Positions 1 through 64,000 of a stretch of DNA of 64,000 nucleotides are shown piece after piece (positions within the stretch are counted from its first letter, which is position 1; every line of letters starts with the position of its first letter). The stretch spans positions 186,001 through 250,000 of the forward strand of contig QQUE01000015.1 of assembly GCA_008501765.1 (NCBI GenBank). Direction: 5' to 3'. The DNA is from Calditrichota bacterium (lineage in GTDB: Bacteria; Zhuqueibacterota; Zhuqueibacteria; Zhuqueibacterales; Geothermadaptataceae). The notes beneath the pieces are model-generated. The model ran no database searches. It worked only from the letters and a program-made list of their open reading frames with translations, and had not been told where the DNA came from. A program made the translations under genes and the position numbers.

Positions 1-537
1 TTTTTTTCACAGTTGGCACAGCAGCAAACGCCAAAATATCTGTGGATTGGCTGCTCCGACAGCCGGGTTCCAGCCACGCAAATTTTGAACCTTTCACCGG
101 GCGAAGTATTTGTCCACCGCAATGTTGCGAATCTGGTTGTCCACACCGACTTGAATTGTCTTTCAGTTATTCAGTATGCCGTTGAGGCGTTAAAAGTTGA
201 GCATATTATTGTATGTGGGCATTATGGCTGTGGCGGGATAAAAGCAGCTATGGAGGATCAACAACACGGGCTTGTTGATAACTGGCTTCGGCATGTAAAA
301 GATGTGCATCGATTTCATGCCACTGAACTGGAAAGCTTGCCTCCTGCAAAGCAGTACCGGTTGCTTTGTGAGCTAAACGTGACTGAGCAAGTAAATAATA
401 TTTGTAACACCTCTATCGTTGCGAATGCGTGGCAGGAAAACGCGCAATTGGCAATCCATGGCTGGATTTATAATCTCGAAGATGGCATTCTACATCCTTT
501 AATGAACAAAATAACATCTGCCGGACAATTGGTGTAA
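1..537 (+). CDS. can: beta-class carbonic anhydrase, 5' end cut off
   Basis: Zinc enzyme that interconverts CO2 and bicarbonate in the cytoplasm. The reading frame is open to the first base (FFSQLAQQQT...), so the true start lies outside the window; the TTG at 13 is an internal Leu codon. The beta-class zinc-binding and active-site motifs CSDSR and HYGCGG are present, and the stretch HRNVANLVVHTDLNCLSV closely matches the E. coli Can type. The C-terminal tail after IHGW is short (about 26 residues) compared with E. coli Can. It runs towards the next gene, which is on the opposite strand. Family assignment is firm; the exact N-terminus cannot be seen. Confidence 0.95.
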   Translation, partial: FFSQLAQQQTPKYLWIGCSDSRVPATQILNLSPGEVFVHRNVANLVVHTDLNCLSVIQYAVEALKVEHIIVCGHYGCGGIKAAMEDQQHGLVDNWLRHVKDVHRFHATELESLPPAKQYRLLCELNVTEQVNNICNTSIVANAWQENAQLAIHGWIYNLEDGILHPLMNKITSAGQLV

Positions 538-624
538 TCGCTACTCTTTTAAAATATATTCTTGAAAAAATGGCCAGTTCAATTATTACAAGTTCATTCT
601 TAAATTATTCAACCAAGTTTTAAT

Positions 625-667
625 AAAAGGGGCCAGATTAATGTAGAATTAAATCTGAACCCCTTTG
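625..667 (-). terminator. hairpin terminator after the esterase gene
   Basis: Read on the minus strand, AAAGGGG...AATCTG-type arms pair across a short loop and are followed by CCCCTTTTATT. It lies about 50 bases beyond the stop of the minus-strand esterase gene, and could also stop transcription from the converging carbonic anhydrase gene. Confidence 0.5.
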
Positions 668-718
668 GGTTAAGTGATTAAAACAATTCATTCACCCTGC
701 CAAAACCCCGGAGACAAC

Positions 719-2446
719 TTAATACCGCCAGCTTGTTAAATCGGCGCCTTCCGGGGCAGATTCCTCGATGCGCTGGAGGATTTTATCGACGTACATTTGG
801 TGGTAACGCAAGCGCGACTCCGCATTCGAGCGGCTGTGATCGCCATTCCAGCAATGTTCAGCCCGGTCGCCGTAATCGACTGCACCATCATAAAAAGGAG
901 TGCTGGTATTTTTCAGAAATTCTTCGATGAGGTAAACGGCGTTATTCAGGTAGTAGTTATCCATATCACCGCAATAAATCCGCAGCTTTCCCCGCAATTT
1001 CGGGCCAAGATTTTCCCAGTCGCGCTGCAAAATATAGGAGATATCGTAATTTTGACGCCAGAATTCTGCCACTTCCGGGTTAATTTCACCGGTCATTTTA
1101 TCCCAGATTCGCTGCGGATAACCATCATCCCCAACCGGTGAATACACCGCTTCCCAAATATCCCATTGTTGCCCGGAGCGGCTTTTCGTCCCTAAAACGA
1201 GCTCCCGGTAATTCATTTCTACCAATGTTGCTTTCAACTCCCCGAGATAATTTCGAAAACCCGGTCGCGGCGTGCGCTTGAATTTGCTGTCGACGAAGTA
1301 GGCATTTTTATGATCATAAATATTTACCACGGTATAAGCGCGGAAATCTACCGGATCGGGGCAGGCGGCAAAACAGCCGTTGTATTCATCCGGGTACAAA
1401 ACCTGCGCAGCCAATGCCTCCCAACCGCCGGTAGAGCCACCGTAAAGAAATCGCGACCATGGTTTGCCAATACCACGAAATTCTTTTTCAATATGAGGAA
1501 TCAACTCATAAGTGATGGCATCGCCATAGGGACCCAAATTTTCGGAATTTACAGCATAAGAATCATCGTAGTAAGGATTGGCATGCTGGATTTCGATAAT
1601 TACAAAGCGGGGAAAATCGGGGCCAGTCCATTCTTTGTAAAACTGGTGCGCGTGCTCCTGCTGAATGCGATTATAGCCATGCACATCAAATCGGGCGCTG
1701 TACTCCGGTTTAAGGTCGGGATCAGGTGGCTCCGGCCGGAAGCCGCCAAAAGTGTAGGGAAAATGCCCGTGATTGATGATCAGTGGATAGCGCGCGTCCG
1801 TGTGTGAGTCGAATCCTTCGGGCAGCAGAATGCAAGCACCAAGGTACATTGGCCGACCCCAGAATTTGCTCAACATTTCACTTTTCATTTTAATATGCTT
1901 GATGTATTTCGTGTCTTTTGGCGGATCGATTGGTGGAATTTTCTGATCGAGCTCAATATGGAAGTTATTCTTTTCTCCCGGTCGGATTGTAATTTTTTGT
2001 GGATTGCTGTAAAGATTTCCCGGTGCTTTACTCCACTGTTGCCCTTCACCCCTGTCCATGGGCAATTTGACCGTGTGCCCGTCGGAACGGTGAAAAGTCT
2101 CATAAATATGCAACAATCCTTGCACCCAATATTCTCCGGCAGGCACATCCTTGAGGCTTCGAAGAGGGTAACCAAACACAGAATTATCGAATTTTGCTTT
2201 TTCACCGGGATTGAGACCTTCGACATCAATTCCGAACGCCAGTTGAGTTTCAGCGCCATCGACAATTTGAAAACGCGGCTCTTTTTCGTTATTCGCAGAA
2301 ATCAGCAGCAACATACGGCCGTCCAAAGCTTTTGCTGATTGATTTTGCGTGAAGGATATTGAAAAAGAAATATCCGTTTCCGCGGGGCGTGCGATTGCCA
2401 ATTGCCAACCGAAAATTAAGAGTAGAACTAAACTGAATTTTTGCAT
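719..2446 (-). CDS. secreted putative esterase (alpha/beta hydrolase)
   Basis: The start chosen is the ATG at 2446, nine codons inside the longest frame, because AGGAGG (2453-2458) sits 6 bases ahead of it and the protein then begins with a normal signal peptide (MQKFSLVLLLIFGWQLAIA). Of the 575 residues, the first ~185 form an N-terminal region I do not recognise. The rest resembles the EstD/enterochelin-esterase-like alpha/beta hydrolases, with a nucleophile elbow GGSTGG, and a plausible catalytic His in the AEHCWNGDHS stretch. It is probably exported and hydrolyses an ester; the substrate is unknown. The radical SAM gene lies 45 bases upstream on the same strand, so the two may be co-transcribed. 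Confidence 0.75.
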   Translation of the reverse strand: MQKFSLVLLLIFGWQLAIARPAETDISFSISFTQNQSAKALDGRMLLLISANNEKEPRFQIVDGAETQLAFGIDVEGLNPGEKAKFDNSVFGYPLRSLKDVPAGEYWVQGLLHIYETFHRSDGHTVKLPMDRGEGQQWSKAPGNLYSNPQKITIRPGEKNNFHIELDQKIPPIDPPKDTKYIKHIKMKSEMLSKFWGRPMYLGACILLPEGFDSHTDARYPLIINHGHFPYTFGGFRPEPPDPDLKPEYSARFDVHGYNRIQQEHAHQFYKEWTGPDFPRFVIIEIQHANPYYDDSYAVNSENLGPYGDAITYELIPHIEKEFRGIGKPWSRFLYGGSTGGWEALAAQVLYPDEYNGCFAACPDPVDFRAYTVVNIYDHKNAYFVDSKFKRTPRPGFRNYLGELKATLVEMNYRELVLGTKSRSGQQWDIWEAVYSPVGDDGYPQRIWDKMTGEINPEVAEFWRQNYDISYILQRDWENLGPKLRGKLRIYCGDMDNYYLNNAVYLIEEFLKNTSTPFYDGAVDYGDRAEHCWNGDHSRSNAESRLRYHQMYVDKILQRIEESAPEGADLTSWRY

Positions 2447-2491
2447 AAGAGGCCTCCTGATATTTGGATTCAAAACTTATTAAGTAATTAA

Positions 2492-3916
2492 TCAGACAGA
2501 AAATTTCTTTCTAAAAATTCGTTTCGCGTTTTCTTCAGTCACCTGCTTCTCCCCCCATGCTCGTTCGTTGAGCCAATGGGCAAATTGGCTTATTTTTTCG
2601 TAACGAGTGTAAGCTGCAGTTGTTCGGCACAAGGGGATGACAGTTTTATTGGTTAGCAAAGGATCTGCATTTTCCGGAAAATTCCCAGCCGCAATCGCCC
2701 TGTTGTAATCTTTTGTACCTGGAATGGGGCTATAAGAACACAAACGCACGCGAACTCCGAGGCTATGGGCATAGCCTATCGTTTCCACAACTTCTTCGAT
2801 TTTTTGCCCGGGCAACGCCATGATAATATAGGTTTCGAGGTCTTTTGGCTTGAATCCTGCTCGCACCAGTCGTCGCACAGCGCGTGTCATTTCACCGGGT
2901 GTGATTTTATTGTGGATATCACGCTGCCTTTCTTTCGCGACCGATTCCAGGCTTAAGCGAATCGTACGGAAACGGGCGCGAAACATCAGCTCAGCTAGCT
3001 CTTCGTCGATAAATCGAGCGTGCAGTCCATTCGGTGCGTGCAACGAAATATCCGTCTTGCGTGAAATTATATCCCGCAAAAGTGGTTTGATGTGATTTTC
3101 AGCCTGCATGAAAAGCGCATCATCATAAAATGCGATCTGTGACACACCATATTTTTTCGTTTGTTGTTGCATTTCCTGCACGACTTTTTCCGGTTGCCGC
3201 AGCGAATAGCCACTTAAATTATTGGTGGCACAAAATGAGCAGGACAGCGGGCAGCCGCGAGTCGCCATCATCACGAGATAATCCAAGCCGTGCAATAAAT
3301 CCCAGGCAGGAAAAGGATAGGAATCGAAAGAGGTCGGCAGGTTGTTTTCCAATTTGGGTCTTTTGAGCAGATGGCCCAGCAGCGGCAGAAGCCCCTCTTC
3401 CGCGGGGCCGGTTAAAAGATAATCCGGTGCAATAGTTTCGCGAGCGTGGTCAGGCATGAGCGTTGCATAAATTCCTCCGAGCACGACAGGCACACCGGGA
3501 AATATTCTCCGGCACAATTCAACAACTTTTTTTACACCCGGATACCAATAAGTCATGATTGAAGTCACCAAAATAACTTCCGGCTGATTTCGATTTTTTA
3601 AATCTTCGATAAAAATCGATTCCGGCAAGCCGTAGCGCGCAAAATGACGCGGCATAAATTGCAGGCATTGCGGTTTCTCAACTATCTCCCGGTGGAAGGG
3701 GCCAATCCCTCCTTTTCGCCGTTTTGGGCGGCTCCGTTTTTGTCGCTGCAACAATTCCGGATGCCAGCGGTCAAGACAGTCGATAAAATCCACATCCAAT
3801 CCGTGTTGACGCAGCAAAGCCGCAATGTAGAGCAAACCCAGCGGTTTGCTCCAAAAATCGTAGGCAGCGAAATCATAAATCCAGGGATTAATACAGAGAA
3901 TTTTTGCATCGTGCAT
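2492..3916 (-). CDS. B12-binding-domain radical SAM protein
   Basis: The N-terminal ~180 residues look like a cobalamin-binding Rossmann domain (PLGLLYIAALLRQHG, then PVVLGGIYATLMPDHA). The radical SAM domain follows, with the cluster motif CPLSCSFCA in the usual MMATRGCPLSCSFC context. Such proteins use S-adenosylmethionine and often cobalamin for methylation or difficult rearrangements; the substrate cannot be told from sequence. No class-specific partner lies next to it: the downstream esterase is the only likely operon mate. The start at ATG 3916 has no clear ribosome site, so the true start is somewhat uncertain. It could be a hopanoid- or lipid-modifying enzyme, but nothing here decides this. 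Confidence 0.8.
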   Translation of the reverse strand: MHDAKILCINPWIYDFAAYDFWSKPLGLLYIAALLRQHGLDVDFIDCLDRWHPELLQRQKRSRPKRRKGGIGPFHREIVEKPQCLQFMPRHFARYGLPESIFIEDLKNRNQPEVILVTSIMTYWYPGVKKVVELCRRIFPGVPVVLGGIYATLMPDHARETIAPDYLLTGPAEEGLLPLLGHLLKRPKLENNLPTSFDSYPFPAWDLLHGLDYLVMMATRGCPLSCSFCATNNLSGYSLRQPEKVVQEMQQQTKKYGVSQIAFYDDALFMQAENHIKPLLRDIISRKTDISLHAPNGLHARFIDEELAELMFRARFRTIRLSLESVAKERQRDIHNKITPGEMTRAVRRLVRAGFKPKDLETYIIMALPGQKIEEVVETIGYAHSLGVRVRLCSYSPIPGTKDYNRAIAAGNFPENADPLLTNKTVIPLCRTTAAYTRYEKISQFAHWLNERAWGEKQVTEENAKRIFRKKFSV

Positions 3917-3962
3917 AGTGGAAGATAGGAAATTATGGAAGATTCGAAATGAAAAATTGGGA

Positions 3963-3993
3963 AACCTTTCAGGTTTTGAAAACCTGAAAGGTT
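3963..3993. repeat. 31-bp perfect palindrome
   Basis: Arms of 15 bp (AACCTTTCAGGTTTT and its complement) around a single central base. It lies between the end of the response regulator gene and the radical SAM gene. It may act as a terminator for the redox operon and has the look of a dispersed palindromic repeat; no second copy was seen in this window. Confidence 0.7.
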
Positions 3994-4014
3994 AGTTATG
4001 CAATTTACTGATTA

Positions 4015-5184
4015 TCAGCGGTTGAAAAAATCATTGATGATGGCATTACGGTCTTTTTCTTTCAGGACTTCCAATTCGCCGAGATACACGTGGCCATCGG
4101 CTGGGACTTTGGATTCATCTTCCGTTGCCGTGACCGATTTTTTTACATAGTCATTCAAATGAGAAATATCTTCATTAAAAAGATCAACAGCCGCCTGGCC
4201 GATTTTAAGTTCTTTCAGTTCTTCGTCCAGATTATTTCCCTCGACTACGCAAATCCGGCTTTTGCCGTAGGCCGAATTGTCCAACTGTTCGAGGTCTTCC
4301 AACAAGGGGCGGTTTACGAGTGTTACTTTCCCGCTTACCGGGGATTTAAATGGAATGGAATGCGTCTTCTGCAAAACACTGAAGAGATGATCGCCTTTTT
4401 TAACTTCCATTCCAAGGTTTGGCAAATCGATATCATCAATTTTGCCAATTATTTTCTTGGCAAAATCATCGATCCCGATATCTACCCGGCCATTCTGGTT
4501 TATCGTCGCCCAGCAATGCCCTTCAGATATAAAAACACCTCCGGGAATCGAGAAAGCGACATCGGCGTGCTTTTCTTCAAATGAAGAGTGGGTGATTTTG
4601 ACATTGGATTTTAGCTGCTTGTCCATACGTGCTTTTCGTTTAATCAGGAATTTATTGGTCATCGCCAACAATTCATCTTCGGTAAACGGTTTTTGAACGT
4701 AGTCCAGAGCGCCGAATTTCATTGTTTCGACAGCCGTATCAACCGACGCGTAACCGGTAATAATTATCACGTCGATATCCGGCCGCACATGTTTCACCGA
4801 TTTACACACATCAACCCCATCCATTTCCGGCATTTTTAAATCGGTAAAAACAAAATCATAGTGGCGTTTGCGGATGAGCCCAAGCGCCTCCTGACCCGTT
4901 TCAACCGTATCTACGGAATAGCCATCGAGGACAAGAATTTTTCTAAAACTATCCAGGATGATTTCTTCGTCATCCACCGCCAGAATTTTTGCTTTTGGAT
5001 AATCCACCTCGACCCGTTTTAGAGATTTAGCCTCATGACTGAAATCCAGGTTGAGGTTGACGGCAAGCACTTCTTCCCGTTCTTTACGAATCCGTTTTTC
5101 AGCTCTTTTTCTGATAATTAAACGAATAAAAACATCAGCAACGATAAAGATGACAACAGCGACAATTAAGAGTAGTATACCCAT
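4015..5184 (-). CDS. membrane-anchored response regulator with GcvH-like domain
   Basis: The start is the ATG at 5184, preceded by GGAGG 5 bases away; the upstream ATG at 5196 overlaps this ribosome site. Layout (389 aa): an N-terminal transmembrane helix (MGILLLIVAVVIFIVADVFI), a basic linker, a receiver domain at about 65-185 with phospho-acceptor Asp115 (FTDLKMPEMDG), and a glycine-cleavage H-protein-like domain at about 222-331 (VDIGIDDFAKKIIG ... SPVSGKV). In GcvH the lipoyl lysine lies eight residues before the P of PVSG; here that place is Thr274, with a Lys just before it. There is no DNA-binding domain. It is the last gene of the redox operon, after a second regulator of the same design. 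The output mechanism is unknown. Confidence 0.85.
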   Translation of the reverse strand: MGILLLIVAVVIFIVADVFIRLIIRKRAEKRIRKEREEVLAVNLNLDFSHEAKSLKRVEVDYPKAKILAVDDEEIILDSFRKILVLDGYSVDTVETGQEALGLIRKRHYDFVFTDLKMPEMDGVDVCKSVKHVRPDIDVIIITGYASVDTAVETMKFGALDYVQKPFTEDELLAMTNKFLIKRKARMDKQLKSNVKITHSSFEEKHADVAFSIPGGVFISEGHCWATINQNGRVDIGIDDFAKKIIGKIDDIDLPNLGMEVKKGDHLFSVLQKTHSIPFKSPVSGKVTLVNRPLLEDLEQLDNSAYGKSRICVVEGNNLDEELKELKIGQAAVDLFNEDISHLNDYVKKSVTATEDESKVPADGHVYLGELEVLKEKDRNAIINDFFNR

Positions 5185-5230
5185 TTCAACCTCCATTTAT
5201 GTTCTAAATCTCATATCATAATTGTTTTAT

Positions 5231-6043
5231 TTATAATCTATCTGAACTGCAGGGAATAAGATATTTTGTTTCATAATCCAAATTTGCCGGAACGATTGAA
5301 TAGACCCACCCTCTGAAATAGGGATCTTTTTCGATGATGGCATAATTATTCAAAATCTCTTCATTCCGTTTAATAATCCGGCCGCTTACCGGAGCTAAAA
5401 TATTATGTATAAAGGCATCTTCAGTCATAATTTGTGCACACATATTTCCTTGAAAAATTTCATCCTCCGCTTTGTGCAAATTAATCTGTTGCAATGTACC
5501 AATCGTCCGAAAAAACAGGTCAGTCAAACCGATTTTCAATGATCCATCGTCTTCGAGCAGTGTCCATGTTGCGTACCCTAACCGTTTGTATTTTGGAGGG
5601 CATGGAATATAATGGATCAATTCATCAATAGCGTCAGAGGACAATGTTTCCTTGGCCACTTGTCGTTGAATTTGTGAGTATTTTAGACCGCGGCCAACAA
5701 TGCTTATTAATTCGTCAAATGTAAATGGTTTTGGCAGAAAATCGACGGCACCACGATAGAGCGATTTAACAGCATTCTCCAAAGTAGAAAAGCCTGTGGT
5801 AATAATAACCGGGGTCCCGATTTCTTTTATTCGTAATTGCTCAAGAAATTCAAAACCATCGATGCCGGGCATCATAATGTCGCAGATTATGAGATCGTAA
5901 GTACTCGTATCCAATTTATGCAATCCAACTTTTGCATCCAAAGCAGTGTCGACAAGCCAGCCTTCGGCCCCACATAGTTTTACTATCGAGTCCAGGATAA
6001 CCTGTTCATCGTCAATCGCACAAATTTTAAGTTTTTCACTCAT
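5231..6043 (-). CDS. soluble response regulator with GcvH-like domain
   Basis: 270 residues: receiver domain 5-120 with acidic pair Asp11-Asp12, phospho-acceptor Asp55 (CDIMMPGIDG) and the LPKPF lysine, then a GcvH-like domain at about 155-255 (LKIGLTDLFFRTIG ... APVSGRI). The residue at the lipoyl-lysine place is Ala210, so the domain should not carry lipoate. Unlike its neighbour it has no membrane helix. AGGAAG precedes the ATG. It begins 15 bases after the histidine kinase stop codon, and is the obvious phosphorylation partner of that kinase. Whether the GcvH-like part binds the redox complex, another protein or a small molecule is not known. Confidence 0.85.
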   Translation of the reverse strand: MSEKLKICAIDDEQVILDSIVKLCGAEGWLVDTALDAKVGLHKLDTSTYDLIICDIMMPGIDGFEFLEQLRIKEIGTPVIITTGFSTLENAVKSLYRGAVDFLPKPFTFDELISIVGRGLKYSQIQRQVAKETLSSDAIDELIHYIPCPPKYKRLGYATWTLLEDDGSLKIGLTDLFFRTIGTLQQINLHKAEDEIFQGNMCAQIMTEDAFIHNILAPVSGRIIKRNEEILNNYAIIEKDPYFRGWVYSIVPANLDYETKYLIPCSSDRL

Positions 6044-6058
6044 TTAATGCTTCCTGTT

Positions 6059-7936
6059 TTACAGCTCTTTTTCAATTGGCAAGCGGATGGTAAAAGCGGT
6101 TCCCTTGGCAACCTCACTCTCAACGGTAATCCGGCCATTATGGTTATCAATAATACCCCAAATTACGGCCAAACCAAGTCCCGTGCCTTTTTGGCCTTTT
6201 GTCGTAAAAAAAGGCTCAAATATTTTTGACATGTTTTCCTGCGGGATACCACAGCCTGCATCCGAAACTACTATTTCCACATATTCCTTTTTTCCTTCCT
6301 TCTCTATTGCTTCCCAATACTGCCATTTCCCTCCTTTGATTGCACAGCCTTCAAACCGCCCTTTTCCCGGCACCTCAAAGAAATAAACCGGCCCCCCACA
6401 TTCCGGGCACTTTTTGCTTTTATGAAGTAACGAAACATTGCACTGGGGACAGGAAATATCAACTTCTGATTTATCTTTTAATTTGACACCATGGAGGTTG
6501 CGATTTTTTCCGTAAACTGGATCAAGATTTATGAAACCTTCTTTACCATCCGCATTGGCCTGCACCCGAATTGAAGGCATGCCTTTTATTTTTACGGTCT
6601 GATCCATTAAATTATGTCCGTTGGTGCAAAGCGCACTTTTAACCTGGGTTATTCCCCACGGAGCGAGGCTAATAAGATTCGTTCGCACCGTAATGGCGCC
6701 GCCGTTTTTGTCACTGGCATGAATAGCATTAACAATAAGATTGATAATAACCTGCTGCATCTGGTTCGCATCTACTGTGATTTCCGGCAGATTTTCATCG
6801 AATACTTTTTCCAGATTGATATGATTTATGCTAAGCTGATTATCAACAATGCTGATCGCCCTATCAATAATATCATTTATATTAGCTTTGTTCTTTTTGG
6901 GGATAGATTGTCGGGCGAAATCGAGCAAACCTTTGACAATTTCACGGCTTCGCTTGGTTTCGCGCACGATGACAGATAAATCTTCCTGAAATTCCGGATA
7001 ATTTTTGGTGCGCTTCAGGAGAAAACTGGAGTAGGTTAAAATTCCGGTCAATGGATTATTTATTTCATGGGCAACTCCGGCCGCCAGACGGCCAAGGGAA
7101 GCCATTTTATCCGACTGGAAAAGCTGCAAGCGCGCTTCAGCCAGTTTCTTCGTCATATTGTTAAATGACCGTGCCAGGGCGCCCAGTTCATCACTGCTAT
7201 TCATTTCGATGGTGTAATTCAGGTTCCCTGAAGCGACGCTTTTTGTTGCATCGACGAGCTTGTGCACCGGTTTGTCGACCCAGATCCGCACAAAATAGAG
7301 CAAGACACTGCTAATGGCCAGAATGACGATCAATGTGAATAGCAGCATCCGTATTTTCGAATTGGCCATTCGATCATCGATTGGGTTCAGGCTTACGGTG
7401 ACATCCAGCACGCCGAGCACAACCTGCTCTGAACTGTGCGCATGGCACGGAGCCCGATAACATGCTGGTTCATTATAAATCGGGTTGATCGTACCTAAAA
7501 CCCGGCCAGAATCCGATGCAAAAATCCTGCTACGGTCAGGAATGGATAGTTTTTCCAGCGGCTCGTCTGTCTCATGACAGGTGTAACAGGCTTCCGCATT
7601 TTTATCCACCATAATCCCAATGTGATCGGGATTGGATGAATAAATGATTTCGCCTTCTTTATTGAATATCCGTATTTCCTTAAACGAGTTCTGACGACCA
7701 ACTGCATTAATAATTTCATGGACATGCTCCCGCTCATTCAAAAGCATGCCGAATTTCGTACTGCTACGGATAGTCTCGCTTTGTTGATAAGTGTGACGTT
7801 CCGTTTCAGCAAGCAATGTTTTATTTTGCGATTGCACACTTACGTAAGAGAAAATCCCGATGATTATCGTTATGGAAATACCGACCGCAAAAATCAATTT
7901 AAACACTATTTTTTTAAGCATGGGCTTAACTTTCAT
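6059..7936 (-). CDS. heme-binding sensor histidine kinase with zinc-ribbon insert
   Basis: 625 residues. TM1 at about 10-31; an extracytoplasmic domain (32-195) with a CxxCH heme c motif (CYTCH, 117-121) and a Cx4CH motif (CYRAPCH, 159-165); TM2 at about 197-216; HAMP; and a HisKA helix with phospho-acceptor His290 (GVAHEINNPL). In the ATPase domain, N-box NLIVNAIHAS (399-408) and G1 box DAGCG (559-563) are separated by about 130 extra residues holding a zinc-ribbon pattern (CPQC 496-499, CPEC 510-513) plus Cys437 and Cys531. The F and G2 boxes (FEPFFTTKG, GTGLGLA) are intact, so the kinase is probably active. It sits between the 13-heme cytochrome and two response regulators, and probably senses periplasmic redox state through its hemes. 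Confidence 0.9.
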   Translation of the reverse strand: MKVKPMLKKIVFKLIFAVGISITIIIGIFSYVSVQSQNKTLLAETERHTYQQSETIRSSTKFGMLLNEREHVHEIINAVGRQNSFKEIRIFNKEGEIIYSSNPDHIGIMVDKNAEACYTCHETDEPLEKLSIPDRSRIFASDSGRVLGTINPIYNEPACYRAPCHAHSSEQVVLGVLDVTVSLNPIDDRMANSKIRMLLFTLIVILAISSVLLYFVRIWVDKPVHKLVDATKSVASGNLNYTIEMNSSDELGALARSFNNMTKKLAEARLQLFQSDKMASLGRLAAGVAHEINNPLTGILTYSSFLLKRTKNYPEFQEDLSVIVRETKRSREIVKGLLDFARQSIPKKNKANINDIIDRAISIVDNQLSINHINLEKVFDENLPEITVDANQMQQVIINLIVNAIHASDKNGGAITVRTNLISLAPWGITQVKSALCTNGHNLMDQTVKIKGMPSIRVQANADGKEGFINLDPVYGKNRNLHGVKLKDKSEVDISCPQCNVSLLHKSKKCPECGGPVYFFEVPGKGRFEGCAIKGGKWQYWEAIEKEGKKEYVEIVVSDAGCGIPQENMSKIFEPFFTTKGQKGTGLGLAVIWGIIDNHNGRITVESEVAKGTAFTIRLPIEKEL

Positions 7937-7939
7937 CCA

Positions 7940-9070
7940 TTATTGTAGCGTACGTTTTTGAATGAATTTTCCAGGCAATTTTTCCGGATATGTAATCTCA
8001 TCGTGGCATTCTGAACAAACCGGTTTTTGGTCATAACGCCGTTTTAAATGGCAGTCAACGCAATCATTATCTTCATGATTTTCATCGAAAATAAATCCAG
8101 TAACGCTGTGTTTAAAGGTGCCATTCTCCCAGTTTTTGTGGCATGCCGTACAAGTCTTATCAAGCCTTGAAAACCGGGTACCGCTGTGGCAATCCAAGCA
8201 CGTCAATTTATTGTGATATCGACTGAGAACCCATCCAGTAGTTTGGTGATCGAACGGGGGTTTCTCTTTTGTGTCATGGCACTTCAGGCAATCTTTGTCG
8301 TTATCCGTGTCACAATCGTGGCAGCTCTGACAATTTTCATGAGGCTCCATCTCCACATCGGCCGTTTTTTCCATCGTATCATGGCAGCGGCCGCAGGTCT
8401 CATTTTTATGACAATCAACACATTGTAAACCATAAATATCAGAGTGCGCATCGTGATAAAAAGTGACGATTGGATTGTCTTCATCCGTTTCGTAAACAAC
8501 TTTTGGCAGAATAGGCTCGGTAAACTGGCTCATTTCTGTAAAATTCGTCCCACCTGCGAGCGGTTCGTCGCCTTTTTCGACGTGGCATTTTATGCAGTCG
8601 GTGTCATGACTCCAATCTCTGTGGCAATTCAAGCATTGCCCGTGATAGGCGCCTTTCAATCCAATGACGGTCAAATCATCGCGCAATGCACCCGGTTTGT
8701 GGCATTCGATACAGGCTAAAATATCACCCGGTGGATTATTATGATGGCAGGAAGCACAGCCGCCGGTTGACAGCGCCGACATTTCCGCGTGCAATTTATG
8801 TTTAAAGATCGAAGGCTCATAAAGGTTGGCCAATGTATCAATCGTGACCAACGCTTCTACATCATCGGCCGGGCGCATTATAGACAGCCCTTCCCTTCTA
8901 AAGTCTGGAAATATCGTCAGGCACGGATTTTTATACGTTGGATTCTCACAAGCATGGCATTGGTTGCACTCCAGGGGTGCTTTTGCATGATTTTTAAATA
9001 CTGGCGTTTGAGAGAAAACCACATTGCCGGTGAGGCAAACGGTGAAAAACAGAGATAACATTTTCTTCAT
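7940..9070 (-). CDS. periplasmic 13-heme cytochrome c
   Basis: 376 residues with an N-terminal signal peptide (MKKMLSLFFTVCLTGNVVFS). I count thirteen CxxCH motifs: CNQCH, CASCH, CIECH, CLNCH, CIKCH, CVDCH, CGRCH, CQSCH, CLKCH, CLDCH, CTACH, CVDCH and CSECH. The many extra His residues fit bis-His ligation as in class III cytochromes and the HmcA/TmcA group. The start codon overlaps the NrfD stop (ATGA) and is preceded by AAGGGG. With the ferredoxin and NrfD genes it forms the usual set for a membrane complex that moves electrons between the quinone pool and the periplasm. The heme count matches none of the well-known Hmc (16), Nhc (9) or Qrc (6) cytochromes, so the complex type is left open. 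Confidence 0.93.
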   Translation of the reverse strand: MKKMLSLFFTVCLTGNVVFSQTPVFKNHAKAPLECNQCHACENPTYKNPCLTIFPDFRREGLSIMRPADDVEALVTIDTLANLYEPSIFKHKLHAEMSALSTGGCASCHHNNPPGDILACIECHKPGALRDDLTVIGLKGAYHGQCLNCHRDWSHDTDCIKCHVEKGDEPLAGGTNFTEMSQFTEPILPKVVYETDEDNPIVTFYHDAHSDIYGLQCVDCHKNETCGRCHDTMEKTADVEMEPHENCQSCHDCDTDNDKDCLKCHDTKEKPPFDHQTTGWVLSRYHNKLTCLDCHSGTRFSRLDKTCTACHKNWENGTFKHSVTGFIFDENHEDNDCVDCHLKRRYDQKPVCSECHDEITYPEKLPGKFIQKRTLQ

Positions 9071-10311
9071 CGAATCACCCCTTTCAATCTGATTTTCATG
9101 CTGGCGGCAGTGCCTTTTAATGGTTGACTAATCACTGGAAAAATCATCACAATCAATCTATAGAGCAAAATTTCAAGTGCGATAACACCCAAGGTTACCG
9201 AGATTTCTCCGAAGCTTGGCCAATATGGTTTATCTGCATAAAGCGGGGTGTAGGCTATTATAAAATTATTGAATCTGTTGAGCAGTACGCCAAATATTAC
9301 AAGATTTGAGGCGATAAATAACCAGAATGGGGATCTTTGTACTTTTTCATATAAAAACATACGCAGCGGGACAATAATACCGATTACGATTTCAACGACC
9401 CACATCACACTTTCAAGCGTGATTTCATTCAGATAGACAAATGTTTCGCGAATGGCCATATCCCCAAGCTTAAATCCCAAATATATGCCGAGAAGCGGGC
9501 CAACAAAACGGCTCAATTTTGAGAGAACGTGCATTTCGGGTTTCATTCCAAAGGAGCGAGATGAAATCAGCGATTCCATTATTACCATGGGAAAACCAAC
9601 CGATATTGCTGAGAGCAAATACATCAATGGTGCGATTGGGGATTGCCACAGCGGATGGATTTTTGTCCCTGCAATCATCATTAACGTGCCCAGAGATGAC
9701 TGGTGCAAACAAGAAAGCACCACCCCGAGAATTATGAAAAAAAACAAGGCTTTTTCGATGATACGGTCCAGGAATCGCAATACAGAATCAAGAATTTTAT
9801 TAAATCTGGCAAGAAATCCTTTAAAATTAATCCGCCCGATAAACCGCTCCGTCACGATCGGCATGAATTCGATGTACAAGACTGAAACATAGGCCATGAC
9901 ACAGATGCCGACTTCAAAAAGAACAGAGTTTCCATTCCACATATAAAGTGGATGGTAAATATAGTAGTAGCGTCCCAGGTCGAAAACAACACCGATTGCT
10001 ACAAATGTATAACCAAGCATTGCTGTTAATAATGCCGGGCGAACGATATCATGAAATTCATCTTTATGAAAAATATAGGCCAATGCGGCGGTCGTAAATC
10101 CGCCTGCAGCCAGCGCTACACCCGCAGCTACATCAATTCCAATCCAAATTCCCCAGGGATACTGATTATTTAAATTGGCGACTGCTCCAATCCCTTGAAT
10201 AAACCGAACAGCGCCAAAAAACAACCCATTGACAACAAGAATGGTCAAAACAATAGTTAAAGGTGTAAAAAAGGGTCTTTTAACAGGCATCGCCTTCATC
10301 GATGAATGCAT
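9067..10311 (-). CDS. NrfD/HybB-type quinone-interacting membrane protein
   Basis: 414 residues with about ten hydrophobic helices, matching the NrfD/PsrC/HybB family of integral membrane subunits that exchange electrons with menaquinone. The opening PFFTPLTIVLTILVVNGLFF followed by YPWGIWIGIDVAAGVALAAGG is typical of the HybB-like branch. The ATG lies one base after the ferredoxin stop, with GGAG inside the end of that gene, so the two are translationally coupled. It should anchor the ferredoxin and the 13-heme cytochrome at the membrane. No large catalytic molybdopterin or hydrogenase subunit is encoded here, so the complex looks like a pure electron-transfer module, as in Hmc or Nhc. Confidence 0.92.
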   Translation of the reverse strand: MHSSMKAMPVKRPFFTPLTIVLTILVVNGLFFGAVRFIQGIGAVANLNNQYPWGIWIGIDVAAGVALAAGGFTTAALAYIFHKDEFHDIVRPALLTAMLGYTFVAIGVVFDLGRYYYIYHPLYMWNGNSVLFEVGICVMAYVSVLYIEFMPIVTERFIGRINFKGFLARFNKILDSVLRFLDRIIEKALFFFIILGVVLSCLHQSSLGTLMMIAGTKIHPLWQSPIAPLMYLLSAISVGFPMVIMESLISSRSFGMKPEMHVLSKLSRFVGPLLGIYLGFKLGDMAIRETFVYLNEITLESVMWVVEIVIGIIVPLRMFLYEKVQRSPFWLFIASNLVIFGVLLNRFNNFIIAYTPLYADKPYWPSFGEISVTLGVIALEILLYRLIVMIFPVISQPLKGTAASMKIRLKGVIR

Positions 10312-10312
10312 A

Positions 10313-11218
10313 TTATTCTCCTGACTCGAGTTCGTTTCCGTTTTTATTTTTACCCATCCACATTATGCCGCCCAGAAGAGCGAACAAGGAGATCGGAGGA
10401 ATGAAATATTTAAATATAGCATGCTGAATTGACTCAGATGCGCCGGGAGCCGGTGCATCGCTATGCTCCGGTAGCGCGAGTTCTTTAAAATCCCTGGCCG
10501 CCAAATACATCCACGAGGTGCCACCAACTTCGTGTTCACCATAAATATGATTGATATAGCGATCTGGATTTGCTTCTATTTTTTTCCGGGCCAATTTAAC
10601 GAGTTCAAATCGTTTCCCGTAAGTGAGAGCTTCCATCGGACAAATTTCCACACAGGCAGGAATGCCACCGTCTTTTGTGCGATCGAAACAAAAGTCGCAT
10701 TTCATAATTCGTGGTTGAATTGCTTTTTCATATTCGAATGCCGGTACTTGAAACGGGCAGGCTACCATACAATAGCGACAGCCGATGCATTTATCCGTAT
10801 CCCAAATAACAGCGCCATTCTCTTGCTTTGAAAAAGCTCCTACGATACAGGCAGAAACACAGGCAGGCTGGTCGCAGTGCATACATTGCACTTTAACATC
10901 GATTGGCCGGGCTGTGTTTTCAGGATTTTCAAATTGATTGACAACAGTCAGCGCGTCGACGTCCGGCCTTCTCATATTTTCAAAAACGGAACGATCGTCA
11001 TAATCTTTCATCTCACCATTGGGGATATCATGCGCACCACGGCATGCAAATTCACACCGGCGACAGCCAATACAAACGGTTGTATCAACAAGAACCCCCA
11101 TGCGGTCGTCGGATAGAATGTTTTTTGGGCCTGCACTCACTTTATCGGGTTTTACTCCGGCAATGCCAGCGCCTATAACTCCAGCAGTTTTTATAAAATT
11201 TCGTCGGGATTGATTCAT
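10313..11218 (-). CDS. Tat-exported four-[4Fe-4S] ferredoxin subunit (HybA-like)
   Basis: 301 residues. It has a twin-arginine signal (SRRNFIKTAG) and four cysteine groups of the DmsB/NrfC/HybA type: CIGCRRCEFAC, CMHCDQPACVSAC, CIGCRYCMVAC and CDFC...CVEIC. These would hold four [4Fe-4S] clusters. A C-terminal hydrophobic helix (IFKYFIPPISLFALLGGIMW) anchors it from the periplasmic side, as in HybA. It is the electron wire between the NrfD subunit and the multiheme cytochrome. Its ATG directly follows the stop of the NifX-like gene (TAAATG), with GGAGG inside that gene's end. The direction of electron flow cannot be told from sequence. Confidence 0.92.
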   Translation of the reverse strand: MNQSRRNFIKTAGVIGAGIAGVKPDKVSAGPKNILSDDRMGVLVDTTVCIGCRRCEFACRGAHDIPNGEMKDYDDRSVFENMRRPDVDALTVVNQFENPENTARPIDVKVQCMHCDQPACVSACIVGAFSKQENGAVIWDTDKCIGCRYCMVACPFQVPAFEYEKAIQPRIMKCDFCFDRTKDGGIPACVEICPMEALTYGKRFELVKLARKKIEANPDRYINHIYGEHEVGGTSWMYLAARDFKELALPEHSDAPAPGASESIQHAIFKYFIPPISLFALLGGIMWMGKNKNGNELESGE

Positions 11219-11569
11219 TTAGCCATCCTCCTTATTACTATTACCCGGCATCGAAAATAATGACTTTATATCCTCTCCATCACAAAGGGCTGATAGAATT
11301 TTATCCACATTTCCACAGACGTAAGGGATGGTTTTAATATTTTTGTTTCGGATACTGTCCAATAGCGGGCGTGTTATCCCGCCACAAATAAAGATATCAA
11401 TTCCGAGATTGTCTAATAATTCAATGCGTTGATAAATCGTAAGTGATTCGAGACTCAACATCTCTTTTTTGGCAAGCATTTTATCAATTATTTCTGCTTG
11501 CAGTATATGTGCTGTTGTATCGAACACAGGGGAAATACGATTTTCCCATACAGGAATTGCAACTTTCAT
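11219..11569 (-). CDS. NifX-like dinitrogenase cofactor-domain protein
   Basis: 116 residues from the ATG at 11569 (MKVAIPVWENRISPVFD). This start has GGAGG 5 bases upstream, whereas the longer frame to 11641 would run through the -24/-12 promoter. The fold is the NifB/NifX/NafY-type Fe-Mo-cofactor-binding domain (IPV.ENR.SPVFD..., ...FICGGITRPLL). There are no nitrogenase genes in the window. Small proteins of this family occur beside iron-sulfur and redox genes and may carry metal clusters or act as regulators. It is the first gene of the redox operon. The last ~15 residues (MPGNSNKEDG region) are a poorly conserved tail. Confidence 0.8.
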   Translation of the reverse strand: MKVAIPVWENRISPVFDTTAHILQAEIIDKMLAKKEMLSLESLTIYQRIELLDNLGIDIFICGGITRPLLDSIRNKNIKTIPYVCGNVDKILSALCDGEDIKSLFSMPGNSNKEDG

Positions 11570-11590
11570 GGCAGCCTCCGACCCGCAAAA

Positions 11591-11606
11591 AGCAAGGTTA
11601 ATGCCA
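11591..11606 (-). promoter_or_regulatory. sigma-54 (-24/-12) promoter of the redox operon
   Basis: On the minus strand the site reads TGGCATTAACCTTGCT. The GG and GC doublets are exactly 10 bases apart, as sigma-54 promoters need. Transcription would start near 11580, just ahead of the GGAGG and ATG of the NifX-like gene, giving a very short leader. A sigma-54 enhancer-binding protein is encoded directly upstream, which supports the call. Confidence 0.82.
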
Positions 11607-11695
11607 TGAAAACCATAACAAGATAACTGTTTTAAAAACAATTTTTTATAATGAGAATTAATTATTTAATTGTAAGAATAAAGAGAAGCAATCTT

Positions 11696-11721
11696 GCTAC
11701 TGTGAAACCCTATACAGTAGC
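11696..11721. promoter_or_regulatory. upstream dyad 1, likely enhancer-binding site
   Basis: GCTACTGT (11696-11703) and ACAGTAGC (11714-11721) form a perfect 8-bp inverted repeat with a 10-base gap. It lies about 90-115 bases upstream of the -24 element, a normal distance for an activator of sigma-54 RNA polymerase. It shares the GCTACT/AGTAGC core with the neighbouring dyad. Confidence 0.7.
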
Positions 11722-11723
11722 AG

Positions 11724-11741
11724 AGTAGCAAATTCGCTACT
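11724..11741. promoter_or_regulatory. upstream dyad 2, likely enhancer-binding site
   Basis: AGTAGCAAATTCGCTACT is an inverted repeat with 6-bp arms and a near-symmetric centre. It starts 3 bases after dyad 1 and ends 16 bases from the stop codon of the enhancer-binding protein gene. Two such sites suit binding of activator dimers before they form a hexamer. Confidence 0.68.
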
Positions 11742-11757
11742 ATAGAAACACGAGGAA

Positions 11758-13134
11758 TTAGACGGTGTTTTTGCTGCGGCCATCAATTGCGGGGAGTGTG
11801 ATACCTAATTGCTTGATTTTTCGGAACAAGGTTGTTTTATGAATACCAAGTTTTGCAGCCGCGGCAAGGCGGTTCCAGTTGTTCTTTTCAAGCGCGTCGA
11901 GAATCGTGCGTTTTTCCAGGTCCTTCACCGATTCATCTTCTATTTTTACCGGGGTTGCGATGTTTTTTGAAATGATTAAATCGGGGGGCAAATTTTCCAG
12001 TTCAATAACTTTTCCCGGGCATAACACCAGAGCACGCTCGATAATATTTTCCAATTCGCGTACATTGCCCGGAAAATTATACTGCATGAGCACTTCCAAA
12101 ACTTTTGGCGAGGTGCCCTCCACATTTTTACCGAGAATGTGGTTGTGCTTCTTTCTGAAATGTTTGACCAGATACGGTATGTCCTCCGGCCGCTCGCGCA
12201 ATGGAGGAATGGTAATTTTGATAATATTTATTCGATAATACAAGTCCTGCCGAAATTTTCCTTCTTCAACCAATTGCGATACATTTTTATTCGTCGCGGC
12301 AATCACTCGAACATCAGCTTTGATAGTTTCTGTGCTGCCAAGGGGTTCGTATTCCTTATCCTGTAAAAACCGCAACAGCCTGACCTGAAAAGCAGGCGAT
12401 ATATCGCCAATTTCATCCAGGAGAATTGTCCCACCTTCAGCTTGGGCAAACCGTCCCTTTTTATCTCTTTTCGCATCGGTAAATGCTCCGGCTTTATAGC
12501 CAAAAAGCTCGGATTCGAGCAGAGTATCCGGCAGGGCACCGCAATTCACGGCAATGAGCTTTTTGTTTTTCCGCTTGCTTAAATCATGAATAACCCGGGC
12601 AAAAAGCTCCTTCCCGGTACCGCTTTCCCCTTCGATCAAAACCATGCTGCCACTTTGAGCGACCTGGGGCAGAATATCAAAAATCAGTTTCATATTCCGG
12701 TTCTTGCTGATGATATCGGAAAAAGTATATTTTTTTTCCAGTTCTTTGCGCAGCTTGCTTTCCAAAGAAAGATCGCGCATGATTTCAACAGCCCCGATTA
12801 TATGCCCTTTTTCCCCTCGGAGTGAAGCTGTTGAAATGCTGACAGGAATCTGTTCGCCGGAAGAATTGAGGATGTAAATGGTTTTCGAGGTAACCGGTTC
12901 TCCGGTTTCCATCGTTTTATAGAGCACACAATCCGTTTCACAAATATTGGAACGAAACACATTGTAGCACGCCTGACCGATTGCATCTTCCCGGGATATG
13001 CCGGTTATTTTTTCAGCCGCCGTATTAAAGGTGGTGATTCGCTTTCCCTTGTCGATCGTGAAAACACCTTCGGTAATATTATCCAATATTATTTTGCTGT
13101 AGCGATCGACTTTTTTTTGATAGTCCCTTGGCAT
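11758..13134 (-). CDS. sigma-54 enhancer-binding regulator with Cys-PAS domain
   Basis: 458 residues: PAS domain (about 10-125), AAA+ ATPase (about 145-375) and Fis-type helix-turn-helix (about 410-447, LAAAAKLGIHKTTLFRKIKQLG). Walker A is GESGTGKE and Walker B is GGTILLDEIGD. The sigma-54 contact loop reads GAFTDA instead of GAFTGA, a variant seen in other family members. The PAS domain has Cys56, Cys65 and Cys69 (CYNVFRSNICETDC), which could bind an iron-sulfur cluster or react to redox change. It has no receiver domain, so it is not an obvious target of the nearby kinase. It probably activates the -24/-12 promoter just downstream by binding the two dyads. Confidence 0.9.
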   Translation of the reverse strand: MPRDYQKKVDRYSKIILDNITEGVFTIDKGKRITTFNTAAEKITGISREDAIGQACYNVFRSNICETDCVLYKTMETGEPVTSKTIYILNSSGEQIPVSISTASLRGEKGHIIGAVEIMRDLSLESKLRKELEKKYTFSDIISKNRNMKLIFDILPQVAQSGSMVLIEGESGTGKELFARVIHDLSKRKNKKLIAVNCGALPDTLLESELFGYKAGAFTDAKRDKKGRFAQAEGGTILLDEIGDISPAFQVRLLRFLQDKEYEPLGSTETIKADVRVIAATNKNVSQLVEEGKFRQDLYYRINIIKITIPPLRERPEDIPYLVKHFRKKHNHILGKNVEGTSPKVLEVLMQYNFPGNVRELENIIERALVLCPGKVIELENLPPDLIISKNIATPVKIEDESVKDLEKRTILDALEKNNWNRLAAAAKLGIHKTTLFRKIKQLGITLPAIDGRSKNTV

Positions 13135-13787
13135 AGCTTCTTATTTTTTAATTATCTGAATTCCACGACAGCGATGAACCTTGCTTTTCGTGATTTCGCA
13201 AAAAATCGCGGCGTTTATGATTTGATCCGAAATTTCTGCCAGGCAGAGTGTTTGTGCACAGTTGGAAGATTATCGCTTGCGCTTCATTAGCGGTTTCCGG
13301 CTTTCGCGTTGGAAACCATGAATAAAAATCGGTTGATAAATCGATAAAAATTCAATGCCACCGGCTTGCTGAATATTTGTGTAAATATATTTATTTATCT
13401 TATCAAATGAAAGAAAAAAAATGAGGACAACATTTTCTCGTCGACATTGGTCATGCGAAGAAAATGAACCTAATTAAACGATTTTTAGGAATTTTTTCCA
13501 CATAATTTCAGGAAATCGAAATTAATTTTTTTTAACTTAAAATTTAATCGAGTTACAAACTATACCATCGGCATTCTCTCCCGTTCTGCGACAGCAATTC
13601 GTTAAAACATTGCATATTTATACCACCGGGTGAATAATTTCAAATCGCTGTTTTTTCTTGAAGATGAGTGGATTTATTAGTAAACTTGACGTTAATTATT
13701 GGACTAAACATTCAATTCTGCGTGAAAAATCATTAAATTTCAGGTTGGTTAATATTTTATAATAATCCTATTAAATACGAGAATTCT
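13135..13787. other. 650-bp intergenic region between regulator and gcvP
   Basis: AT-rich, divergent spacer that must hold promoters for the sigma-54 regulator (minus) and gcvP (plus). No ORF of note, no clear repeat and no glycine-riboswitch pattern was seen. The 12-mer AACCTTGCTTTT near 13175 also occurs in the sigma-54 promoter at 11591, but the matching GG doublet is missing here. Confidence 0.6.
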
Positions 13788-16646
13788 ATGGCTACTCTAT
13801 CCTCTTCCAATTCTTTTCTGCATCGACATGTTGGTCCTGGCGAAGCCGAAACGAAAACCATGCTCGGTACGATGGGGCATGATTCCCTCGACACTTTCAT
13901 TGATGATGTGATTCCCGAAATTATTCGGATGCAGGGCAATTTGAACCTGTCGCCAGCACTTAGCGAGAGTGAAATTTTAATAAAAGCAAAATCTATTTTC
14001 TCAAAAAATAAAGTTTACCGCTCGGTCATCGGCCAGGGATACCACGGCACCAAGTTGCCCTCCCTCATCCTGCGCAATATCCTCGAAAATCCGGGCTGGT
14101 ACACGCAATATACACCGTATCAGGCTGAAATTTCCCAGGGGCGCTTGGAAGCCCTGCTCAATTTTCAGACGATGGTCCTGGACTTGACGGCGATGGACAT
14201 TGCCAACTCATCACTTCTCGACGAGGCCACGGCTGCGGCAGAAGCAATGGGCATGTTTTTCTCGGCACATCGACAGAAAAGAAAAATATTTTTTGTCTCC
14301 AAACACTGCCATCCGCAAACGATCGCCGTCGTTCAAACACGCGCCGAACCTTTGAATATTGAGGTTAAAATCGGCGATGAAGACACATTCAAATTTTCTG
14401 ATGAAGTATTTGGGGCATTATTGCAATATCCGACCACAGACGGTGCGGTCAAAGATTATTCAGACTTTTGTGCCCGGGCAAAAGCAGCGCAAGCGTACGT
14501 TACCGTCGCTGCCGACCTGATGAGCTTACTTTTACTGACGCCTCCCGGAGAATTTGGGGCCGATGCAGTCGTCGGCAATACGCAGCGTTTTGGTGTGCCG
14601 CTCGGATTTGGTGGACCACATGCTGCCTTTCTCGCTACCCGGGATCAATTTAAGCGCTCGATGGCAGGTCGGGTAATCGGCGTTTCGGAAGATGCCCAGG
14701 GAAACCCGGCTTTGCGCATGGCATTGCAAACACGCGAGCAACATATTCGCCGCGAAAAAGCAACTTCGAATATTTGTACCGCACAGGTTCTTCTGGCGAT
14801 AATGGCTAGCATGTACACAGTTTATCACGGGCCGGAAGGTTTGCGGCAAATCGCGCTGGATATCCACCATTTGGCAAAAACGCTGGTTGCCGGGCTCAAA
14901 AAATTGGGATTCAAACTCGCACACGATGATTTTTTTGACACGATAAAAATTAATTCTTCTGATGCAGCACTTATTTTGAAACGCGCAGTGGCCAAAAAAA
15001 TCAATCTCCGTTCTTATGCTGATGGTTTTGGCATTGCCCTCGATGAGATTTCAACATTGGACGAAGTTGAAAGCCTGCTCAAAATCTGCGCCGGTCAGGA
15101 AAAATTGAGTTTTTCAGTGTTGGATTTACTGGCAGAGCAAACGGAGGGCTATTCTGGAAATATGCAGCGCGAAACCGAATATTTGCAGCACCCTGTTTTT
15201 AATAATTATCATTCGGAAACAGAAATGCTGCGCTACATGCGTTCGCTGGAGTTGAAAGATTTATCGCTGGCCCAGAGCATGATTCCCCTGGGCTCATGCA
15301 CGATGAAACTGAATGCTACAACCGAAATGCTGCCGGTATCCTGGCCGGAAATCGGCAATTTGCATCCCTTCGCCCCGATCGATCAAAGCGTGGGGTATCA
15401 GGAAATGTTTACCGAGCTGGAAAAATGGCTGGCCGAAATTACCGGATTTGTGGCAATATCACTGCAGCCAAATTCCGGAGCGCAAGGTGAATACACCGGG
15501 CTTTTGGTGATCCGGGCTTACCATAAAAGTCAGGGAAATGGCCACCGCAATGTCTGCCTGATTCCTGCATCTGCCCATGGAACCAATCCTGCCAGCGCCG
15601 TCATGGCCGGGATGAAAGTTGTGGTTGTAAAATGCGATGACCACGGCAATATTGATGTCGAAGACTTACGCGCCAAAGCAGAAGAAGCCAATAATTCCCT
15701 TGCTGCTCTGATGGTTACTTATCCTTCAACCCACGGTGTTTTTGAAAATCGCATCAAAGAAATTTGCGATATTATTCATCAAAATGGTGGCCAGGTTTAT
15801 ATGGATGGCGCCAACATGAATGCACAGGTTGGCTTGTGCAAACCTGCCGAATTGGGCGCCGATGTCCTCCATTTGAACCTGCACAAAACATTTTCAATTC
15901 CACACGGTGGGGGAGGCCCGGGAGTTGGTCCGATTGGTGTGGTTGAACATTTGGTACCTTTTTTACCAGGGCATCCGGAAGTTAAAGTTGGCGGAGACCA
16001 GGCAATTGGACCGGTTGCCGCAGCGCCCTGGGGCAGTTCCAGCATCTATCCCGTCTCCTGGTCGTACATTGCGATGATGGGCGCTGAAGGTTTAACCGAA
16101 GCCACAAAAATCGCCATTCTCAATGCCAATTATATGGCCAAACGGCTGGCAAAAGATTTTCATATTCTGTACACTGGCAATAACGGCTGGGCAGCCCACG
16201 AATTTATTGTCGACCTGCGGGAATTTAAGCACAGTGCCGGAATTGAGGCCGAGGACGTAGCCAAACGATTGATGGATTACGGCTTTCACGCACCGACTTT
16301 GTCATTTCCAGTGGCAGGAACTTTGATGATTGAACCGACTGAAAGTGAGGCCAAGGAAGAACTCGACCGGCTCTGTGATGCGTTGATTTCGATTCGCGAG
16401 GAAATTCGCGAGATTGAAGAAGGCAAAGCAGACAAAGCTGACAATATCTTGAAAAATGCGCCACACACGGCTCATGTCATCACTGCTGATGAGTGGACGC
16501 ATCCCTACAGCCGTGAAAAAGCAGCCTATCCAACGGCCTGGACGCGCGCTCGAAAATTCTGGCCATCGGTCGGGCGTGTGAACAATGCCCTCGGTGACAG
16601 AAATCTGATTTGTGCCTGTCCACCAGTTGAAGATTACGAAGAATGA
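13788..16646 (+). CDS. gcvP: glycine dehydrogenase (decarboxylating), P-protein
   Basis: 952 residues, the length of the single-chain P-protein. It is the PLP enzyme of the glycine cleavage system: it decarboxylates glycine and passes the aminomethyl group to lipoylated H-protein. The PLP lysine is in [18 protein letters not shown], and the N-terminal half has the usual RHVGP start and family motifs ([16 protein letters not shown]). No gcvT, gcvH or lpd is nearby. The nearby H-like domains belong to response regulators and lack the lipoyl lysine, so they cannot replace GcvH. A strong terminator follows. The ATG is preceded by a weak GAGAA. Confidence 0.97.
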
Positions 16647-16666
16647 CATTGAGGTAATTTGAAAGA

Positions 16667-16699
16667 AAGCCCGGGTTGTACAGTCCGGGCTTTTTTTTT
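16667..16699 (+). terminator. rho-independent terminator after gcvP
   Basis: AGCCCGG and CCGGGCT pair across a 10-base loop and are followed by nine T. It lies 20 bases after the gcvP stop, so the downstream peptidase gene probably has its own promoter. Confidence 0.92.
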
Positions 16700-16862
16700 G
16701 AGATTAAATTTGGATCCTGTGGATTTGTATTTCGCATTGCGAAATCGCCACTTAACCTCATCCCACAGGAATTTCAATTGCCTTTGTGGCAAAACTAACT
16801 TATAATTATGCCCGAATATTTTGCAAATTCAATCACCCGTTGGATAATTAAGGACGCAATGC

Positions 16863-18962
16863 ATGAGCCAGGACACGCTTAAATTTCAAAACAATCCCCT
16901 TCTTAAAAACAGCGGCTTTCCACAATTCGATAAAATTGAGACGGACCATGTCGTTCCCGCTATTCGCCAGGTTTTGGCGGAAGCAGAAGAAAAAATGACA
17001 GCGCTCGAAAACGAATTCAAACCAACGTGGAACGGATTGCTGAAACCGCTGGAAGAAATGGACATCGCTTTTGAGTACAGCTGGAGCCCGGTGAGCCACT
17101 TCATGGGAGTAAAAAACTCGGCCGAACTGCGTAAAGTCCATTCTGAAATCCTGGCTGAAATCGTGCAGTTCAGCTTACGTGTCAAGCAGAGTTCGGTCAT
17201 TTATAGAGGATTGAAAAAAATTCGTGACGGCGCAGAATGGGGCCAATTAGACGAGGCCCAGCAACGCATTATCGAGCAGAAAATTCGGGCTGCCGAGCAT
17301 GCGGGAATCGGACTTGAGGGCAAAGAACGAGAAGAATTCAATGCCATCTCCAGAGAACTCTCGCAATTAAGTTCCGACTTTTCCAACCACATTCTTGACG
17401 CCACCAAAGCCTATAAATTAATTATCACCGATCCGCAAGAGACAACAGGCTGGCCCGAGTCGCTGCGCCAGGTAGCATCCCATTCTTATAACCAAAATAA
17501 AGGAGAAAATGAAGCGGGAGCCACAGCCCAAAACGGGCCATGGCAGATCACCCTCGGCCATCCCTGCTACATCCCTTTCATGCAACACCATCGAAATCGA
17601 ACACAGCGGGAACAAGTTTATCGGGCTTTTATGACTCGTGCCTCTTCAGGAGAATTTGACAATACAACCCTGATTTCTCGCATTCTGCACCTGCGCCGGA
17701 GGATGGCAGAATTGCTCAAATACAATAATTTCGCCGACCTGAGTCTTGATTCAAAAATGGCGCCCAATATCCAGGCCGTCCAAAAAATGTTCGACGAGCT
17801 TAAATCTGCTGCAAAAGAAGCAACGCTGCAGGAATTGCAGGAGATCGCAGCTTTGGCTAAAAAATCCGGTCAAAAAGAAGCCATGGCACATTGGGATACC
17901 GGCTACTGGGCCGAACGCTTGCGCGAAAAACTGTTTAATTTTACTGACGATGAGTTGCGCCCTTATTTTCCACTCCCCCGGGTTCTCGATGGATTATTCA
18001 GCCTGTGCACACGACTTTTCGGCATCACTTTTGAAAAGGCAGACGGACAGGCGCCGGTATGGCACCCGGATGTGCAATTTTATAAAGTTTTAAACGAGAC
18101 CGGCCAGACAATCGCCTGGTTCTATCTCGATCCTTACTCCCGTCCCGCTGAAAAACGGGGTGGCGCCTGGATGGACAACTGCCTTAACAGACGGTTTGTC
18201 AACGGGGAATTGCGATTGCCGGTTATTCATCTTTGCTGCAACGGAACACCACCAACCGAAGAGCGGCCCTCGCTGATGAGTTTCAGCGAAGTTACAACTC
18301 TATTTCATGAATTCGGGCATGGCTTGCAAGGCATGCTCACGACGGTCGATCATGCCGATGCAGCCGGTGTTAATGGCATCGAATGGGATGCAGTTGAAAT
18401 TGCCAGCCAATTTATGGAAAACTGGTGTTATCACAAACCGACGCTCATCGGAATGACGGCCCATGTGGATTCAGGAGCGCCTTTACCAGAGGAACTATTC
18501 GAGAAAATTTGTGCTGCCCGAACCTTTCGCGCCGCCACGATGATAATGCGTCAGCTCGAATTTGGCATTACCGACATTTATTTACACTCAAAATTTGATC
18601 CGGATGGCAAAAAGAGTGTTTTTGATGTACACCAGAAAATTGCCCGGGAAACCAGCGCATTGCCGCCTTTGCCGGAGAGCCGGTTTCTTTGCGCTTTTTC
18701 GCATATTTTTGCAGGTGGATATGCTGCAGGATATTACAGCTACAAATGGTCGGAAGTGCTCAGCGCTGATGCATTCTCCGCTTTTGAAGAGGCAGGATTG
18801 GAAAACGATGAAGCCATTGCAAAACTCGGACGAAAATACCGTGACACAATTCTCGCCTGTGGTGGTGGCCGTGCGCCGATGGCTGTTTTTAAGGAGTTTC
18901 GAGGCCGTGAGCCGCGAACTGAAGCTTTGCTACGGCATAATGGGTTGCTAAAACAGGACTGA
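16863..18962 (+). CDS. M3 family oligopeptidase (oligopeptidase A type)
   Basis: 699 residues, close to E. coli PrlC/OpdA (680). It is a cytoplasmic zinc peptidase that degrades short peptides, including cleaved signal peptides. The zinc motif HEFGH (TTLFHEFGHGLQG) is present, with the third ligand in the downstream EIASQFMENW segment. The N-terminal part (NPLLKNSGFPQFDKIETDHV) is typical of the OpdA branch. No signal peptide is seen. Start ATG 16863 has AAGGA 8 bases upstream. It stands alone, between the gcvP terminator and a converging permease gene. Confidence 0.94.
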   Translation: MSQDTLKFQNNPLLKNSGFPQFDKIETDHVVPAIRQVLAEAEEKMTALENEFKPTWNGLLKPLEEMDIAFEYSWSPVSHFMGVKNSAELRKVHSEILAEIVQFSLRVKQSSVIYRGLKKIRDGAEWGQLDEAQQRIIEQKIRAAEHAGIGLEGKEREEFNAISRELSQLSSDFSNHILDATKAYKLIITDPQETTGWPESLRQVASHSYNQNKGENEAGATAQNGPWQITLGHPCYIPFMQHHRNRTQREQVYRAFMTRASSGEFDNTTLISRILHLRRRMAELLKYNNFADLSLDSKMAPNIQAVQKMFDELKSAAKEATLQELQEIAALAKKSGQKEAMAHWDTGYWAERLREKLFNFTDDELRPYFPLPRVLDGLFSLCTRLFGITFEKADGQAPVWHPDVQFYKVLNETGQTIAWFYLDPYSRPAEKRGGAWMDNCLNRRFVNGELRLPVIHLCCNGTPPTEERPSLMSFSEVTTLFHEFGHGLQGMLTTVDHADAAGVNGIEWDAVEIASQFMENWCYHKPTLIGMTAHVDSGAPLPEELFEKICAARTFRAATMIMRQLEFGITDIYLHSKFDPDGKKSVFDVHQKIARETSALPPLPESRFLCAFSHIFAGGYAAGYYSYKWSEVLSADAFSAFEEAGLENDEAIAKLGRKYRDTILACGGGRAPMAVFKEFRGREPRTEALLRHNGLLKQD

Positions 18963-19017
18963 TTTGAATAATTGAGCGCCATTCAGGCAAGGGCATTTTT
19001 TCTGTAAAATCCTCTAT

Positions 19018-20010
19018 TTATGCCATTTCCCGATGCCGCAATCTGTCCACAGTCACGGCCAAAACGATGACCGAGCCGGTGACAATTTGCGTCACCCACG
19101 GTGGCCAGCCGTTCAATTGGCAGCCAGTGCGGATCACTGTCATTATCACAGCCCCGATAATCGAACCAATAATTGAGCCTTCCCCGCCGCTTAAACTGCC
19201 ACCCCCAATTACCACTGCTGCGATGACATCCAATTCCAGCCCCACAGCGCCGGTAGGATCCCCCTGCTCCTGATACGACATCAGCATCAATCCGGACAAA
19301 CCGGAAAACGCACCCGCCAGAGAATAGACGATCAGTTTTACCCGCTCAACGGCGACGCCACACAACCGGGCCGTCTGCTCATTTGAACCTACAGCAATGA
19401 TATGCCGGCCAATTTTTGTATAGCGCAACAGCCCTGCAACGAGTCCAGCGAGAAATATCATCAGCCAGGCACCTGGCGGAACGAGTTGCCATTTTTGATC
19501 AGCAGGCAAAGTTGCCAGCAATTCACTGAGCCATGTCTCACCTGCATTGATAGGCATGCTGTTGGCGAAGCCTTTGGCCAATCCCCGTACAACCAACAGC
19601 GAACCCAGCGTAACGATAAATGGCACAAGTTTTAAACGTGTAATCAAAAGGCCGTTAAAAAAACCACAAAACAAACCGGCCAAAATTCCACAAATGGCGG
19701 CGAATACAGGCGGTAAATTTAATGTCTCGATACAAAAAGCGACGATAACCGAGGCAAACGCAATTATTGATCCGGCGGAGAGATCGATGCCACCGGAAAT
19801 GATTACCAGCGTCATTCCAATGGCAGAGACAGCAACGATAACTGTCTGCAAAATAATGGCTTCCAGCGCGGGCAGGGAGGTTATTTTCGGATTGAATACT
19901 GCGAAAAAAATGTAAACGAGCAGCAATGCCAGCAAGGGGCCAAATTTATTGAGCCAGTTCCAGGTTACATATTTTGATTTGATCATCAGTTTTTGAATTA
20001 TTGGGTTCAA
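19018..20010 (-). CDS. RbsC-type sugar ABC transporter permease
   Basis: 330 residues with eight to ten hydrophobic helices and the family signatures GGIDLSAGSIIA and GLELDVIAAVVIGGGSLSGGEG of ribose/xylose/autoinducer-2 importers. It would form the membrane channel for the RbsA- and RbsB-like proteins encoded upstream. The frame opens with TTG at 20010; an ATG at 19986 is an equally possible start, and neither has a clear ribosome site. Unusually, it is separated from its ATPase gene by 730 bases of repeats, so its expression may depend on read-through or on a promoter within the repeats. Confidence 0.92.
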   Translation of the reverse strand: MNPIIQKLMIKSKYVTWNWLNKFGPLLALLLVYIFFAVFNPKITSLPALEAIILQTVIVAVSAIGMTLVIISGGIDLSAGSIIAFASVIVAFCIETLNLPPVFAAICGILAGLFCGFFNGLLITRLKLVPFIVTLGSLLVVRGLAKGFANSMPINAGETWLSELLATLPADQKWQLVPPGAWLMIFLAGLVAGLLRYTKIGRHIIAVGSNEQTARLCGVAVERVKLIVYSLAGAFSGLSGLMLMSYQEQGDPTGAVGLELDVIAAVVIGGGSLSGGEGSIIGSIIGAVIMTVIRTGCQLNGWPPWVTQIVTGSVIVLAVTVDRLRHREMA

Positions 20011-20037
20011 AATTTAAACAACTATTGCAGTACCTAT

Positions 20038-20579
20038 CCTGAATAATTCGCACACAAGGGCACTAAGTCCACAAAAAATATTAAAATACTTATAAAACAT
20101 AATTTTGTGAACCCCGCGGCTTTGTGAGAGCTAATTTTAATAGCCTGGATAATTCGCACACAAGGGCACTAAGTCCACAACAAACCCTGGTTATCCAGTT
20201 AACTCAGCTAAATACGAACCCACCCCTGATATGCTGCAAAACGCTACGCTTTTTCGCATATCGTCCCCTCCCGGGAGGGGATTTGAAAACCGTCTCAGGC
20301 TAAATCCCATCCTGGGAGGGGACAGAACGATGCGAACGGCAAAGCCGATGAGCAGCGAACAGGGGTGGGTTTGTGCGAAGCTGAGTTAACTGGATAACCC
20401 AAACAAAACATATTTAAATACTTATAAAACATATTTTGTGAACACCGTGGCTTTGTGAGAGCTAATTTAATAGACTGAATAATTCGCACACAAGGGCATT
20501 AAGTCCACAAAAAATATTTAAATACTTATAAATCATAATTTTGTGAACCCCGTGGCTTTGTGAGAGCTAATTCTAATAG
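20038..20579. repeat. three tandem ~106-bp repeats, middle one interrupted
   Basis: Units at 20038-20143, 20144-20185 plus 20400-20473, and 20474-20579. Each begins (with small changes) TGAATAATTCGCACACAAGG, and ends with GTGAGAGCTAATT and a TAATAG tail. They differ at only a few places. The second unit is split by a fold-back element. No ORF is present. A diverged inverted relative lies at about 41251. Confidence 0.88.
20186..20399. mobile_element. 214-bp fold-back (MITE-like) element
   Basis: Perfect 21-bp terminal inverted repeats at 20189-20209 and 20379-20399 (GGTTATCCAGTTAACTCAGC...). Most of the inside is also palindromic, including ACCCACCCCTG against CAGGGGTGGGT and two CCCCTCCC-type blocks. 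It interrupts the middle tandem unit and is flanked by a possible 5-bp target duplication, CAAAC (20181-20185 and 20400-20404). It has no transposase, so it looks like a non-autonomous element. Confidence 0.8.
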
Positions 20580-20743
20580 ATAACTTAGCTTTTCTTCTCG
20601 TCTTATCTCAAACATCTATTTATCACAGGTTAAGAATATTTTAAAAATATTTGTGAATAAAGCAGGCTATATTTATAATCCTATTCTTAATCGTACTGAA
20701 AATCAAATTCAACTTTTAGAAGGAGTGCGAACAGGATGAGCAG

Positions 20744-22288
20744 TCAACTCAATTTTTCCTGCCCTGTTGCGGCTAACATTAATTGGTGCTCATCAACTTC
20801 AGCGACTGGTTTGGCCGGACTTAAAATTCCACGTGACATGACTGCGATGCGGTCACAAATCCCGAGCAATTCCGGCAGATAACTGCTGATGACTAAAATT
20901 GCCCGCGGTGAACCGCTATAATTTCCGGTACCCGAGGCAATTTCATCGATCACCGCATACAGCTTGGCTTTTGCTGCTACATCGATCCCACGCGTCGGTT
21001 CATCCAGCAGCAGGATATCGACATCGTGTTGCAGGAGCCGGGCAAAAGCCGCTTTCTGCTGATTTCCGCCCGAGAGATCGCCAACACGTTGTCCGGCGTC
21101 CCGGCAGCGGATATCCAGCATATCGATCCATTTTTGGGTGGCCTTTTCCTGCTTTTTCGGAAAAACCAGATTCCCAGGGCCAAATCCACGCAACCGCGAC
21201 AATGTCGTATTGTCGGCCAGGCTCATGTTTAATGCCAGACCTTCATCTTTGCGATTTTCACTTAACATCCCGGAGCCACTTTCCCAGCGCTGCAGCGGTG
21301 AGGCTTTTCCAGCATAAATGCCTATTTTTATTTCACCGGCTTTAACCGGGTCAAGACCGAAAATCGTGCGCATCAGCTCAGTGCGGCCGGCACCCACCAG
21401 ACCGCAAATCCCCAATACTTCGCCTCTGTGTAAATCCAGGTTTGCTGCGAGTGGTTTTTTCATGCCGCTCAAATTTTTAACAGATAGCACCACATTACCA
21501 GGTGTTCTGTTTGAGTGTGGATACAAATCTTTCACCTCGCGTCCAACCATCATTCGCACGATTTCATTGGTGGCAATATCTTCCGTCGAGGCGCTGCCAA
21601 CCACGGAGCCATCGCGCAAAACTGTGAGCCGGTCAGCGATTTCCTGTACTTCCTCAAGAAAATGGGAAATGTAGATTATTGAAATATCCTGTTTTTTCAG
21701 AGAGGTGATAATTTCAAAAAGGCGTGTTATATCTTTTTGAGAAAGGCTGCTTGTTGGCTCATCAAAAACAAGAACGCGGCAGCCAATTGCAAGAGAGCGC
21801 CCAATTTCAACCAACTGCTGCGCCCCGACGGTGAGATCACCAACGACGGTATCCGGTTGTAACTCAGGGTGATCAAATTTTTCGATGGCCTGCAACGCCT
21901 TCTTCCGGACTTCTTTTTGTCGGATGAAACCATTTTTTACCGGCTCCACCCCCAGCATAATATTTTCTTCGACCGTCAGGTGTGGCGCAAGTGAGAGTTC
22001 CTGATAAATCATCGCCACACCCTGCAACCGGCCATCGAGTGGATTTTTGGGGAAATAGGGCTGCCCATCCAGCCACATCTCCCCAGAATTGGCAGTATAG
22101 GCTCCAGAGAGGATTTTCATCAGCGTTGATTTTCCGGCGCCGTTTTCACCAACCAAAGCATGCACTTCGCCGGGTTGCACTGAAAAAGTCACATCACCAA
22201 GGGCAATCGTCGCCCCAAATTCTTTGTGAATTCCACGCATTTCAAGGCGGGGAACTTGCTTTTTGTCAATGTTTTTTACTGCAGCCAT
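20744..22288 (-). CDS. RbsA-type sugar ABC transporter ATPase (two domains)
   Basis: 514 residues with two fused ABC domains, the RbsA/XylG/MglA layout. The first has Walker A GENGAGKST and Walker B VLVFDEPTSSLS. The second has a degenerate Walker A (GLVGAGRTE) with Walker B ILLLDEPTRGIDVAAK, and signature sequences GAQQLVEIGRSL and LSGGNQQK. It energises import of a monosaccharide-like substrate by the adjacent binding protein and permease. Its ATG overlaps the end of the binding-protein gene by 13 bases in another frame, so the two are translationally coupled. Confidence 0.95.
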   Translation of the reverse strand: MAAVKNIDKKQVPRLEMRGIHKEFGATIALGDVTFSVQPGEVHALVGENGAGKSTLMKILSGAYTANSGEMWLDGQPYFPKNPLDGRLQGVAMIYQELSLAPHLTVEENIMLGVEPVKNGFIRQKEVRKKALQAIEKFDHPELQPDTVVGDLTVGAQQLVEIGRSLAIGCRVLVFDEPTSSLSQKDITRLFEIITSLKKQDISIIYISHFLEEVQEIADRLTVLRDGSVVGSASTEDIATNEIVRMMVGREVKDLYPHSNRTPGNVVLSVKNLSGMKKPLAANLDLHRGEVLGICGLVGAGRTELMRTIFGLDPVKAGEIKIGIYAGKASPLQRWESGSGMLSENRKDEGLALNMSLADNTTLSRLRGFGPGNLVFPKKQEKATQKWIDMLDIRCRDAGQRVGDLSGGNQQKAAFARLLQHDVDILLLDEPTRGIDVAAKAKLYAVIDEIASGTGNYSGSPRAILVISSYLPELLGICDRIAVMSRGILSPAKPVAEVDEHQLMLAATGQEKLS

Positions 22289-23277
22289 TTTTCAATGTCC
22301 GGGAATAACAACTCGTGCATTTCAGGTTTGTCGATCTCATTTTTTGTGACAAAAAGCACGCCTGTATCGATTCGTTTTTCAACATCCCTACCCTGAAGAT
22401 GCTCGACTGCGGTTTTTACACCGAGAAAACCCATAGTGAATGGATTTTGCACAACCAATCCATGAATCTCATCTTTTTTCATGGCTTCCAGCAAAGATTC
22501 CGCCGCATCAAATCCAATAAATTTGACCTTGCCGGCTAATCTGTAACGACGCAATGCCTGCAACATGCCGTATGTTGTGCTTTCATTGACACAGAAAATA
22601 CCATCGACTGTAAAATTTCCATCCGCATCTTTGAATCGCAGCAGCAAATTTTCCGAAGCTGTTTGTGCAGTGGCTTTGGTTGCACCACCGTATTGTTCGT
22701 CACTGGCGACCTCAATTCCGGGATATTTTTTCAATGCGGCCAAAAATCCTTTTTCACGTTTTCCCGTGCTCGCATGCCCTTCGAGAAGGCGCACCATAAT
22801 CACCCGTCCTTTGCCATCAAGCATTTTTGCGAGCTCATCGGCTGCGATTTCACCACCTTTCAAGTTATCGGTGGCAACAAAACTTGTATAGACATCTTCA
22901 GAATCTTCGAGCCCGGAATCTATTATAACGACCGGCACACCCTGGCGCACAGCATTTTTTACCGGGCGTCGAAGAGCGATTGCATCCGAGGGAGCGAGCA
23001 CGATAGCATCCACCTGGTTTATAACCTGATTATCAACCAGCATGATTTGCTGCTGGCGGTCATCTTCGCGCTCGGGGCCAACCCAGAGCACCTCAACACC
23101 CAATTCTTTGCCGGCTTTTGCCGCTCCCGCGTGAATCGATTGCCAAAAAGCATGGGACGTCCCTTTTGGAATCACTGATATTTTGAGAGGTGTGTTGCTG
23201 GATTTATTTTCTCCACACATATAAATTGATAGACCAAGCATGAGAAAAACAAGGATTGTGACGACACGGTTCGGCAT
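22276..23277 (-). CDS. RbsB-type periplasmic sugar-binding protein
   Basis: 333 residues of the periplasmic-binding-protein I family (substrate-binding proteins of ribose-type importers). An N-terminal hydrophobic segment ends in a Cys (LGLSIYMCGEN), which may be a lipidation site, though the residue before it (Met) is unusual for a lipobox. Two lobes are recognisable: PKGTSHAFWQSIHAGAAKAG and DAIVLAPSDA in the first, and DGIFCVNESTTYGML with KFIGFDAAESLL in the second. GGAGG precedes the ATG. It is the first gene of the importer operon. The sugar cannot be told from sequence. Confidence 0.92.
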   Translation of the reverse strand: MPNRVVTILVFLMLGLSIYMCGENKSSNTPLKISVIPKGTSHAFWQSIHAGAAKAGKELGVEVLWVGPEREDDRQQQIMLVDNQVINQVDAIVLAPSDAIALRRPVKNAVRQGVPVVIIDSGLEDSEDVYTSFVATDNLKGGEIAADELAKMLDGKGRVIMVRLLEGHASTGKREKGFLAALKKYPGIEVASDEQYGGATKATAQTASENLLLRFKDADGNFTVDGIFCVNESTTYGMLQALRRYRLAGKVKFIGFDAAESLLEAMKKDEIHGLVVQNPFTMGFLGVKTAVEHLQGRDVEKRIDTGVLFVTKNEIDKPEMHELLFPDIEKWLQ

Positions 23278-23650
23278 TTAATCCTCCAAAAAAATTAAGG
23301 TATAAAAAAACTTTCGAACATTTTAATTTACTTGTTTTTCCCAAAAACCGAAACAGTTATTATTTCAGAGGATAAACATTTTTGTAGAATAGAATGCCAC
23401 CCATCTAAAATCGAATTTTTTTCTAATAAAAATACATCTTTTTTTATATAAATTCAGACCAAGTTATATAGTTTAAAATATTAGAAATAAACCCTTTTTT
23501 TTGAGTTCAATTTTTGATGGATTTTTGTCGAAAAATTTACTATGATGCAAGTTCCATTTTATAGTGAACACAGAATGAATTCACAAGAAAATTCAATTAA
23601 TTTATTATACAACAGATGCCGCACAATGATGGGCGAGCAAAGGAGATGAA
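23278..23650. other. 373-bp divergent AT-rich promoter region
   Basis: Very AT-rich spacer between the minus-strand sugar importer operon and the plus-strand GTPase gene, so it should hold promoters for both. I could not pick a convincing -35/-10 pair, and saw no repeat or ORF in it. Confidence 0.5.
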
Positions 23651-24964
23651 ATGACAAAACGAAAAATTCTAATAATGGGTGCCGCTGGCCGTGATTTTCA
23701 CAATTTTAATACCCGCTTTCGCGATAATGAAAATTATGAAGTTGTAGCGTTTACAGCCACACAAATTCCTGATATTGAGGGACGTGTTTACCCGCCTGAA
23801 CTTGCCGGACATCTCTATCCCAATGGCATTCCGATTCATGACGAATCGCAGCTCGAAAATTTAATTCTCAGCCTGAAAGTTGACGAAGTCGTTTTCTCTT
23901 ATTCAGATGTCCCGCACGAATATGTTATGCACATTGGCGCGATGGTCAATGCAGCCGGTCCGGATTTTACCATGCTGAGCGCTCAAAATACCATGATTAA
24001 ATCCAGCAAACCGGTTGTCTCCATTTGTGCTGTGCGCACAGGTTGCGGCAAGAGCCAAACGACACGTCGTGTCGCTGAAATTTTGCAAAGTATGGGCAAA
24101 AAAGTCGTCGCTATTCGCCACCCGATGCCCTACGGCGACCTGGCCGCCCAAAAAGTGCAACGTTTTGGTTCGTATGAAGATATGAAAAAACACAAGTGCA
24201 CGATCGAGGAAATGGAAGAATACGAACCGCACATCAGCAAAGGCATCGTGGTCTATGCTGGCGTCGATTACGAAGCCATTATTCGCGAAGCAGAAAAAGA
24301 AGCCGATGTGATTCTCTGGGACGGTGGCAACAACGACACACCATTTTACGTGCCTGACTTGGCAATTACCGTCGTCGATCCACTGCGCCCCGGCCATGAA
24401 GAAAGCTACTACCCCGGTGAAACCAACATGCGCCTCGCCGATATAATGGTGATCAACAAAATTGATTCAGCGAAACCGGAAGATGTCGCCAATTTACGCG
24501 CCGTCATCCAGCGTGTCAATCCAAAAGCCACCATCGTCGAAGCAGCTTCACCAATCGCGGTTGATGATCCTTCGGTAATTCGAGGAAAACGCGTGCTCGT
24601 CGTTGAAGACGGCCCGACGCTGACGCACGGCGAAATGAAATACGGCGCTGGAATAGTGGCAGCAAAGAAATTTGGTGCTGCCGAAATCGTTGACCCACGC
24701 CCATTTTTGAAAGGCAGCCTGGTTGATACTTTCAAGAAATATACGGAAATCGGTGAATTGCTTCCAGCCATGGGTTATGGCGAGCAACAAGTCCGTGATC
24801 TCGAAGCTACAATCCACGCAACCGACTGTGATTCTGTCATCGTTGGCACACCAATCGATCTGCGCAAAGTCGTTGATATGGGCAAACCAGCCACCCGCGT
24901 GACTTACGATCTGCAGGAAATCGGCAGGCCGAGTCTCGATGAATTATTGAAAGCGAAGTTTTAA
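23651..24964 (+). CDS. cyclic 2,3-diphosphoglycerate synthetase-like NTPase
   Basis: 437 residues. It matches the bacterial family named after archaeal cyclic 2,3-diphosphoglycerate synthetase. The first ~120 residues form a Rossmann-like domain (KRKILIMGAAGRDFHNFN), followed by a P-loop (RTGCGKSQTTR), and further nucleotide-domain motifs (ILWDGGNNDTPF, MVINKID). In bacteria the true reaction is uncertain; many homologues are annotated simply as GTPases. AAAGGAG lies just before the ATG, and a hairpin terminator follows, so it seems to be a single-gene unit. It could instead be a metal- or cofactor-handling GTPase. Confidence 0.85.
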   Translation: MTKRKILIMGAAGRDFHNFNTRFRDNENYEVVAFTATQIPDIEGRVYPPELAGHLYPNGIPIHDESQLENLILSLKVDEVVFSYSDVPHEYVMHIGAMVNAAGPDFTMLSAQNTMIKSSKPVVSICAVRTGCGKSQTTRRVAEILQSMGKKVVAIRHPMPYGDLAAQKVQRFGSYEDMKKHKCTIEEMEEYEPHISKGIVVYAGVDYEAIIREAEKEADVILWDGGNNDTPFYVPDLAITVVDPLRPGHEESYYPGETNMRLADIMVINKIDSAKPEDVANLRAVIQRVNPKATIVEAASPIAVDDPSVIRGKRVLVVEDGPTLTHGEMKYGAGIVAAKKFGAAEIVDPRPFLKGSLVDTFKKYTEIGELLPAMGYGEQQVRDLEATIHATDCDSVIVGTPIDLRKVVDMGKPATRVTYDLQEIGRPSLDELLKAKF

Positions 24965-24976
24965 GTTATAACATAG

Positions 24977-25014
24977 AGCGATTCCATCACTTTGAGTGAT
25001 GGCATCGCTTCTTT
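24977..25014 (+). terminator. hairpin terminator after the NTPase gene
   Basis: Nested stem AGCGAT-CCATCACT and AGTGATGG-ATCGCT with a 3-base loop, followed by TCTTT. It begins 12 bases after the stop codon. It also shows that the long upstream frame of the next gene (from 24992) starts inside a terminator and is not the real start. Confidence 0.7.
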
Positions 25015-25126
25015 GCTCCTGCTTTCCCCATCAAAAAAATTTTGTGAATTATTCTATAAAAATCTTAGAACAATCCCCATACTCACCTGTCTTTGCCTGT
25101 ATAATCAGAAAGTCAGGAGGCAAACC

Positions 25127-26272
25127 ATGCCAGATACAAAGATTCAATTTATTGGGAAGTTTGTATATTTAATTTCGCTCGTTCTGTTTATTTCCTGTTC
25201 AGAAGATAAAGTCACCTCCCCCGATTCCACCTACCCGGGCATGCCGGAAGAGCTCGACGACGGCTGGCAAGTCATGCCAATGCAACTCAAAAACATGGAC
25301 AGAGAAACCATCCTGACTTTATCCAATCGTATCGAAAATGGCGAATATGGGCAGGTTCGAAGTTTGATAATATCGCGCGGTGATCACCTGGTTTTTGACA
25401 AATACTACCTCGGCCGCAGCCCGGATCAAGTCAACCGCTGCTATTCGGTTACCAAAAGCGTCGTTTCGACGCTTGTCGGTATAGCCATCGACCAGGGATT
25501 TATATCTGGTGTCGACGCCAAAATTTCAGATTATCTCACAAAATATGAATTAATTTTTCGATCAGATTCCATTAAAAACCAACTCACACTCGAGCATATT
25601 TTAATGATGGCAGCAGGTCTGGAATGGAACGAGCTGGCGATCCCGTACAGCAACTCAGCTAATGACTGGAATCTGATGACCGCCAGCGATGACTATATAA
25701 AATACACGCTGGAAAAACCCATCGTTGTCGAACCGGGAACGCGCTTCAATTATAACAGTGGGTGCACAGTGATTCTCGGAGAAATTTTATATCAAGCGAC
25801 GGGCAGGCATATCGACTCCCTCGCAACGGAATGGCTTTTCGAGCCGATGGGCATTTCTGAATATGAGTGGCGGTACATCAGTGCTAATGATATGCCCCAC
25901 CCGGCCAGCGGTCTCAGCCTGCGGCCACGAGACATGGCAAAGTTTGGTAAATTATTTTTAGATGGCGGAATCTGGGATGGGGCACAGCTCGTTCCAGCAA
26001 AGTGGGTGGAACAAGCCACTGCCCCGAAAATTCCGATCGAAAACTCGACATCCTACGGATACCAGTGGTGGACAGCCAGCTACACGCGCATTCCACAGCC
26101 GGGAGTAGAAGAGACCCAGTTTATCAAATTTGCTCTCGGGTATGCCGGGCAATATATCATTCTCGTGCCTGTGAACGATCTGGTGATTGTGCTCACCGGC
26201 GGCAATGGAGAAGCCGGCACCGATATGGTTGATATCGTTTTTAGCTATATTTTGAATGCTGTCCTGGAATAA
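25127..26272 (+). CDS. serine hydrolase lipoprotein, class C beta-lactamase fold
   Basis: 381 residues from ATG 25127, chosen because AGGAGG lies 6 bases upstream and the protein then starts with a lipoprotein signal (LVLFISC). The fold is that of class C beta-lactamases, DD-peptidases and EstB-like esterases: nucleophile SxxK motif in CYSVTKS and a YxN-type motif in FNYNSG. The C-terminal stretch GYAGQYIILVP is usual in the family. It is probably envelope-bound and acts on peptidoglycan, an ester or a D-amino-acid compound; sequence does not decide. No resistance context is seen. It is followed by two hairpin elements. Confidence 0.88.
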   Translation: MPDTKIQFIGKFVYLISLVLFISCSEDKVTSPDSTYPGMPEELDDGWQVMPMQLKNMDRETILTLSNRIENGEYGQVRSLIISRGDHLVFDKYYLGRSPDQVNRCYSVTKSVVSTLVGIAIDQGFISGVDAKISDYLTKYELIFRSDSIKNQLTLEHILMMAAGLEWNELAIPYSNSANDWNLMTASDDYIKYTLEKPIVVEPGTRFNYNSGCTVILGEILYQATGRHIDSLATEWLFEPMGISEYEWRYISANDMPHPASGLSLRPRDMAKFGKLFLDGGIWDGAQLVPAKWVEQATAPKIPIENSTSYGYQWWTASYTRIPQPGVEETQFIKFALGYAGQYIILVPVNDLVIVLTGGNGEAGTDMVDIVFSYILNAVLE

Positions 26273-26300
26273 GTGAACGCTGAAACACTAACCTGATCTA

Positions 26301-26424
26301 TTCATAAACTGATAAAAATGTGTCTGGCATTTCTAAAAGTTATGAAAGACCTTAAAAGCTACTTTGTTTAGTTAAATTTATAAAAATCAACTAAGTGCCA
26401 GGCACATCCACTGCGCTTTATGAA
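26301..26424. repeat. hairpin element A after the serine hydrolase gene
   Basis: Interrupted inverted repeat: TTCATAAA (26301-26308) pairs with TTTATGAA (26417-26424), and ATGTGTCTGGCA (26318-26329) pairs with TGCCAGGCACAT (26397-26408) with one mismatch. It contains no ORF. It may be a small non-autonomous element or serve as a terminator. Confidence 0.5.
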
Positions 26425-26452
26425 TAATTCAGGCTAAGTTACAGCTATAGCT

Positions 26453-26593
26453 ATTTGCAAAAGTAATGTCTTATGTTTGTCATCCCCGAATGTTTTTATC
26501 GGGAATCCAAAATTTGTACAAGCATGGATTCCCGAAAGGATCATTCGGGAATGACAAATTGAGGAGCTATCATCGGACATTACTTTTGCAAAT
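26453..26593. mobile_element. 141-bp MITE-like element with 18-bp inverted ends
   Basis: The ends ATTTGCAAAAGTAATGTC (26453-26470) and its exact complement (26576-26593) are perfect inverted repeats. Inside is a second inverted pair (TTTGTCATCCCCGAATG against CATTCGGGAATGACAAA) and a third (GGGAATCC/GGATTCCC). There is no coding capacity and no clear target duplication. It sits just downstream of the acyltransferase gene end. Confidence 0.75.
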
Positions 26594-26615
26594 CAGTATA
26601 TGTGGCCATCTCATT

Positions 26616-27815
26616 TTAAATATTTATCAAGTTGGATACCTGCTTTTGCTGGTGAACGGTTTTCACACTATTCTTCATTTTCATGCCAAATAATAAACGC
26701 ATGAAATTAAATGGTCGTACGAATATCCAATAAATTCCCACCGTCACCAACAGAGAGATTGTGCTCAAAACCAAAAATTTCATTGCGATTCCCGCCTGCC
26801 AATTAACCATCGGATATGCCAGCACGACGATGACCGTCTGATGCAAAATATAAAACGGATAAATGCCTTCGTTCAGCCGTTGCAACCAGGGATGATTTTT
26901 GTTCAGGTATTTCTGTCCATATCCGACAACTGCGATCACCCACGACCAGGCCAATACGATTTTGTTCAATTGCCAAATTATATCCACATCAATTTTAAAA
27001 TATGGCTGCAATGATTGCCACGGCACGAGCATGAAAAATTCCAGTAAAACGAGCGTGGCTAGCCCAATCCCCAGGTGAAACCGTCGTTGTTCTTTTAAAA
27101 TAGCCCACAGTTTATCACTTGATGCGACAACAATCCCGCCCAGAAAAAAAGCAAAATAAAAAACGAAATAGGCCCAATCATCGATGAGTGCATGGGTTTC
27201 TTCCGGGAAAAATGGACGCAGGATAACTTGCGAAAGTATCATCGGTAACACGAATGAAATAAAGCCCCATTTATGAGAAAAATATTTCTCAATTTTTGAT
27301 AGAAATCTATTTGAATTTTCAGATTTTAAATACCAAATCAGGGGAACCGCCAGGACAGAATAGAGCAATAAATAGAGTACGAACCACATGTGATGCCAGG
27401 AAAAAGAACCCATCGGATATGGGATGAGCTCAAATACTGTTTTATAAAATACCAAATAGGATGCAAATTCATTTATTTTTTCAATATAGATTTGCGGAGG
27501 CACGATTACGAACATCGAAAAGATGAGCGGAATGAGCAACTTTTTATGTCTTTCGGCCATAAATTGTTTTTTATTTCTTCGGGCAGATGCAAAAACAGTC
27601 CCGGCGCCGGAAATAAATAACAACAGCGGCATACGCCATTGATGCAGAAAAGCAAGGATACAATCGATCAGGCGACTCGTTTCGGTGTTTTTAACATGCC
27701 ACTCCCACGAGGTAAAAAACATCCCAACATGGAAGTAAAGTACAAGAATAATTGCGAGCACGCGCAGCCAATCGAGGTCATAGCGGCGAGCATAAAGGTT
27801 TTTTGTTTTTGTCAC
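26616..27815 (-). CDS. acyltransferase 3 family membrane protein
   Basis: 399 residues with about ten transmembrane helices. The opening (RYDLDWLRVLAIILVLYFHVGMFF) and RMPLLLFISGAG are typical of the acyltransferase 3/MdoC-like family, which moves acetyl or succinyl groups onto exported glycans or lipids. The start is GTG at 27815 with GGAG upstream. No polysaccharide genes adjoin it, so the acceptor is unknown. A membrane-bound AraC-family regulator gene lies directly upstream on the same strand (168 bases away) and may control it. Confidence 0.9.
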   Translation of the reverse strand: MTKTKNLYARRYDLDWLRVLAIILVLYFHVGMFFTSWEWHVKNTETSRLIDCILAFLHQWRMPLLLFISGAGTVFASARRNKKQFMAERHKKLLIPLIFSMFVIVPPQIYIEKINEFASYLVFYKTVFELIPYPMGSFSWHHMWFVLYLLLYSVLAVPLIWYLKSENSNRFLSKIEKYFSHKWGFISFVLPMILSQVILRPFFPEETHALIDDWAYFVFYFAFFLGGIVVASSDKLWAILKEQRRFHLGIGLATLVLLEFFMLVPWQSLQPYFKIDVDIIWQLNKIVLAWSWVIAVVGYGQKYLNKNHPWLQRLNEGIYPFYILHQTVIVVLAYPMVNWQAGIAMKFLVLSTISLLVTVGIYWIFVRPFNFMRLLFGMKMKNSVKTVHQQKQVSNLINI

Positions 27816-27983
27816 GGTTTACTCCAGTTTTTTGTGCAATCTTACAATTCTGCGTTTGTAGTGGGATTTGTGTTTCCGTGGCAAATATACGTAAAATGGA
27901 TTGATTGGATGAATTTCCCTACAGGGATGGCGTACGATCGTACAGGATAGTCCGGTACGCGAACTTCAAAATGCAGCGAAAAA

Positions 27984-29126
27984 TCATTTTGGGGTGGAAT
28001 TACGGAACTCGGATGGTGTTATACCGGTCTTCTTTTTAAAAACCTTGTTAAACGTCGATTTGGAGTTATACCCGATTTGAAACGCAATGCTTTCGATAGT
28101 TTCTGCAACCATCTTCGGATCAAGCAATATCTTTTTTGCTTCCTGCACCCTGTATTCTGCGAGCAGCTCCGGAAAAGTTTGCTGTAAATTTTCGTTGATT
28201 ATTTGAGAAAGATGGTTGGGGGTGCAGTTCGTTTTTTTAGCCAAATCCGGCAGTGTTGCATTAGCCTGGAGAAAGTATTTCTCAGTTTCCATTATTGATT
28301 TTAACTTTTCGAGCACCAGGACTTTTTTCGAATCATCCAGCGCTGATTTCGCATACTTCCGTTCATATTGTGCTTTCTGAAAAAAAAGCGATTCACGGAC
28401 TATTTTGAAACTTAATGAGTAAATAAAAAGGGCGACAGCCGTGATGATTATATAATCACCAAGATCGTTTCTATAATTCAGTTTAACGATAATTACGATC
28501 AGAAGAATACAGCCAAACATGATCACATCGAACCACAGTAGGGAATATAACTTCTTGCGATTTTGATCCAATTGCTCAGACTTTTGGCTCGAATAAATTT
28601 TATAAACAGCAAGTAGCGTATAAACAGTCATCGATAAAATAGTAAGCTCATTTATAAAACTATTTAGATAAAGCGGGTCCGAGGATAGCGGCCCTTGTTG
28701 GCTTAGAAATTCCATTTCAGGATGATAGGCCGCGATATGGGCGTTAAATCTGGCTGTGTACGTTCGTACCTGAAAAATCAGGACGTAAATCAAATAAAAA
28801 ACCGAAGGAATAAAATGATAATATACTTTGCGGATTGTTTTTTCATCCAGCTTGGCAGAAATATAAAGATAGATCAGCGGCCCCAGCAGAAAATTCAATG
28901 GTTCCGTAGAATCGACAAGATAGATAATTTTAAACATCAAATTTGTATATGACAACAGAATATCGAGGCTGAGAAGTGACACTGCGATGAGAAAAAATCC
29001 CAGAAACAGGTTTGCCCGGAATTGCCGATTGGGCTTGCTTAAAAAGAATATCGACAGGAAAAGTCCCTGCACGGTACCGAGAAAAATGAGCAAAGCAAAG
29101 ATATCAATTTTGAGAAGAGGAATCAT
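27984..29126 (-). CDS. AraC-family regulator with membrane-spanning N-terminus
   Basis: 380 residues. The first ~230 hold about seven hydrophobic helices. The C-terminal ~100 are an AraC-type double helix-turn-helix (LPDLAKKTNCTPNHLSQIIN and IESIAFQIGYNSKSTFNKVF, ending KTGITPSEFRNS). This membrane-bound AraC design is common in the Bacteroidetes and relatives, where it probably couples an envelope signal to transcription. The ligand is unknown. The nearest plausible target is the acyltransferase gene downstream. Start ATG 29126 has no strong ribosome site. Confidence 0.88.
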   Translation of the reverse strand: MIPLLKIDIFALLIFLGTVQGLFLSIFFLSKPNRQFRANLFLGFFLIAVSLLSLDILLSYTNLMFKIIYLVDSTEPLNFLLGPLIYLYISAKLDEKTIRKVYYHFIPSVFYLIYVLIFQVRTYTARFNAHIAAYHPEMEFLSQQGPLSSDPLYLNSFINELTILSMTVYTLLAVYKIYSSQKSEQLDQNRKKLYSLLWFDVIMFGCILLIVIIVKLNYRNDLGDYIIITAVALFIYSLSFKIVRESLFFQKAQYERKYAKSALDDSKKVLVLEKLKSIMETEKYFLQANATLPDLAKKTNCTPNHLSQIINENLQQTFPELLAEYRVQEAKKILLDPKMVAETIESIAFQIGYNSKSTFNKVFKKKTGITPSEFRNSTPK

Positions 29127-29271
29127 CTGTCTATTATCTGTTTTTGCGAAAGCTGAGATTCGATAATTTTAAAAGTTTAATATGATAATTGGGTAATTCT
29201 ATTGCAAGGATTTTTTAAATCCGAACTACCGGCGATAGCAGATGAAAAATTTTAAAAAATCGTCCCCGAAA

Positions 29272-29300
29272 TAAAAAAGCCCCGCAGTAGCGAGGCTTTC
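29272..29300 (-). terminator. rho-independent terminator after the M13 peptidase gene
   Basis: On the minus strand, AAGCCTCG and CGGGGCTT arms (one mismatch) close over a short loop and are followed by TTTTTT. It lies directly after the stop codon of the M13 peptidase gene. Confidence 0.85.
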
Positions 29301-29304
29301 AGAG

Positions 29305-31323
29305 TTACCAAATTTTGACTTTCGCCGTTTCTGACCGATAGAGGCCATCTCCTTCTTTAACGTCGAAAACTTCGTAGAACTCGGGCATATTTGCCAAAGT
29401 ACCATTTACCCGGTATTCTCCCGGAGAGTGGGGGTCTGTCATCAACTGACGGCGCAAGGCTTCGTCTCGGTATTTATTGGCCCAAATCTGACCAAAACCG
29501 AGGAAAAACCGTTGTTCGCCGGTATATCCGTCGATGACACTTGATTTTTTGCCGTTCAACGATCTTTTATAAGCGTGATAGGCAACAGTCAATCCGCCCA
29601 AATCAGCGATATTTTCACCAAGCGTCAGTTCGCCATTTACGTGCATGCTGTCGATTGGATTGTATTCGTTGAACTGATCAACCATTACTTGCGCACGTGC
29701 GTCAAATTCTTTGCCGTCCTCTTCCGACCACCAATCCTGAATATTGCCATCGCCGTTATACTGGCGGCCGCTATCATCAAATCCGTGGGTAATTTCGTGT
29801 CCGATTGCCGCACCTATTGCACCGTAATTTACCGCATCATCGGCTTCGAGATTGAAAAACGGCGGCTGCAAAATCGCTGCGGGAAATGTGACATCATTCA
29901 TCCGTGGATTATAGCCGGCATTCACCGTCTGCGGTGCCATTACCCATTCATCCGGATCGATAGGTTTTCCCAATTTTCCAAAGCGATAATTAAACTGAAA
30001 GACAGTTGCCCGGACACTGTTCCCATAAAGATCGCCAGCCTTAATTTTCAATGCTGTGTAATCGCGCCATTTATCCGGATAACCAATTTTCGACCTGAAT
30101 TTAGCCAGCTTTTCACGCGCTTTCACCTTTGTTTCAGCACTCATCCATTCCAAATTATCAATACGAAGTCCGAGGGCCGCGATTAAATTATCAACCATCG
30201 TTTGCATTCGCTCTTTCGCTTCCGGCTTGAAGTGGCGCTCGACATAGATTTCCCCCAAAACTTCTCCCATGGCGCCACGCACGAGCGAGACACCGCGCTT
30301 CCAGCGGGGACGTTGCTGCTTGGTTCCACGCAAAGTTTCACTAAAAAATTTATAATTTTCTTCCACAAATTCCGAACTCAAAAGCGAAGCAGCATCAGTG
30401 AGCACACGCCAGGTATAGTAGGTTTTCCAGTCTTCGAGCGAGACGGCGGCAAATATCTTGTTGACTTCATCGAGATAGGTCGGCTGATACATTACCAGGC
30501 TATCCTTTCCGGCAATTCCCAGCTCTTTCATGTATAATTTCCAATCCCAATTTGGCATTTTTTTAGCCAGATCAGCTCTTGAAATTTTATTATAAGTTTT
30601 CACCGGATCACGGTTTTCAACCCGCGTCCACTGGTGCTCAGCCAGTTGTTTTTCGATGTTCAGGATAGTTTCCGCTTTCGCTGTGCCATCAGCGATATGG
30701 GCAAATGCAAACATCTTTTCCATGTGAGTTAAAAATTCAGTTCGGATATTCACAAATCGTTCGTCATCTTTCAGATAATAATCCCGGTCAGGCAAGCTCA
30801 ACCCTCCCTGATAAAGATACACCATAAATTGGGTCGTGTTCTTTTTATCTTCCATGACAAACGGCTCAAAAGGCCCATTGATATCCATTTTTTCCAAATA
30901 AGCGGCGTATTTGACTATATCTTTTTTGGATTTTAATTTTTCGATAGCTTTCAGTTCTTTGCGAATTGGCCCAATCCCCAACTTTTCAACCTTCGTACTA
31001 TCCATAAAACTGAGATACATGTCACCGACTTTTTGGGTGTTGCTGCCATTGGGTTTATCCTTGGCATTTGCAGCGTCTTCGATGATTGTACGCAAATTAA
31101 TTTCGGCATCATCGCGCAGCTTGCCGAAGACGCCATAGCGCGAGCGGTCAGCTGGAATTTCATACTTTTTTAGCCAATTGCCATTCATAAATCGGTAAAA
31201 ATCATCCTGCGGGCGCACCGATTTATCCATATTTGATAAATCAATTCCCGAAGTCGGCTCCGAATTTTCAAAAGCCATAAAGCTCACTGCGAGTAATAAA
31301 ATAAAAGGGAAAAACTTACGCAT
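29305..31323 (-). CDS. secreted M13 (neprilysin/PepO) metallopeptidase
   Basis: 672 residues from the ATG at 31323 (MRKFFPFILLLAVSFMA...), chosen because GGAGG precedes it and a signal peptide then begins the protein; the longer frame adds 38 residues without such signals. Zinc motif HEITH (IGAAIGHEITHGFDD) with third ligand in ENIADLGG is the M13 signature. The substrate-binding motif is NAGYNPRMND in place of the common NAYY. Bacterial M13 enzymes act outside the cytoplasm on peptides up to a few kilodaltons. It is a single-gene unit with its own terminator. Confidence 0.93.
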   Translation of the reverse strand: MRKFFPFILLLAVSFMAFENSEPTSGIDLSNMDKSVRPQDDFYRFMNGNWLKKYEIPADRSRYGVFGKLRDDAEINLRTIIEDAANAKDKPNGSNTQKVGDMYLSFMDSTKVEKLGIGPIRKELKAIEKLKSKKDIVKYAAYLEKMDINGPFEPFVMEDKKNTTQFMVYLYQGGLSLPDRDYYLKDDERFVNIRTEFLTHMEKMFAFAHIADGTAKAETILNIEKQLAEHQWTRVENRDPVKTYNKISRADLAKKMPNWDWKLYMKELGIAGKDSLVMYQPTYLDEVNKIFAAVSLEDWKTYYTWRVLTDAASLLSSEFVEENYKFFSETLRGTKQQRPRWKRGVSLVRGAMGEVLGEIYVERHFKPEAKERMQTMVDNLIAALGLRIDNLEWMSAETKVKAREKLAKFRSKIGYPDKWRDYTALKIKAGDLYGNSVRATVFQFNYRFGKLGKPIDPDEWVMAPQTVNAGYNPRMNDVTFPAAILQPPFFNLEADDAVNYGAIGAAIGHEITHGFDDSGRQYNGDGNIQDWWSEEDGKEFDARAQVMVDQFNEYNPIDSMHVNGELTLGENIADLGGLTVAYHAYKRSLNGKKSSVIDGYTGEQRFFLGFGQIWANKYRDEALRRQLMTDPHSPGEYRVNGTLANMPEFYEVFDVKEGDGLYRSETAKVKIW

Positions 31324-31611
31324 CCTTTTCCTCCGATAAATTTGTGAAAAAATTCCAGGGCCAAAATTGAACCCGAATACAGCATTCTTCTGATTAAAAA
31401 TTATTTGTGCACACTTTTTAATTTTGTCCTTTTGCAATGGATCAATGATACCGAGTTGAGAAATTTAAACTACCTGCGTTGCAATAACCGATAGATATCG
31501 CATCTACAGACCCTATTTTTTCTTATTTTGTTGCATTAAATATTTTTGAAAAAACTTCCTACGAGTAAAATTATCAATGATCGCTTTAAAAAAATAAACG
31601 AAATCCAACAT

Positions 31612-33291
31612 TTAATGAACTACACCGACCAAATTAACAGCAGCATTTTTGTCGATTCGGAAATGAAATTCTGCAGGATTGCAAGATGAGGAGCGGCTGT
31701 GATTTGACAGAATAGTAATCCTAAAATAGCCTCTTGCCTGATTTAAAACATGATCGGTTAACGATATAAACAACTTTTCCTCCTGCACGCGGGTTTCTGC
31801 AATTTGTTTGATTTGCCGCCCCTTCTTATCAAAAAATGAGATACCATAATTGGGGGGGCTGCCTGTTTCACCAAAAATTTTAGATCCCTGATCCTCAAAT
31901 ACAAGCTGCTTTTTCTCAATTTTGACCAGTTCTAACGGAGAAACCAAACTCAAAAAGTAGCGCAGGGTTTTATCCCGACGTTCAATCAACGTTTTAATCA
32001 TATATTCAGCAGCGTCTTCTTCAGGGTATTGTGCTGCATCCACCAGAGCACGGATGTGTTCATCGGTCAGTGCAGACAATATTTTTGCCGCCCAATACGC
32101 ATCTTCCGGGCGGCAATTGCGGATGGGATGATAGGGATAGACTTCTTTCCAGCCTGCAGGCGAATAAATCCCGGACTCAAATGGGCCGATTGAGCGCCAT
32201 TTTGTGTATTCCAGATTTTCCCAGTTTTTCACCCACATTCCAGCGGTCACAAAATTTTTCATCACATCACCAAAACTGAAAATGTGGGAAAATCCATCCC
32301 AAAGATAATTATGTCCGGCTGCATGTCCGGCAAACGCCTCGCCAAAATCCAAAAGATAATGTTTGACATAACCGTGCCCAGGTTCGCCGACATACACGTC
32401 GAGACTGTTATCAATGCGCATATTCGAGTGGTTTGTAAACGCGTTAAAAACACGCAACGCCCGCAGCACACGGCGGTTTTCATGGGCGATTTTATCATTG
32501 AAATCGTTTTTTCGTGTGCCTTTATCGGCAACAGGCCCAAGAATTATTCCCTTCACAAAAAGACTCACCGTGGATCGATAAATACCGTTCTCTGGCGGTA
32601 CAACCATGCTGAGCACATTTTTTACATCTGCCTTTTTCAGTTCGCCAGCCGGATCGATATGCAAATCACGCTCGCGAAAATAGAACAGATAATCCTCCGG
32701 AACGTTGTAACCAAATCCCCAATACATTCGATTTACAATCAGCGCTGTTGTTGTTTCGATGGCTGGAAAATCCGGGGGATCAAATTTCGTCAGGTACATG
32801 TGCCCGCGCGCATCTTTAATAATAAAACCGGGATTGCCGCCCAGGGTTTTGGCTTTAACAACTTTTATGGGCAGTTCCGGTGGCCCAATTTTCTCCGGGC
32901 CACGCAGCAATCTTTCCGGTGAAATATTCTCAAATCCCAACCGGGGTGTAAACCAACTGGAAGCGGGAACATTATCCATCGAGTTGACGTCTCTGGCGCG
33001 CTCAATTTTTGAGACATCCAGGCCTTTTATCAAGGGCCGGCGCACCAAAACATCATAGCGGTACGAGATCGGTTCAAATTCATTTTTTACCGGCACCGGG
33101 ATCGGGTGGTCATCGGGATATTTCTCTACAACTTTCGAATCGGTAAATTGAAATGAGGTGGATGTACAACTTGCCAAAATAATCAAAGTGACGACACCGC
33201 TTAATCTTGGCATATATTTTCTAAACGACCGCAATGTGGTTTCCTGCAATTCTTTCCGCGAATGCTTTAATTCCAACACTAAAAACTCCAT
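31612..33291 (-). CDS. lipoprotein of unknown function with kinase-like motifs
   Basis: About 560 residues. GGAG precedes the ATG at 33291. A later ATG at 33213 would give a more normal lipoprotein signal (MPRLSGVVTLIILASC), so the start is unsettled. After the lipobox cysteine the protein has features like those of atypical kinases (HipA, FAM20C, PI3K types): a glycine-containing strand then YLTKFDPP (possible ATP-binding Lys), IETTTALIVNRM (possible Glu of helix C), NHSNMRIDN (possible catalytic loop) and LLDFGEAF (a DFG-like metal motif). I do not know a named family for it. It follows the Omp85-like barrel gene on the same strand, with a 344-bp repeat between them. The kinase idea is inference. 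Confidence 0.6.
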   Translation of the reverse strand: MEFLVLELKHSRKELQETTLRSFRKYMPRLSGVVTLIILASCTSTSFQFTDSKVVEKYPDDHPIPVPVKNEFEPISYRYDVLVRRPLIKGLDVSKIERARDVNSMDNVPASSWFTPRLGFENISPERLLRGPEKIGPPELPIKVVKAKTLGGNPGFIIKDARGHMYLTKFDPPDFPAIETTTALIVNRMYWGFGYNVPEDYLFYFRERDLHIDPAGELKKADVKNVLSMVVPPENGIYRSTVSLFVKGIILGPVADKGTRKNDFNDKIAHENRRVLRALRVFNAFTNHSNMRIDNSLDVYVGEPGHGYVKHYLLDFGEAFAGHAAGHNYLWDGFSHIFSFGDVMKNFVTAGMWVKNWENLEYTKWRSIGPFESGIYSPAGWKEVYPYHPIRNCRPEDAYWAAKILSALTDEHIRALVDAAQYPEEDAAEYMIKTLIERRDKTLRYFLSLVSPLELVKIEKKQLVFEDQGSKIFGETGSPPNYGISFFDKKGRQIKQIAETRVQEEKLFISLTDHVLNQARGYFRITILSNHSRSSSCNPAEFHFRIDKNAAVNLVGVVH

Positions 33292-33313
33292 CTGCTCCAA
33301 CTATCAGTTCAAA

Positions 33314-33657
33314 TTAATAATAAATTGATTGTGACCTTAGCTTCGCTGTACTTAATTTAATTGCAAAATTTTTAATGTGTTATACATTTTCTTTTTGCTT
33401 CGCCGGCCGTTGGCTTTGCTTGATCAAAAAAGAAACAAAAAGCTGAAAGCCGGCGAAGCAAAATAAAGGCTGACGAAAAATCGGCTAAACTTTTTGAGAA
33501 TTTCCTAAATCATTTTGCTTCGCCGACTTTCAGTTTAAACTCGCTGCGCTCAAACAAAAAATGATTCTTAACGGAAATCCTATAAAAGTTCTTAACGCCA
33601 TTTTTCGAAGGCCATTTAAGAAAAAGGCCGCGGAGCTAATGGCCTAATCAATAAATA
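33314..33657 (+). repeat. 344-bp intergenic repeat, copy 1
   Basis: Over 90% identical by eye to the complement of 62550-62893. Internal features include GCTTCGCCGGC / GCCGGCGAAGC inverted repeats, GATCAAAAAAGAAACAAAAA, and an AGGCC...GGCCTTTTT hairpin. It fills the gap between the barrel gene stop and the lipoprotein gene start. No credible ORF. On the minus strand the hairpin at its right edge could terminate the barrel gene transcript. Confidence 0.85.
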
Positions 33658-35055
33658 TTATTGCCAGCGTGTACGGTCGTCCGCCCGGGAGGACATACCA
33701 ATATTGGCTGTTACCCGCACCCCTTCCGAGCCGGCGCCGACGAAAAACCGGGTACCGCCATTCAGATTAATGCCAATTCCATAGGCATAAGGCGCCCTGT
33801 TGAGCGAGAGTTTCTGTAAATTTTCATTGACGACCAAATAGTCGACAAATGCAAATCCGTTCAAAATGGATGAGAGTGGCCACTGGTATTCCAAAGACGG
33901 CACCAGCGAATATTTGTCTGTGCGCAGTAAAGTCCGGCTGGATACGCCACGAAAGCTGCGGTGCCTGGGGTAATAGGCAAAGGATAATTCGCGGTTTTCG
34001 TTTAAATCGTTAATCCTGTTTATCGCCATTTTCGGAACGATCAACCGGTTATGTTTTATCACCGGAAAAAACCACGCCAAGGCACCACCCGCACGGAGAA
34101 AACGACTCTCATCGCCACCTAACCCGGTAGATATGCCAAAATAAGCTTCCAGATGCACGCCGGATGAAACGAGATTATGATCTGCGCGCGTATCAAAATA
34201 TCCGGCAATTTCATTATACAATTGTTTGTGAGTGCTTTCCTGATTTGGCAGAATTCCGGGAATGCTGCCGGGTAAAAACACCTGATTAAGATTCTCAGAA
34301 TCAAATTCACCGGGATTTGTGATGCGGCGGTTTTCGGCATAGGTGGTAACGAAAAACTGCCATTTTTTATGGGGTCGTACGCCGGCAACAAATTGCAGGC
34401 GTCTCAGTTTTTGTTGGTAAATTCCAATTCTTTCCGACGAAATAAATTCATTGCGTCGGTCATTTTCGGGATCCGATCCCAATCCATAGTATTCATAGTC
34501 ATTTCGTGTTTTTAATTTCCCCTCAAAGCTTAATTTCCAGACGACATTTTTATGCACTTTCGACCAGGAAATGCGAGCCTGCGTGCTGAATAAATCCGAT
34601 GAACGAAAACTGCCCTTGTATGAAATTGAAAGTGGCTTTTTACGATAAAACACGGCACCACCCAACATGGTTTGTGTGCCATTTGTGAAGCTGACCATGG
34701 GGTACCAGCCGAGGTTTTTTTCATAAATGTAGATAAACCGTTCGACCAACTCAATAAAATGAGAATCATCCATTAAGCGGACCCCATTGCCGGTCGAGGT
34801 AAGCAGGGCGGCGGTGGCCGTTCTCGGGATGTAAAAAACGACATTCGCGGCTGCGCGCAACGGCTCGTCCCAGCGCTTGCATTCTTTGTCGATTCCGCGG
34901 ATGTAATAATATTCTTCATCAGCAGTCATGAGCGAATCGACCGTGTTGTTTTTCGCTACGGTCGCAATTTTCTGGCTATAAACCGGCAGGCTGAAACAAA
35001 GATTTGCAAGCACAATACCCAAAAGAAAATTGCGAACTTTTTGATTTAGATTCAT
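33658..35055 (-). CDS. outer-membrane beta-barrel, Omp85/surface-antigen-like
   Basis: 465 residues with a signal peptide (LLGIVLANLCFSLPVYSQ). The remainder is rich in alternating hydrophobic strands with aromatic ends, as in the C-terminal barrel of Omp85/BamA-type surface antigens (e.g. LGGAVFYRKKPLSISYKG and GFAFVDYLVVNEN). There are no POTRA domains, so it is a barrel-only protein. AAGGG precedes the ATG. It lies in the same run as the penicillin-acylase-like gene upstream and the kinase-like lipoprotein downstream. It probably forms an outer-membrane pore or secretion port; the partner is unknown. Confidence 0.72.
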   Translation of the reverse strand: MNLNQKVRNFLLGIVLANLCFSLPVYSQKIATVAKNNTVDSLMTADEEYYYIRGIDKECKRWDEPLRAAANVVFYIPRTATAALLTSTGNGVRLMDDSHFIELVERFIYIYEKNLGWYPMVSFTNGTQTMLGGAVFYRKKPLSISYKGSFRSSDLFSTQARISWSKVHKNVVWKLSFEGKLKTRNDYEYYGLGSDPENDRRNEFISSERIGIYQQKLRRLQFVAGVRPHKKWQFFVTTYAENRRITNPGEFDSENLNQVFLPGSIPGILPNQESTHKQLYNEIAGYFDTRADHNLVSSGVHLEAYFGISTGLGGDESRFLRAGGALAWFFPVIKHNRLIVPKMAINRINDLNENRELSFAYYPRHRSFRGVSSRTLLRTDKYSLVPSLEYQWPLSSILNGFAFVDYLVVNENLQKLSLNRAPYAYGIGINLNGGTRFFVGAGSEGVRVTANIGMSSRADDRTRWQ

Positions 35056-35120
35056 TTATAACCCTTAAAATCATCCATTCCCGACATAATTTGGAATCTT
35101 ATAATTTTTGCAGAATCCAT

Positions 35121-37523
35121 TCAATCGGGAGTAAAAATTTGAATTCGTGCCACAGAAGAATGCAAGCTGTCCCGGGCCATCGATACAACTTTGTATTGCC
35201 CATGGCGCCACATGGTAATCTGATCGTCGTAATGATCCGAAAACGGCTGCCCGGACTGTCCACCGGGAAGTATGGTATAAGCCAACTCAGGATGGTTTAA
35301 ATCAATAATTTGCCGCATTGAAGCACCAACATCGACGGCAAAGGGCTTGAAAAATCTATATTCCGCTTTATTAATCGATCCAGCCGAACCACCCATATTA
35401 TATTCCCCCCGGTCAAAAATATAATCGAAGGGTGGCAATTGGCCAATCGGATGCCGCAATGTAAATCGATGGATGCGCCCCCACTCCCAAAATCCGGGCC
35501 CGTCGCCATAGTTTTCAATTAATTGTTCGCATGTTTGATTGAATGCACGAAGCAAAATATCGGGCAATCGCTCACGATCAGTTGTTTGTTGGTCATCCCA
35601 CCAACGTGAATTTGGGTTCGCCATGAGATTTTCCATCGCCCGAATCGGGATGTTCGTCCAGCGCAAAAATTCATGATAAATTTCAGGCTCCAGTTGATCT
35701 TTGAACAGGTCATCTAACAGGTGGATATAGAGATGATTAAAAATGGTTGCTCCGGCGCTCACCTCATCCATTTCGCCGTTCCATTCAAGCAATAATTGCC
35801 AGATTTGCCGATTCGTTTTGCTCAGCTTTTGCACATCCATATTTTTTGACAATACAGGCAGTAGATCGATGGCGTGCAGAGAGAATTCATCCATTTGCAT
35901 GTTCTGAAAGTCCTTAATAGCGAACTTCTCCTTTTCCAGTAATAGCTGGTGGATGCGCCGGGCACGGCTATCCGGCTCCCAGGCATTCGACAAATAATAA
36001 TTAGTGCCTGCCGCGATCGAAGAATTGTTAGCCGTCACAATAAAACCGGACCTGGGATTCCAGCTATTTGGCAAGTTTTTTAACGCAAGTGAACGAAGCC
36101 AATCACCCTTATTTTCCCAGCCCCGGTAGGGCAAATGGCCTTTTTTATCCCGGCGGAGAGGAACTTGACCGGCCAACTGAAATCCGATATTTCCCTCTTT
36201 ATCGGCGTAGGTAATATTTTGGCAGGGCGCTCCAATGTGTTGCAAAGCACGGGTGAAATCATCGCTGTTCTCCGCTCTGTTGAGCTGAAGAATAGCCAAC
36301 ACATCGTCGGAAAATGAAGCGCCGGTCCAGCGAATCGTCACTACTGTGGAGTCTGAATTTAACAGCGGATGCACATCGGAAATTACCGGACCGCGCTCAC
36401 TGTGTCTGACATCGATAAAGACCGGATCGCGTTGATCTTTTATATCGATTTTTTCCGTCCGAAATGAAAATTTTTGCCAATCATTTTCATCCCAATAATA
36501 ATCAATTTTCCCAGGCTTTATCTTTTCGAAATAAAAATCGACATCATCGACCATGCCGTTGGTAAATCCCCATGCGATGGATTTATTATGCCCAAGTACT
36601 ATCCCGGGGATTCCCGGAATCGACATTCCGGCAACTTTATATGTTGGTGATGACAGATGCGATTCTATCCAGAAACACGGCGCGCTCAATTCAAGGTGGG
36701 GATCATTTGCCAGTATCGGTTTTCCACTGGCACTTTTTGCCCCTGAAACAACCCAGCTATTGCTGGCAGCAAATCCGGAAGCCCAGCCTGCCAACCGGCC
36801 TGCTGAATGAATTTTCTTTTGAATGTTTGCCAACATCCTTTCTTTCCCCACCAGCAAATCACCCAACTTTTGCGGGGAACTGGGAAAATCGGGAAAAATT
36901 TCTGCTGCTGCATTAACACCAAACTTCGCTGCAATGCGATAAAAAGTCAATTCCACATGCCAGGCAAGGCTAAGCCGCATCGCGACCAGTCTTTGAATAA
37001 CAATTGAGTCGACGGGCTTCCATTGTTCCGGTTTGTATCCGAGAAGTGAAAATTCGATCGGCATGCGCGATGAATTAATTTCAATGAATTGATTTATGCC
37101 ATCGGAGTAAGCCGCGAGCGCCCGTTTTGATTCCAAAGAGAGGCTGTCGGCAATTTGCCCAGCGATGTATGCGAATCCCCACGTCCGCATAAGTTTGTCG
37201 GTTTCCAACGCCTCCCCTCCGAATATTTCACTTAACCTGCCCGCGCCGGCCCGGCGGAAAAAATCCATTTGCCAGAGTCGTTCCTGGGCATGAGCGTATC
37301 CGAGCAGCCGGAAAAGATCGAGATCATGTTTTGCATAAATATGCGGCACTGCGAGCTCATCCCAGTGAATCTCTGCTTGTTCACTCAAACTTGGGAAAGG
37401 AACTTTGGCCTGATAATCGGGAAGCGATTTGTTGATGAGAATATAACCCAAAATGCTGATGGTTATCGCCATGACGAATATAAAAAATAACAAGGCAAGA
37501 ATAATTTTCATATTCTTATGCAT
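35121..37523 (-). CDS. penicillin acylase family (Ntn) hydrolase
   Basis: 800 residues. An N-terminal hydrophobic segment (IILALLFFIFVMAITISILG) sends it to the periplasm or anchors it. It is a self-processing Ntn hydrolase: the catalytic Ser, which becomes the N-terminus of the beta chain, is Ser254 in AASNSWVVSG. The oxyanion Asn is probably in the later TANNSSIAAG stretch. Family members cleave amides such as beta-lactams or acyl-homoserine lactones, but the natural substrate is usually unknown. GGAG precedes the ATG. It starts 29 bases after the DUF4416 gene. Confidence 0.92.
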   Translation of the reverse strand: MHKNMKIILALLFFIFVMAITISILGYILINKSLPDYQAKVPFPSLSEQAEIHWDELAVPHIYAKHDLDLFRLLGYAHAQERLWQMDFFRRAGAGRLSEIFGGEALETDKLMRTWGFAYIAGQIADSLSLESKRALAAYSDGINQFIEINSSRMPIEFSLLGYKPEQWKPVDSIVIQRLVAMRLSLAWHVELTFYRIAAKFGVNAAAEIFPDFPSSPQKLGDLLVGKERMLANIQKKIHSAGRLAGWASGFAASNSWVVSGAKSASGKPILANDPHLELSAPCFWIESHLSSPTYKVAGMSIPGIPGIVLGHNKSIAWGFTNGMVDDVDFYFEKIKPGKIDYYWDENDWQKFSFRTEKIDIKDQRDPVFIDVRHSERGPVISDVHPLLNSDSTVVTIRWTGASFSDDVLAILQLNRAENSDDFTRALQHIGAPCQNITYADKEGNIGFQLAGQVPLRRDKKGHLPYRGWENKGDWLRSLALKNLPNSWNPRSGFIVTANNSSIAAGTNYYLSNAWEPDSRARRIHQLLLEKEKFAIKDFQNMQMDEFSLHAIDLLPVLSKNMDVQKLSKTNRQIWQLLLEWNGEMDEVSAGATIFNHLYIHLLDDLFKDQLEPEIYHEFLRWTNIPIRAMENLMANPNSRWWDDQQTTDRERLPDILLRAFNQTCEQLIENYGDGPGFWEWGRIHRFTLRHPIGQLPPFDYIFDRGEYNMGGSAGSINKAEYRFFKPFAVDVGASMRQIIDLNHPELAYTILPGGQSGQPFSDHYDDQITMWRHGQYKVVSMARDSLHSSVARIQIFTPD

Positions 37524-37552
37524 GTAGTTCTCCGGTAAGAAAAATCAAAATT

Positions 37553-38095
37553 TTACGCATGGCGGCTACGGGATTCCCGCAGTTGAGCCTTATAAATTTC
37601 GCGAATTCGCAGCAACGGTTTATCATAAATTCCCTGCGCGAAATCTGGAAAAGTCCATTCAAACGGTGTAAACTGACCTTTTGCGTACATCAAATTCATA
37701 TCCGCCCAAACGCCTTTACCGATGTAAATCTTCTGTCCGTCTTTTTTCATTGAGGCCAATACGAGTTTATCAAAATCAAGATATCCTGAATCCAGATTGA
37801 CGGTGCGCTTTCCTGAAATTGCCATGGTATTTTCAATGCTGTTCGTTATCAGTTTGATTTCAGCTAAATTTGCAGCATCGACATGGTTTACGAAAGAAAA
37901 AAGAATTCTTTTGATCGGAGCTCCCATTTCCGGCTCGTAATAATCGGCGGCATGAAATGGATACGATTCACTTTTATAATCGATAGAGCCAAATTTCTCC
38001 TCCAATATTTCTGCTGCCTGACCGAGTTTTTCCGGGTCAACATAGAGCGCTGCGACCAGTAATTTTACCAAAGCGACTTGAGAAGGCTCAGCCAT
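37553..38095 (-). CDS. DUF4416 family protein
   Basis: 180 residues matching the DUF4416 family (KLLVAALYVDPEKLGQAAEILEEKFG ... YPFHAADYYEPEMG ... LDSGYLDFDKLVLASMKKDG). The function is unknown; no signal peptide or membrane helix is present. The ATG is preceded by GGAGGGGAGA and overlaps the end of the acetyltransferase-like gene by 8 bases, so the two are translationally coupled. The family is widespread in Desulfobacterota and related anaerobes. Confidence 0.85.
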   Translation of the reverse strand: MAEPSQVALVKLLVAALYVDPEKLGQAAEILEEKFGSIDYKSESYPFHAADYYEPEMGAPIKRILFSFVNHVDAANLAEIKLITNSIENTMAISGKRTVNLDSGYLDFDKLVLASMKKDGQKIYIGKGVWADMNLMYAKGQFTPFEWTFPDFAQGIYDKPLLRIREIYKAQLRESRSRHA

Positions 38096-38966
38096 TCTCC
38101 CCTCCGCGGAATGTTCGTGCCCGATTTTCCCGAAGCGCTTCTTCAGCAGTAATTACTATTTTTTCCGGGATTCCGAAAGATTCATGAATCTGCTGTGCGC
38201 GGTTCTGTTTCAAATTAAAATTCTTTTTTCCATGAATTGAGGTGTGCCGCATATGGAATTTCCGCACATAAATCAAAGAATCTTTTTCATTACGTGAAAG
38301 GCAAAGTTCATTCATGCCATTCCATGAAAACGAACCGATCCAATGCTGAAAAAAGATGTCCGGCGGCGTCGGCAGGTCACAAAATTCATAACGCCACTGT
38401 TTTATTCCCCGCGTAATCGTACATAAACTATAATGCAATTTGCGCTCTGCCAACGCGATTTCAACAGCCGTATGCGCATTGCGATAGTGTAAATTCTGCC
38501 CGGAGGCGAACGCCATCGGAACATCCAGAACATAGCCCGGGTCAGCGAGAAAATGCTGGCCGTTCCAAATGACAACCAGCGCGCAGTGGTGGTTCGGCCC
38601 GATTTTCATACGCGCCATAACCGGGTAACATGCGTAGCCCAAAAAATGAGCGATGCATTGCAAAAAGAAGGTGAGCGAAAAACACGTTCCGCCCAACCGG
38701 TGCTGCTGAAAATCTTCCCAAACTTCATCGGGCATTCGGATTGCCGTAGCATCCTGATGGGATTTATTGAATTTCAAAATCTTGCTGAGGTTTTCATATG
38801 GAATACGCAAAAATTCCCGCAAGACTTCACCAAGCTGTTCAATGTCGCGTGCTTTATTTGTGGTCAGATTATTTTTCTGCAGAAAGTCTTTGGCTATTTC
38901 TGAATAGCTGGCAGGATCAAGCTTGTTTATGCTATTTAAATGCGGAGGATTTTGCAAGGGAATCAT
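38088..38966 (-). CDS. arylamine N-acetyltransferase-like protein
   Basis: 292 residues of the NAT family. The Cys-His-Asp triad can be placed: Cys95 in RLGGTCFS, His127 in GPNHHCALVV and Asp142 in FLADPGY; the His-to-Asp spacing of 15 matches the family. NATs move an acetyl group from CoA to arylamines or act as amide synthases in secondary metabolism. The rest is diverged, so the donor and acceptor are uncertain. The start at ATG 38966 lacks a clear ribosome site. It is 16 bases from the small membrane protein gene upstream and overlaps the DUF4416 gene downstream. Confidence 0.8.
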   Translation of the reverse strand: MIPLQNPPHLNSINKLDPASYSEIAKDFLQKNNLTTNKARDIEQLGEVLREFLRIPYENLSKILKFNKSHQDATAIRMPDEVWEDFQQHRLGGTCFSLTFFLQCIAHFLGYACYPVMARMKIGPNHHCALVVIWNGQHFLADPGYVLDVPMAFASGQNLHYRNAHTAVEIALAERKLHYSLCTITRGIKQWRYEFCDLPTPPDIFFQHWIGSFSWNGMNELCLSRNEKDSLIYVRKFHMRHTSIHGKKNFNLKQNRAQQIHESFGIPEKIVITAEEALRENRARTFRGGENG

Positions 38967-38982
38967 CTGATTACGGGTTGCA

Positions 38983-39261
38983 TTATTCGGTGGTTTTGGT
39001 CGCAGTGGTGGTCGTTTTCCATGGCGGCTCTGCGATCAACTCACCAGTTTTTTTAATCATAAATGAAAATGTACCGGTTCTTAAACCAAACTGGACAAAT
39101 GAGATCATTGAAAGCAGAATTATGACTGCCCAACGCCAATGGAACTCTTTTTTGTATCCCTCATAAATGCTGTACAGGATTACATACGATAAAAATAGAA
39201 TCACCATTGACAAAGCATAAAGACCGTAAATATTTTCAACAGCAAGAGAATCAATTTCCAT
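38983..39261 (-). CDS. small two-helix membrane protein, unknown
   Basis: 92 residues from ATG 39261, with GGAAGG just upstream (the longer frame begins with TTG five codons earlier). There are two hydrophobic helices (IYGLYALSMVILFLSYVILY and WRWAVIILLSMISFVQFG), and a Thr/Lys-rich C-terminal end. I do not recognise the family. It is the first gene of the minus-strand run leading to the acetyltransferase-like, DUF4416 and penicillin-acylase-like genes. Confidence 0.6.
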   Translation of the reverse strand: MEIDSLAVENIYGLYALSMVILFLSYVILYSIYEGYKKEFHWRWAVIILLSMISFVQFGLRTGTFSFMIKKTGELIAEPPWKTTTTATKTTE

Positions 39262-39549
39262 ACTCTGCCTTCCCAAGCCGATTTTTGAGCAAACGCATTA
39301 TTTTATATTGGAATGCCGGCACTTCTTCTGGCATGGTACTCCGTTCCCCGGTTGGTGGATAAATTCAAATATTTATGGCGCGAACAAAAATACCGATAAA
39401 ACCGGGCATCCGTTATTCTGTTCCGGTGCATGGCAATTATTTTCAGATACAGACTTAACAAAGAACCAAGAAATAGCCAGAATTGCAATAAAAAACTTCA
39501 TAACTCTCATTAATTATGAGATATTATAACCATTTAATTTCATCCTTTT

Positions 39550-40455
39550 TCAGGCAGGAATTAGTTTCGGATTCTGTGGATCGTGGGAGTGGTAGCGGAT
39601 TATACTGCGCTTGCTAAAATTCGTGTTCGCGTAGCAATAAATACAACCAAACAAACAACTGTCGTAGGCGCCAATATCAATACTTTCAAAACAGCCGCAC
39701 TGGGGGCGTGTCGGATTTAAACTTCCGCTTAATTGAATATCCGGATAGATTTTTTGCAGGAGTCCACTATCGATGCAGCGGGCTTTGTCAATATTCTGAA
39801 TTGAAAGATACGCGTCTTCGCAACAGGCTGCCAACCGGATTCCGTTCATTTCGGCGATCTCCGCCAGATTTTCAACCAGATACTGCCGATCTTCGGCCGA
39901 TGGTTTATAAAATTCAACACCATTTTTTTGCATGCGAGCCATATTGCGTTCAACTTTTTTATACAGATCAACGAAGCTAAAAATACACTGGTTAGTCGCA
40001 CCGGAAAGGCGCCCGGCTAAAAAGTGGAAATTATCAATATGCCATTTTAATGGTGTTACCGAACTGATTACGATAGGATCGTAACGCCATATAATTTTAT
40101 CGGCTGAAATCATTTGGGCGAGTTGATGAAATGCCGCAATGGCACGCTCAACCGCCGGATTGTTGGACTCAAGTTGAGCCGGATAATTATTTAAAGTCCA
40201 ATGGAAATAAAATCGATAGCCACTGCCGGTTAGTTGCGATAATTTTGAAAAAAGTGGCCGCGCATTGCGTGTCCAGAAAACCAGAGCCGCCACATCATCC
40301 GGATGCAGGGATACGGTTCTAACTTGCCGGGCGTTGAACGGATTGACGACCTCTGCAAATCCTGCTGTCAACCGGTTCGAGAACCATTTCGTATAAAAAG
40401 CAGGGATATCGGTACGCCGGGAAACAGAAATTATTTTTTGCCTGGAGTTGTTCAT
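39550..40455 (-). CDS. DUF1848 family protein with C-terminal cysteine motif
   Basis: 301 residues of the DUF1848 family (start IISVSRRTDIPAFYTKWF, then FWTRNARPLF and IIWRYDPIVIS). The function is unknown. Near the C-terminus is CLFGCIYCYAN, a Cx3Cx2C arrangement like a radical SAM cluster motif but at the opposite end of the protein, plus more Cys (CGC upstream). This suggests an iron-sulfur cluster. The gene is divergent from aat, with 99 bases between them. Confidence 0.88.
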   Translation of the reverse strand: MNNSRQKIISVSRRTDIPAFYTKWFSNRLTAGFAEVVNPFNARQVRTVSLHPDDVAALVFWTRNARPLFSKLSQLTGSGYRFYFHWTLNNYPAQLESNNPAVERAIAAFHQLAQMISADKIIWRYDPIVISSVTPLKWHIDNFHFLAGRLSGATNQCIFSFVDLYKKVERNMARMQKNGVEFYKPSAEDRQYLVENLAEIAEMNGIRLAACCEDAYLSIQNIDKARCIDSGLLQKIYPDIQLSGSLNPTRPQCGCFESIDIGAYDSCLFGCIYCYANTNFSKRSIIRYHSHDPQNPKLIPA

Positions 40456-40554
40456 TATGAATTTGTACTTTTAATTAGCAAACAATCGCAACTTTTCTGC
40501 TAAAAAGATCCAGTCGCACGGTATTTAAAATAATCTTTTATATCAATAATATAA

Positions 40555-41199
40555 ATGAAAAATAAAATTGATCTCAGCGTCCACAACCTCATTTCAGCCT
40601 ACAGCCAGGGCATTTTTCCCATGGGCAATGAATTTGGGGAAGTCAACTGGTATGAAGCTGATCCGCGTGGTATAATGCCATTGGAAAGTCTGCATATTCC
40701 TCATGATTTAAAGCGTATTTTACGGCAGGAAAAATTCAGCGTGACGCTTAATCGTGCATTTAAAGAGACGATAACAGCCTGTGCCGACAGACCGGAACCA
40801 ACCTGGATAACAGATTATATTATTGAGGCTTATATAGAGTTACATAAAATTGGATATGCCCACAGCGTCGAGACGTGGCACGCAGGGAAGCTCGTTGGCG
40901 GACTTTACGGTGTCAGCATCGGCGGCGCTTTTTTCGGCGAATCGATGTTTTTCCGGACCCGCGATGCCAGTAAAGTTGCATTGGTTCATTTATGGGTCTG
41001 GCTGAAGCGTTGTGGGTTTTCGATATTTGATATTCAAATGCTCACCGAGCTTTTAAAAAGATTTGGCGCAAAACAAATCGGAAAAGCGGATTACCTGATC
41101 AAATTAAAACCTGCCCTCACCAAAAAACGAATGCTCAAAAATTCAGCAATCAATTGGACGCAAGAGTTCCGCAATTTAAAAGAAGATCGCTTTGTTTAA
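40555..41199 (+). CDS. aat: leucyl/phenylalanyl-tRNA-protein transferase
   Basis: 214 residues, normal for Aat. The enzyme adds Leu or Phe to proteins with N-terminal Arg or Lys and so marks them for ClpAP (N-degron pathway). Signatures are LISAYSQGIFPMG, WYEADPRGIMPL, ETWHAGKLVGGLYGVSIG and FFGESMFFR. No clpA or clpS is in the window. The ATG has no clear ribosome site. The stop is followed by a diverged inverted relative of the 20-kb tandem repeat. Confidence 0.96.
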   Translation: MKNKIDLSVHNLISAYSQGIFPMGNEFGEVNWYEADPRGIMPLESLHIPHDLKRILRQEKFSVTLNRAFKETITACADRPEPTWITDYIIEAYIELHKIGYAHSVETWHAGKLVGGLYGVSIGGAFFGESMFFRTRDASKVALVHLWVWLKRCGFSIFDIQMLTELLKRFGAKQIGKADYLIKLKPALTKKRMLKNSAINWTQEFRNLKEDRFV

Positions 41200-41250
41200 G
41201 AAACGGTATGAATGATCCAACTGATTGGAATGAAATATTATTCAGGCAAC

Positions 41251-41340
41251 AACTCTCACAAAGCCACGAAGCCCACAGAGTTTTATTTTTAATATCTTTA
41301 AGTCATTCTTTGTGGCTCTATAAGAGAATTATATCAGGCT
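41251..41340 (-). repeat. diverged inverted relative of the 20-kb repeat unit
   Basis: CTCTCACAAAGCCACG (41253-41268) is the exact complement of CGTGGCTTTGTGAGAG in the tandem units at 20038-20579. Further partial similarity (TTTAATATCTTTAAGTCA) follows. It lies in the convergent gap between aat and the dehydratase gene. Confidence 0.5.
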
Positions 41341-41403
41341 ATAATTCAACTTGTTATTTAAACAGAGCCATGCAGATTTTAACCCAAAATGAATTTGAGC
41401 AGC

Positions 41404-42366
41404 TTACCTTGCAATTATTTCTATTAATTGTTCTTCTGTCAAATTTCCACCGGAAAGAATCACCGCAATGCGTTTTCCTGCCAGGGTTTCCCGCGCCTGC
41501 CAGGCCGCTGCAAATGCGGCTGCTCCCGCGCCTTCGGCGATATTGTGCGTGTGGCTCAAAAGTAGTCGAATCGCGCCACGCAGCGCATCGTCATCCACAG
41601 TAACAATTTCATCCAGTTCATCCCGTAGAATATTCAGTGTAAATTTAAATGGCGACAGCGTCGCCAGCCCTTCGGCGAACGTATCTGCTGAGTGAGTTTT
41701 ACACACTTTTCCTGTTTTGATCGATTGATAGATTGAATCAGCGTGGCTGGATTGTACGCCGATAACACGGACAGCCGGGTTTACGCTATGTGCCACAATA
41801 CTGACTCCGCACGCACCGCTGCCCCCACCAACCGGCACAAAAACTGTGTCCAGTGTCGGTATTTTTTCAAATAGTTCCAGCGCATAAGTGCCGACACCCG
41901 GTATCAGAGCCGGCTCGTCACCACCCGAAACGTAGCGCCACTTGTTATCGCGGGCGAAGTTTTCAGCAAAAACACAACAATATGAATAATTTTCGCCATG
42001 CGAAATCACCTCTGCACCAAAGTTTTCTATGGCCCGCACTTTGTCGATGTTAGCATTTTCCGGCACCACAATTTTCACCGGAAAACCAAACAATTGGCCA
42101 GCATGTGCGATAGATTGCCCGTGATTGCCGGTCGAGGCTGCAATAAGGCCGCCTTTAAATCCTTGTTCTTGCAATTGGCTGCACAGGTTGATCCCACCAC
42201 GAATTTTGAAAGCACCGGTGGGCAAATGGTTTTCAAACTTAACCCAGAGTTCGCAACCGAATAATTTATCCAGACTTTTAAAATTGAGTGCCGGGGTTGG
42301 GGTGAGATAGGGAGCAATACGCTTTTTGGCTTGCAGAATGTCGCTCAAAGTGATTTTATGGGCCAT
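41404..42366 (-). CDS. threonine/serine dehydratase-like PLP enzyme
   Basis: 320 residues of fold-type II PLP enzymes. The PLP lysine is in TGAFKIRGG, the phosphate-binding loop is GGGSGACG, and ILSGGN marks the C-terminal end. It has the catalytic domain only, without the ACT domain of biosynthetic IlvA, so it resembles catabolic threonine dehydratase, serine dehydratase or serine racemase. It removes the amino group from Thr or Ser to give 2-oxobutyrate or pyruvate. AAGGAA precedes the ATG, 12 bases after the rlmH stop. Confidence 0.9.
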   Translation of the reverse strand: MAHKITLSDILQAKKRIAPYLTPTPALNFKSLDKLFGCELWVKFENHLPTGAFKIRGGINLCSQLQEQGFKGGLIAASTGNHGQSIAHAGQLFGFPVKIVVPENANIDKVRAIENFGAEVISHGENYSYCCVFAENFARDNKWRYVSGGDEPALIPGVGTYALELFEKIPTLDTVFVPVGGGSGACGVSIVAHSVNPAVRVIGVQSSHADSIYQSIKTGKVCKTHSADTFAEGLATLSPFKFTLNILRDELDEIVTVDDDALRGAIRLLLSHTHNIAEGAGAAAFAAAWQARETLAGKRIAVILSGGNLTEEQLIEIIAR

Positions 42367-42378
42367 GGAATTTCCTTT

Positions 42379-42846
42379 TTATTTGTGATATTTCTCACCC
42401 CGCAGGATTGTGCATGCACGATAAATTTGCTCCAACAGAATCACCCGCGCCAATTCATGCGGGAATGTCATCTCGGAAAGTGACACAACCATATTGGCCC
42501 GCTGCAAAACTTCTTTAGAAAAACCGAAAGCGCCACCAATCGCAAACACGACTTCAGCCGGGCCGTAATTCTGTTTTTCATTCAATAAACTGGCGAGTCC
42601 GGGCGAATCGAGCATCTTTCCCCGTGAATCGAGCGCGATGAAAAATGCATTGTCCGGCAGGGTTGCAAGCAGTCGGCCTGACTCATCTTCGATGGCTTTT
42701 CCCATATCTTTTTCATCGAATCGACTGTCTTTCAGCTCGCGTAATTCAAAGGTGCTGTAGTGGCGGATACGGCCAATAAAATCCTTGCAGGCTGTATTCC
42801 AGTACTTTGTTTTAATTTTACCGAAGACGTAGACGGATATTTTCAT
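42379..42846 (-). CDS. rlmH: 23S rRNA pseudouridine-1915 N3-methyltransferase
   Basis: 155 residues, the normal length of RlmH, a small SPOUT-class dimeric methyltransferase that modifies pseudouridine 1915 in helix 69 of assembled ribosomes. Family features are the N-terminal KISVYVFGKIK, LDSRGKMLDSPGLA, and the SAM-binding knot FAIGGAFGFS with MTFPHELARVILLEQIYRA. It starts 59 bases after the lipoprotein gene and precedes the dehydratase gene by 12, so the three may be co-transcribed. Confidence 0.96.
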   Translation of the reverse strand: MKISVYVFGKIKTKYWNTACKDFIGRIRHYSTFELRELKDSRFDEKDMGKAIEDESGRLLATLPDNAFFIALDSRGKMLDSPGLASLLNEKQNYGPAEVVFAIGGAFGFSKEVLQRANMVVSLSEMTFPHELARVILLEQIYRACTILRGEKYHK

Positions 42847-42905
42847 AAATTTCAGGCTGTTTCTTCGCCAGTTTGCTATTCAATTATTCGATCTGCAACA
42901 GCAAA

Positions 42906-43349
42906 TTATTGCACACGTTTATTTCGTGCCTGCCATTTCCCTTTAAAAGACCGACCGCTTTCACGCCCTATAAATGTTACGGCCATATTGCGGCCGTTAC
43001 GCTTGCCGGTGAAACTCATAAACGATCGCATGACGAATTTCGTTTGGTAGGGAACTTTAAAGTGCAGCTCGCCATCTTTGAGCTGTAAATCGTGCACAAT
43101 TTTGCGGTTGATGCCAGCTTTTTTATCAGTGAAATATCCGGTGATGTGGGTGCTGGTAAAAACGATTTCCAAAGAAAAAATCTTTGCCGGCGTCGTACTG
43201 TTTTCGATGAGTGCAGGACCGCTCCAGATTCCTTGCCACGAAACATCGATGTCCGGGGAATTTTGCAATGACTTCGAGCCACCACAGGAAATTGAGAAAA
43301 AAAGCACCAATATAAGAGCTGTTTTTGTAAGTTTGAGATTCTTATTCAT
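42906..43349 (-). CDS. small lipoprotein of unknown function
   Basis: 147 residues. The N-terminal signal ends in a lipobox-like FSISCGG, so the mature protein is probably lipid-anchored. The rest is predicted beta-rich (VSWQGIWSGPALI ... GRSFKGKWQARNK) with WxGxW-type ends often seen in small barrel proteins. No family recognised. It lies 59 bases before rlmH. Confidence 0.7.
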   Translation of the reverse strand: MNKNLKLTKTALILVLFFSISCGGSKSLQNSPDIDVSWQGIWSGPALIENSTTPAKIFSLEIVFTSTHITGYFTDKKAGINRKIVHDLQLKDGELHFKVPYQTKFVMRSFMSFTGKRNGRNMAVTFIGRESGRSFKGKWQARNKRVQ

Positions 43350-43496
43350 CCTGAAACATGTTCCATAAATTTATATAAAAATGACTTAGCGATTGAAAAA
43401 TTATCGAAATGAACTGAATTCCTACTTTCCCGCCTCCGGAAACTTTTTTTAAACACCACAAAAATAGAAAATATTTTCGGAAATTAAATGAAAAAA

Positions 43497-44324
43497 TCAC
43501 GCCGCCTGACAGCGGGGACAGAAAAATGAGCTGCGTCCACTCTGCACAACGCGAGTGATTTTTTCTTTGCAAATTTTACAGGGCTCATTTTCACGGCCGT
43601 AAACCGCCAATTCCAGCTGAAAATAGCCAGATTCTCCAGTGCTGTTAACAAAATCGTTCAACGTTGTTCCTCCCAGTTGAATCGCATTTCTGAGCACAAG
43701 TTGGACCTGTTGCAGTAAAATTTCCCATTGGCGGGCCGTGAGTTCGTTGGCCATTTTCTGAGGGTGAATTTGTGCAAAATAAAGCGCTTCGTTGGCATAA
43801 ATATTTCCAACTCCGACGATAAAATTGGCATCCATCAGCAAGTTTTTAATCGGTTTTTTGGATTTTTTCACCTGCGGCCAGGTAACTTTTGCTGTCGTTT
43901 TTTTGTCCAGAGGTTCGAGCCCAAGCGTCAACAAACGCGGATAAATTTTAAACTCGTTTTCGGTCAATACTTCAAACAAACCAAACCGCCGCGGATCGTG
44001 ATAGCACAACTGCAGGCCATCGCTGATGGAAATAATAATATGATCATGTTTTTTGAAATCTTCATTGTGCTGTTGCACCGTGAGCTGCCCACTCATCCCC
44101 AGATGGACCAGAATTTTTTGCTGCCCGGATAAATGCACAATAATGTATTTTGAGCGCCGACTTACGTTCAGGATTTCCTCATCCGGCAATAGTTTTTCGA
44201 GTCTTTTAGAATTCACCGGCACTCGTAAACGAGTTTCGCGAACGAGAACTTTTTGAATTCTTTTTCCCAGAATCGTTTGCTGCAATCCGCGGCAAACAGT
44301 TTCGACTTCAGGTAATTCCGGCAT
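43497..44324 (-). CDS. mutM: formamidopyrimidine-DNA glycosylase
   Basis: 275 residues. It removes oxidised purines (8-oxoguanine, Fapy) from DNA and nicks the strand. The N-terminus MPELPEVETVCRGL has the catalytic Pro2 and Glu3. The H2TH region follows (ANFIVGVGNIYANEALY), and the C-terminal zinc finger is CKICKEKITRVVQSGRSSFF then CPRC, including the lesion-loop Arg. All key residues are present. It is divergent from the symporter gene. Confidence 0.96.
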   Translation of the reverse strand: MPELPEVETVCRGLQQTILGKRIQKVLVRETRLRVPVNSKRLEKLLPDEEILNVSRRSKYIIVHLSGQQKILVHLGMSGQLTVQQHNEDFKKHDHIIISISDGLQLCYHDPRRFGLFEVLTENEFKIYPRLLTLGLEPLDKKTTAKVTWPQVKKSKKPIKNLLMDANFIVGVGNIYANEALYFAQIHPQKMANELTARQWEILLQQVQLVLRNAIQLGGTTLNDFVNSTGESGYFQLELAVYGRENEPCKICKEKITRVVQSGRSSFFCPRCQAA

Positions 44325-44545
44325 ATTTTCCTCAAAAAAATGAAATCAAATCGACTATTTTGGATATCCGAATATTGGCAAATACAATATACGCGAAAAG
44401 CGCGGCATTGCAAGGATTCATCTAAAAATTGGTATTAAAAAATCAACTGCATCCCATTTTAACACAGAACTCTTACCTTGCGTTTGCCACTTTCAGCAAG
44501 TATATTTCGTATTATTCAATCAATCATCCGACTATGGGAGAAATA

Positions 44546-45982
44546 ATGGGTTTTACTTTGCTGGATTATGGAATCGTTCTGATCACGATGCTGGGTTCGA
44601 TTTTACTGGGATTTTATTTTTCCCGATTTCAACAATCAGCCAAAGATTATTTCCTCGGCGGCCGCGATATCCCATGGTTTGCAATTAGTTTATCAATTGT
44701 CGCGACTGAAACCAGCACGCTGACTTTTATTGGAGTTCCGGCGCTGGCTTTTGGCGGCAACATGACTTTTCTACAGCTGACAATCGGCTATCTAATCGCG
44801 CGCATACTCGTCAGCTTTTTGTTTCTGCCTGCTTACTATCGCGGCGAAATGTTTACTGCTTACACATTTATTAAAAACCGGTTTGGACGTAAAACACAAA
44901 CGGCGACAGCCTCGGTTTTTCTCGTAACCCGGCTTCTTGCTGATGGTGTTCGCCTTTTTGCAACAGCCATTCCTTTGGCGATTATCACCGGCTTTTCCTA
45001 CCCGGTCTCGATCGCAATAATTTGTGCAGTTACAATAATTTATACCTATCTCGGCGGTCTCAAAGCCGTGATCTGGCTCGATGCCATTCAATTAACAATT
45101 TATCTTTTCGGCGCCATTCTCGCACTGTTCATTATCATAGATCGCACGCCGGGCGGCCTGGAACAACTGCTGGCCATCAGCCGGGATGCCGGCAAATTAC
45201 AAATATTCGATTTCTCATTTGATTTGAGTTCGACATACACAATTTTTTCTGGCGTCATTGGAGGAATTTTCTTGTCGCTGGCATCACATGGAACCGACCA
45301 ACTGATCGTGCAAAGATTGCTTGCGTGCAAAACGCTCAAAGGCAGCCAAAAGGCGCTGATAACTTCAGGCGTAGTTGTCATGCTCCAGTTCTTCTTTTTT
45401 CTGTCGATCGGCGTATTATTGTATGCCTTTTACACACATTTTCCTGAAAAACTCGCCATCAGCAAAAATGACGAAATTTTTCCTCTGTTTATCATAAATG
45501 AATTGCCCTCAGGATTAAGCGGGCTGGTCATCGCTGCCATATTCGCTGCTGCGATGTCAACTTTGAGTTCATCGCTTAATTCACTGGCATCGTCGACGAT
45601 TATGGATTTCGTAAAGCCATATTTCAAACCCGCCTGGGATGAGGCGAAAGAGTTGTTTTATGCGCGTCTTACAACACTCGGATGGGCTGTTTTATTAATT
45701 GGCATCGCCATTCTCTCAAGCCAGTGGGGCAGTGTTTTGGAGAGTGGGCTGAAAATTGCCAGCTTTACCTATGGCGCGCTTTTGGGTACTTTTTTATTGG
45801 GATTATTCTCAAAAAAAGTGTCACAGTTTGAAGTTATTTGGGCGATGGTAATCGGGCTGCTCATCATGATATTTGTCAATGCGAGTGGTTTTCCCTGGCC
45901 GTGGTTTGTCGCCATCGGAACAACAACGACAGTTTTAAGCGGTCTACTCATTTTTCAAATCAGGTCAAAAATATTTGTTTAA
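44546..45982 (+). CDS. sodium:solute symporter (SSS family)
   Basis: 478 residues from ATG 44546 (MGFTLLDYGIVLITMLG), preceded by GGAG; the longer frame to 44429 adds 39 residues that do not look like a transporter. Around 13 membrane helices. The sodium-site region IVATETSTLTFIGVPALAFG and the family signature with SHGTDQLIVQRLLACK are typical. Members import sugars, amino acids, sialic acid or other solutes with Na+; the substrate is unknown. It is followed by rpe on the same strand (101 bases), and is divergent from mutM. Confidence 0.9.
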   Translation: MGFTLLDYGIVLITMLGSILLGFYFSRFQQSAKDYFLGGRDIPWFAISLSIVATETSTLTFIGVPALAFGGNMTFLQLTIGYLIARILVSFLFLPAYYRGEMFTAYTFIKNRFGRKTQTATASVFLVTRLLADGVRLFATAIPLAIITGFSYPVSIAIICAVTIIYTYLGGLKAVIWLDAIQLTIYLFGAILALFIIIDRTPGGLEQLLAISRDAGKLQIFDFSFDLSSTYTIFSGVIGGIFLSLASHGTDQLIVQRLLACKTLKGSQKALITSGVVVMLQFFFFLSIGVLLYAFYTHFPEKLAISKNDEIFPLFIINELPSGLSGLVIAAIFAAAMSTLSSSLNSLASSTIMDFVKPYFKPAWDEAKELFYARLTTLGWAVLLIGIAILSSQWGSVLESGLKIASFTYGALLGTFLLGLFSKKVSQFEVIWAMVIGLLIMIFVNASGFPWPWFVAIGTTTTVLSGLLIFQIRSKIFV

Positions 45983-46083
45983 AATCCGTAATTGCTGAAT
46001 ATTCTATTAATCTGGTTTATGAATAATCGAGGATAAATTCTGAAAAAATTATTATTTAATCGACTTACGAGCAGGAATTTTAA

Positions 46084-46764
46084 ATGACACCAATCCGTCG
46101 AATATACATGGCGCCATCTATTCTTTCAGCAGATTTGCTGCATCTCCAGGAGCAAGTCGAGCTCGTAGCTGAAAACGGGGCTGATTTTATTCATGTGGAT
46201 GTGATGGACGGCCATTTTGTGCCCAATTTAACCTTCGGCCATAATATGGTCAGTACCCTGAAACGCTTCGTTAAAATTCCCATTGATGCCCATCTGATGA
46301 TTTCCAATCCGGATCAATACATCGAAGCCTACGCCAACGCGGGTACAGATATTCTAACGGTGCATCAGGAAACCTGCCCGCATTTGCACCGCACCATTCA
46401 AGCCATTCACCAGCACGGAATGAAAGCGGGTGTTTCCCTAAATCCCGCAACGAATATTGCCACAATCGAAGACATAATTGCGGAAGTTGATCTTGTGTTA
46501 ATTATGACAGTCAACCCGGGTTTCGGTGGACAAAAGTTCATTCGACAATGTCTGAAAAAAATTGCCGTTGCGCGAGAGATGATCAACAGGCAAAATCGGG
46601 ATATATATTTGCAGGTGGACGGCGGTGTTAACTCCGAGACGGTGACCGAAATTATAAGTCACGGGGCAAATACATTGGTTGCGGGCAGTGCAATTTTTAA
46701 CGAACCTGACATTGTGCAAGCGATGCAAAATATTCGTTCTGCTGGCGAAAAGATGCTCCGATGA
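46084..46764 (+). CDS. rpe: ribulose-phosphate 3-epimerase
   Basis: 226 residues, a TIM-barrel enzyme of the pentose phosphate pathway that interconverts ribulose 5-phosphate and xylulose 5-phosphate. Metal and active-site motifs are present: HVDVMDGHFVPNLTFG, DAHLMI, TVNPGFGGQKF and QVDGGVNSET. AGGAA lies 7 bases before the ATG. It converges with the aminotransferase gene. Confidence 0.96.
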   Translation: MTPIRRIYMAPSILSADLLHLQEQVELVAENGADFIHVDVMDGHFVPNLTFGHNMVSTLKRFVKIPIDAHLMISNPDQYIEAYANAGTDILTVHQETCPHLHRTIQAIHQHGMKAGVSLNPATNIATIEDIIAEVDLVLIMTVNPGFGGQKFIRQCLKKIAVAREMINRQNRDIYLQVDGGVNSETVTEIISHGANTLVAGSAIFNEPDIVQAMQNIRSAGEKMLR

Positions 46765-46822
46765 CAGATTTTATTAATTCGATGTTGAGAATTTTTTAAA
46801 ATCAATAAATGAAAGCTGATGA

Positions 46823-48169
46823 TTAACCTTCCAACACGTGTTTCACTGCAGCAATTAAAATATCAAGTCCTTCGTTGAGTCCATCATCTGTAATGGTTAG
46901 GGGTGGTAGCATGCGCAAAACATGACTGTGTGAGCCCGATTTTAAAAGAATCAGCCCCTTTTCCCAACAGGCCTGTTGCACTTTTTTAGCAATCGCCGTC
47001 GCCGGCTTCAAGCTCTGTTTATCTTCGACAAATTCAACACCATTCATGGCTCCAATACCACGCACATCGGCCACTTTTTCATATTCATCGGGTAGTGATG
47101 CTAGTTTTTCACGTGTCAATTTTCCGATCTCAAGGGCGCGCTCAGGTAACTCATTTTCAATAATAAAATCTATGCTTGCGAGCGCAGCGGCACAAGCAAC
47201 CGGGTTGCCGCTATACGTACTGCCGATTCCTCCCGGCTGAACACAATCCATGATTTCGGCTTTTCCCACAACCGCGCTCAATGGCATGCCTCCAGCGATA
47301 GATTTCGCCGTGACCAAAATATCCGGTTCATACCCAAAATGTTCCATCGCGAATAATGTGCCGGTTCGCCCCCACCCGGTTTGAATTTCATCGGCGATAA
47401 TTAAAATTCCGCGTGGTTTCGCAAATTCAAAAAGGGCTTCGAGGTAAGATTTATCAAAAGGCATAATCCCGCCTTCTCCAAGTACAGGCTCGATAATAAA
47501 AGCTGCGACCTCCGATTCCGGTACCACCGTTTTTAACTGCTCAGAAATAAAATGTGCATCAAACATGGGTTTTTCAGGATATTGCGTAAATCGACTATTT
47601 GATTTATAGGGCGACGGCAAATGGTAAATTTCTGGCGCCATCGGGCCAAACCCGTCACGATAGGGAGAGGCTTTTCCCGTCAGCGTTAGCCCAAGCAAAG
47701 TCCGGCCATGAAAAGCGTGTTCAAATGCAATAATTGCACTTTTACCAGTGTAACGGCGGGCCACTTTAATGGCATTTTCATTGGCTTCCGCTCCGCTATT
47801 TACCAAATATGTTTTTTTTGGAGAATCCCCGGGCGTTAATTGATTTAATTTTTCAGTTAGCCGAATGTACGGTTCATACATCGCCATGTGAAAACAGGTA
47901 TGGGTAAACTTTTGTGCTTGCGTAGAAATAGCCTCAACTACTTTTGGATTGGAATGGCCAACGTTCATAACCCCGATGCCGGCGCCAAAATCGATGAAAA
48001 CATTTTCATCTACGTCCGTGAGCAGAAAATTATCGGCTTTTTTAATAAATACCGGGACATTCGAAATGGCACCATTGGGCATTGCTGCCATTTTTCTTTT
48101 TGATAGCGCCAGACTTGCAGGTCCGGGAACGGCAGTTTTGAGCACCGCGAATTTTTTCATCGTAATCAT
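46823..48169 (-). CDS. class III aminotransferase, GABA-transaminase-like
   Basis: 448 residues of class III PLP aminotransferases. The PLP lysine is in VTAKSIAGGMPLSAV, with DEIQTGWGRTG upstream and NSGAEANENAIK near the start. It looks most like 4-aminobutyrate aminotransferase; related activities (acetylornithine, beta-alanine, 5-aminovalerate) cannot be excluded. Two close ATGs (48169 and 48160) are possible. AAGG lies only one base before the first, so the second may be the real start. No GABA pathway gene is next to it. Confidence 0.9.
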   Translation of the reverse strand: MITMKKFAVLKTAVPGPASLALSKRKMAAMPNGAISNVPVFIKKADNFLLTDVDENVFIDFGAGIGVMNVGHSNPKVVEAISTQAQKFTHTCFHMAMYEPYIRLTEKLNQLTPGDSPKKTYLVNSGAEANENAIKVARRYTGKSAIIAFEHAFHGRTLLGLTLTGKASPYRDGFGPMAPEIYHLPSPYKSNSRFTQYPEKPMFDAHFISEQLKTVVPESEVAAFIIEPVLGEGGIMPFDKSYLEALFEFAKPRGILIIADEIQTGWGRTGTLFAMEHFGYEPDILVTAKSIAGGMPLSAVVGKAEIMDCVQPGGIGSTYSGNPVACAAALASIDFIIENELPERALEIGKLTREKLASLPDEYEKVADVRGIGAMNGVEFVEDKQSLKPATAIAKKVQQACWEKGLILLKSGSHSHVLRMLPPLTITDDGLNEGLDILIAAVKHVLEG

Positions 48170-48283
48170 ACCTTTTTAAGCTATTTTCGGGATAAAGAAG
48201 AAAACGAAGTAATTGAAAAAGTCAGTGAAAAAATCACCGATTTTAAAGACTGACGATAATAAAAATTCATGTCAATACAAATA

Positions 48284-48316
48284 AAAAAAGCCGCCTTCGT
48301 GCAAGAAAGCGGCTTT
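48284..48316 (-). terminator. rho-independent terminator after rplS
   Basis: On the minus strand, AAAGCCGC and GCGGCTTT arms with a short loop are followed by a T run. It ends the ffh-rpsP-khpA-rimM-trmD-rplS block. Confidence 0.9.
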
Positions 48317-48338
48317 AATTTCGAAAATAAAATTTTGC

Positions 48339-48680
48339 TTATTTTTTTTCAGAAATTCTGGCTGCACGGCCTTTTAGTCCACGCAGATAATACAATTTTG
48401 CTCGTCTCACTTTCCCACGACGCTCATGGTCAATTTGAGCAATATTGGGGGAATGGACAGGAAATATACGTTCAACTCCGACACCATTTGAAACCTTTCG
48501 TACAGTAAAAGTTTCATTGATTCCGGCCCCTTTTCTTTGTATAACTACACCCTTAAAAATCTGAATACGTTCTTTTTCGCCCTCAATGACTTTATAGTGA
48601 ACAGAAACTGTATCACCGGGGCTAAAATTTGGTAACTCTGTTTTTAATTGGGATGCAGTCAAGGCATCAATTTTACTCAT
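48339..48680 (-). CDS. rplS: 50S ribosomal protein L19
   Basis: 113 residues from ATG 48680 ([13 protein letters not shown]), which has GGAGGAG upstream; the longer frame adds seven residues. L19 lies at the 30S-50S interface. Typical motifs are [30 protein letters not shown] and [18 protein letters not shown]. It is the last gene of the translation block and is followed by a terminator. Confidence 0.97.
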
Positions 48681-48714
48681 CAGAACTCCTCCAGAGTACA
48701 ACTATTAAATCAGT

Positions 48715-49410
48715 CTATTTCTTTTTTCTATTTTTTTCAGGATTTCGCAACCTGGTATTTTCTTCAGAACTCGTTTTTCGCCATTCACTTATTTTTTCAT
48801 GATGGCCAGAAAGTAAAACTTCGGGTACTAATAAACTACGGAAATCCTGCGGCCGCGTAAAGTATGCACAATCGAAAAGGTCCGATTGAAACGAATCGCC
48901 GGCAGCTGAATCAAAATCTCCGAGCACATTTGGCAGCAATCGAACGATCGAATCAACAAGAATCAACGCGGGCAGCTCACCACCGGTTAAAACATAATTG
49001 CCGATACAAATTTCTTCCGTTGCCAAATGCAGCCTGACCCGCTCATCAACGCCTTTGTAGTGGCCACAAATTATAATCAGTGTTTCATCTTCATTTGCAG
49101 CGATCTCATTGGCGTATTGTTGATCCAGAATTTTGCCTGTTGCGCTCGTTAAAATGATACGTGGGTCTTCGACATCAAAACGGCTGATTATATCTTCGAC
49201 AGCTCGAAAGACAGGCCCTGGTTTGAGAATCATCCCCGGCCCCCCGCCATAGGGGTAATCATCGATTGTTCGATGCTTATCGGTGGAATATTCTCTTAAA
49301 TCATGGACAAAATACTGTACCACGCCAGCTTCATGTGCCCGTTTTAATATACTCTCATTTAAAAAATTTGTAAACACACCGGGAAAAGCAGAAATTATAT
49401 GGAAATTCAT
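48715..49410 (-). CDS. trmD: tRNA (guanine-37-N1)-methyltransferase
   Basis: 231 residues, the usual length for TrmD, a SPOUT enzyme that methylates G37 next to the anticodon to prevent frameshifting. Motifs: DYPYGGGPGMILKP, ICGHYKGVDERV and YVLTGGELPALILVD with the knot. The start overlaps the rimM stop (ATGA). The lysine-rich C-terminal end is somewhat diverged. Confidence 0.97.
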   Translation of the reverse strand: MNFHIISAFPGVFTNFLNESILKRAHEAGVVQYFVHDLREYSTDKHRTIDDYPYGGGPGMILKPGPVFRAVEDIISRFDVEDPRIILTSATGKILDQQYANEIAANEDETLIIICGHYKGVDERVRLHLATEEICIGNYVLTGGELPALILVDSIVRLLPNVLGDFDSAAGDSFQSDLFDCAYFTRPQDFRSLLVPEVLLSGHHEKISEWRKTSSEENTRLRNPEKNRKKK

Positions 49411-49946
49411 TTTTCCTCGGGCAACAATCCAGCAACTGGATTTATAATCATTTTGCCGGCAGCAATATCAATCTTTTTTATAAACTCTGCAACGGCCGGT
49501 ATCATCACTTCAGAAGATTTATACTGCATTACATAAATATCGTGCGCTGGATACGGCAGTACACGAACGATTTTACCGAGAGGTTCGTCTGTTGTATCGA
49601 CCACAGCCAGCCCCTCAAGTTCGAAGAAATAATGCGAGCCATCTTTTAATGGTAAACACTCACTCTGATCAATTATGAGTTCACAATCACGTAGAGTCTC
49701 GGCCTCGTTGCGATCATTGATACCCGAAAATTTGATAAAAATTCCTGCAGTTTGAATATTCAAATGCTCGATTGCCGTTAGAGCAATTTTGCCGGTACGG
49801 GGGTTTCGTACTCTCACTTTCTCAAGCAGTCGATACCGTTCCGGTGCATCCGTTGTGGCAAGAATTTTTACAATACCCTGAACACCGTGTGGCTTTAATA
49901 TTTTTCCAATTGTGACCAAGGAATCAGCAAGACTCATGTTTTGCAT
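49407..49946 (-). CDS. rimM: 16S rRNA processing protein RimM
   Basis: 179 residues. It helps 30S assembly around the 3' domain and binds S19. The N-terminal barrel has TIGKILKPHGVQGIVKI, and the PRC-barrel part includes HDIYVMQYKSSEVMIPAV. The usual neighbour trmD follows with a 4-base overlap. The start could be ATG 49946 or ATG 49937. Confidence 0.95.
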   Translation of the reverse strand: MQNMSLADSLVTIGKILKPHGVQGIVKILATTDAPERYRLLEKVRVRNPRTGKIALTAIEHLNIQTAGIFIKFSGINDRNEAETLRDCELIIDQSECLPLKDGSHYFFELEGLAVVDTTDEPLGKIVRVLPYPAHDIYVMQYKSSEVMIPAVAEFIKKIDIAAGKMIINPVAGLLPEEK

Positions 49947-50021
49947 TTAATAACAAACTATTATTATTTCACACCGCCGTGCTGGAAACAAGTGATTAAA
50001 CGTGATATCAGAATAAAGTAA

Positions 50022-50252
50022 TTATTCCAGGATTTCAAGGACAGCACGTTTTCCGGTTTTCGCGGAGGCAGCTGCTAAAAGCGTCCGTATGGATTTTGCA
50101 GTTTGCCCGCGTTTACCAATCACCTTTCCCATATCCCCCTGCCCGACGCGTAGTTCATAAACAACTGTGCGTTCACCATCAATTTCATTAACGAGTACGG
50201 CTTCAGGATTGTCGACAAGGTGCTTCACGATAAACAGAAGAAATTCCTTCAT
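50022..50252 (-). CDS. khpA: KH-domain RNA-binding protein
   Basis: 76 residues, a single KH domain with the GxxG-type loop in MGKVIGKRGQTAKSIRTLL. KhpA is an RNA chaperone that in other bacteria pairs with KhpB/Jag and affects cell length and sRNA use. It lies between rpsP and rimM, its normal place. AAAGGTGG precedes the ATG. Confidence 0.93.
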   Translation of the reverse strand: MKEFLLFIVKHLVDNPEAVLVNEIDGERTVVYELRVGQGDMGKVIGKRGQTAKSIRTLLAAASAKTGKRAVLEILE

Positions 50253-50391
50253 AGTCTACCACCTTTGTTAAACCAGTTCCGATTAAGTGGTTATTTTAAA
50301 ACAGCTGAATGATCCTAAGTTCAATTCCATTGCTGATTCAATAGCACTGGTGCGTGAAGCTCTACATTTATTTCCACAAAGCAAAAAAAGA

Positions 50392-50994
50392 TTATTCCGC
50401 AGATTTCTCTGCAGGCTTTTTATCAGGTTTGGGCTCATCGCTCACTTCAGACTCCGCTTCAACAACTGGTTCTTCAGCAGCCGGTTTTTCTGCAACCGGT
50501 TCTTCAGGAGCAGTTTCAGCCACTTCAACTTCGGCTTTAGCAGATTCTTCGGCTTTGGCCTGAGCCTCAGCTTTGGCCTCGGCTTTTTCTTCAGCAGCTT
50601 CTTTTTCGGCTGCTTTGTTAGCTTCAGCTTTTGCCTTTTGTGCTTCTCCAGCATCCAATCGCTTCTGGCGATCTTCCTGCAATAGAGTCCATTTTTTTAC
50701 TTCTTCTTCAATTTCAGCTTCACTTTTACCGCGTTTGATTAGATCAAATCGCAACATGACACCTGTTCTTCGTAACAATGTACGAACTGTATCCGAGGGC
50801 TGAGCTCCAACACCCAACCAATGAAGTGCCCGTTCTGCGTTGAGAGTCAACTCTGTCGGATCCTTAATTGGATTATAAGTACCTAAATTTTCGAGGTATT
50901 TTCCATCACGTTTTACACGTGAATCTATCGCAACTATTCTATAAAATGGTTGCTTCTTTTTCCCCATTCTGCGTAGGCGCAAACGAACTGCCAA
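50392..50994 (-). CDS. rpsP: 30S ribosomal protein S16 with long acidic tail
   Basis: 200 residues. The first ~85 are normal S16 (MAVRLRLRRMGKKKQPFYRI ... LGTYNPI ... TVRTLLRRTG). The next ~115 form an Ala/Glu/Lys-rich low-complexity extension (AKAEANKAAEKEAAEEKAEA and similar) ending in acidic-Pro repeats. S16 is usually 80-100 residues long. The start codon is TTG at 50994, with GGAGG 7 bases upstream. It follows ffh in the block. Confidence 0.95.
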   Translation of the reverse strand: MAVRLRLRRMGKKKQPFYRIVAIDSRVKRDGKYLENLGTYNPIKDPTELTLNAERALHWLGVGAQPSDTVRTLLRRTGVMLRFDLIKRGKSEAEIEEEVKKWTLLQEDRQKRLDAGEAQKAKAEANKAAEKEAAEEKAEAKAEAQAKAEESAKAEVEVAETAPEEPVAEKPAAEEPVVEAESEVSDEPKPDKKPAEKSAE

Positions 50995-51023
50995 GTTAAA
51001 TCCTCCAATTTCAATTAAATAAT

Positions 51024-52346
51024 TTAGAATGGAAATTGCATGTTATTACCGCGCATGCCTTTTTTATTAAATTTTTTCATCATTTTTTGCATCGTAAAAA
51101 ATTGTTTCAGCAGCCGGTTAATCTCCTGCACAGTTGTGCCACTGCCCTTCGCAATTCTCAGCCTTCTGCTGCCATTGATGATCTGTGGCCGCTGCTTTTC
51201 TTCCGCAGTCATCGAACAAATTATGGCTTCAATTCCTACAAGAGCGCCATCATCAACCGGAGAATCTTTTAAAGCTTTTGAATTCAGTCCCGGAATCATT
51301 CCAACAATCTGGCTTAACGGGCCCATTTTTTTTATTTGCTGCAACTGATCATGAAAATCCTCAAAGGTAAATTCTGCCCGTCGCAGTTTTTTCTCGAGAC
51401 TTTTGGCTTTTTTAAGATCGACAACATCCTGGGCTTTTTCAACGAGAGAGACAATATCTCCCATTCCAAGAATTCTTGAAGCCATGCGGTCCGGATGAAA
51501 CGACTCCAAAGCTTCGAGTTTCTCACCGGTACCGATAAATTTTATCGACTTCCCTGTAACCGATTTTATGGAGAGCGCTGCTCCACCGCGGGCATCGCCG
51601 TCCATTTTTGTTAAAACGATGCCGGAAAAATCAATTCGATCAAGGAATGTATTTGCCGTATTCACAGCGTCCTGGCCGGTCATTCCATCCGCAACAAACA
51701 AAATATCATGCGGTTTTACTTCGGTCTTTATCTGCACCAGCTCATTCATCAATGCATCATCGATATGAAGCCGGCCTGCTGTATCTAAAATTAGCGTATC
51801 ATACCCCTCCTGCCGGGCCAATTTAAAGCCATTTTTGCAGACCTGAACAGGATTGGACTGTAAATCTGAATAAGACTTGACATCAATCTCCTCTCCGACG
51901 ATTCGAAGCTGTTCAACTGCGGCTGGCCGCTGCAAATCTGCGCCGACCAGTAGAGGAGATTTCCCCTGTTTTTTTAAATGATAGGCTAATTTACCACAAA
52001 AAGTCGTTTTCCCCGCGCCCTGCAACCCTATTACCATAATAATAGCAGGTGGGATATTCACAGTTTTCAGGGGGGCATTCACTCCACCCATCAAGCGCGT
52101 CAGTTCATCATTGACAATCTTGATTATCTGCTGAGCGGGGGTAATGCTCTGGACAATATTGGCACCAAGGGCTCGTTGCGTTATTTCGACAATGAGTTGT
52201 TTGGCGACTTTATAATTGACATCAGCTTCCAAAAGAGCACGACGGACATCCCGCATCGTTTCATCAAGATGTTTTTCCGTTACTTTTCCATGGCCTTTTA
52301 GCTTCTGGAAGATTCCTTCAAATTTATCAGACAGTTCTTGAAACAT
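51024..52346 (-). CDS. ffh: signal recognition particle protein Ffh
   Basis: 440 residues from ATG 52346 (MFQELSDKFEGIFQKLKG). GTPase that, with SRP RNA and FtsY, brings nascent membrane proteins to the translocon. The P-loop is GLQGAGKTTFCGKLA, G3 is DTAGRLHID and G4 is TKMDGDARGG. The C-terminal M domain is methionine-rich (MQKMMKKFNKKGMRG). The longer frame to 52454 runs through a hairpin and is not coding. No SRP RNA was seen in the window. First gene of the translation block. Confidence 0.96.
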   Translation of the reverse strand: MFQELSDKFEGIFQKLKGHGKVTEKHLDETMRDVRRALLEADVNYKVAKQLIVEITQRALGANIVQSITPAQQIIKIVNDELTRLMGGVNAPLKTVNIPPAIIMVIGLQGAGKTTFCGKLAYHLKKQGKSPLLVGADLQRPAAVEQLRIVGEEIDVKSYSDLQSNPVQVCKNGFKLARQEGYDTLILDTAGRLHIDDALMNELVQIKTEVKPHDILFVADGMTGQDAVNTANTFLDRIDFSGIVLTKMDGDARGGAALSIKSVTGKSIKFIGTGEKLEALESFHPDRMASRILGMGDIVSLVEKAQDVVDLKKAKSLEKKLRRAEFTFEDFHDQLQQIKKMGPLSQIVGMIPGLNSKALKDSPVDDGALVGIEAIICSMTAEEKQRPQIINGSRRLRIAKGSGTTVQEINRLLKQFFTMQKMMKKFNKKGMRGNNMQFPF

Positions 52347-52357
52347 TTTTAAGCCAA

Positions 52358-52387
52358 ATAATAAAAAATCACAGAATAATCTGTGAT
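52358..52387 (-). promoter_or_regulatory. terminator-like hairpin in the ffh leader
   Basis: On the minus strand, ATCACAGA and TCTGTGAT form an 8-bp stem with a 4-base loop, followed by TTTTTTATTATTT, about 12-20 bases before the ffh start. It could be an attenuator for the translation block or the end of an upstream transcript; the stem is GC-poor. Confidence 0.45.
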
Positions 52388-52702
52388 AAACTATTTTCTC
52401 CCAAAGAAAGAAAATAAACGGGTAGAAAATAATGAATTCCAGATGGATATGCAAGTAATTTAATTGGCTGCTTTATAACATCCGATTCGATCTAAACAAA
52501 GCTGTTTTTATTTCATTTAACAAAACCAAAAAGTGATGCAAAAACTCATACAGATTGCCATTGTGAATCGGGCTTGAAATTATGTGCATACCAATTTTTC
52601 AGTCAAAACAAGAAACGTCGAAGATAAAACAAAAAAACTATACTTGCAATAAGTTTAGTTATAATCTGACAATCTGTTGAAAAACTTAAGCATATCATTC
52701 AG
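52388..52702. other. 315-bp spacer upstream of ffh
   Basis: AT-rich region between the end of the protease gene and the ffh leader hairpin. No ORF or repeat seen. It should hold the promoter of the ffh-to-rplS block. Confidence 0.45.
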
Positions 52703-53749
52703 TTAATCGAGCAGGTTTTCAAATCCTTTGGAGAGGACGAATCCTTTTTTTCGAAGGTCGGGCATTGCTTCCGTGAGAAAACGGGTAATAAATCGCATAT
52801 CGACGGCATACATGCGGGCTGCACCAAAAACCGGAACTTCCTCGACTTGCAACCGGCCAATATCGGCGGGCAATAATTTGGTCGCGAACTGCAAGGTTGA
52901 GTCTGGCGCAACATGAAACACCCGCTTTCCGGGAATTGAACGGCCAATACCTGCAAAGGACAAACCTCCAGTTGCATCAAATAAAAAGACTGGCCCGCCT
53001 GAATAACCAAATGTACCATTTATATCAAGGCTAAAATTTCCCGGATAGGGAGCTGCTGATGTAAGCCCCATCGCAACCTGAAGAATTTCTGAGGGATATC
53101 CTGCTATTACTGCCAACGATCCCCAGACATTTTCCATATTTTGGATGACACCGCCTTTAAAAACCTTACCGATATTTCCCCGGCGATTGACGGAAATGAG
53201 TGCAAGGTCAGCTCGTGCATCTCCGGCAAGCACACGTGCTGTTTTCACCACTGAAAGGCGTTGCCCACGTGCGGCAAAACGGATTCGTTTTAAAAACGCA
53301 CGCATTCGCGGTACATCCGTATTTTTACCTTCTTCTTTAATATAATTAATCAGGGTGTCAGCATGGTTTACAATATGGCGACTCGTTAAAATAAGATACT
53401 CCGTATCTGTAGCACCGATGATCATTCCACCCCCATAAGCGCGAAAATTTTTCTTATCATAAAATATACCATTTTCAGATTTCAACTGATAGTGTGTAGG
53501 GCTGGATTCATCGGCGATATGTTTTCCGGAAGAAAGATTGTAGAAATAATGCTCGACGTCATACTCCATTAAACAGAAAACTTCAACAACAGATGGGATG
53601 AACGCTGTGATTGCGTTGGACAAATCATTCGAATAAATTAAATGTCCCCGTGACGCCGATGTATCGGTGTTCAGTTGATTATTCGAATTAAATCCACTGC
53701 ACGAGCAAATAAACAGGCCGGAAACAAACAAAATCAGTTTGTGCTTCAT
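52703..53749 (-). CDS. trypsin-like serine protease lipoprotein
   Basis: 348 residues. Signal with lipobox-like cysteine (GLFICSCSG). The chymotrypsin-fold triad can be placed: His in LILTSRHIVNHADT, Asp in ARADLALISV and Ser in GTFGYSGGPVFLF. GYSGGP replaces the more common GNSGGP. There is no PDZ domain, so it is not a standard DegP/HtrA. It is probably a lipid-anchored envelope protease; its targets are unknown. AAGGTGG precedes the ATG. It is monocistronic. Confidence 0.78.
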   Translation of the reverse strand: MKHKLILFVSGLFICSCSGFNSNNQLNTDTSASRGHLIYSNDLSNAITAFIPSVVEVFCLMEYDVEHYFYNLSSGKHIADESSPTHYQLKSENGIFYDKKNFRAYGGGMIIGATDTEYLILTSRHIVNHADTLINYIKEEGKNTDVPRMRAFLKRIRFAARGQRLSVVKTARVLAGDARADLALISVNRRGNIGKVFKGGVIQNMENVWGSLAVIAGYPSEILQVAMGLTSAAPYPGNFSLDINGTFGYSGGPVFLFDATGGLSFAGIGRSIPGKRVFHVAPDSTLQFATKLLPADIGRLQVEEVPVFGAARMYAVDMRFITRFLTEAMPDLRKKGFVLSKGFENLLD

Positions 53750-54182
53750 TAATCCACCTTAAGTTCTGAAAATCAAATTAAAATTTATTCAATAGAGAAG
53801 TCATTTAAGAATCTTCGTTACCTATCTGCTGATTTATGCAGATATAATTTATCTATTACGCCGTTGTGCAAAATAGAATACTCATACAAAATATCAGGAG
53901 ATTTGTATGTGCATCATCCCGGTTTTCACAGTGTGAAATACTGGGATATCCTAATATTTAGCTCAGATTCAGCGAGACTCCGGTTTTGCAAAAAACGCAA
54001 ACCAGGGTGACAAATGAGGCTGATCAGAAAGATAATTTGTGAAAATATTTCCTTTTACACAACGGGTTCTATTAAATTCAACCTGCAACTTTTAGGACGG
54101 AAAATTGAAAGAAATGTTAAATTGAACACCCTAAATAATATTCAACTTTATGGTGGAAAGCAAGTAAAGGTGGCCGAACTAC
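53750..54182. other. spacer between giant gene terminator and protease gene
   Basis: About 430 bases. It contains a weak hairpin near 53918-53950 (ATCCC/GGGAT with an inner TTTCAC/GTGAAA pair) and no recognised gene. A 79-codon frame (54014-54253) has a weak start and runs through the terminator, so it is not called. Confidence 0.45.
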
Positions 54183-54222
54183 AAAAAAAAAGCCGCAACA
54201 GCGCTGGCTGCTACGGCTATTA
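54183..54222 (-). terminator. rho-independent terminator after the giant gene
   Basis: On the minus strand, AGCCGTAGCAGC and GCTGTTGCGGCT pair over a 4-base loop and are followed by nine T. It lies about 20 bases after the stop codon of the 2,606-residue protein gene. Confidence 0.92.
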
Positions 54223-54241
54223 TTTGATGACGAATCAAATA

Positions 54242-57200
54242 TTATTTGAGTAATAGCATTTTGCGGGATTCATGGAATTGGCCTGCCCTGATTTGATAAT
54301 AATAGACGCCCGAAGGAACAAGCGTTCCGCTATTTCCACGGCCATCCCAAAGTACTGTATGCATTCCCGGGCTCATCTGCCGGTTGACCAACGTTTTGAC
54401 TTCCTGTCCCAACGTGTTGAATATTTTCAACATGACATCGGTATTTTCAGGGAGCTGAAATCGGATATTCGTCGATGGATTAAACGGATTTGGATAATTC
54501 TGACTCAGTGAAAAAGATTGCGGAACATCCATAATCACAACGACGGGTCCATGCACTTCTTTGGCGCCGGAATAGGAAACATCCTCGAGTTTATAATAGT
54601 AGCGTTCACCAGCCACAGCCGTTACATCCACAAAACTGTAGTTGCCAGAGCCATCCGGTTTTATGAGTTCTGCATTGATTGGCACATACCCATCATCGCG
54701 TCGAATGCTGCGTAAAATGTTATAACCAAAATTATCAATTTCATTGGCAGTTACCCAATGCAGCGTTACTCCACTGGCAGCGAGGGCCGAAGCTGAAAAA
54801 TTGACCAATTGGACAGCATTTGTTACATCCCAACGCCGAGTTGCTTCAAGTTTGCCATCGGTAACGCGTACTTCGATAGTGTGCAACTTGCCTGAACCTT
54901 GTTTATAAACATAAACACTGGTTGAAGCCACGTGTTTGCCGTCGAGGTACCACAAATAGGAAAGTTGGTCACCATCGGCGTCAACAGCTGAAACACTGAA
55001 CTCAAATTCAGGTCGATTTCCAACGAATACCGCGCTTTCAGATGGCTGGGAACTGGAGATAATTGGAGCGCGGTTGGTGTTATTTACCTTAATTGTTACG
55101 AGGTATTCTGAAACGCCGCCTTTGCCGTCATTCGCCACAAAAATCACATCGTGGAATCCAGCATCATCGCTTGTTGTCGTCCATTCAAAACGCCGGTTGC
55201 CGTTGACGTTAAAAATAGCGCCGGCCGGTTTATTTTTTGCACTCAGCGTGATGGGATCGCCATCGGCATCGGAAGCAGCCACAGTGAAGGTGATCGAGCT
55301 GCCTTCATTAAGGACTTTCGATGGAATTTCCACGAATGCCGGGAAATTGTTTGTCTCACTCTGTGCGGTGAAATTAACCGTTTCCGAGCTCTTGGCATCG
55401 AGAATAGCTTTCACACCATTTTGCCCAACCACAGAGCCCAGTTTCCAGAATGCTGCCGCATAACCACGCTCATCCGTTGTTACTTGAGAGGCTTTCATAC
55501 TTCCGCCACCCTGGGTAATTATAAAAGAGACTGTAGTATTTGCTACCGGGTTGTTGTTGATATCCGTCACTAAAACACGTTGCGGATAAGAGAGAAATTT
55601 ATTCACTGTTCCCTTCTGCTGGTTTCCATCCACCAAACTCATGGAGGTAGCCGCAGAAGCGGCTGCTGTCAAATTGAAAGTAACCGGTGAATTGACCAAT
55701 CCATTTCCCGAAACACGAATCTGCCGTTCACCAGCATCCGCACCGAATGTAAAATCAACATTTGCGAAGCCTTCTTCATTGGAGACTTTCTGTACATCGG
55801 AGAGAACACCTGTGCCTTTTACCAGTGAATAACTTATAATTACGCCAGAAACCGGATTATCGAATTTATCCGTCACCCGAACAGACAGGCCACCACCTAA
55901 TTTTTGGTTAACGGAGCCAACCTGTGTCAACGCGGACAAAGCTTTTATTGCATAAGCAGTCCCACTGGTACCATAGGCTTGAAATGTTGTTGTTATTGAA
56001 ATTCCTGAGGCGATGGCTTGCATTATATTTGGCCCAACATTTGGCCCCAGGCGCCAATTAACGCGCGCCAAACCAAATGCATCGGTGCGAATTTGTGCGG
56101 TGGGTTGTCCATTAATTGAACCACCACCATAAGTTACTTCGTATGTCACCAAATGGCCAAATACCGGATTACCGCTGGCATCGAGCACTTTCAAGCCCGG
56201 GGCTTCCGGCAAAAGCTCACCAGCAGCGGCGCTTTGATCGTCACCCGGACCCGGGATAACAATGGTACCGGCGTTGGAATGGCCGGTGGCGCTGAATGAA
56301 ATTGGTGAACCACTCAAGCCGTCAGCATAGGCACGAACGGTGTTGTTTGAGCCACTTTGCCCGAGCACAAATGATACATTCGCCAATCCACTGGAATCTG
56401 TTCGAACCGGTTGCTGCTCTAAAATATATCCGGTTCCCGCTTCGATCTTAAAATTGATTGCATGATTAAAAATGGGATTATCGTTTACATCGGTAACTTT
56501 TACAACAAAAGGATTTTCCAGCACCGTACCCAAATTTCTTTCCTGACCATTGCCGGAATGGAGAGAAATTTTTGAGGCAGCCTGAGCCAAAAATTGAATT
56601 ATTGTGCCACTTGAAATATGCACACCGCTCGTCAACTCGATAGCCGTCACAGTCTTAATTCCTGCAACACGTGAGGAAACGTAGGCTTTAACGACACCTT
56701 CCGCATCAGAGGCTGTAACAGGCTGTTCGATATTATTTCCTTCCCCGGAAACCTGAATCGTAACATAACCACCGGAATAAGGATTATCAAATTTATCCCG
56801 TAAATGGATAACTATTTCAGATTTGGTTTGACCATCGGCCATAACAGGGGTTATTGCATCAATGTAGGAGACCAGAGAATCCGGTAAGCCGGCTTTTGCA
56901 GTCGCCTTAAAAACGATGGGAGCATTGAGTAGTAAATCTTGCCCATCTGTTGAGGTTGCTTGTAGTTCCTGTGCTAAATTGCCGAGCGCTCCACCGAGAT
57001 ACCACGATGTCGTCGCTCTGCCCTGAGCATCTGTGATGTCGACAAATGTGGTATCCGTGGTCCCGTTGAGTTTCCCGCCACCTTTTATAACTTTAAATTC
57101 AACAGGGTGCTGTCCCACCGGATTTCCTTGCCTATCTTTGACAACAACGACAAGCGAGTCATCGAGAATTTGACCAGCTGAACCGACTTGATTATTCCCG

Positions 57201-60200
57201 CCAATGTATGCCAGGCTATAGGCACTGTTCGCCGTACCACTCGCGATGAAGGTGACAGGGGAATTTTCAAGTGGCGTTGTTCCATTTTTCGCACTGGCCT
57301 CGACTTTATTATTATCAACACCGGCTGTTGAACCAACGCTAAACGAAGCGCTTGCAATCCCATTTATGTCCGTTTTGACTGTACGGGTCGTCGCACCCTG
57401 AAGCTTGCCACCACCCAATTTCACTGTGAAAACAACGCTGTGATTTACAATTCCGTTGCCGGCGTCATCGGTTATTTTTACTTGCAGGGGTTCCGCCAGC
57501 GGATTGCCAACCACACCTTTCTGGTTGTTTCCACCGACAATTTCGATGCGTTTCGGTGCGCCTGCTTTCGCTGATGCTGAAAAAGTAATCGGTGATCCAC
57601 TGAGCGGCTGGCCCTTGTAATCCGTAAATGCATCGACGGTATTATTGCCTGTTCCCGCAATCGGGCCTAAAAAGAAATTAACCTGAGCGACACCATTGTT
57701 ATCTGTATAAATTTGTTTTTGCGTATCGTTATTCCCCAAATGGCCGCCACCATTGGTGACACTAAATTCTGCTAGCCAATTGGGAATTCCATTATTCAAC
57801 ATATCAATTACACGCACTTTTAATGGCTGGCCAAGCTCGGAACCGACGGTACCAATCTGGTTATTGCCATCGAGTAGCATAATTTGTTTCAAATCGGCTG
57901 CTGTCGCATTAATCTGTTTTGAAGTTTGGCTAAATCCCACGGAGGCTTCAACGGAGTTTAATGCACCGGGTTCGTTGCCTAAAGTGAGTGAAACAACGGC
58001 CCTTCCATTCGCGCCAGTGGGCACTTCAATCAGGGTTTCACCATTGAAATTACCGCCACCCTCAACAACCCGAAATTGCACTGGATAGCCTGAAATAGGT
58101 GTAGCGCCGACATCCTGAACCAGAATTTCGATCGGGTCAGGCAGGGGTAATCCTGCAGAACCTTGCTGATTTTCAGGTGAAACAACGGAAAACATACTCG
58201 GCTCCGCCGTGCTGGCATAAAACAGCTCCCCGGAACCATCAAGAGTTGCACTATTTAGATAGGAAAATATTTGTACAATATTTTCTGTATTTGCGTTTGG
58301 CCCCAAAGTAAGAGTCACAGCTGCAAATCCACTCGCATCTGTGAGTATAATTTTAGGTGATACCGCACTACCGTCAAGCAATCCACCACCTTGAATATTG
58401 TGAAATTCTACCGGATGGTTCGCAATGCCATTGCCTGTTTTATCTGTCACCTGTACTTCAAATGGAATTGGTAATGCCGTGTTTACCGCACCAGACTGCT
58501 TGGGATCTGCGCCTTTCGTAATGCGCACGGCAAATGGATCACCAGCCTCGGCCGTTGCAGTAAAAGTTTTTGGAGAACCAAAAAGCGGGGAGCCTGCTTT
58601 AAATGCTTCCGCTTTAATATTCTGTGTGCCGGCCGGATTTCCGAGAGTCCAGATCGCATCCAGCTCACCATTTGCGTCGGACACATGTTCGATGCGGATT
58701 TGATCTAAATCCACAATAATATCTTTATTAACAATTAGATGCAATGACAGGACGTCATAATTAACGGCATCATAAGTAAAATAATGGACGAAGTGCTTCC
58801 AGCCGCCTGCAATAGGTGGTAGCGTCAGCTCTTCCATCTTGTCATCACTATTTTTGCGCAATTCAATATTGATCGCAGGGTTGGTTGTGCCCGTTATTTT
58901 ATAATAAAAGCTCAAAGCCAGCCGTTGGTCGGTTGCAGGCAAATTCGTGAGACTCTGGGAAATCGAAGCGCCGTTCATGCCCGTCACATTTATTCTTTGG
59001 GCGGATTGGCTGAGATAACCAGCGACCTTGCTATGCGTCATTGCCGCATCCGTTTCTCTCCACGAATTCCAACCTGGAGCCACATCACCGACATCCCCAA
59101 AATCATCGGTTTTAGTTACATATTCACCCTCAAGATCACTATTCATTATTAAATGATTTTTATTGGTTGTTCCGCCATCACCAATTGTTACGAAAGAGAG
59201 GGGATAATCCTTCACACCTGCACCGGTTTGATCTTGCACTCGTACAACAATATTGTCGTTCAGCGCTTCGCCTGCGGTTGCCGATTGATTATTGCCACTG
59301 ATCAATTCAAGCCGGCTCGCTAAACCAGAAGTCGTTTTAGGGACAAATGTAGCCGGAGAGCCTGCCAGACCTGCGGCAAATGCTTCAACAATATTTAAGC
59401 CGGCTTGAGCGCCATAAGTAAGAATGACTTCGGCCACACCATTAACATCGGAAATAACCGGATCTGCAGTATTTAAATACCCACCACCCTGCGTCACCAC
59501 GAACTGCACTTTATAACCCGCGACCGGATTTCCTTTATCATCGTCGATGCGAACAGCCAGGGTGTCTTTTGTACCCGCAGGACCGTCTACGATGCTGCTA
59601 ACATTTAATCTGGAAATCGTCGCTGCGTCGTCGGCCGTTATTGTAAGACTGACTGGCGTTGATAATTCGCCATATTGGGCTGTCAATGTTACCGGGCCGG
59701 GGGTGTCGCCAGCTGTAATCCCAGCCGAAACACGCCCCGCCGTATTGGTTACGTAGCCTTGCGATGGCTCTTCATCCTGAGGAGTATAGTTTGGATCTTT
59801 GGTAATTAAAATTTTATCGAGCCACGTCTGGTCGTGCCATGCGTGAAAACGAATATTGTGGCTGCCGGCATCGAGTGTGGGTGTAAATGTTCCACCGTTC
59901 TTTAAAATTTTAACCCAACGCCAGTTGGAGGCAAAACCCAATTCATAAAGGAATTGATCCCCGTCCTCATCAAGCTCAATTTTGTAACTGTAACTTCCTA
60001 CACTGTTCTGGCTGCCGAGATAGCGCATCCAGATATAATAAGTTGCTGTTTCCGGAATATTGAAATTGATTTGTACCCAGCCATCGGGCCCGGGGCTGCC
60101 CGCAGCAACATCGTAAGTGACGTATTTGCCACCAGAAGCATTGGGGTCGGATTTGACCAGCATATAATCAGCAATTCCTGCCGCACCGTCAATAATGCCA

Positions 60201-62062
60201 TTCTCGGCTTCTTTGCGAATGTTGCCGTCACCGGTTTTATCGAAAGTCACCGCATTGGCCGGATCAACAATAAATTCGATTTCTTCGCCAACGACAGCTT
60301 CACCATTCGAATCCAACAATTCCAGGACTACCGGCTGTGGGAAAGCCGTGCTCACAGGCGCTTCCTGATTATTGCCAGAGACGAGGTTCAAATCCGTCGG
60401 CCCGGTCGGTTCAACTGCGACACTGAATTCATCCAGCTCATTTCCCGTACCACCGACATTGTTGTTGAGAATAAATCCGCCCCACCAATCTGAATCCTGA
60501 TTAAAACCGGGGCTGGCAACTTGAAATTCACGATCAAAGGTGCCATCAACAGTTACTGTAATATTCAATTCACCCAAATCACCAAAAGTCAGTGCTACCT
60601 TCAACTCTGAACCCGGTGTTGGATCCGTACTTTGAGAATCACCGGAGCCGAGTTCAGTCCCAGGCACTCCACTAGTAACTTCATACAAAACAGTTTTTGA
60701 GGGCGACCCAACTCGGCGCTGCACCAAATATCCATTGGCCAGATCCGTGGCGCTTTTAGCGATAAATAAACCGCTGTATTGCAGCAAATTCGCATCGGCA
60801 TTTGCGCCCCATTTAAATGAAATCTCATACGGCTTTTTAACTTTAGTAAAAACGGCGCCATAATCAAATGCATCCGGAGCAGATGTCGTAGTTTGGACGG
60901 TGCCTCCCACGATATTCAATGTTGCATCGGCACTCCAATTGGCTCCTAAATTTGGTCCGGCACGTTCAAAATCATCTTTTTGGGTGACCAGCGATGTCGG
61001 TACATAGCCACCGCCACCTCCGCCGCCGCCACCGCCATCTGCTGTTGTAGCCGTGGACGGAACGTTTGAAATAGCACCGGCATTGCCAAACTCATCAATC
61101 GCTTTGATGGCAAAAAAGTAGGTGGTTTCAGCAGTTAAACCATTTACCGTTAAATTTTCACCGGCTCCAGCAGATTTTGGAACCGGCCCACCGATTTGTT
61201 GCTCACCATCAAAACTTAAAGCAGTTATTGCGGTCGTTGAATAACGAATATCATAACTGATTGCCTGGCCGACTGTACCGTCATCACCAACGGATGTCCA
61301 GCTCAAATCGATCGAGGATGTCGTTGGATTCCCTGCAGCAAGAGTAATTGCTGCGGGCGGCGTATTATCAATCTCTGTTTCCATAAAAAAATCATCGACG
61401 GCATTATTGGTGTTATTATTGATCATGACACCAGCTTTTGTAGCTCCCGCACCACCCTGCAGGCCCTGTGTATCAACCAATGTTCCTTCATGGGTGCCAT
61501 TGCGGTAAACATTGAATGTGCGAGTTGAGCCTGTTTTATAAAAAGCGACCTGAAATGCATCACCGGCAACTGTTGCTGTATTCGTTTTTGAAGGAACGTC
61601 TTGAATATTACCGCCGACAACAACACCTGCCTGGACTTCAAAAAGCTTTAATCTGTAAGTTGAACCACTCTTAGGTCGAAAAATCAAGTATCCGTTTGGC
61701 TTGTTTTGTGCGTCCATTTCAACCAAAACGAGCAAACCGGAATATTGCCGGCCTAACTCGTCGGAGTCTGCGCCAAAAGTAAATTTTACTGAATTGGGAT
61801 CGATACCTTGCGTATGTACCGCCCAAAAATCATCGAATCCGTCATACGACGAAGATGTATCAGGCATAACAAGCTGGTTATTTTTAATTTCGAACCCGGT
61901 TCCCTGCGTCCAGTTGGGGCCAAGGTCAGTTGAGTTCGCCCGGTTAAAATCATCCGTAGTTTGCCCATAAACAGTGGCCGCACTTCCTAATCCAAAAAAG
62001 AGAAGTGTAATTCCGAGGATGCGTTGTGTTTTTCTCATTGCACGGCTTACTTTTGTAAACAT
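54242..62062 (-). CDS. giant secreted Ig-repeat protein with T9SS sorting domain
   Basis: 2,606 residues from ATG 62062, preceded by AAGGAGAG. Layout: signal peptide (to about 34); LamG-like domain (35-230); fibronectin III (235-340); a Gly-rich linker; second LamG-like domain (360-550); thirteen invasin/Big_1-like Ig repeats (about 555-2250), many starting with a GNNQ..G motif; a cadherin-like/PKD-like pair (EGSSITFTVAASDADGD and SAVDADGDQLSYLWYLDGK); and a C-terminal sorting domain (QNYPNPFNPSTNIRF ... SGVYYYQI). Two Ig repeats are interrupted by carbohydrate-binding-like modules (about 616-756, CBM6/malectin-like, and about 970-1140, CBM4-like). It is probably exported by a type IX system and displayed on the surface, for adhesion or glycan binding. 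No catalytic domain was seen. Confidence 0.9.
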   Translation of the reverse strand: MFTKVSRAMRKTQRILGITLLFFGLGSAATVYGQTTDDFNRANSTDLGPNWTQGTGFEIKNNQLVMPDTSSSYDGFDDFWAVHTQGIDPNSVKFTFGADSDELGRQYSGLLVLVEMDAQNKPNGYLIFRPKSGSTYRLKLFEVQAGVVVGGNIQDVPSKTNTATVAGDAFQVAFYKTGSTRTFNVYRNGTHEGTLVDTQGLQGGAGATKAGVMINNNTNNAVDDFFMETEIDNTPPAAITLAAGNPTTSSIDLSWTSVGDDGTVGQAISYDIRYSTTAITALSFDGEQQIGGPVPKSAGAGENLTVNGLTAETTYFFAIKAIDEFGNAGAISNVPSTATTADGGGGGGGGGGYVPTSLVTQKDDFERAGPNLGANWSADATLNIVGGTVQTTTSAPDAFDYGAVFTKVKKPYEISFKWGANADANLLQYSGLFIAKSATDLANGYLVQRRVGSPSKTVLYEVTSGVPGTELGSGDSQSTDPTPGSELKVALTFGDLGELNITVTVDGTFDREFQVASPGFNQDSDWWGGFILNNNVGGTGNELDEFSVAVEPTGPTDLNLVSGNNQEAPVSTAFPQPVVLELLDSNGEAVVGEEIEFIVDPANAVTFDKTGDGNIRKEAENGIIDGAAGIADYMLVKSDPNASGGKYVTYDVAAGSPGPDGWVQINFNIPETATYYIWMRYLGSQNSVGSYSYKIELDEDGDQFLYELGFASNWRWVKILKNGGTFTPTLDAGSHNIRFHAWHDQTWLDKILITKDPNYTPQDEEPSQGYVTNTAGRVSAGITAGDTPGPVTLTAQYGELSTPVSLTITADDAATISRLNVSSIVDGPAGTKDTLAVRIDDDKGNPVAGYKVQFVVTQGGGYLNTADPVISDVNGVAEVILTYGAQAGLNIVEAFAAGLAGSPATFVPKTTSGLASRLELISGNNQSATAGEALNDNIVVRVQDQTGAGVKDYPLSFVTIGDGGTTNKNHLIMNSDLEGEYVTKTDDFGDVGDVAPGWNSWRETDAAMTHSKVAGYLSQSAQRINVTGMNGASISQSLTNLPATDQRLALSFYYKITGTTNPAINIELRKNSDDKMEELTLPPIAGGWKHFVHYFTYDAVNYDVLSLHLIVNKDIIVDLDQIRIEHVSDANGELDAIWTLGNPAGTQNIKAEAFKAGSPLFGSPKTFTATAEAGDPFAVRITKGADPKQSGAVNTALPIPFEVQVTDKTGNGIANHPVEFHNIQGGGLLDGSAVSPKIILTDASGFAAVTLTLGPNANTENIVQIFSYLNSATLDGSGELFYASTAEPSMFSVVSPENQQGSAGLPLPDPIEILVQDVGATPISGYPVQFRVVEGGGNFNGETLIEVPTGANGRAVVSLTLGNEPGALNSVEASVGFSQTSKQINATAADLKQIMLLDGNNQIGTVGSELGQPLKVRVIDMLNNGIPNWLAEFSVTNGGGHLGNNDTQKQIYTDNNGVAQVNFFLGPIAGTGNNTVDAFTDYKGQPLSGSPITFSASAKAGAPKRIEIVGGNNQKGVVGNPLAEPLQVKITDDAGNGIVNHSVVFTVKLGGGKLQGATTRTVKTDINGIASASFSVGSTAGVDNNKVEASAKNGTTPLENSPVTFIASGTANSAYSLAYIGGNNQVGSAGQILDDSLVVVVKDRQGNPVGQHPVEFKVIKGGGKLNGTTDTTFVDITDAQGRATTSWYLGGALGNLAQELQATSTDGQDLLLNAPIVFKATAKAGLPDSLVSYIDAITPVMADGQTKSEIVIHLRDKFDNPYSGGYVTIQVSGEGNNIEQPVTASDAEGVVKAYVSSRVAGIKTVTAIELTSGVHISSGTIIQFLAQAASKISLHSGNGQERNLGTVLENPFVVKVTDVNDNPIFNHAINFKIEAGTGYILEQQPVRTDSSGLANVSFVLGQSGSNNTVRAYADGLSGSPISFSATGHSNAGTIVIPGPGDDQSAAAGELLPEAPGLKVLDASGNPVFGHLVTYEVTYGGGSINGQPTAQIRTDAFGLARVNWRLGPNVGPNIMQAIASGISITTTFQAYGTSGTAYAIKALSALTQVGSVNQKLGGGLSVRVTDKFDNPVSGVIISYSLVKGTGVLSDVQKVSNEEGFANVDFTFGADAGERQIRVSGNGLVNSPVTFNLTAAASAATSMSLVDGNQQKGTVNKFLSYPQRVLVTDINNNPVANTTVSFIITQGGGSMKASQVTTDERGYAAAFWKLGSVVGQNGVKAILDAKSSETVNFTAQSETNNFPAFVEIPSKVLNEGSSITFTVAASDADGDPITLSAKNKPAGAIFNVNGNRRFEWTTTSDDAGFHDVIFVANDGKGGVSEYLVTIKVNNTNRAPIISSSQPSESAVFVGNRPEFEFSVSAVDADGDQLSYLWYLDGKHVASTSVYVYKQGSGKLHTIEVRVTDGKLEATRRWDVTNAVQLVNFSASALAASGVTLHWVTANEIDNFGYNILRSIRRDDGYVPINAELIKPDGSGNYSFVDVTAVAGERYYYKLEDVSYSGAKEVHGPVVVIMDVPQSFSLSQNYPNPFNPSTNIRFQLPENTDVMLKIFNTLGQEVKTLVNRQMSPGMHTVLWDGRGNSGTLVPSGVYYYQIRAGQFHESRKMLLLK

Positions 62063-62549
62063 TCGGTCTCTCCTTGATTCGTCTATCAAGAGCGAAGGCA
62101 GGAATCCTTTTCCACGCCTTGTAGCAATTATTTTTTAGTTTATATGTTAGTTATCGTTTTATTCCTACCGCATCGTTAACAAACTTTATGCCAGTGGCAT
62201 TTTCTTCACAATTCAAGCTCAAAACAGCCGATTGCAGCCGTACACCAGACATAACACTGTCTCATGAAAGAACACTAAATTTGTGTTCCCTTCAGACACT
62301 GTTCCAAATTAATGCAGAGGGTAATTTGTGCTCAGAAATTATGGATCAAAAATCTGAATTTGATTTCAATGGATCGAATGAAAACCTGTCATTTTATGAA
62401 GGAAAATCAACCGGGGAATTATCACAATTCAACGGACTCATAAATCCACAAAAGGAAAGCAGTTAATTGTCGGGTTATCCAATTAAGTCAGCAAACTTAA
62501 AACTATGATTAATAGATAATTGTCCGCTAATTACACAAATTTTAAGAAT
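62063..62549. other. upstream region of the giant gene
   Basis: Should hold the promoter of the minus-strand giant gene. A 92-codon plus-strand frame (62188-62466) has no ribosome site and no recognisable product, so it is not called. GGGTTATCCAATTAAGTCAG near 62473 resembles, but is not identical to, the end of the fold-back element at 20189. Confidence 0.5.
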
Positions 62550-62893
62550 AAAATTATTGATTATGCCTTTAGCTCCGCGGGCTTTTTCTTAAACGGCCTT
62601 CGAAAAATGGCGTTAAGAACTTTTTGAGAATTTCCGTTAAGAATCATTTTTTGTTTGAGCGCAGCGAGTTTAAACTGAAAGTCGGCGAAGCAAAATGATT
62701 TAGGAAATTCTCAAAAAGTTTAGCCGATTTTTCGTCAGCCTTGATTTTGCTTCGCCGGCTTTCAGCTTTTTGTTTCTTTTTTGATCAAGCAAAGCCAGCG
62801 GCCGGCGAAGCAAAAAGAAAATGCACAACACATTAAAAATTTTGCAATTAGATTAAGCACAGCGGAGCTAAGGTCACAATCAATAAAATTATT
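62550..62893 (-). repeat. 344-bp intergenic repeat, copy 2 (inverted)
   Basis: Inverted copy of 33314-33657, with over 90% identity by eye; it carries the same GCTTCGCCGGC-type inverted repeats and GATCAAAAAAGAAAC. It lies between the giant gene and the flippase gene. A plausible hot spot for recombination with copy 1. Confidence 0.85.
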
Positions 62894-63056
62894 AGAAATT
62901 CTGGCTCGTTTACTCCAAAAAAAAATTCGTGTAAATTCGAGTGATTCGTAGTTTGGCTTTATTAAATAATAAGTTATCCTTGCGGAGTTATCTGGATGGC
63001 CAAGAGTTAATTGTCTTAAAGCTTTTAATAACATCGTGTGAGTTCTATGCGTGGGA

Positions 63057-64000
63057 TTAGCGTTTCATCAACCTTTTCAAAAGCGCACGATCGCCTTTGT
63101 TGATGCCGCCAAATACAAATAATGCAATTAGATAGAGAATAAAAGCGAGTGGGGTAATTACCAGCCACGAATAACCCGGCGTGGTAAAATATATGAGCAG
63201 AATAACCAGAAGCGGCAGGGCAATTTTATGAAACCGGCTGAATAATTCATTGGTCGGAAATACAATCGTTTTTTGATAAACAAATGGGAATTGAATGCCA
63301 ACATAGATAAAAATCGAAATAAATGTCGCCATGGTTGCGCCCATGACACCCCAGCGGGGGATGAAGAACCAATTTAATATAACATTCGCCAGCATCGCCA
63401 GCACGTTGACGAGCAAATCAATATGCTGTTTTTTGGCGGCAACCAGCGCGTAAGCAAAAATCTGCGAAATCGAATACGGGACGATCGTCCAGATTATCAA
63501 CTGCAACACCGGAATCGAAATTTCAAATTCTTGCGGAAAAACGAAGAGAATAACTTCGCGGGCGTAAAGCGAGGCCAAAAGTGCTACCGGTGTGACTGCC
63601 GTGACCAGCAAACGCAACGATTTGCGGCAGGCAATCTGGAAATTGTCTTCCTCCTCCACGTGTAAATTGGCCAGTACCGGAAAAAGGGAATTCACAAAAC
63701 TATCGACAAGAATTATGGCGATGGCAAGAAAACGGTAGGCTGCGGAGTAAAATCCGGCTTCTCTTTCCGTCATAATAGCTTCGAGCATGATGATATCGGC
63801 CCGCCAATAAATCGTGACAGCGAAAACAGTCAACGCAAAAACCTTGGTTTTACCCACGAGCTGCCAGACAAATGCCCACTCTAATTTTTGAATTAATCGC
63901 TCGATATTCCGGTTGACGTACCAGCCGTAGTAAAAAACTTTTAAAAATCGCAACGCGACATAAGTCCAAACCAGCGCGATGATGCCGTACCCATTAAAAA
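63057..64000 (-). CDS. oligosaccharide flippase (MATE/Wzx-like), 5' end cut off
   Basis: 314 codons of the C-terminal part of a polysaccharide-biosynthesis flippase (MOP superfamily). About eight hydrophobic helices are visible, with family features such as YWRADIIMLEAIMTEREAGFY and LVAAKKQHIDLLVNVLAMLA. It would carry lipid-linked glycans across the inner membrane. The frame remains open to the window edge (reading FNGYGIIALAWTYVA before LRFLKVFYY), so the codon at 63953 is internal. Glycan genes probably continue beyond the window. Confidence 0.88.
   Translation of the reverse strand, partial: FNGYGIIALVWTYVALRFLKVFYYGWYVNRNIERLIQKLEWAFVWQLVGKTKVFALTVFAVTIYWRADIIMLEAIMTEREAGFYSAAYRFLAIAIILVDSFVNSLFPVLANLHVEEEDNFQIACRKSLRLLVTAVTPVALLASLYAREVILFVFPQEFEISIPVLQLIIWTIVPYSISQIFAYALVAAKKQHIDLLVNVLAMLANVILNWFFIPRWGVMGATMATFISIFIYVGIQFPFVYQKTIVFPTNELFSRFHKIALPLLVILLIYFTTPGYSWLVITPLAFILYLIALFVFGGINKGDRALLKRLMKR

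Follow-up and report, generated by a model that had tools for sequence, protein, structure and literature searches.

We found that the 64,000-nucleotide stretch of Calditrichota DNA analysed here (the window) carries a minus-strand gene set at 4015-13134 that may encode a self-regulated respiratory complex, in which a putative quinol:cytochrome oxidoreductase would be joined to a phosphorelay headed by a heme-bearing kinase and acting through protein contact. Judged from sequence, we give this reading a probability of about one half. According to the list of open reading frames, their translations and the domain matches, all eight genes named by the first-pass annotation are present in the order it gave.

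4015..5196, minus strand: P0001 (RR2), N-terminal hydrophobic helix, receiver (REC) and GcvH-like domain, without the lipoylation motif
5231..6043, minus strand: P0002 (RR1), receiver and GcvH-like domain, without the lipoylation motif
6059..7936, minus strand: P0003, sensor histidine kinase, single-Cache domain in the periplasm
7940..9070, minus strand: P0004, class III-type cytochrome c with 13 heme motifs
9067..10311, minus strand: P0005, NrfD-type membrane subunit, HybB/HmcC-like
10313..11218, minus strand: P0006, four-cluster ferredoxin with a Tat-like start, HmcB/HybA-like
11219..11569, minus strand: P0007, small NifX/dinitrogenase-cofactor-like protein, from its ATG (Pfam PF02579 below cut-off)
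11758..13134, minus strand: P0008, PAS-AAA+(sigma-54)-Fis enhancer-binding protein, candidate dedicated activator

From RR2 to the NifX-like reading frame as listed, the genes are separated by 34, 15, 3, −4 (an overlap), 1 and 0 nt. The position of the NifX-like gene in this order was confirmed, but its start was not: in place of the listed TTG at 11641, the natural and probable start is the ATG at 11569, which is closely preceded by a Shine-Dalgarno sequence. The protein scores below the cut-off of PF02579 (18.9 of 26.3 bits, E 0.0019), and among the relative loci examined its clear relatives are confined to L223 and L231. Since a promoter-like site sits in the 188-bp gap left by the ATG at 11569, the sigma-54 gene is probably transcribed as a separate unit, and the operon would comprise seven genes.

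The electron-transfer part of the locus proved to be as first annotated. P0005 matches the NrfD family (PF03916, 76.7 bits, cut-off 25.8) and adjoins the four-cluster ferredoxin and the multiheme cytochrome, as in an NrfD-type quinone module; in the sequence of P0006 we read four Cys clusters and, at the N-terminus, RRNFIK (Pfam TAT_signal, 18.7 bits, below cut-off), and 13 CXXCH motifs were counted in P0004. A sequence search of P0005 against solved structures gave no match at E 0.001. Ferredoxin-NrfD-multiheme sets such as Hmc, Nhc, Qrc and Tmc pass electrons between quinones and the periplasm, and from homology we infer that the three proteins form an Hmc/Hyb-like quinol:cytochrome oxidoreductase.

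The sensor of the proposed phosphorelay, P0003, has HAMP, HisKA and HATPase domains in Pfam. Its isolated ectodomain matches sCache_4 with 24.0 bits (cut-off 22.1; 20.9 for the whole protein), and the structural match is to the Cache fold (WalK, Z 14.9). The heme motif of the first annotation is there, and to it we add a second one, of the CX4CH type.

7574..7588, minus strand: kinase heme-c motif 1, CYTCH (CXXCH), residues 117-121
7442..7462, minus strand: kinase heme-c motif 2, CX4CH, residues 159-165
6308..6691, minus strand: zinc-ribbon-like insert in the kinase ATPase domain (sub-threshold Pfam matches)

Both motifs are invariant in the 20 kinases and in the 42 ectodomains aligned. The ectodomain profile recovered 127 distinct kinases (duplicates removed at 95% identity), all of which have both motifs within residues 31-260. 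What defines a heme-c Cache sensor is a CXXCH motif in a periplasmic domain of Cache fold, and P0003 has both by sequence and predicted fold. The best matches of the ectodomain in a sequence search of solved structures were to synaptotagmin-1 (E 6e-4); these were taken as chance and a relationship was rejected. The phospho-His H290 is present in 20/20 kinases and the phospho-Asp D119 in 13/13 RR2 proteins, which, with the HisKA/HATPase domains and the adjacency of the genes, is the composition of a two-component system. The zinc-ribbon-like insert, for which the Pfam lookup returned only sub-threshold zinc-ribbon matches, was found by pattern in 65 of the 79 kinases that precede a REC-GcvH gene and in none of the 23 that precede a REC-sigma54 gene.

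It is plausible that the redox state of the complex is what this kinase senses, judging from the two conserved heme motifs, the Cache fold and the published potentials of GSU0582 and GSU0935 (−156 and −251 mV), c-heme sensors of similar fold that are discussed as redox sensors (PMC8396549). The same device could instead be governed by a kinase that responds to nitric oxide or to some other ligand of heme: according to a preprint, a heme-Cache domain associated with signalling (DUF3365/Tll0287) has a slow NO release resembling that of known NO sensors, and a stand-alone heme-Cache domain looks redox-like (PMC12889525). We regard this as a live alternative but an unlikely one, given the redox role discussed for the two Geobacter sensors, the presence of two heme motifs here and not one, and the steady neighbourhood with the cytochrome complex. 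With the ectodomain as query and E values up to 5, the seven Pfam families listed do not include PF11845 (sCache_heme, DUF3365/Tll0287), although HMMER filters may drop weak matches from such a list.

The two downstream genes encode response regulators fused to GcvH, as had been proposed: P0001 and P0002 match both REC and GCV_H (54.6 and 54.3 bits for GCV_H, cut-off 22.2), and the predicted model of RR2 matches receiver and H-protein structures. The lipoyl-lysine motif of a lipoylated H-protein or LbpA is absent from RR1 and RR2 of the window. At its proper spacing, the motif E[SA]xK was found in 0/75 RR1, 0/94 RR2 and 0/34 solo proteins near NrfD or the kinase; outside the motif, 20 of 169 REC-GcvH domains have a Lys at the lipoyl spacing, and a motif-like ESK with shifted spacing occurs in 2/84 RR1, 0/95 RR2 and 1/41 solo proteins. 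The GcvH-like domains keep the H-protein fold while the lipoylation motif is almost always missing. The gene gcvP adjoins the locus (13788-16646, plus strand), which could place RR1 and RR2 in glycine cleavage. We rejected this link as extremely improbable: the window regulators have no lipoylation motif, the GcvP profile matches the window alone among the kinase and regulator loci searched, and the genome encodes a separate, strong GcvH (C15).

An N-terminal hydrophobic helix is present in 94/95 RR2 and in 3/84 RR1 proteins, and RR2 is predicted to be membrane-anchored through it. Pfam gave no match to a DNA-binding domain in RR1 or RR2 of the window. In sister loci, receiver-free GcvH-like proteins are encoded beside the ferredoxin or NrfD genes, with a hydrophobic helix at the N-terminus in 27 of 41. 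The earlier proposal that the regulators adjust the complex by protein contact gains indirect support from the lack of a DNA-binding match, the predicted anchor of RR2 and the position of the receiver-free proteins, from which we infer the contact itself. The receiver-free proteins beside ferredoxin and NrfD, and the helix that most of them carry, would also suit a role of the GcvH-like domains as assembly or structural factors of the complex, with the receivers gating its assembly or turnover and not its activity; nothing speaks directly against this account, which sequence cannot tell from the main reading and which we hold to be rather improbable.

The grouping of complex, kinase and regulators into one device finds strong support in gene neighbourhoods recovered with two different queries. 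Among the 80 kinase loci listed as matches of the ectodomain search (a query-biased set, with 109 further kinase relatives beyond it), the order ferredoxin-NrfD-cytochrome-kinase-RR-RR occurs in 35, and within 6 kb of the kinase there is an NrfD gene in 71, a ferredoxin in 60, a REC-GcvH gene in 64, a cytochrome in 71 and all four in 53. When both flanks extend at least 6 kb (45 loci), these figures are 43, 42, 43 and 40, respectively, with all four partners in 40. The five incomplete loci are L102 and L126, without the cytochrome, L137, without ferredoxin and cytochrome, and L150 and L152, without any of the four; the last two are perhaps an artefact of ORF calling, as the simple longest-ORF caller used for the relative loci can miss genes (L150, L152, L232). 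Starting from the anchored REC-GcvH protein alone, 28 loci were fetched, 27 from the phylum of Ignavibacteria plus L235. Within 6 kb of the 26 RR2 genes with at least 3 kb on both flanks (L210, L232 and L234 have no RR2 with enough flank and are outside this number), we found a kinase in 26 cases, a ferredoxin in 25, NrfD in 24, a cytochrome in 26 and all of them in 24. The first-pass annotation had conceded that homologues of the kinase and regulators lying mostly away from ferredoxin-NrfD-cytochrome genes would count against it; with either query they mostly lie within 6 kb of them, although the two counts are not fully independent, the sets overlapping in part (L115/L044, L117/L060, L126/L070, L102/L072, L085/L213).

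RR2 was present in 28 of 395 genomes of the phylum of Ignavibacteria and in 1 of 398 of the phylum of G083, G083 itself; as four candidates were scored per genome, the absences in these counts are soft. In the phylum of the window, a REC-GcvH gene (L046, L054, L081) or RR2 (L061) also occurs in stretches that lack both NrfD and the heme kinase; the kinase is found without NrfD in L073 and L076, and NrfD without a called kinase in L065 and L072. By gene order and content, the block travels, often in the same order, across several distant bacterial groups.

Transcription of the operon appears to be governed separately. P0008 was correctly taken for a sigma-54 regulator and has PAS, sigma54 and Fis domains in Pfam, in which no receiver match was found, so the kinase has no obvious phospho-partner in it. 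Proteins 52% identical to it are encoded at the equivalent place in L223 and L231.

11724..11741, no strand assigned: candidate upstream activator site 1, palindrome AGTAGC-N6-GCTACT
11684..11701, no strand assigned: candidate upstream activator site 2, one mismatch to the site 1 palindrome, 40 bp from site 1
11592..11606, minus strand: sigma-54-like −24/−12 site TGGCAT-N5-TTGC, followed by a T-run and a Shine-Dalgarno sequence

Allowing up to one mismatch, the palindrome occurs in the 5.9 Mb genome at sites 1 and 2 alone. An activator gene, paired upstream sites and a −24/−12 site together make up, at the level of sequence, a sigma-54 enhancer-controlled operon, and the sigma-54-like promoter with two unique palindromes suggests a dedicated transcription switch. 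L223 and L231 have candidate −24/−12 sites that are weak (two mismatches, by eye). The palindromes may alternatively form a terminator hairpin, since the stretch folds (z −2.24, 6/200 shuffles as good); however, no terminator was called there by the scan, and the corresponding gap of L223 and L231 also holds palindromes with this spacing. A sigma-54 site before the ferredoxin gene as a general rule was rejected (6/114 ferredoxin genes, 60/1269 other genes).

In 23 of the 127 distinct cases, a kinase of the same family is followed by a REC-sigma54 gene, and seven of the 11 loci that combine receiver-free GcvH-like genes with a REC-sigma54 gene have a sigma-54-like site 24-64 nt before a GcvH gene. 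RR1 and RR2 could on these grounds be phosphate sinks or relay carriers, the real output being transcription through sigma-54 proteins. We judge this to be very unlikely, because in the window the sigma-54 protein has no receiver match and the receiver-GcvH regulators, with no DNA-binding match, share an operon with the complex. Eight of the 23 kinases preceding REC-sigma54 also have a REC-GcvH gene within 6 kb; therefore, the two wirings are not exclusive.

In the self-regulated complex that we favour, the periplasmic ferredoxin, NrfD and the 13-heme cytochrome would act as a quinol:cytochrome c oxidoreductase, as homology of the Hmc/Hyb/Qrc type indicates, delivering electrons to periplasmic and outer-membrane multiheme cytochromes. 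The two covalent hemes expected from the motifs in the kinase Cache domain would equilibrate with the cytochrome pool, whose over-reduction or over-oxidation would set kinase activity. Recurring adjacency and intact phospho-sites point to RR1 (soluble) and RR2 (anchored in the inner membrane) as the partners that the kinase would phosphorylate. Their H-protein-fold outputs would then bind the complex from the cytoplasm, with NrfD as the likeliest docking partner, and modulate how active it is, how it is coupled or how it is assembled. Separately, the PAS-sigma54 activator would turn the operon on by binding the two palindromes and acting at the −24/−12 promoter. More tentatively, we propose direct allosteric control: the heme kinase would gauge the periplasmic electron pool and throttle the quinol:cytochrome complex without transcription, via regulators with a disarmed GcvH docking fold, one of them held at the membrane, with the zinc-ribbon insert serving as the adaptor for these regulators.

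To our knowledge, two-component control of respiratory chains is mostly transcriptional. If the proposal is true, a conserved module with regulators free of DNA-binding domains, whose output domain is shared with proteins encoded beside the complex itself, would offer a fast and direct means of governing electron flow, in lineages that include mineral-respiring ones, and a non-lipoylated branch of the H-protein fold would gain a testable function. We found no account of the assembled set (complex, heme kinase and REC-GcvH pair) in our searches of the open-licence PMC literature, and to that extent the earlier statement that it had no functional description holds; it does not hold for ferredoxin-NrfD sets feeding multiheme cytochromes, since such sets of Melioribacter and MBNT15 have been proposed as quinol:acceptor reductases working toward an outer-membrane Fe(III) reductase (PMC3534657, PMC9386147). 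Judged by their description, these are probably the same kind of electron-transfer complex as the one described here, and the passages concerned mention no kinase or REC-GcvH genes. Melioribacter has a cultivated member in which function could be tested.

The Hmc complex of Desulfovibrio (HmcABCDEF) resembles the locus in its HmcB- and HmcC-like subunits and in a multiheme cytochrome with class III modules. However, the scores to HmcA, HmcB and HmcC (53/400, 329/420 and 282/550 bits) are all below the NCBIfam cut-offs, the cytochrome has 13 heme motifs and not 16, and no HmcD-F candidate, nor any extra membrane or Fe-S subunit gene, is among the eight genes of 4015-13134; by the equivalog scores and the lack of HmcD-F, the locus does not belong to Hmc. 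The two-motif heme kinase and the two REC-GcvH proteins are features of the locus described here, although a point of likeness to its regulators is the CheY-like gene near hmcF in D. hydrothermalis, whose expression changes along with the hmc genes (PMC4162548). The HybA-HybB module of group 2 [NiFe]-hydrogenase is also close (P0006, 244 of 263 bits to HybA; P0005, 353 of 450 to HybB, both below cut-off), but no hydrogenase subunit was found among the ten window proteins searched, and a multiheme cytochrome takes its place. LbpA of the Hdr-like sulfur pathway is another case of a GcvH-like protein linked with a redox complex; its lipoate lysine is strictly conserved (PMC6067878), whereas the proteins here lack the motif and carry receivers. 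By their published descriptions, the Geobacter proteins GSU0582, GSU0935 and GSU0599 share with the kinase a Cache/PAS-like periplasmic fold and c-heme, the latter predicted for the kinase from its motifs. GSU0599 presumably adjoins the sigma-54 regulator BccR, the controller of cbcBA. Two-motif heme sensors are already in print, since GSU0599 figures among two-component proteins as one that carries two c-heme motifs (PMC8396549, PMC3831638). The kinase described here differs from these Geobacter sensors in its partners, which are REC-GcvH proteins.

The ORFs and their translations confirmed the eight minus-strand genes that the first-pass annotation had placed at 4015-13134. They encode the following products:

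P0001 (RR2), minus strand: receiver and GCV_H domains (family search)
P0002 (RR1), minus strand: receiver and GCV_H domains (family search)
P0003, minus strand: HAMP-HisKA-HATPase kinase, with a single-Cache match in its periplasmic part (family search)
P0004, minus strand: cytochrome with 13 CXXCH motifs
P0005, minus strand: NrfD, with HybB and HmcC nearest (family search)
P0006, minus strand: ferredoxin, with HmcB and HybA nearest; Tat-like start
P0007, minus strand: small NifX-like protein (weak match)
P0008, minus strand: PAS-sigma54-Fis protein

A B12-binding radical SAM protein is encoded directly downstream of RR2 (2492-3916, minus strand), and a relative was called in one further locus, L079. 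A divergent, full-length gcvP (13788-16646, plus strand) adjoins the locus, probably by coincidence. The window also holds an ORF of 2615 aa at 54242-62089 (minus strand).

To evaluate the proposal that the ferredoxin-NrfD-cytochrome complex, the heme-motif kinase and the two receiver-GcvH (REC-GcvH) regulators form one device, we scanned a collection of genome contigs with an alignment of the kinase ectodomain (A4). The best 80 of 189 relatives lie in records labelled as Calditrichota, Ignavibacteria, Melioribacter and KSB1, as well as in beta- and gammaproteobacterial, acidobacterial, gemmatimonad and elusimicrobial MAGs. Within 6 kb of these 80 kinases, many of whose loci are cut by contig ends, we observed NrfD in 71, ferredoxin in 60, a cytochrome with at least four CXXCH motifs in 71, and REC-GcvH in 64; all four partners were present in 53. 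When only the 45 loci flanked by 6 kb or more in each direction were considered, the counts were 43 for NrfD, 42 for ferredoxin, 43 for REC-GcvH, 40 for the cytochrome and 40 for all four. The strict order ferredoxin-NrfD-cytochrome-kinase-RR-RR was found in 35 of the best 80, and a second order, REC-GcvH-(cytochrome)-(ferredoxin)-NrfD-kinase, in 11. The query was drawn from loci found by GcvH, so the scan is biased towards this neighbourhood.

RR2 alone was then used as the query. It was detected at E ≤ 1e-60 in 28 of 395 genomes sampled evenly across the phylum of Ignavibacteria, and in a single MAG, labelled betaproteobacterial, among 398 genomes sampled from its phylum. From the 28 loci fetched (27 from the phylum of Ignavibacteria, plus L235), 26 RR2 genes had 3 kb or more of sequence to either side; within 6 kb of them we found the heme kinase in 26, ferredoxin in 25, NrfD in 24, the cytochrome in 26 and all partners in 24. 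In these loci, the kinase and regulators are thus not mostly found away from the ferredoxin-NrfD-cytochrome genes. The stretches extracted from the window's phylum (82 genomes) contain 16 RR2 genes, including that of the window, with NrfD in the same stretch in 14 and the heme kinase in 13; for scale, the window's 5.9-Mb genome has four NrfD genes. As exceptions, L046, L054 and L081 have REC-GcvH without NrfD or heme kinase in the stretch, L061 has RR2 without either, and L076 has the kinase, REC-GcvH and cytochromes and lacks NrfD. The REC-GcvH genes of L046, L054 and L081 encode 255-330 aa and lie distant from NrfD; those of L054 and L081 adjoin a kinase without a heme ectodomain, and perhaps represent a related system with a different sensor. 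In 50 loci with a single copy of each gene, the six proteins show correlated pairwise distances (0.75-0.93), which fits co-inheritance but also a shared species history. We conclude, with a probability of about 0.95, that the module is one unit.

CXXCH and CX4CH are both in register in 20 of 20 aligned kinases and 42 of 42 aligned ectodomains, and both lie within residues 31-260 in all 127 distinct kinases recognised by the ectodomain profile (144 minus 95%-identical copies). The AlphaFold2 model of the kinase (mean pLDDT 88.4; 67-68 in the first-motif block) has a Cache fold, aligning with WalK over 135 residues at an rmsd of 2.2 (Z 14.9). Foldseek also matched it to GSU0935, a c-heme sensor of Geobacter (E 4.2e-5), but that superposition is poor (rmsd 17.4). 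Two chemotaxis c-heme sensors of Geobacter have measured potentials of −156 and −251 mV (PMC8396549). The kinase could instead sense NO, since one heme-Cache domain behaves as an NO sensor according to a 2026 preprint (PMC12889525). We consider redox sensing through the heme the likely function.

Regarding the regulators, the phospho-aspartate is kept in 13 of 13 RR2 proteins and, by eye, is present in the window RR1. In the RR2 model, the GcvH-like portion resembles H-proteins (1onl, rmsd 1.6, TM 0.91 by target). A lipoylation motif at the proper spacing is lacking in RR1 (0/75), RR2 (0/94) and receiver-free (solo) GcvH-like proteins near NrfD or the kinase (0/34), counts that leave out 9, 1 and 7 proteins, respectively, with no readable motif; 5 of 9 GcvH-like proteins encoded elsewhere have it. 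A bare lysine occupies that spacing in 2/75 RR1 and 18/94 RR2, and a motif-like ESK at looser spacing was seen in 2/84 RR1, 0/95 RR2 and 1/41 solo proteins. An N-terminal hydrophobic helix occurs in 94/95 RR2 and 3/84 RR1. Solo proteins of ~260-290 aa (L048, L049, L055, L064 and others) share an N-terminal C-W-V...YK(L/I)C, possibly a metal site. Three loci of the window's phylum (L047, L051, L066) encode GcvH-like proteins with ESxKWVGP-type motifs, resembling lipoylated LbpA-type proteins.

A family search returned no DNA-binding domain in the window RR1 or RR2. The gene following the 127 distinct kinases encodes REC-GcvH in 79, REC-sigma54 in 23, another receiver in 8 and none recognised in 17. 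A zinc-ribbon-like insert (CPQC..CPEC plus CTNGHNLMD..PSI; window 6308-6691) within the kinase ATPase domain, confined to kinases among loci with called kinases, was detected by pattern in 65, 0, 3 and 11 of these groups, respectively. Within 6 kb of the 23 REC-sigma54 kinases, receiver-free GcvH-like genes occur in 13, REC-GcvH in 8 and neither in 5. We chose 11 loci that combine REC-sigma54 with GcvH-like genes lacking a receiver; in 7 of them, a sigma-54-like site (≤1 mismatch) lies 24-64 nt before a GcvH gene, the background being 60 of 1269 genes counted over a 360-nt stretch. We read the GcvH-like proteins as partners of the ferredoxin-NrfD complex. In one wiring, the kinase would set through REC-sigma54 the amount of this partner made; in the other, the receiver would be fused to the partner itself. 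Mainly because of this comparison, we lean slightly towards regulators that work through contact with the complex.

Upstream of the NifX-like gene, whose start is most naturally read as ATG 11569 (minus strand), lie in order TGGCAT-N5-TTGC, a T-run and a Shine-Dalgarno sequence. The window contains four sites within one mismatch of TGGCAC-N5-TTGC, including this one; since the window-wide count at ≤2 mismatches is at chance level (71 observed vs 69.7 expected), the argument for a sigma-54-like site depends on its position. Farther upstream are AGTAGC-N6-GCTACT and a one-mismatch copy 40 bp apart, the only two matches at ≤1 mismatch in the entire 5.9-Mb genome (reversed-pattern control: 34 matches per strand). 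Among the 27 loci from the phylum of Ignavibacteria, two (L223 and L231) carry a PAS-sigma54 gene (52% identical) and a NifX-like gene before ferredoxin-NrfD-cytochrome-kinase-RR-RR. Their gaps have palindromes of the same 5-6-5 build: one exact in L223, and two with one mismatch in L231, out of four matches in all of that locus. The palindromes may alternatively be a hairpin or terminator.

In the window's first 22 kb, P0004 was the only multiheme cytochrome called. Elsewhere in its genome (L237, C17:20000-39900), a 26-heme cytochrome of 1136 aa is clustered with several multiheme cytochromes, a one-motif heme kinase and REC-sigma54. The module of L216, a locus arranged like those of Melioribacter (L101, L108), precedes genes for cytochromes of 19, 16, 4, 14 and 4 hemes, for a cytochrome b561 and for a 421-aa protein that was not classified; the cytochromes of 19, 16 and 14 hemes exceed the cut-off of the MtrC/MtrF domain profile. 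This series fits electron export. We found no description of the recurring joint device with its disarmed GcvH output in the open-licence PMC literature searched. Its parts are of known kinds: ferredoxin-NrfD sets of M. roseus and MBNT15 are proposed to be quinol:acceptor reductases (PMC3534657, PMC9386147), and among the periplasmic c-heme sensors of Geobacter described in PMC8396549 and PMC3831638, GSU0599 is, like the window kinase, a two-component protein with two c-heme motifs.

Follow-up and report, generated by a model that had tools for sequence, protein, structure and literature searches.

Two adjacent genes in a 64,000-nucleotide stretch of DNA from a deep-branching Calditrichota bacterium (hereafter, the window) encode response regulators, REC-H1 and REC-H2, in which a receiver domain (REC) is fused to the fold of the glycine cleavage H protein (GcvH) and the lipoyl lysine is missing. 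The initial annotation had read this as recruitment of the GcvH fold as an output domain without its cofactor, and that reading is supported by structure, by a lipoyl-site change extending across phyla, by the phylogenetic tree, and by a conserved operon. A role as response-regulator output does not cover the whole family, because lipoyl-less H proteins also occur without a receiver, beside NrfD-type complexes. The explanation we favor, to which we assign an even chance, is that the pair are response regulators with a cofactor-free H-fold adaptor as output, controlled through phosphorylation by a c-heme kinase and tuning an NrfD-type complex.

Domain organization and fold of the fusion proteins

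Both proteins match the Pfam profiles Response_reg (E = 2.5e-30 for REC-H1 and 3.6e-26 for REC-H2) and GCV_H (1.3e-14 and 1.5e-14; 54 bits against a cut-off of 22.2), and the Pfam scan detected no DNA-binding domain in either. In AlphaFold models (pLDDT 94 for REC-H2 and 83 for REC-H1, with the H domain of the latter mostly above 90), the best Foldseek matches of both are GcvH crystal structures (PF01597; PDB 3a7a, 3a8i, and 1onl), which are matched over the whole domain (TM 0.86 for REC-H2 and 0.92 for REC-H1). Together with the two Pfam matches, these scores confirm the two receiver-GcvH fusions that had been proposed from the letters. The GcvH landmarks HxW, PVSG, and PYxxGW are present, whereas the lipoyl Lys and the ExVKA motif are absent; further differences from GcvH are the fusion to a receiver, the placement in a separate clade, and, in REC-H1, an additional C-terminal tail. 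A weak match to the NqrA N-terminal domain (PF05896; E = 0.003, below cut-off) was also recorded; that domain has a related barrel-sandwich hybrid fold without lipoate but differs in architecture and has no receiver.

The receivers are complete. Residues D75, D76, D119 (the phospho-acceptor), T147, and K169 of REC-H1 (393-aa numbering) are invariant in 56/56 homologues, and the corresponding residues of REC-H2 are intact in 55/55, the position of T83 being occupied by Thr in 53 and Ser in 2; both proteins have the acidic pocket, phospho-Asp, Thr/Ser, and Lys of a response regulator. The REC-H1 open reading frame could alternatively begin at an ATG at 5196 (4015-5196, minus strand; 393 aa), but translation probably starts at the ATG at 5184, to judge from a GGAGG 5 nt upstream and from the position at which homologues begin. 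Hydropathy of REC-H1 peaks at residue 6 (3.2), and the transmembrane (TM) threshold was passed by 75/76 REC-H1 and 3/61 REC-H2 homologues, bearing out the suggestion that one copy is membrane-anchored and the other soluble; that the two have different partners, as was also suggested, is a guess. The anchor would have an N-out, C-in topology, placing the REC and H domains of REC-H1 in the cytoplasm.

Table 1. Features of the REC-H genes and their operon (window coordinates).
Feature	Coordinates	Strand	Description
REC-H1	4015..5184	-	N-terminal transmembrane helix, receiver, lipoyl-less GcvH fold, C-terminal helical tail; 389 aa
Membrane anchor of REC-H1	5107..5184	-	Hydropathy; positive residues after it
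Receiver domain of REC-H1	4660..4986	-	Response_reg match
Phospho-acceptor Asp codon of REC-H1	4840..4842	-	Asp in 56/56 homologues
GcvH-fold domain of REC-H1	4180..4524	-	Pfam match; TM 0.92 to E. coli H-protein
Thr at lipoyl-lysine position of REC-H1	4363..4365	-	T274 from ATG 5184, T278 from ATG 5196
Lys273 of REC-H1 (K277, 393-aa numbering)	4366..4368	-	Hairpin tip, residue just before lipoyl position
REC-H2	5231..6043	-	Soluble receiver + lipoyl-less GcvH fold; 270 aa
Receiver domain of REC-H2	5696..6025	-	Phospho-acceptor D55 (codon 5879-5881)
GcvH-fold domain of REC-H2	5258..5569	-	TM 0.86, rmsd 1.4 A to E. coli apo-H
Lipoyl position of REC-H2	5414..5419	-	A210 (5414-5416), D209 (5417-5419)
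Histidine kinase	6059..7936	-	Periplasmic sensor with CxxCH + CxxxxCH, HAMP, HisKA, HATPase_c with zinc-ribbon-like insert
Multiheme cytochrome c	7940..9070	-	13 CxxCH
NrfD/HmcC/HybB-like membrane subunit	9067..10311	-	Profile matches
HmcB/HybA-like Fe-S protein	10313..11218	-	Tat signal
NifX-like small protein	11219..11641	-	Nitro_FeMo-Co, E 0.003, below cut-off (weak Pfam match)
PAS + sigma54 AAA + Fis activator	11758..13134	-	Profile matches

Loss of the lipoyl site

The lipoyl position was located by counting back eight residues from the conserved Pro of PVSG; at this place, 16/16 canonical GcvH proteins from related genomes carry the lipoyl Lys in EAVKA. This count and a gap-free profile alignment of REC-H1 H domains with PDB H-proteins both place the Thr column of REC-H1 on the lipoyl Lys, in agreement with the initial assignment of Thr274. 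For REC-H2, Ala210 had been assigned to the site; an ungapped count returns that residue, but an alignment that accommodates a one-residue hairpin insertion before PVSG puts D209 there, and there is no Lys either way. The modeled hairpin tip of REC-H1 comprises two residues, K273-T274, and that of REC-H2 spans E208-F211; neither protein has a lipoyl Lys within ExVKA at the tip (T274; D209/A210).

The two families have parted from GcvH differently at this site. The lipoyl column is hypervariable among REC-H1 homologues (N 19, K 9, H 7, T 5, Q 4, G 4; n = 56; entropy 2.9 bits), and in REC-H2 it is mostly acidic (column 209: D 37, E 12, N 4; n = 55, that is, D/E in 49/55), with H213 (54/55) and Q198 (55/55) also conserved. 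The REC-H2 site has been replaced, not released from constraint. It is highly unlikely that the H domains are still lipoylated, be it on Lys273 or, in some homologues, on a Lys in the lipoyl column. Lys273 does lie at the hairpin tip of the model, as the initial annotation had allowed for, but it precedes the lipoyl position by one residue and its column holds mostly Gly (G 33, K 11, N 7; n = 56). Homologues that keep a Lys, which had been named as a possible refutation, do exist (14/89 REC-H1 proteins, with Ignavibacteria among their sources); however, Glu at -3 and Ala at +1 of the signature kept by the canonical relatives are each found in 0/56 aligned REC-H1 sequences. Lipoylation of these Lys-bearing homologues is unlikely, because the signature residues are gone and Lys is about equally common at the neighboring variable columns. 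The acidic REC-H2 column also argues against lipoylation, as does the contrast with LbpA, the GcvH-like lipoate-binding protein of Hdr-type sulfur oxidation, in which the lipoyl Lys is strictly conserved (PMC6067878). We rejected lipoylation at K273 or in the Lys-bearing homologues, as conservation gives it no support.

Relation to glycine cleavage

The only other GCV_H match in the 5.9 Mb genome to which the window belongs is a canonical 126-aa GcvH with the motif GTIEAVKAVSD on contig C15. Strong GCV_H matches were present in all 61 Calditrichota genomes searched and in nearly all of the 22 fusion-bearing genomes, the exception being a 2.0 Mb assembly (G080). Given the canonical GcvH of this genome and the strong matches throughout the Calditrichota set, we rejected the fusions as GcvH replacements. 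A divergent gcvP lies at 13788 in the window, but none occurs at the 49 related loci examined (0/49); the adjacency is peculiar to this genome, and we rejected it as meaningful. These data bear on the possibility that the H domain is a GcvH mimic or decoy that binds GcvP or GcvT and regulates glycine cleavage under phospho-control: despite the fold shared with the H-protein, the gcvP in the window, and a canonical GcvH encoded elsewhere in the genome, this is very improbable, because gcvP is missing from the related loci and the association throughout is with respiratory genes.

A conserved operon with a putative heme kinase and an Hmc-like complex

The genes occur in the order HmcB-like, NrfD, 13-heme cytochrome, heme kinase, REC-H2, and REC-H1, with little variation among loci. 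Across the 49 loci with at least 6.5 kb of upstream sequence, and with partners counted on the same strand, all five partners were present at 39, NrfD at 44, REC-H2 at 46, and the cognate kinase gene, upstream of the REC-H pair, at 48. The NifX-like gene and the sigma54 activator occupy the same upstream place in three distant relatives (L059, L069, L078), and some REC-H1 genes (L037, L052) stand away from the Hmc-like genes. With the Hmc/Hyb-type complexes (HmcABC, HybAB), the operon shares HmcB- and HmcC/HybB-like subunits and a multiheme c3-type cytochrome, and it differs from them in having a heme kinase of its own and a pair of REC-H proteins. All three Hmc-like subunits missed the NCBIfam equivalog cut-offs (HmcB 329/420, HmcC 282/550, and HmcA 53/400 bits).

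The sensor of 66/76 homologous kinases contains CxxCH plus CxxxxCH, and from these motifs it is predicted to bind c-type heme. The HATPase_c domain of the kinase harbors an insert of ~130 aa between the N box and the G1 box (about residues 420-555) with a zinc-ribbon-like CPxC...CPxCG motif, of a kind found in 41/76 homologous kinases; the insert may give the kinase an additional redox or metal switch, on the cytoplasmic side. Downstream of REC-H1, the operon often continues into a run of multiheme cytochromes (16-19, 4, 14, and 5-9 hemes) plus a gene for a ~420-aa protein, as at L059, L060, L066, L074, L105, and L113; the arrangement resembles an extracellular electron transfer cluster. Elsewhere in the window, the minus strand contains a 2615-codon open reading frame (54242-62089).

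Lipoyl-less H proteins without a receiver

Receiver-free lipoyl-less H proteins are of two types. The membrane-anchored type (TM-H) has ~230 aa and a C-terminal tail in which an xDGG motif is frequent; the soluble type has ~260-280 aa and a Cys-containing N-terminus. REC-H1 and the TM-H type have in common the TM helix and the tail that follows the GcvH domain. Neighbors of the receiver-free genes include HmcB, NrfD, the heme kinase, a REC-sigma54 regulator, and often an archaemetzincin. Among proteins with at least 4 kb of sequence on both sides, NrfD or HmcB lay within 4 kb of 32/33 receiver-free lipoyl-less H proteins, many of them 0-20 bp from NrfD, and of 0/5 Lys-bearing H-like proteins, the pattern defining "Lys-bearing" being loose and having misclassed two proteins outside the 33 and 5 counts (L157, L170).

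The position of these H genes bears on two alternatives to a regulatory adaptor. Under one of them, the H domain acts as a chaperone in the assembly of the Fe-S/NrfD/cytochrome complex and does not regulate the complex once it is finished. The H genes adjoin or overlap NrfD and come as multiple paralogues per operon, as a chaperone might, but a link with a receiver and a heme sensor is more in keeping with regulation than with housekeeping assembly, and we regard this alternative as improbable. The other, which is also unlikely although it deserves more weight, holds that REC-H1 and REC-H2 serve the kinase as a phosphate relay or sink, that they need the H domain only for dimerisation or stability, and that the true output is sigma54-regulated transcription. 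There are two receivers per kinase, a sigma54 activator lies upstream in the window and at the three relatives named above, and REC-sigma54 regulators occur near the kinase in the receiver-free clusters; REC-H proteins acting as phosphate sinks or scaffolds would produce much the same genomic pattern. However, the sigma54 activator of the window has no receiver, and a relay to it is therefore not obvious; moreover, the cross-phylum conservation of the H domain exceeds what dimerisation needs, and receiver-free H proteins follow NrfD, not the kinase alone.

Further relatives were found in other settings. A third REC-H type (L154, L155, L156, L158) is located beside a cytosolic NiFe hydrogenase set, with no NrfD; these loci also encode a ~1046-aa HEAT/AAA/WD40-like protein, and in three of the four a kinase is next door (Cache-type in L155). 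The principle may therefore extend beyond NrfD, and NrfD need not be the sole partner, because the REC-H1 genes that stand apart from Hmc-like genes and the third type at the hydrogenase both depart from that arrangement. An archaemetzincin-like protein (Peptidase_M54) accompanies lipoyl-less H proteins at 12 loci (L042, L043, L044, L046, L047, L048, L075, L096, L157, L163, L164, L171), which mostly also have NrfD/HmcB, the heme kinase, and the REC-sigma54 regulator; the L042 copy exceeds the NF033823 cut-off. These loci connect a protease with respiration. At L159 (5534-12320) and L160, H proteins flank a pentaheme cytochrome, a Tat-type molybdopterin-Fe4S4-like protein, and NrfD, in clusters that resemble Qrc/alternative complex III.

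Distribution and origin of the fusions

When the REC-H1 H domain was searched against 84,980 species genomes, 260 loci were recovered, and the best 80 of these belong to Calditrichota, Ignavibacteriota, "Bacteroidetes" MAGs, Elusimicrobiota, Gemmatimonadota, Kiritimatiellota, and two Xanthomonadales MAGs (MAG names as deposited). Cultivated carriers of the operon include Stygiobacter electus (L105) and Melioribacter. Loss of the lipoyl site is not local decay. In the tree, lipoyl-less H proteins form one side of a branch (support 92/82), outside both LbpA and GcvH (GcvH clade, 100/98). REC-H1 (100/96) and REC-H2 (97/82) are separate clades, and REC-H1 groups beside some TM-H proteins (97/80). 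The hypothesis that all REC fusions go back to one event is rejected by a narrow margin only (p-AU 0.049), and the corresponding test on the REC-domain tree gave p 0.25; it seems that REC joined the lipoyl-less H domain once or, more likely, twice. Because the N-terminal TM helix and the C-terminal tail are shared and the tree groups REC-H1 with TM-H proteins, REC-H1 looks like a TM-H membrane partner into which REC was inserted.

LbpA is likewise a GcvH-fold paralogue, active in redox metabolism. Unlike REC-H, it keeps the lipoyl Lys and has two Cys; REC-H has neither a conserved Lys nor the hdr-like linkage typical of LbpA, its neighbors being Hmc-like. Two Calditrichota loci (L049, L051) encode Lys-bearing LbpA-like proteins (ESSKWVG and EAEKYVG) whose genes are not adjacent to NrfD and probably belong to Hdr-type sulfur oxidation loci.

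A complete receiver and an adjoining cognate kinase are features that REC-H proteins share with response regulators with non-DNA-binding outputs. To our knowledge, no response regulator with an H-protein fold as output has been characterised. No Pfam or NCBIfam family specific to lipoyl-less H proteins was found, and a search of a literature collection with few subscription journals yielded no description of REC-GcvH proteins or of these operons, which is weak evidence of novelty. The combination of Response_reg and GCV_H may well be listed in domain databases already; what seems new is the lipoyl-less family, the substitution of the site, and the respiratory operon.

A model for the REC-H pair and its implications

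The adaptor model builds on the H-protein fold, the lost lipoyl site, the intact receiver residues, the operon, and the association of receiver-free relatives with NrfD. The H domain would act as an adaptor between proteins; the lipoyl-less family of which it is a member is found alongside NrfD-type (Hmc/Hyb-like) quinone-cytochrome complexes. The sensor kinase of the same operon, loaded with c-type heme, would sense the periplasmic redox or ligand state and phosphorylate both receivers, and phosphorylation would alter the contacts that the H domains make with the NrfD/Fe-S/13-heme complex on its cytoplasmic side, with REC-H1 acting from the membrane and REC-H2 from the cytosol. Electron flow or complex assembly would then be tuned directly and not via DNA. 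In its most specific form, in which a periplasmic c-heme kinase directly controls the NrfD-cytochrome complex by phosphorylating two regulators whose cofactor-free H-fold output docks on it, the proposal is tentative, and we hold it slightly more doubtful than not. More generally, conservation of the pair across phyla in an operon with a heme sensor and a respiratory electron-transfer complex suggests that the old GcvH fold has been reused as a respiratory switch or docking piece.

In this family, a carrier fold from core metabolism has lost its cofactor and been taken up for signalling, and its conservation in several phyla shows that this is not an isolated event. The family also suggests a testable function for genes that automatic pipelines would label "glycine cleavage system H" or simply "response regulator"; such genes should not be counted as glycine-cleavage capacity in metabolic reconstructions. 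If the model is true, a response regulator controls electron flow post-translationally and the GcvH fold gains a non-catalytic job; docking of the H domain on the NrfD complex, if it occurs, could allow multiheme-rich bacteria to gate respiratory branches quickly, without transcription.
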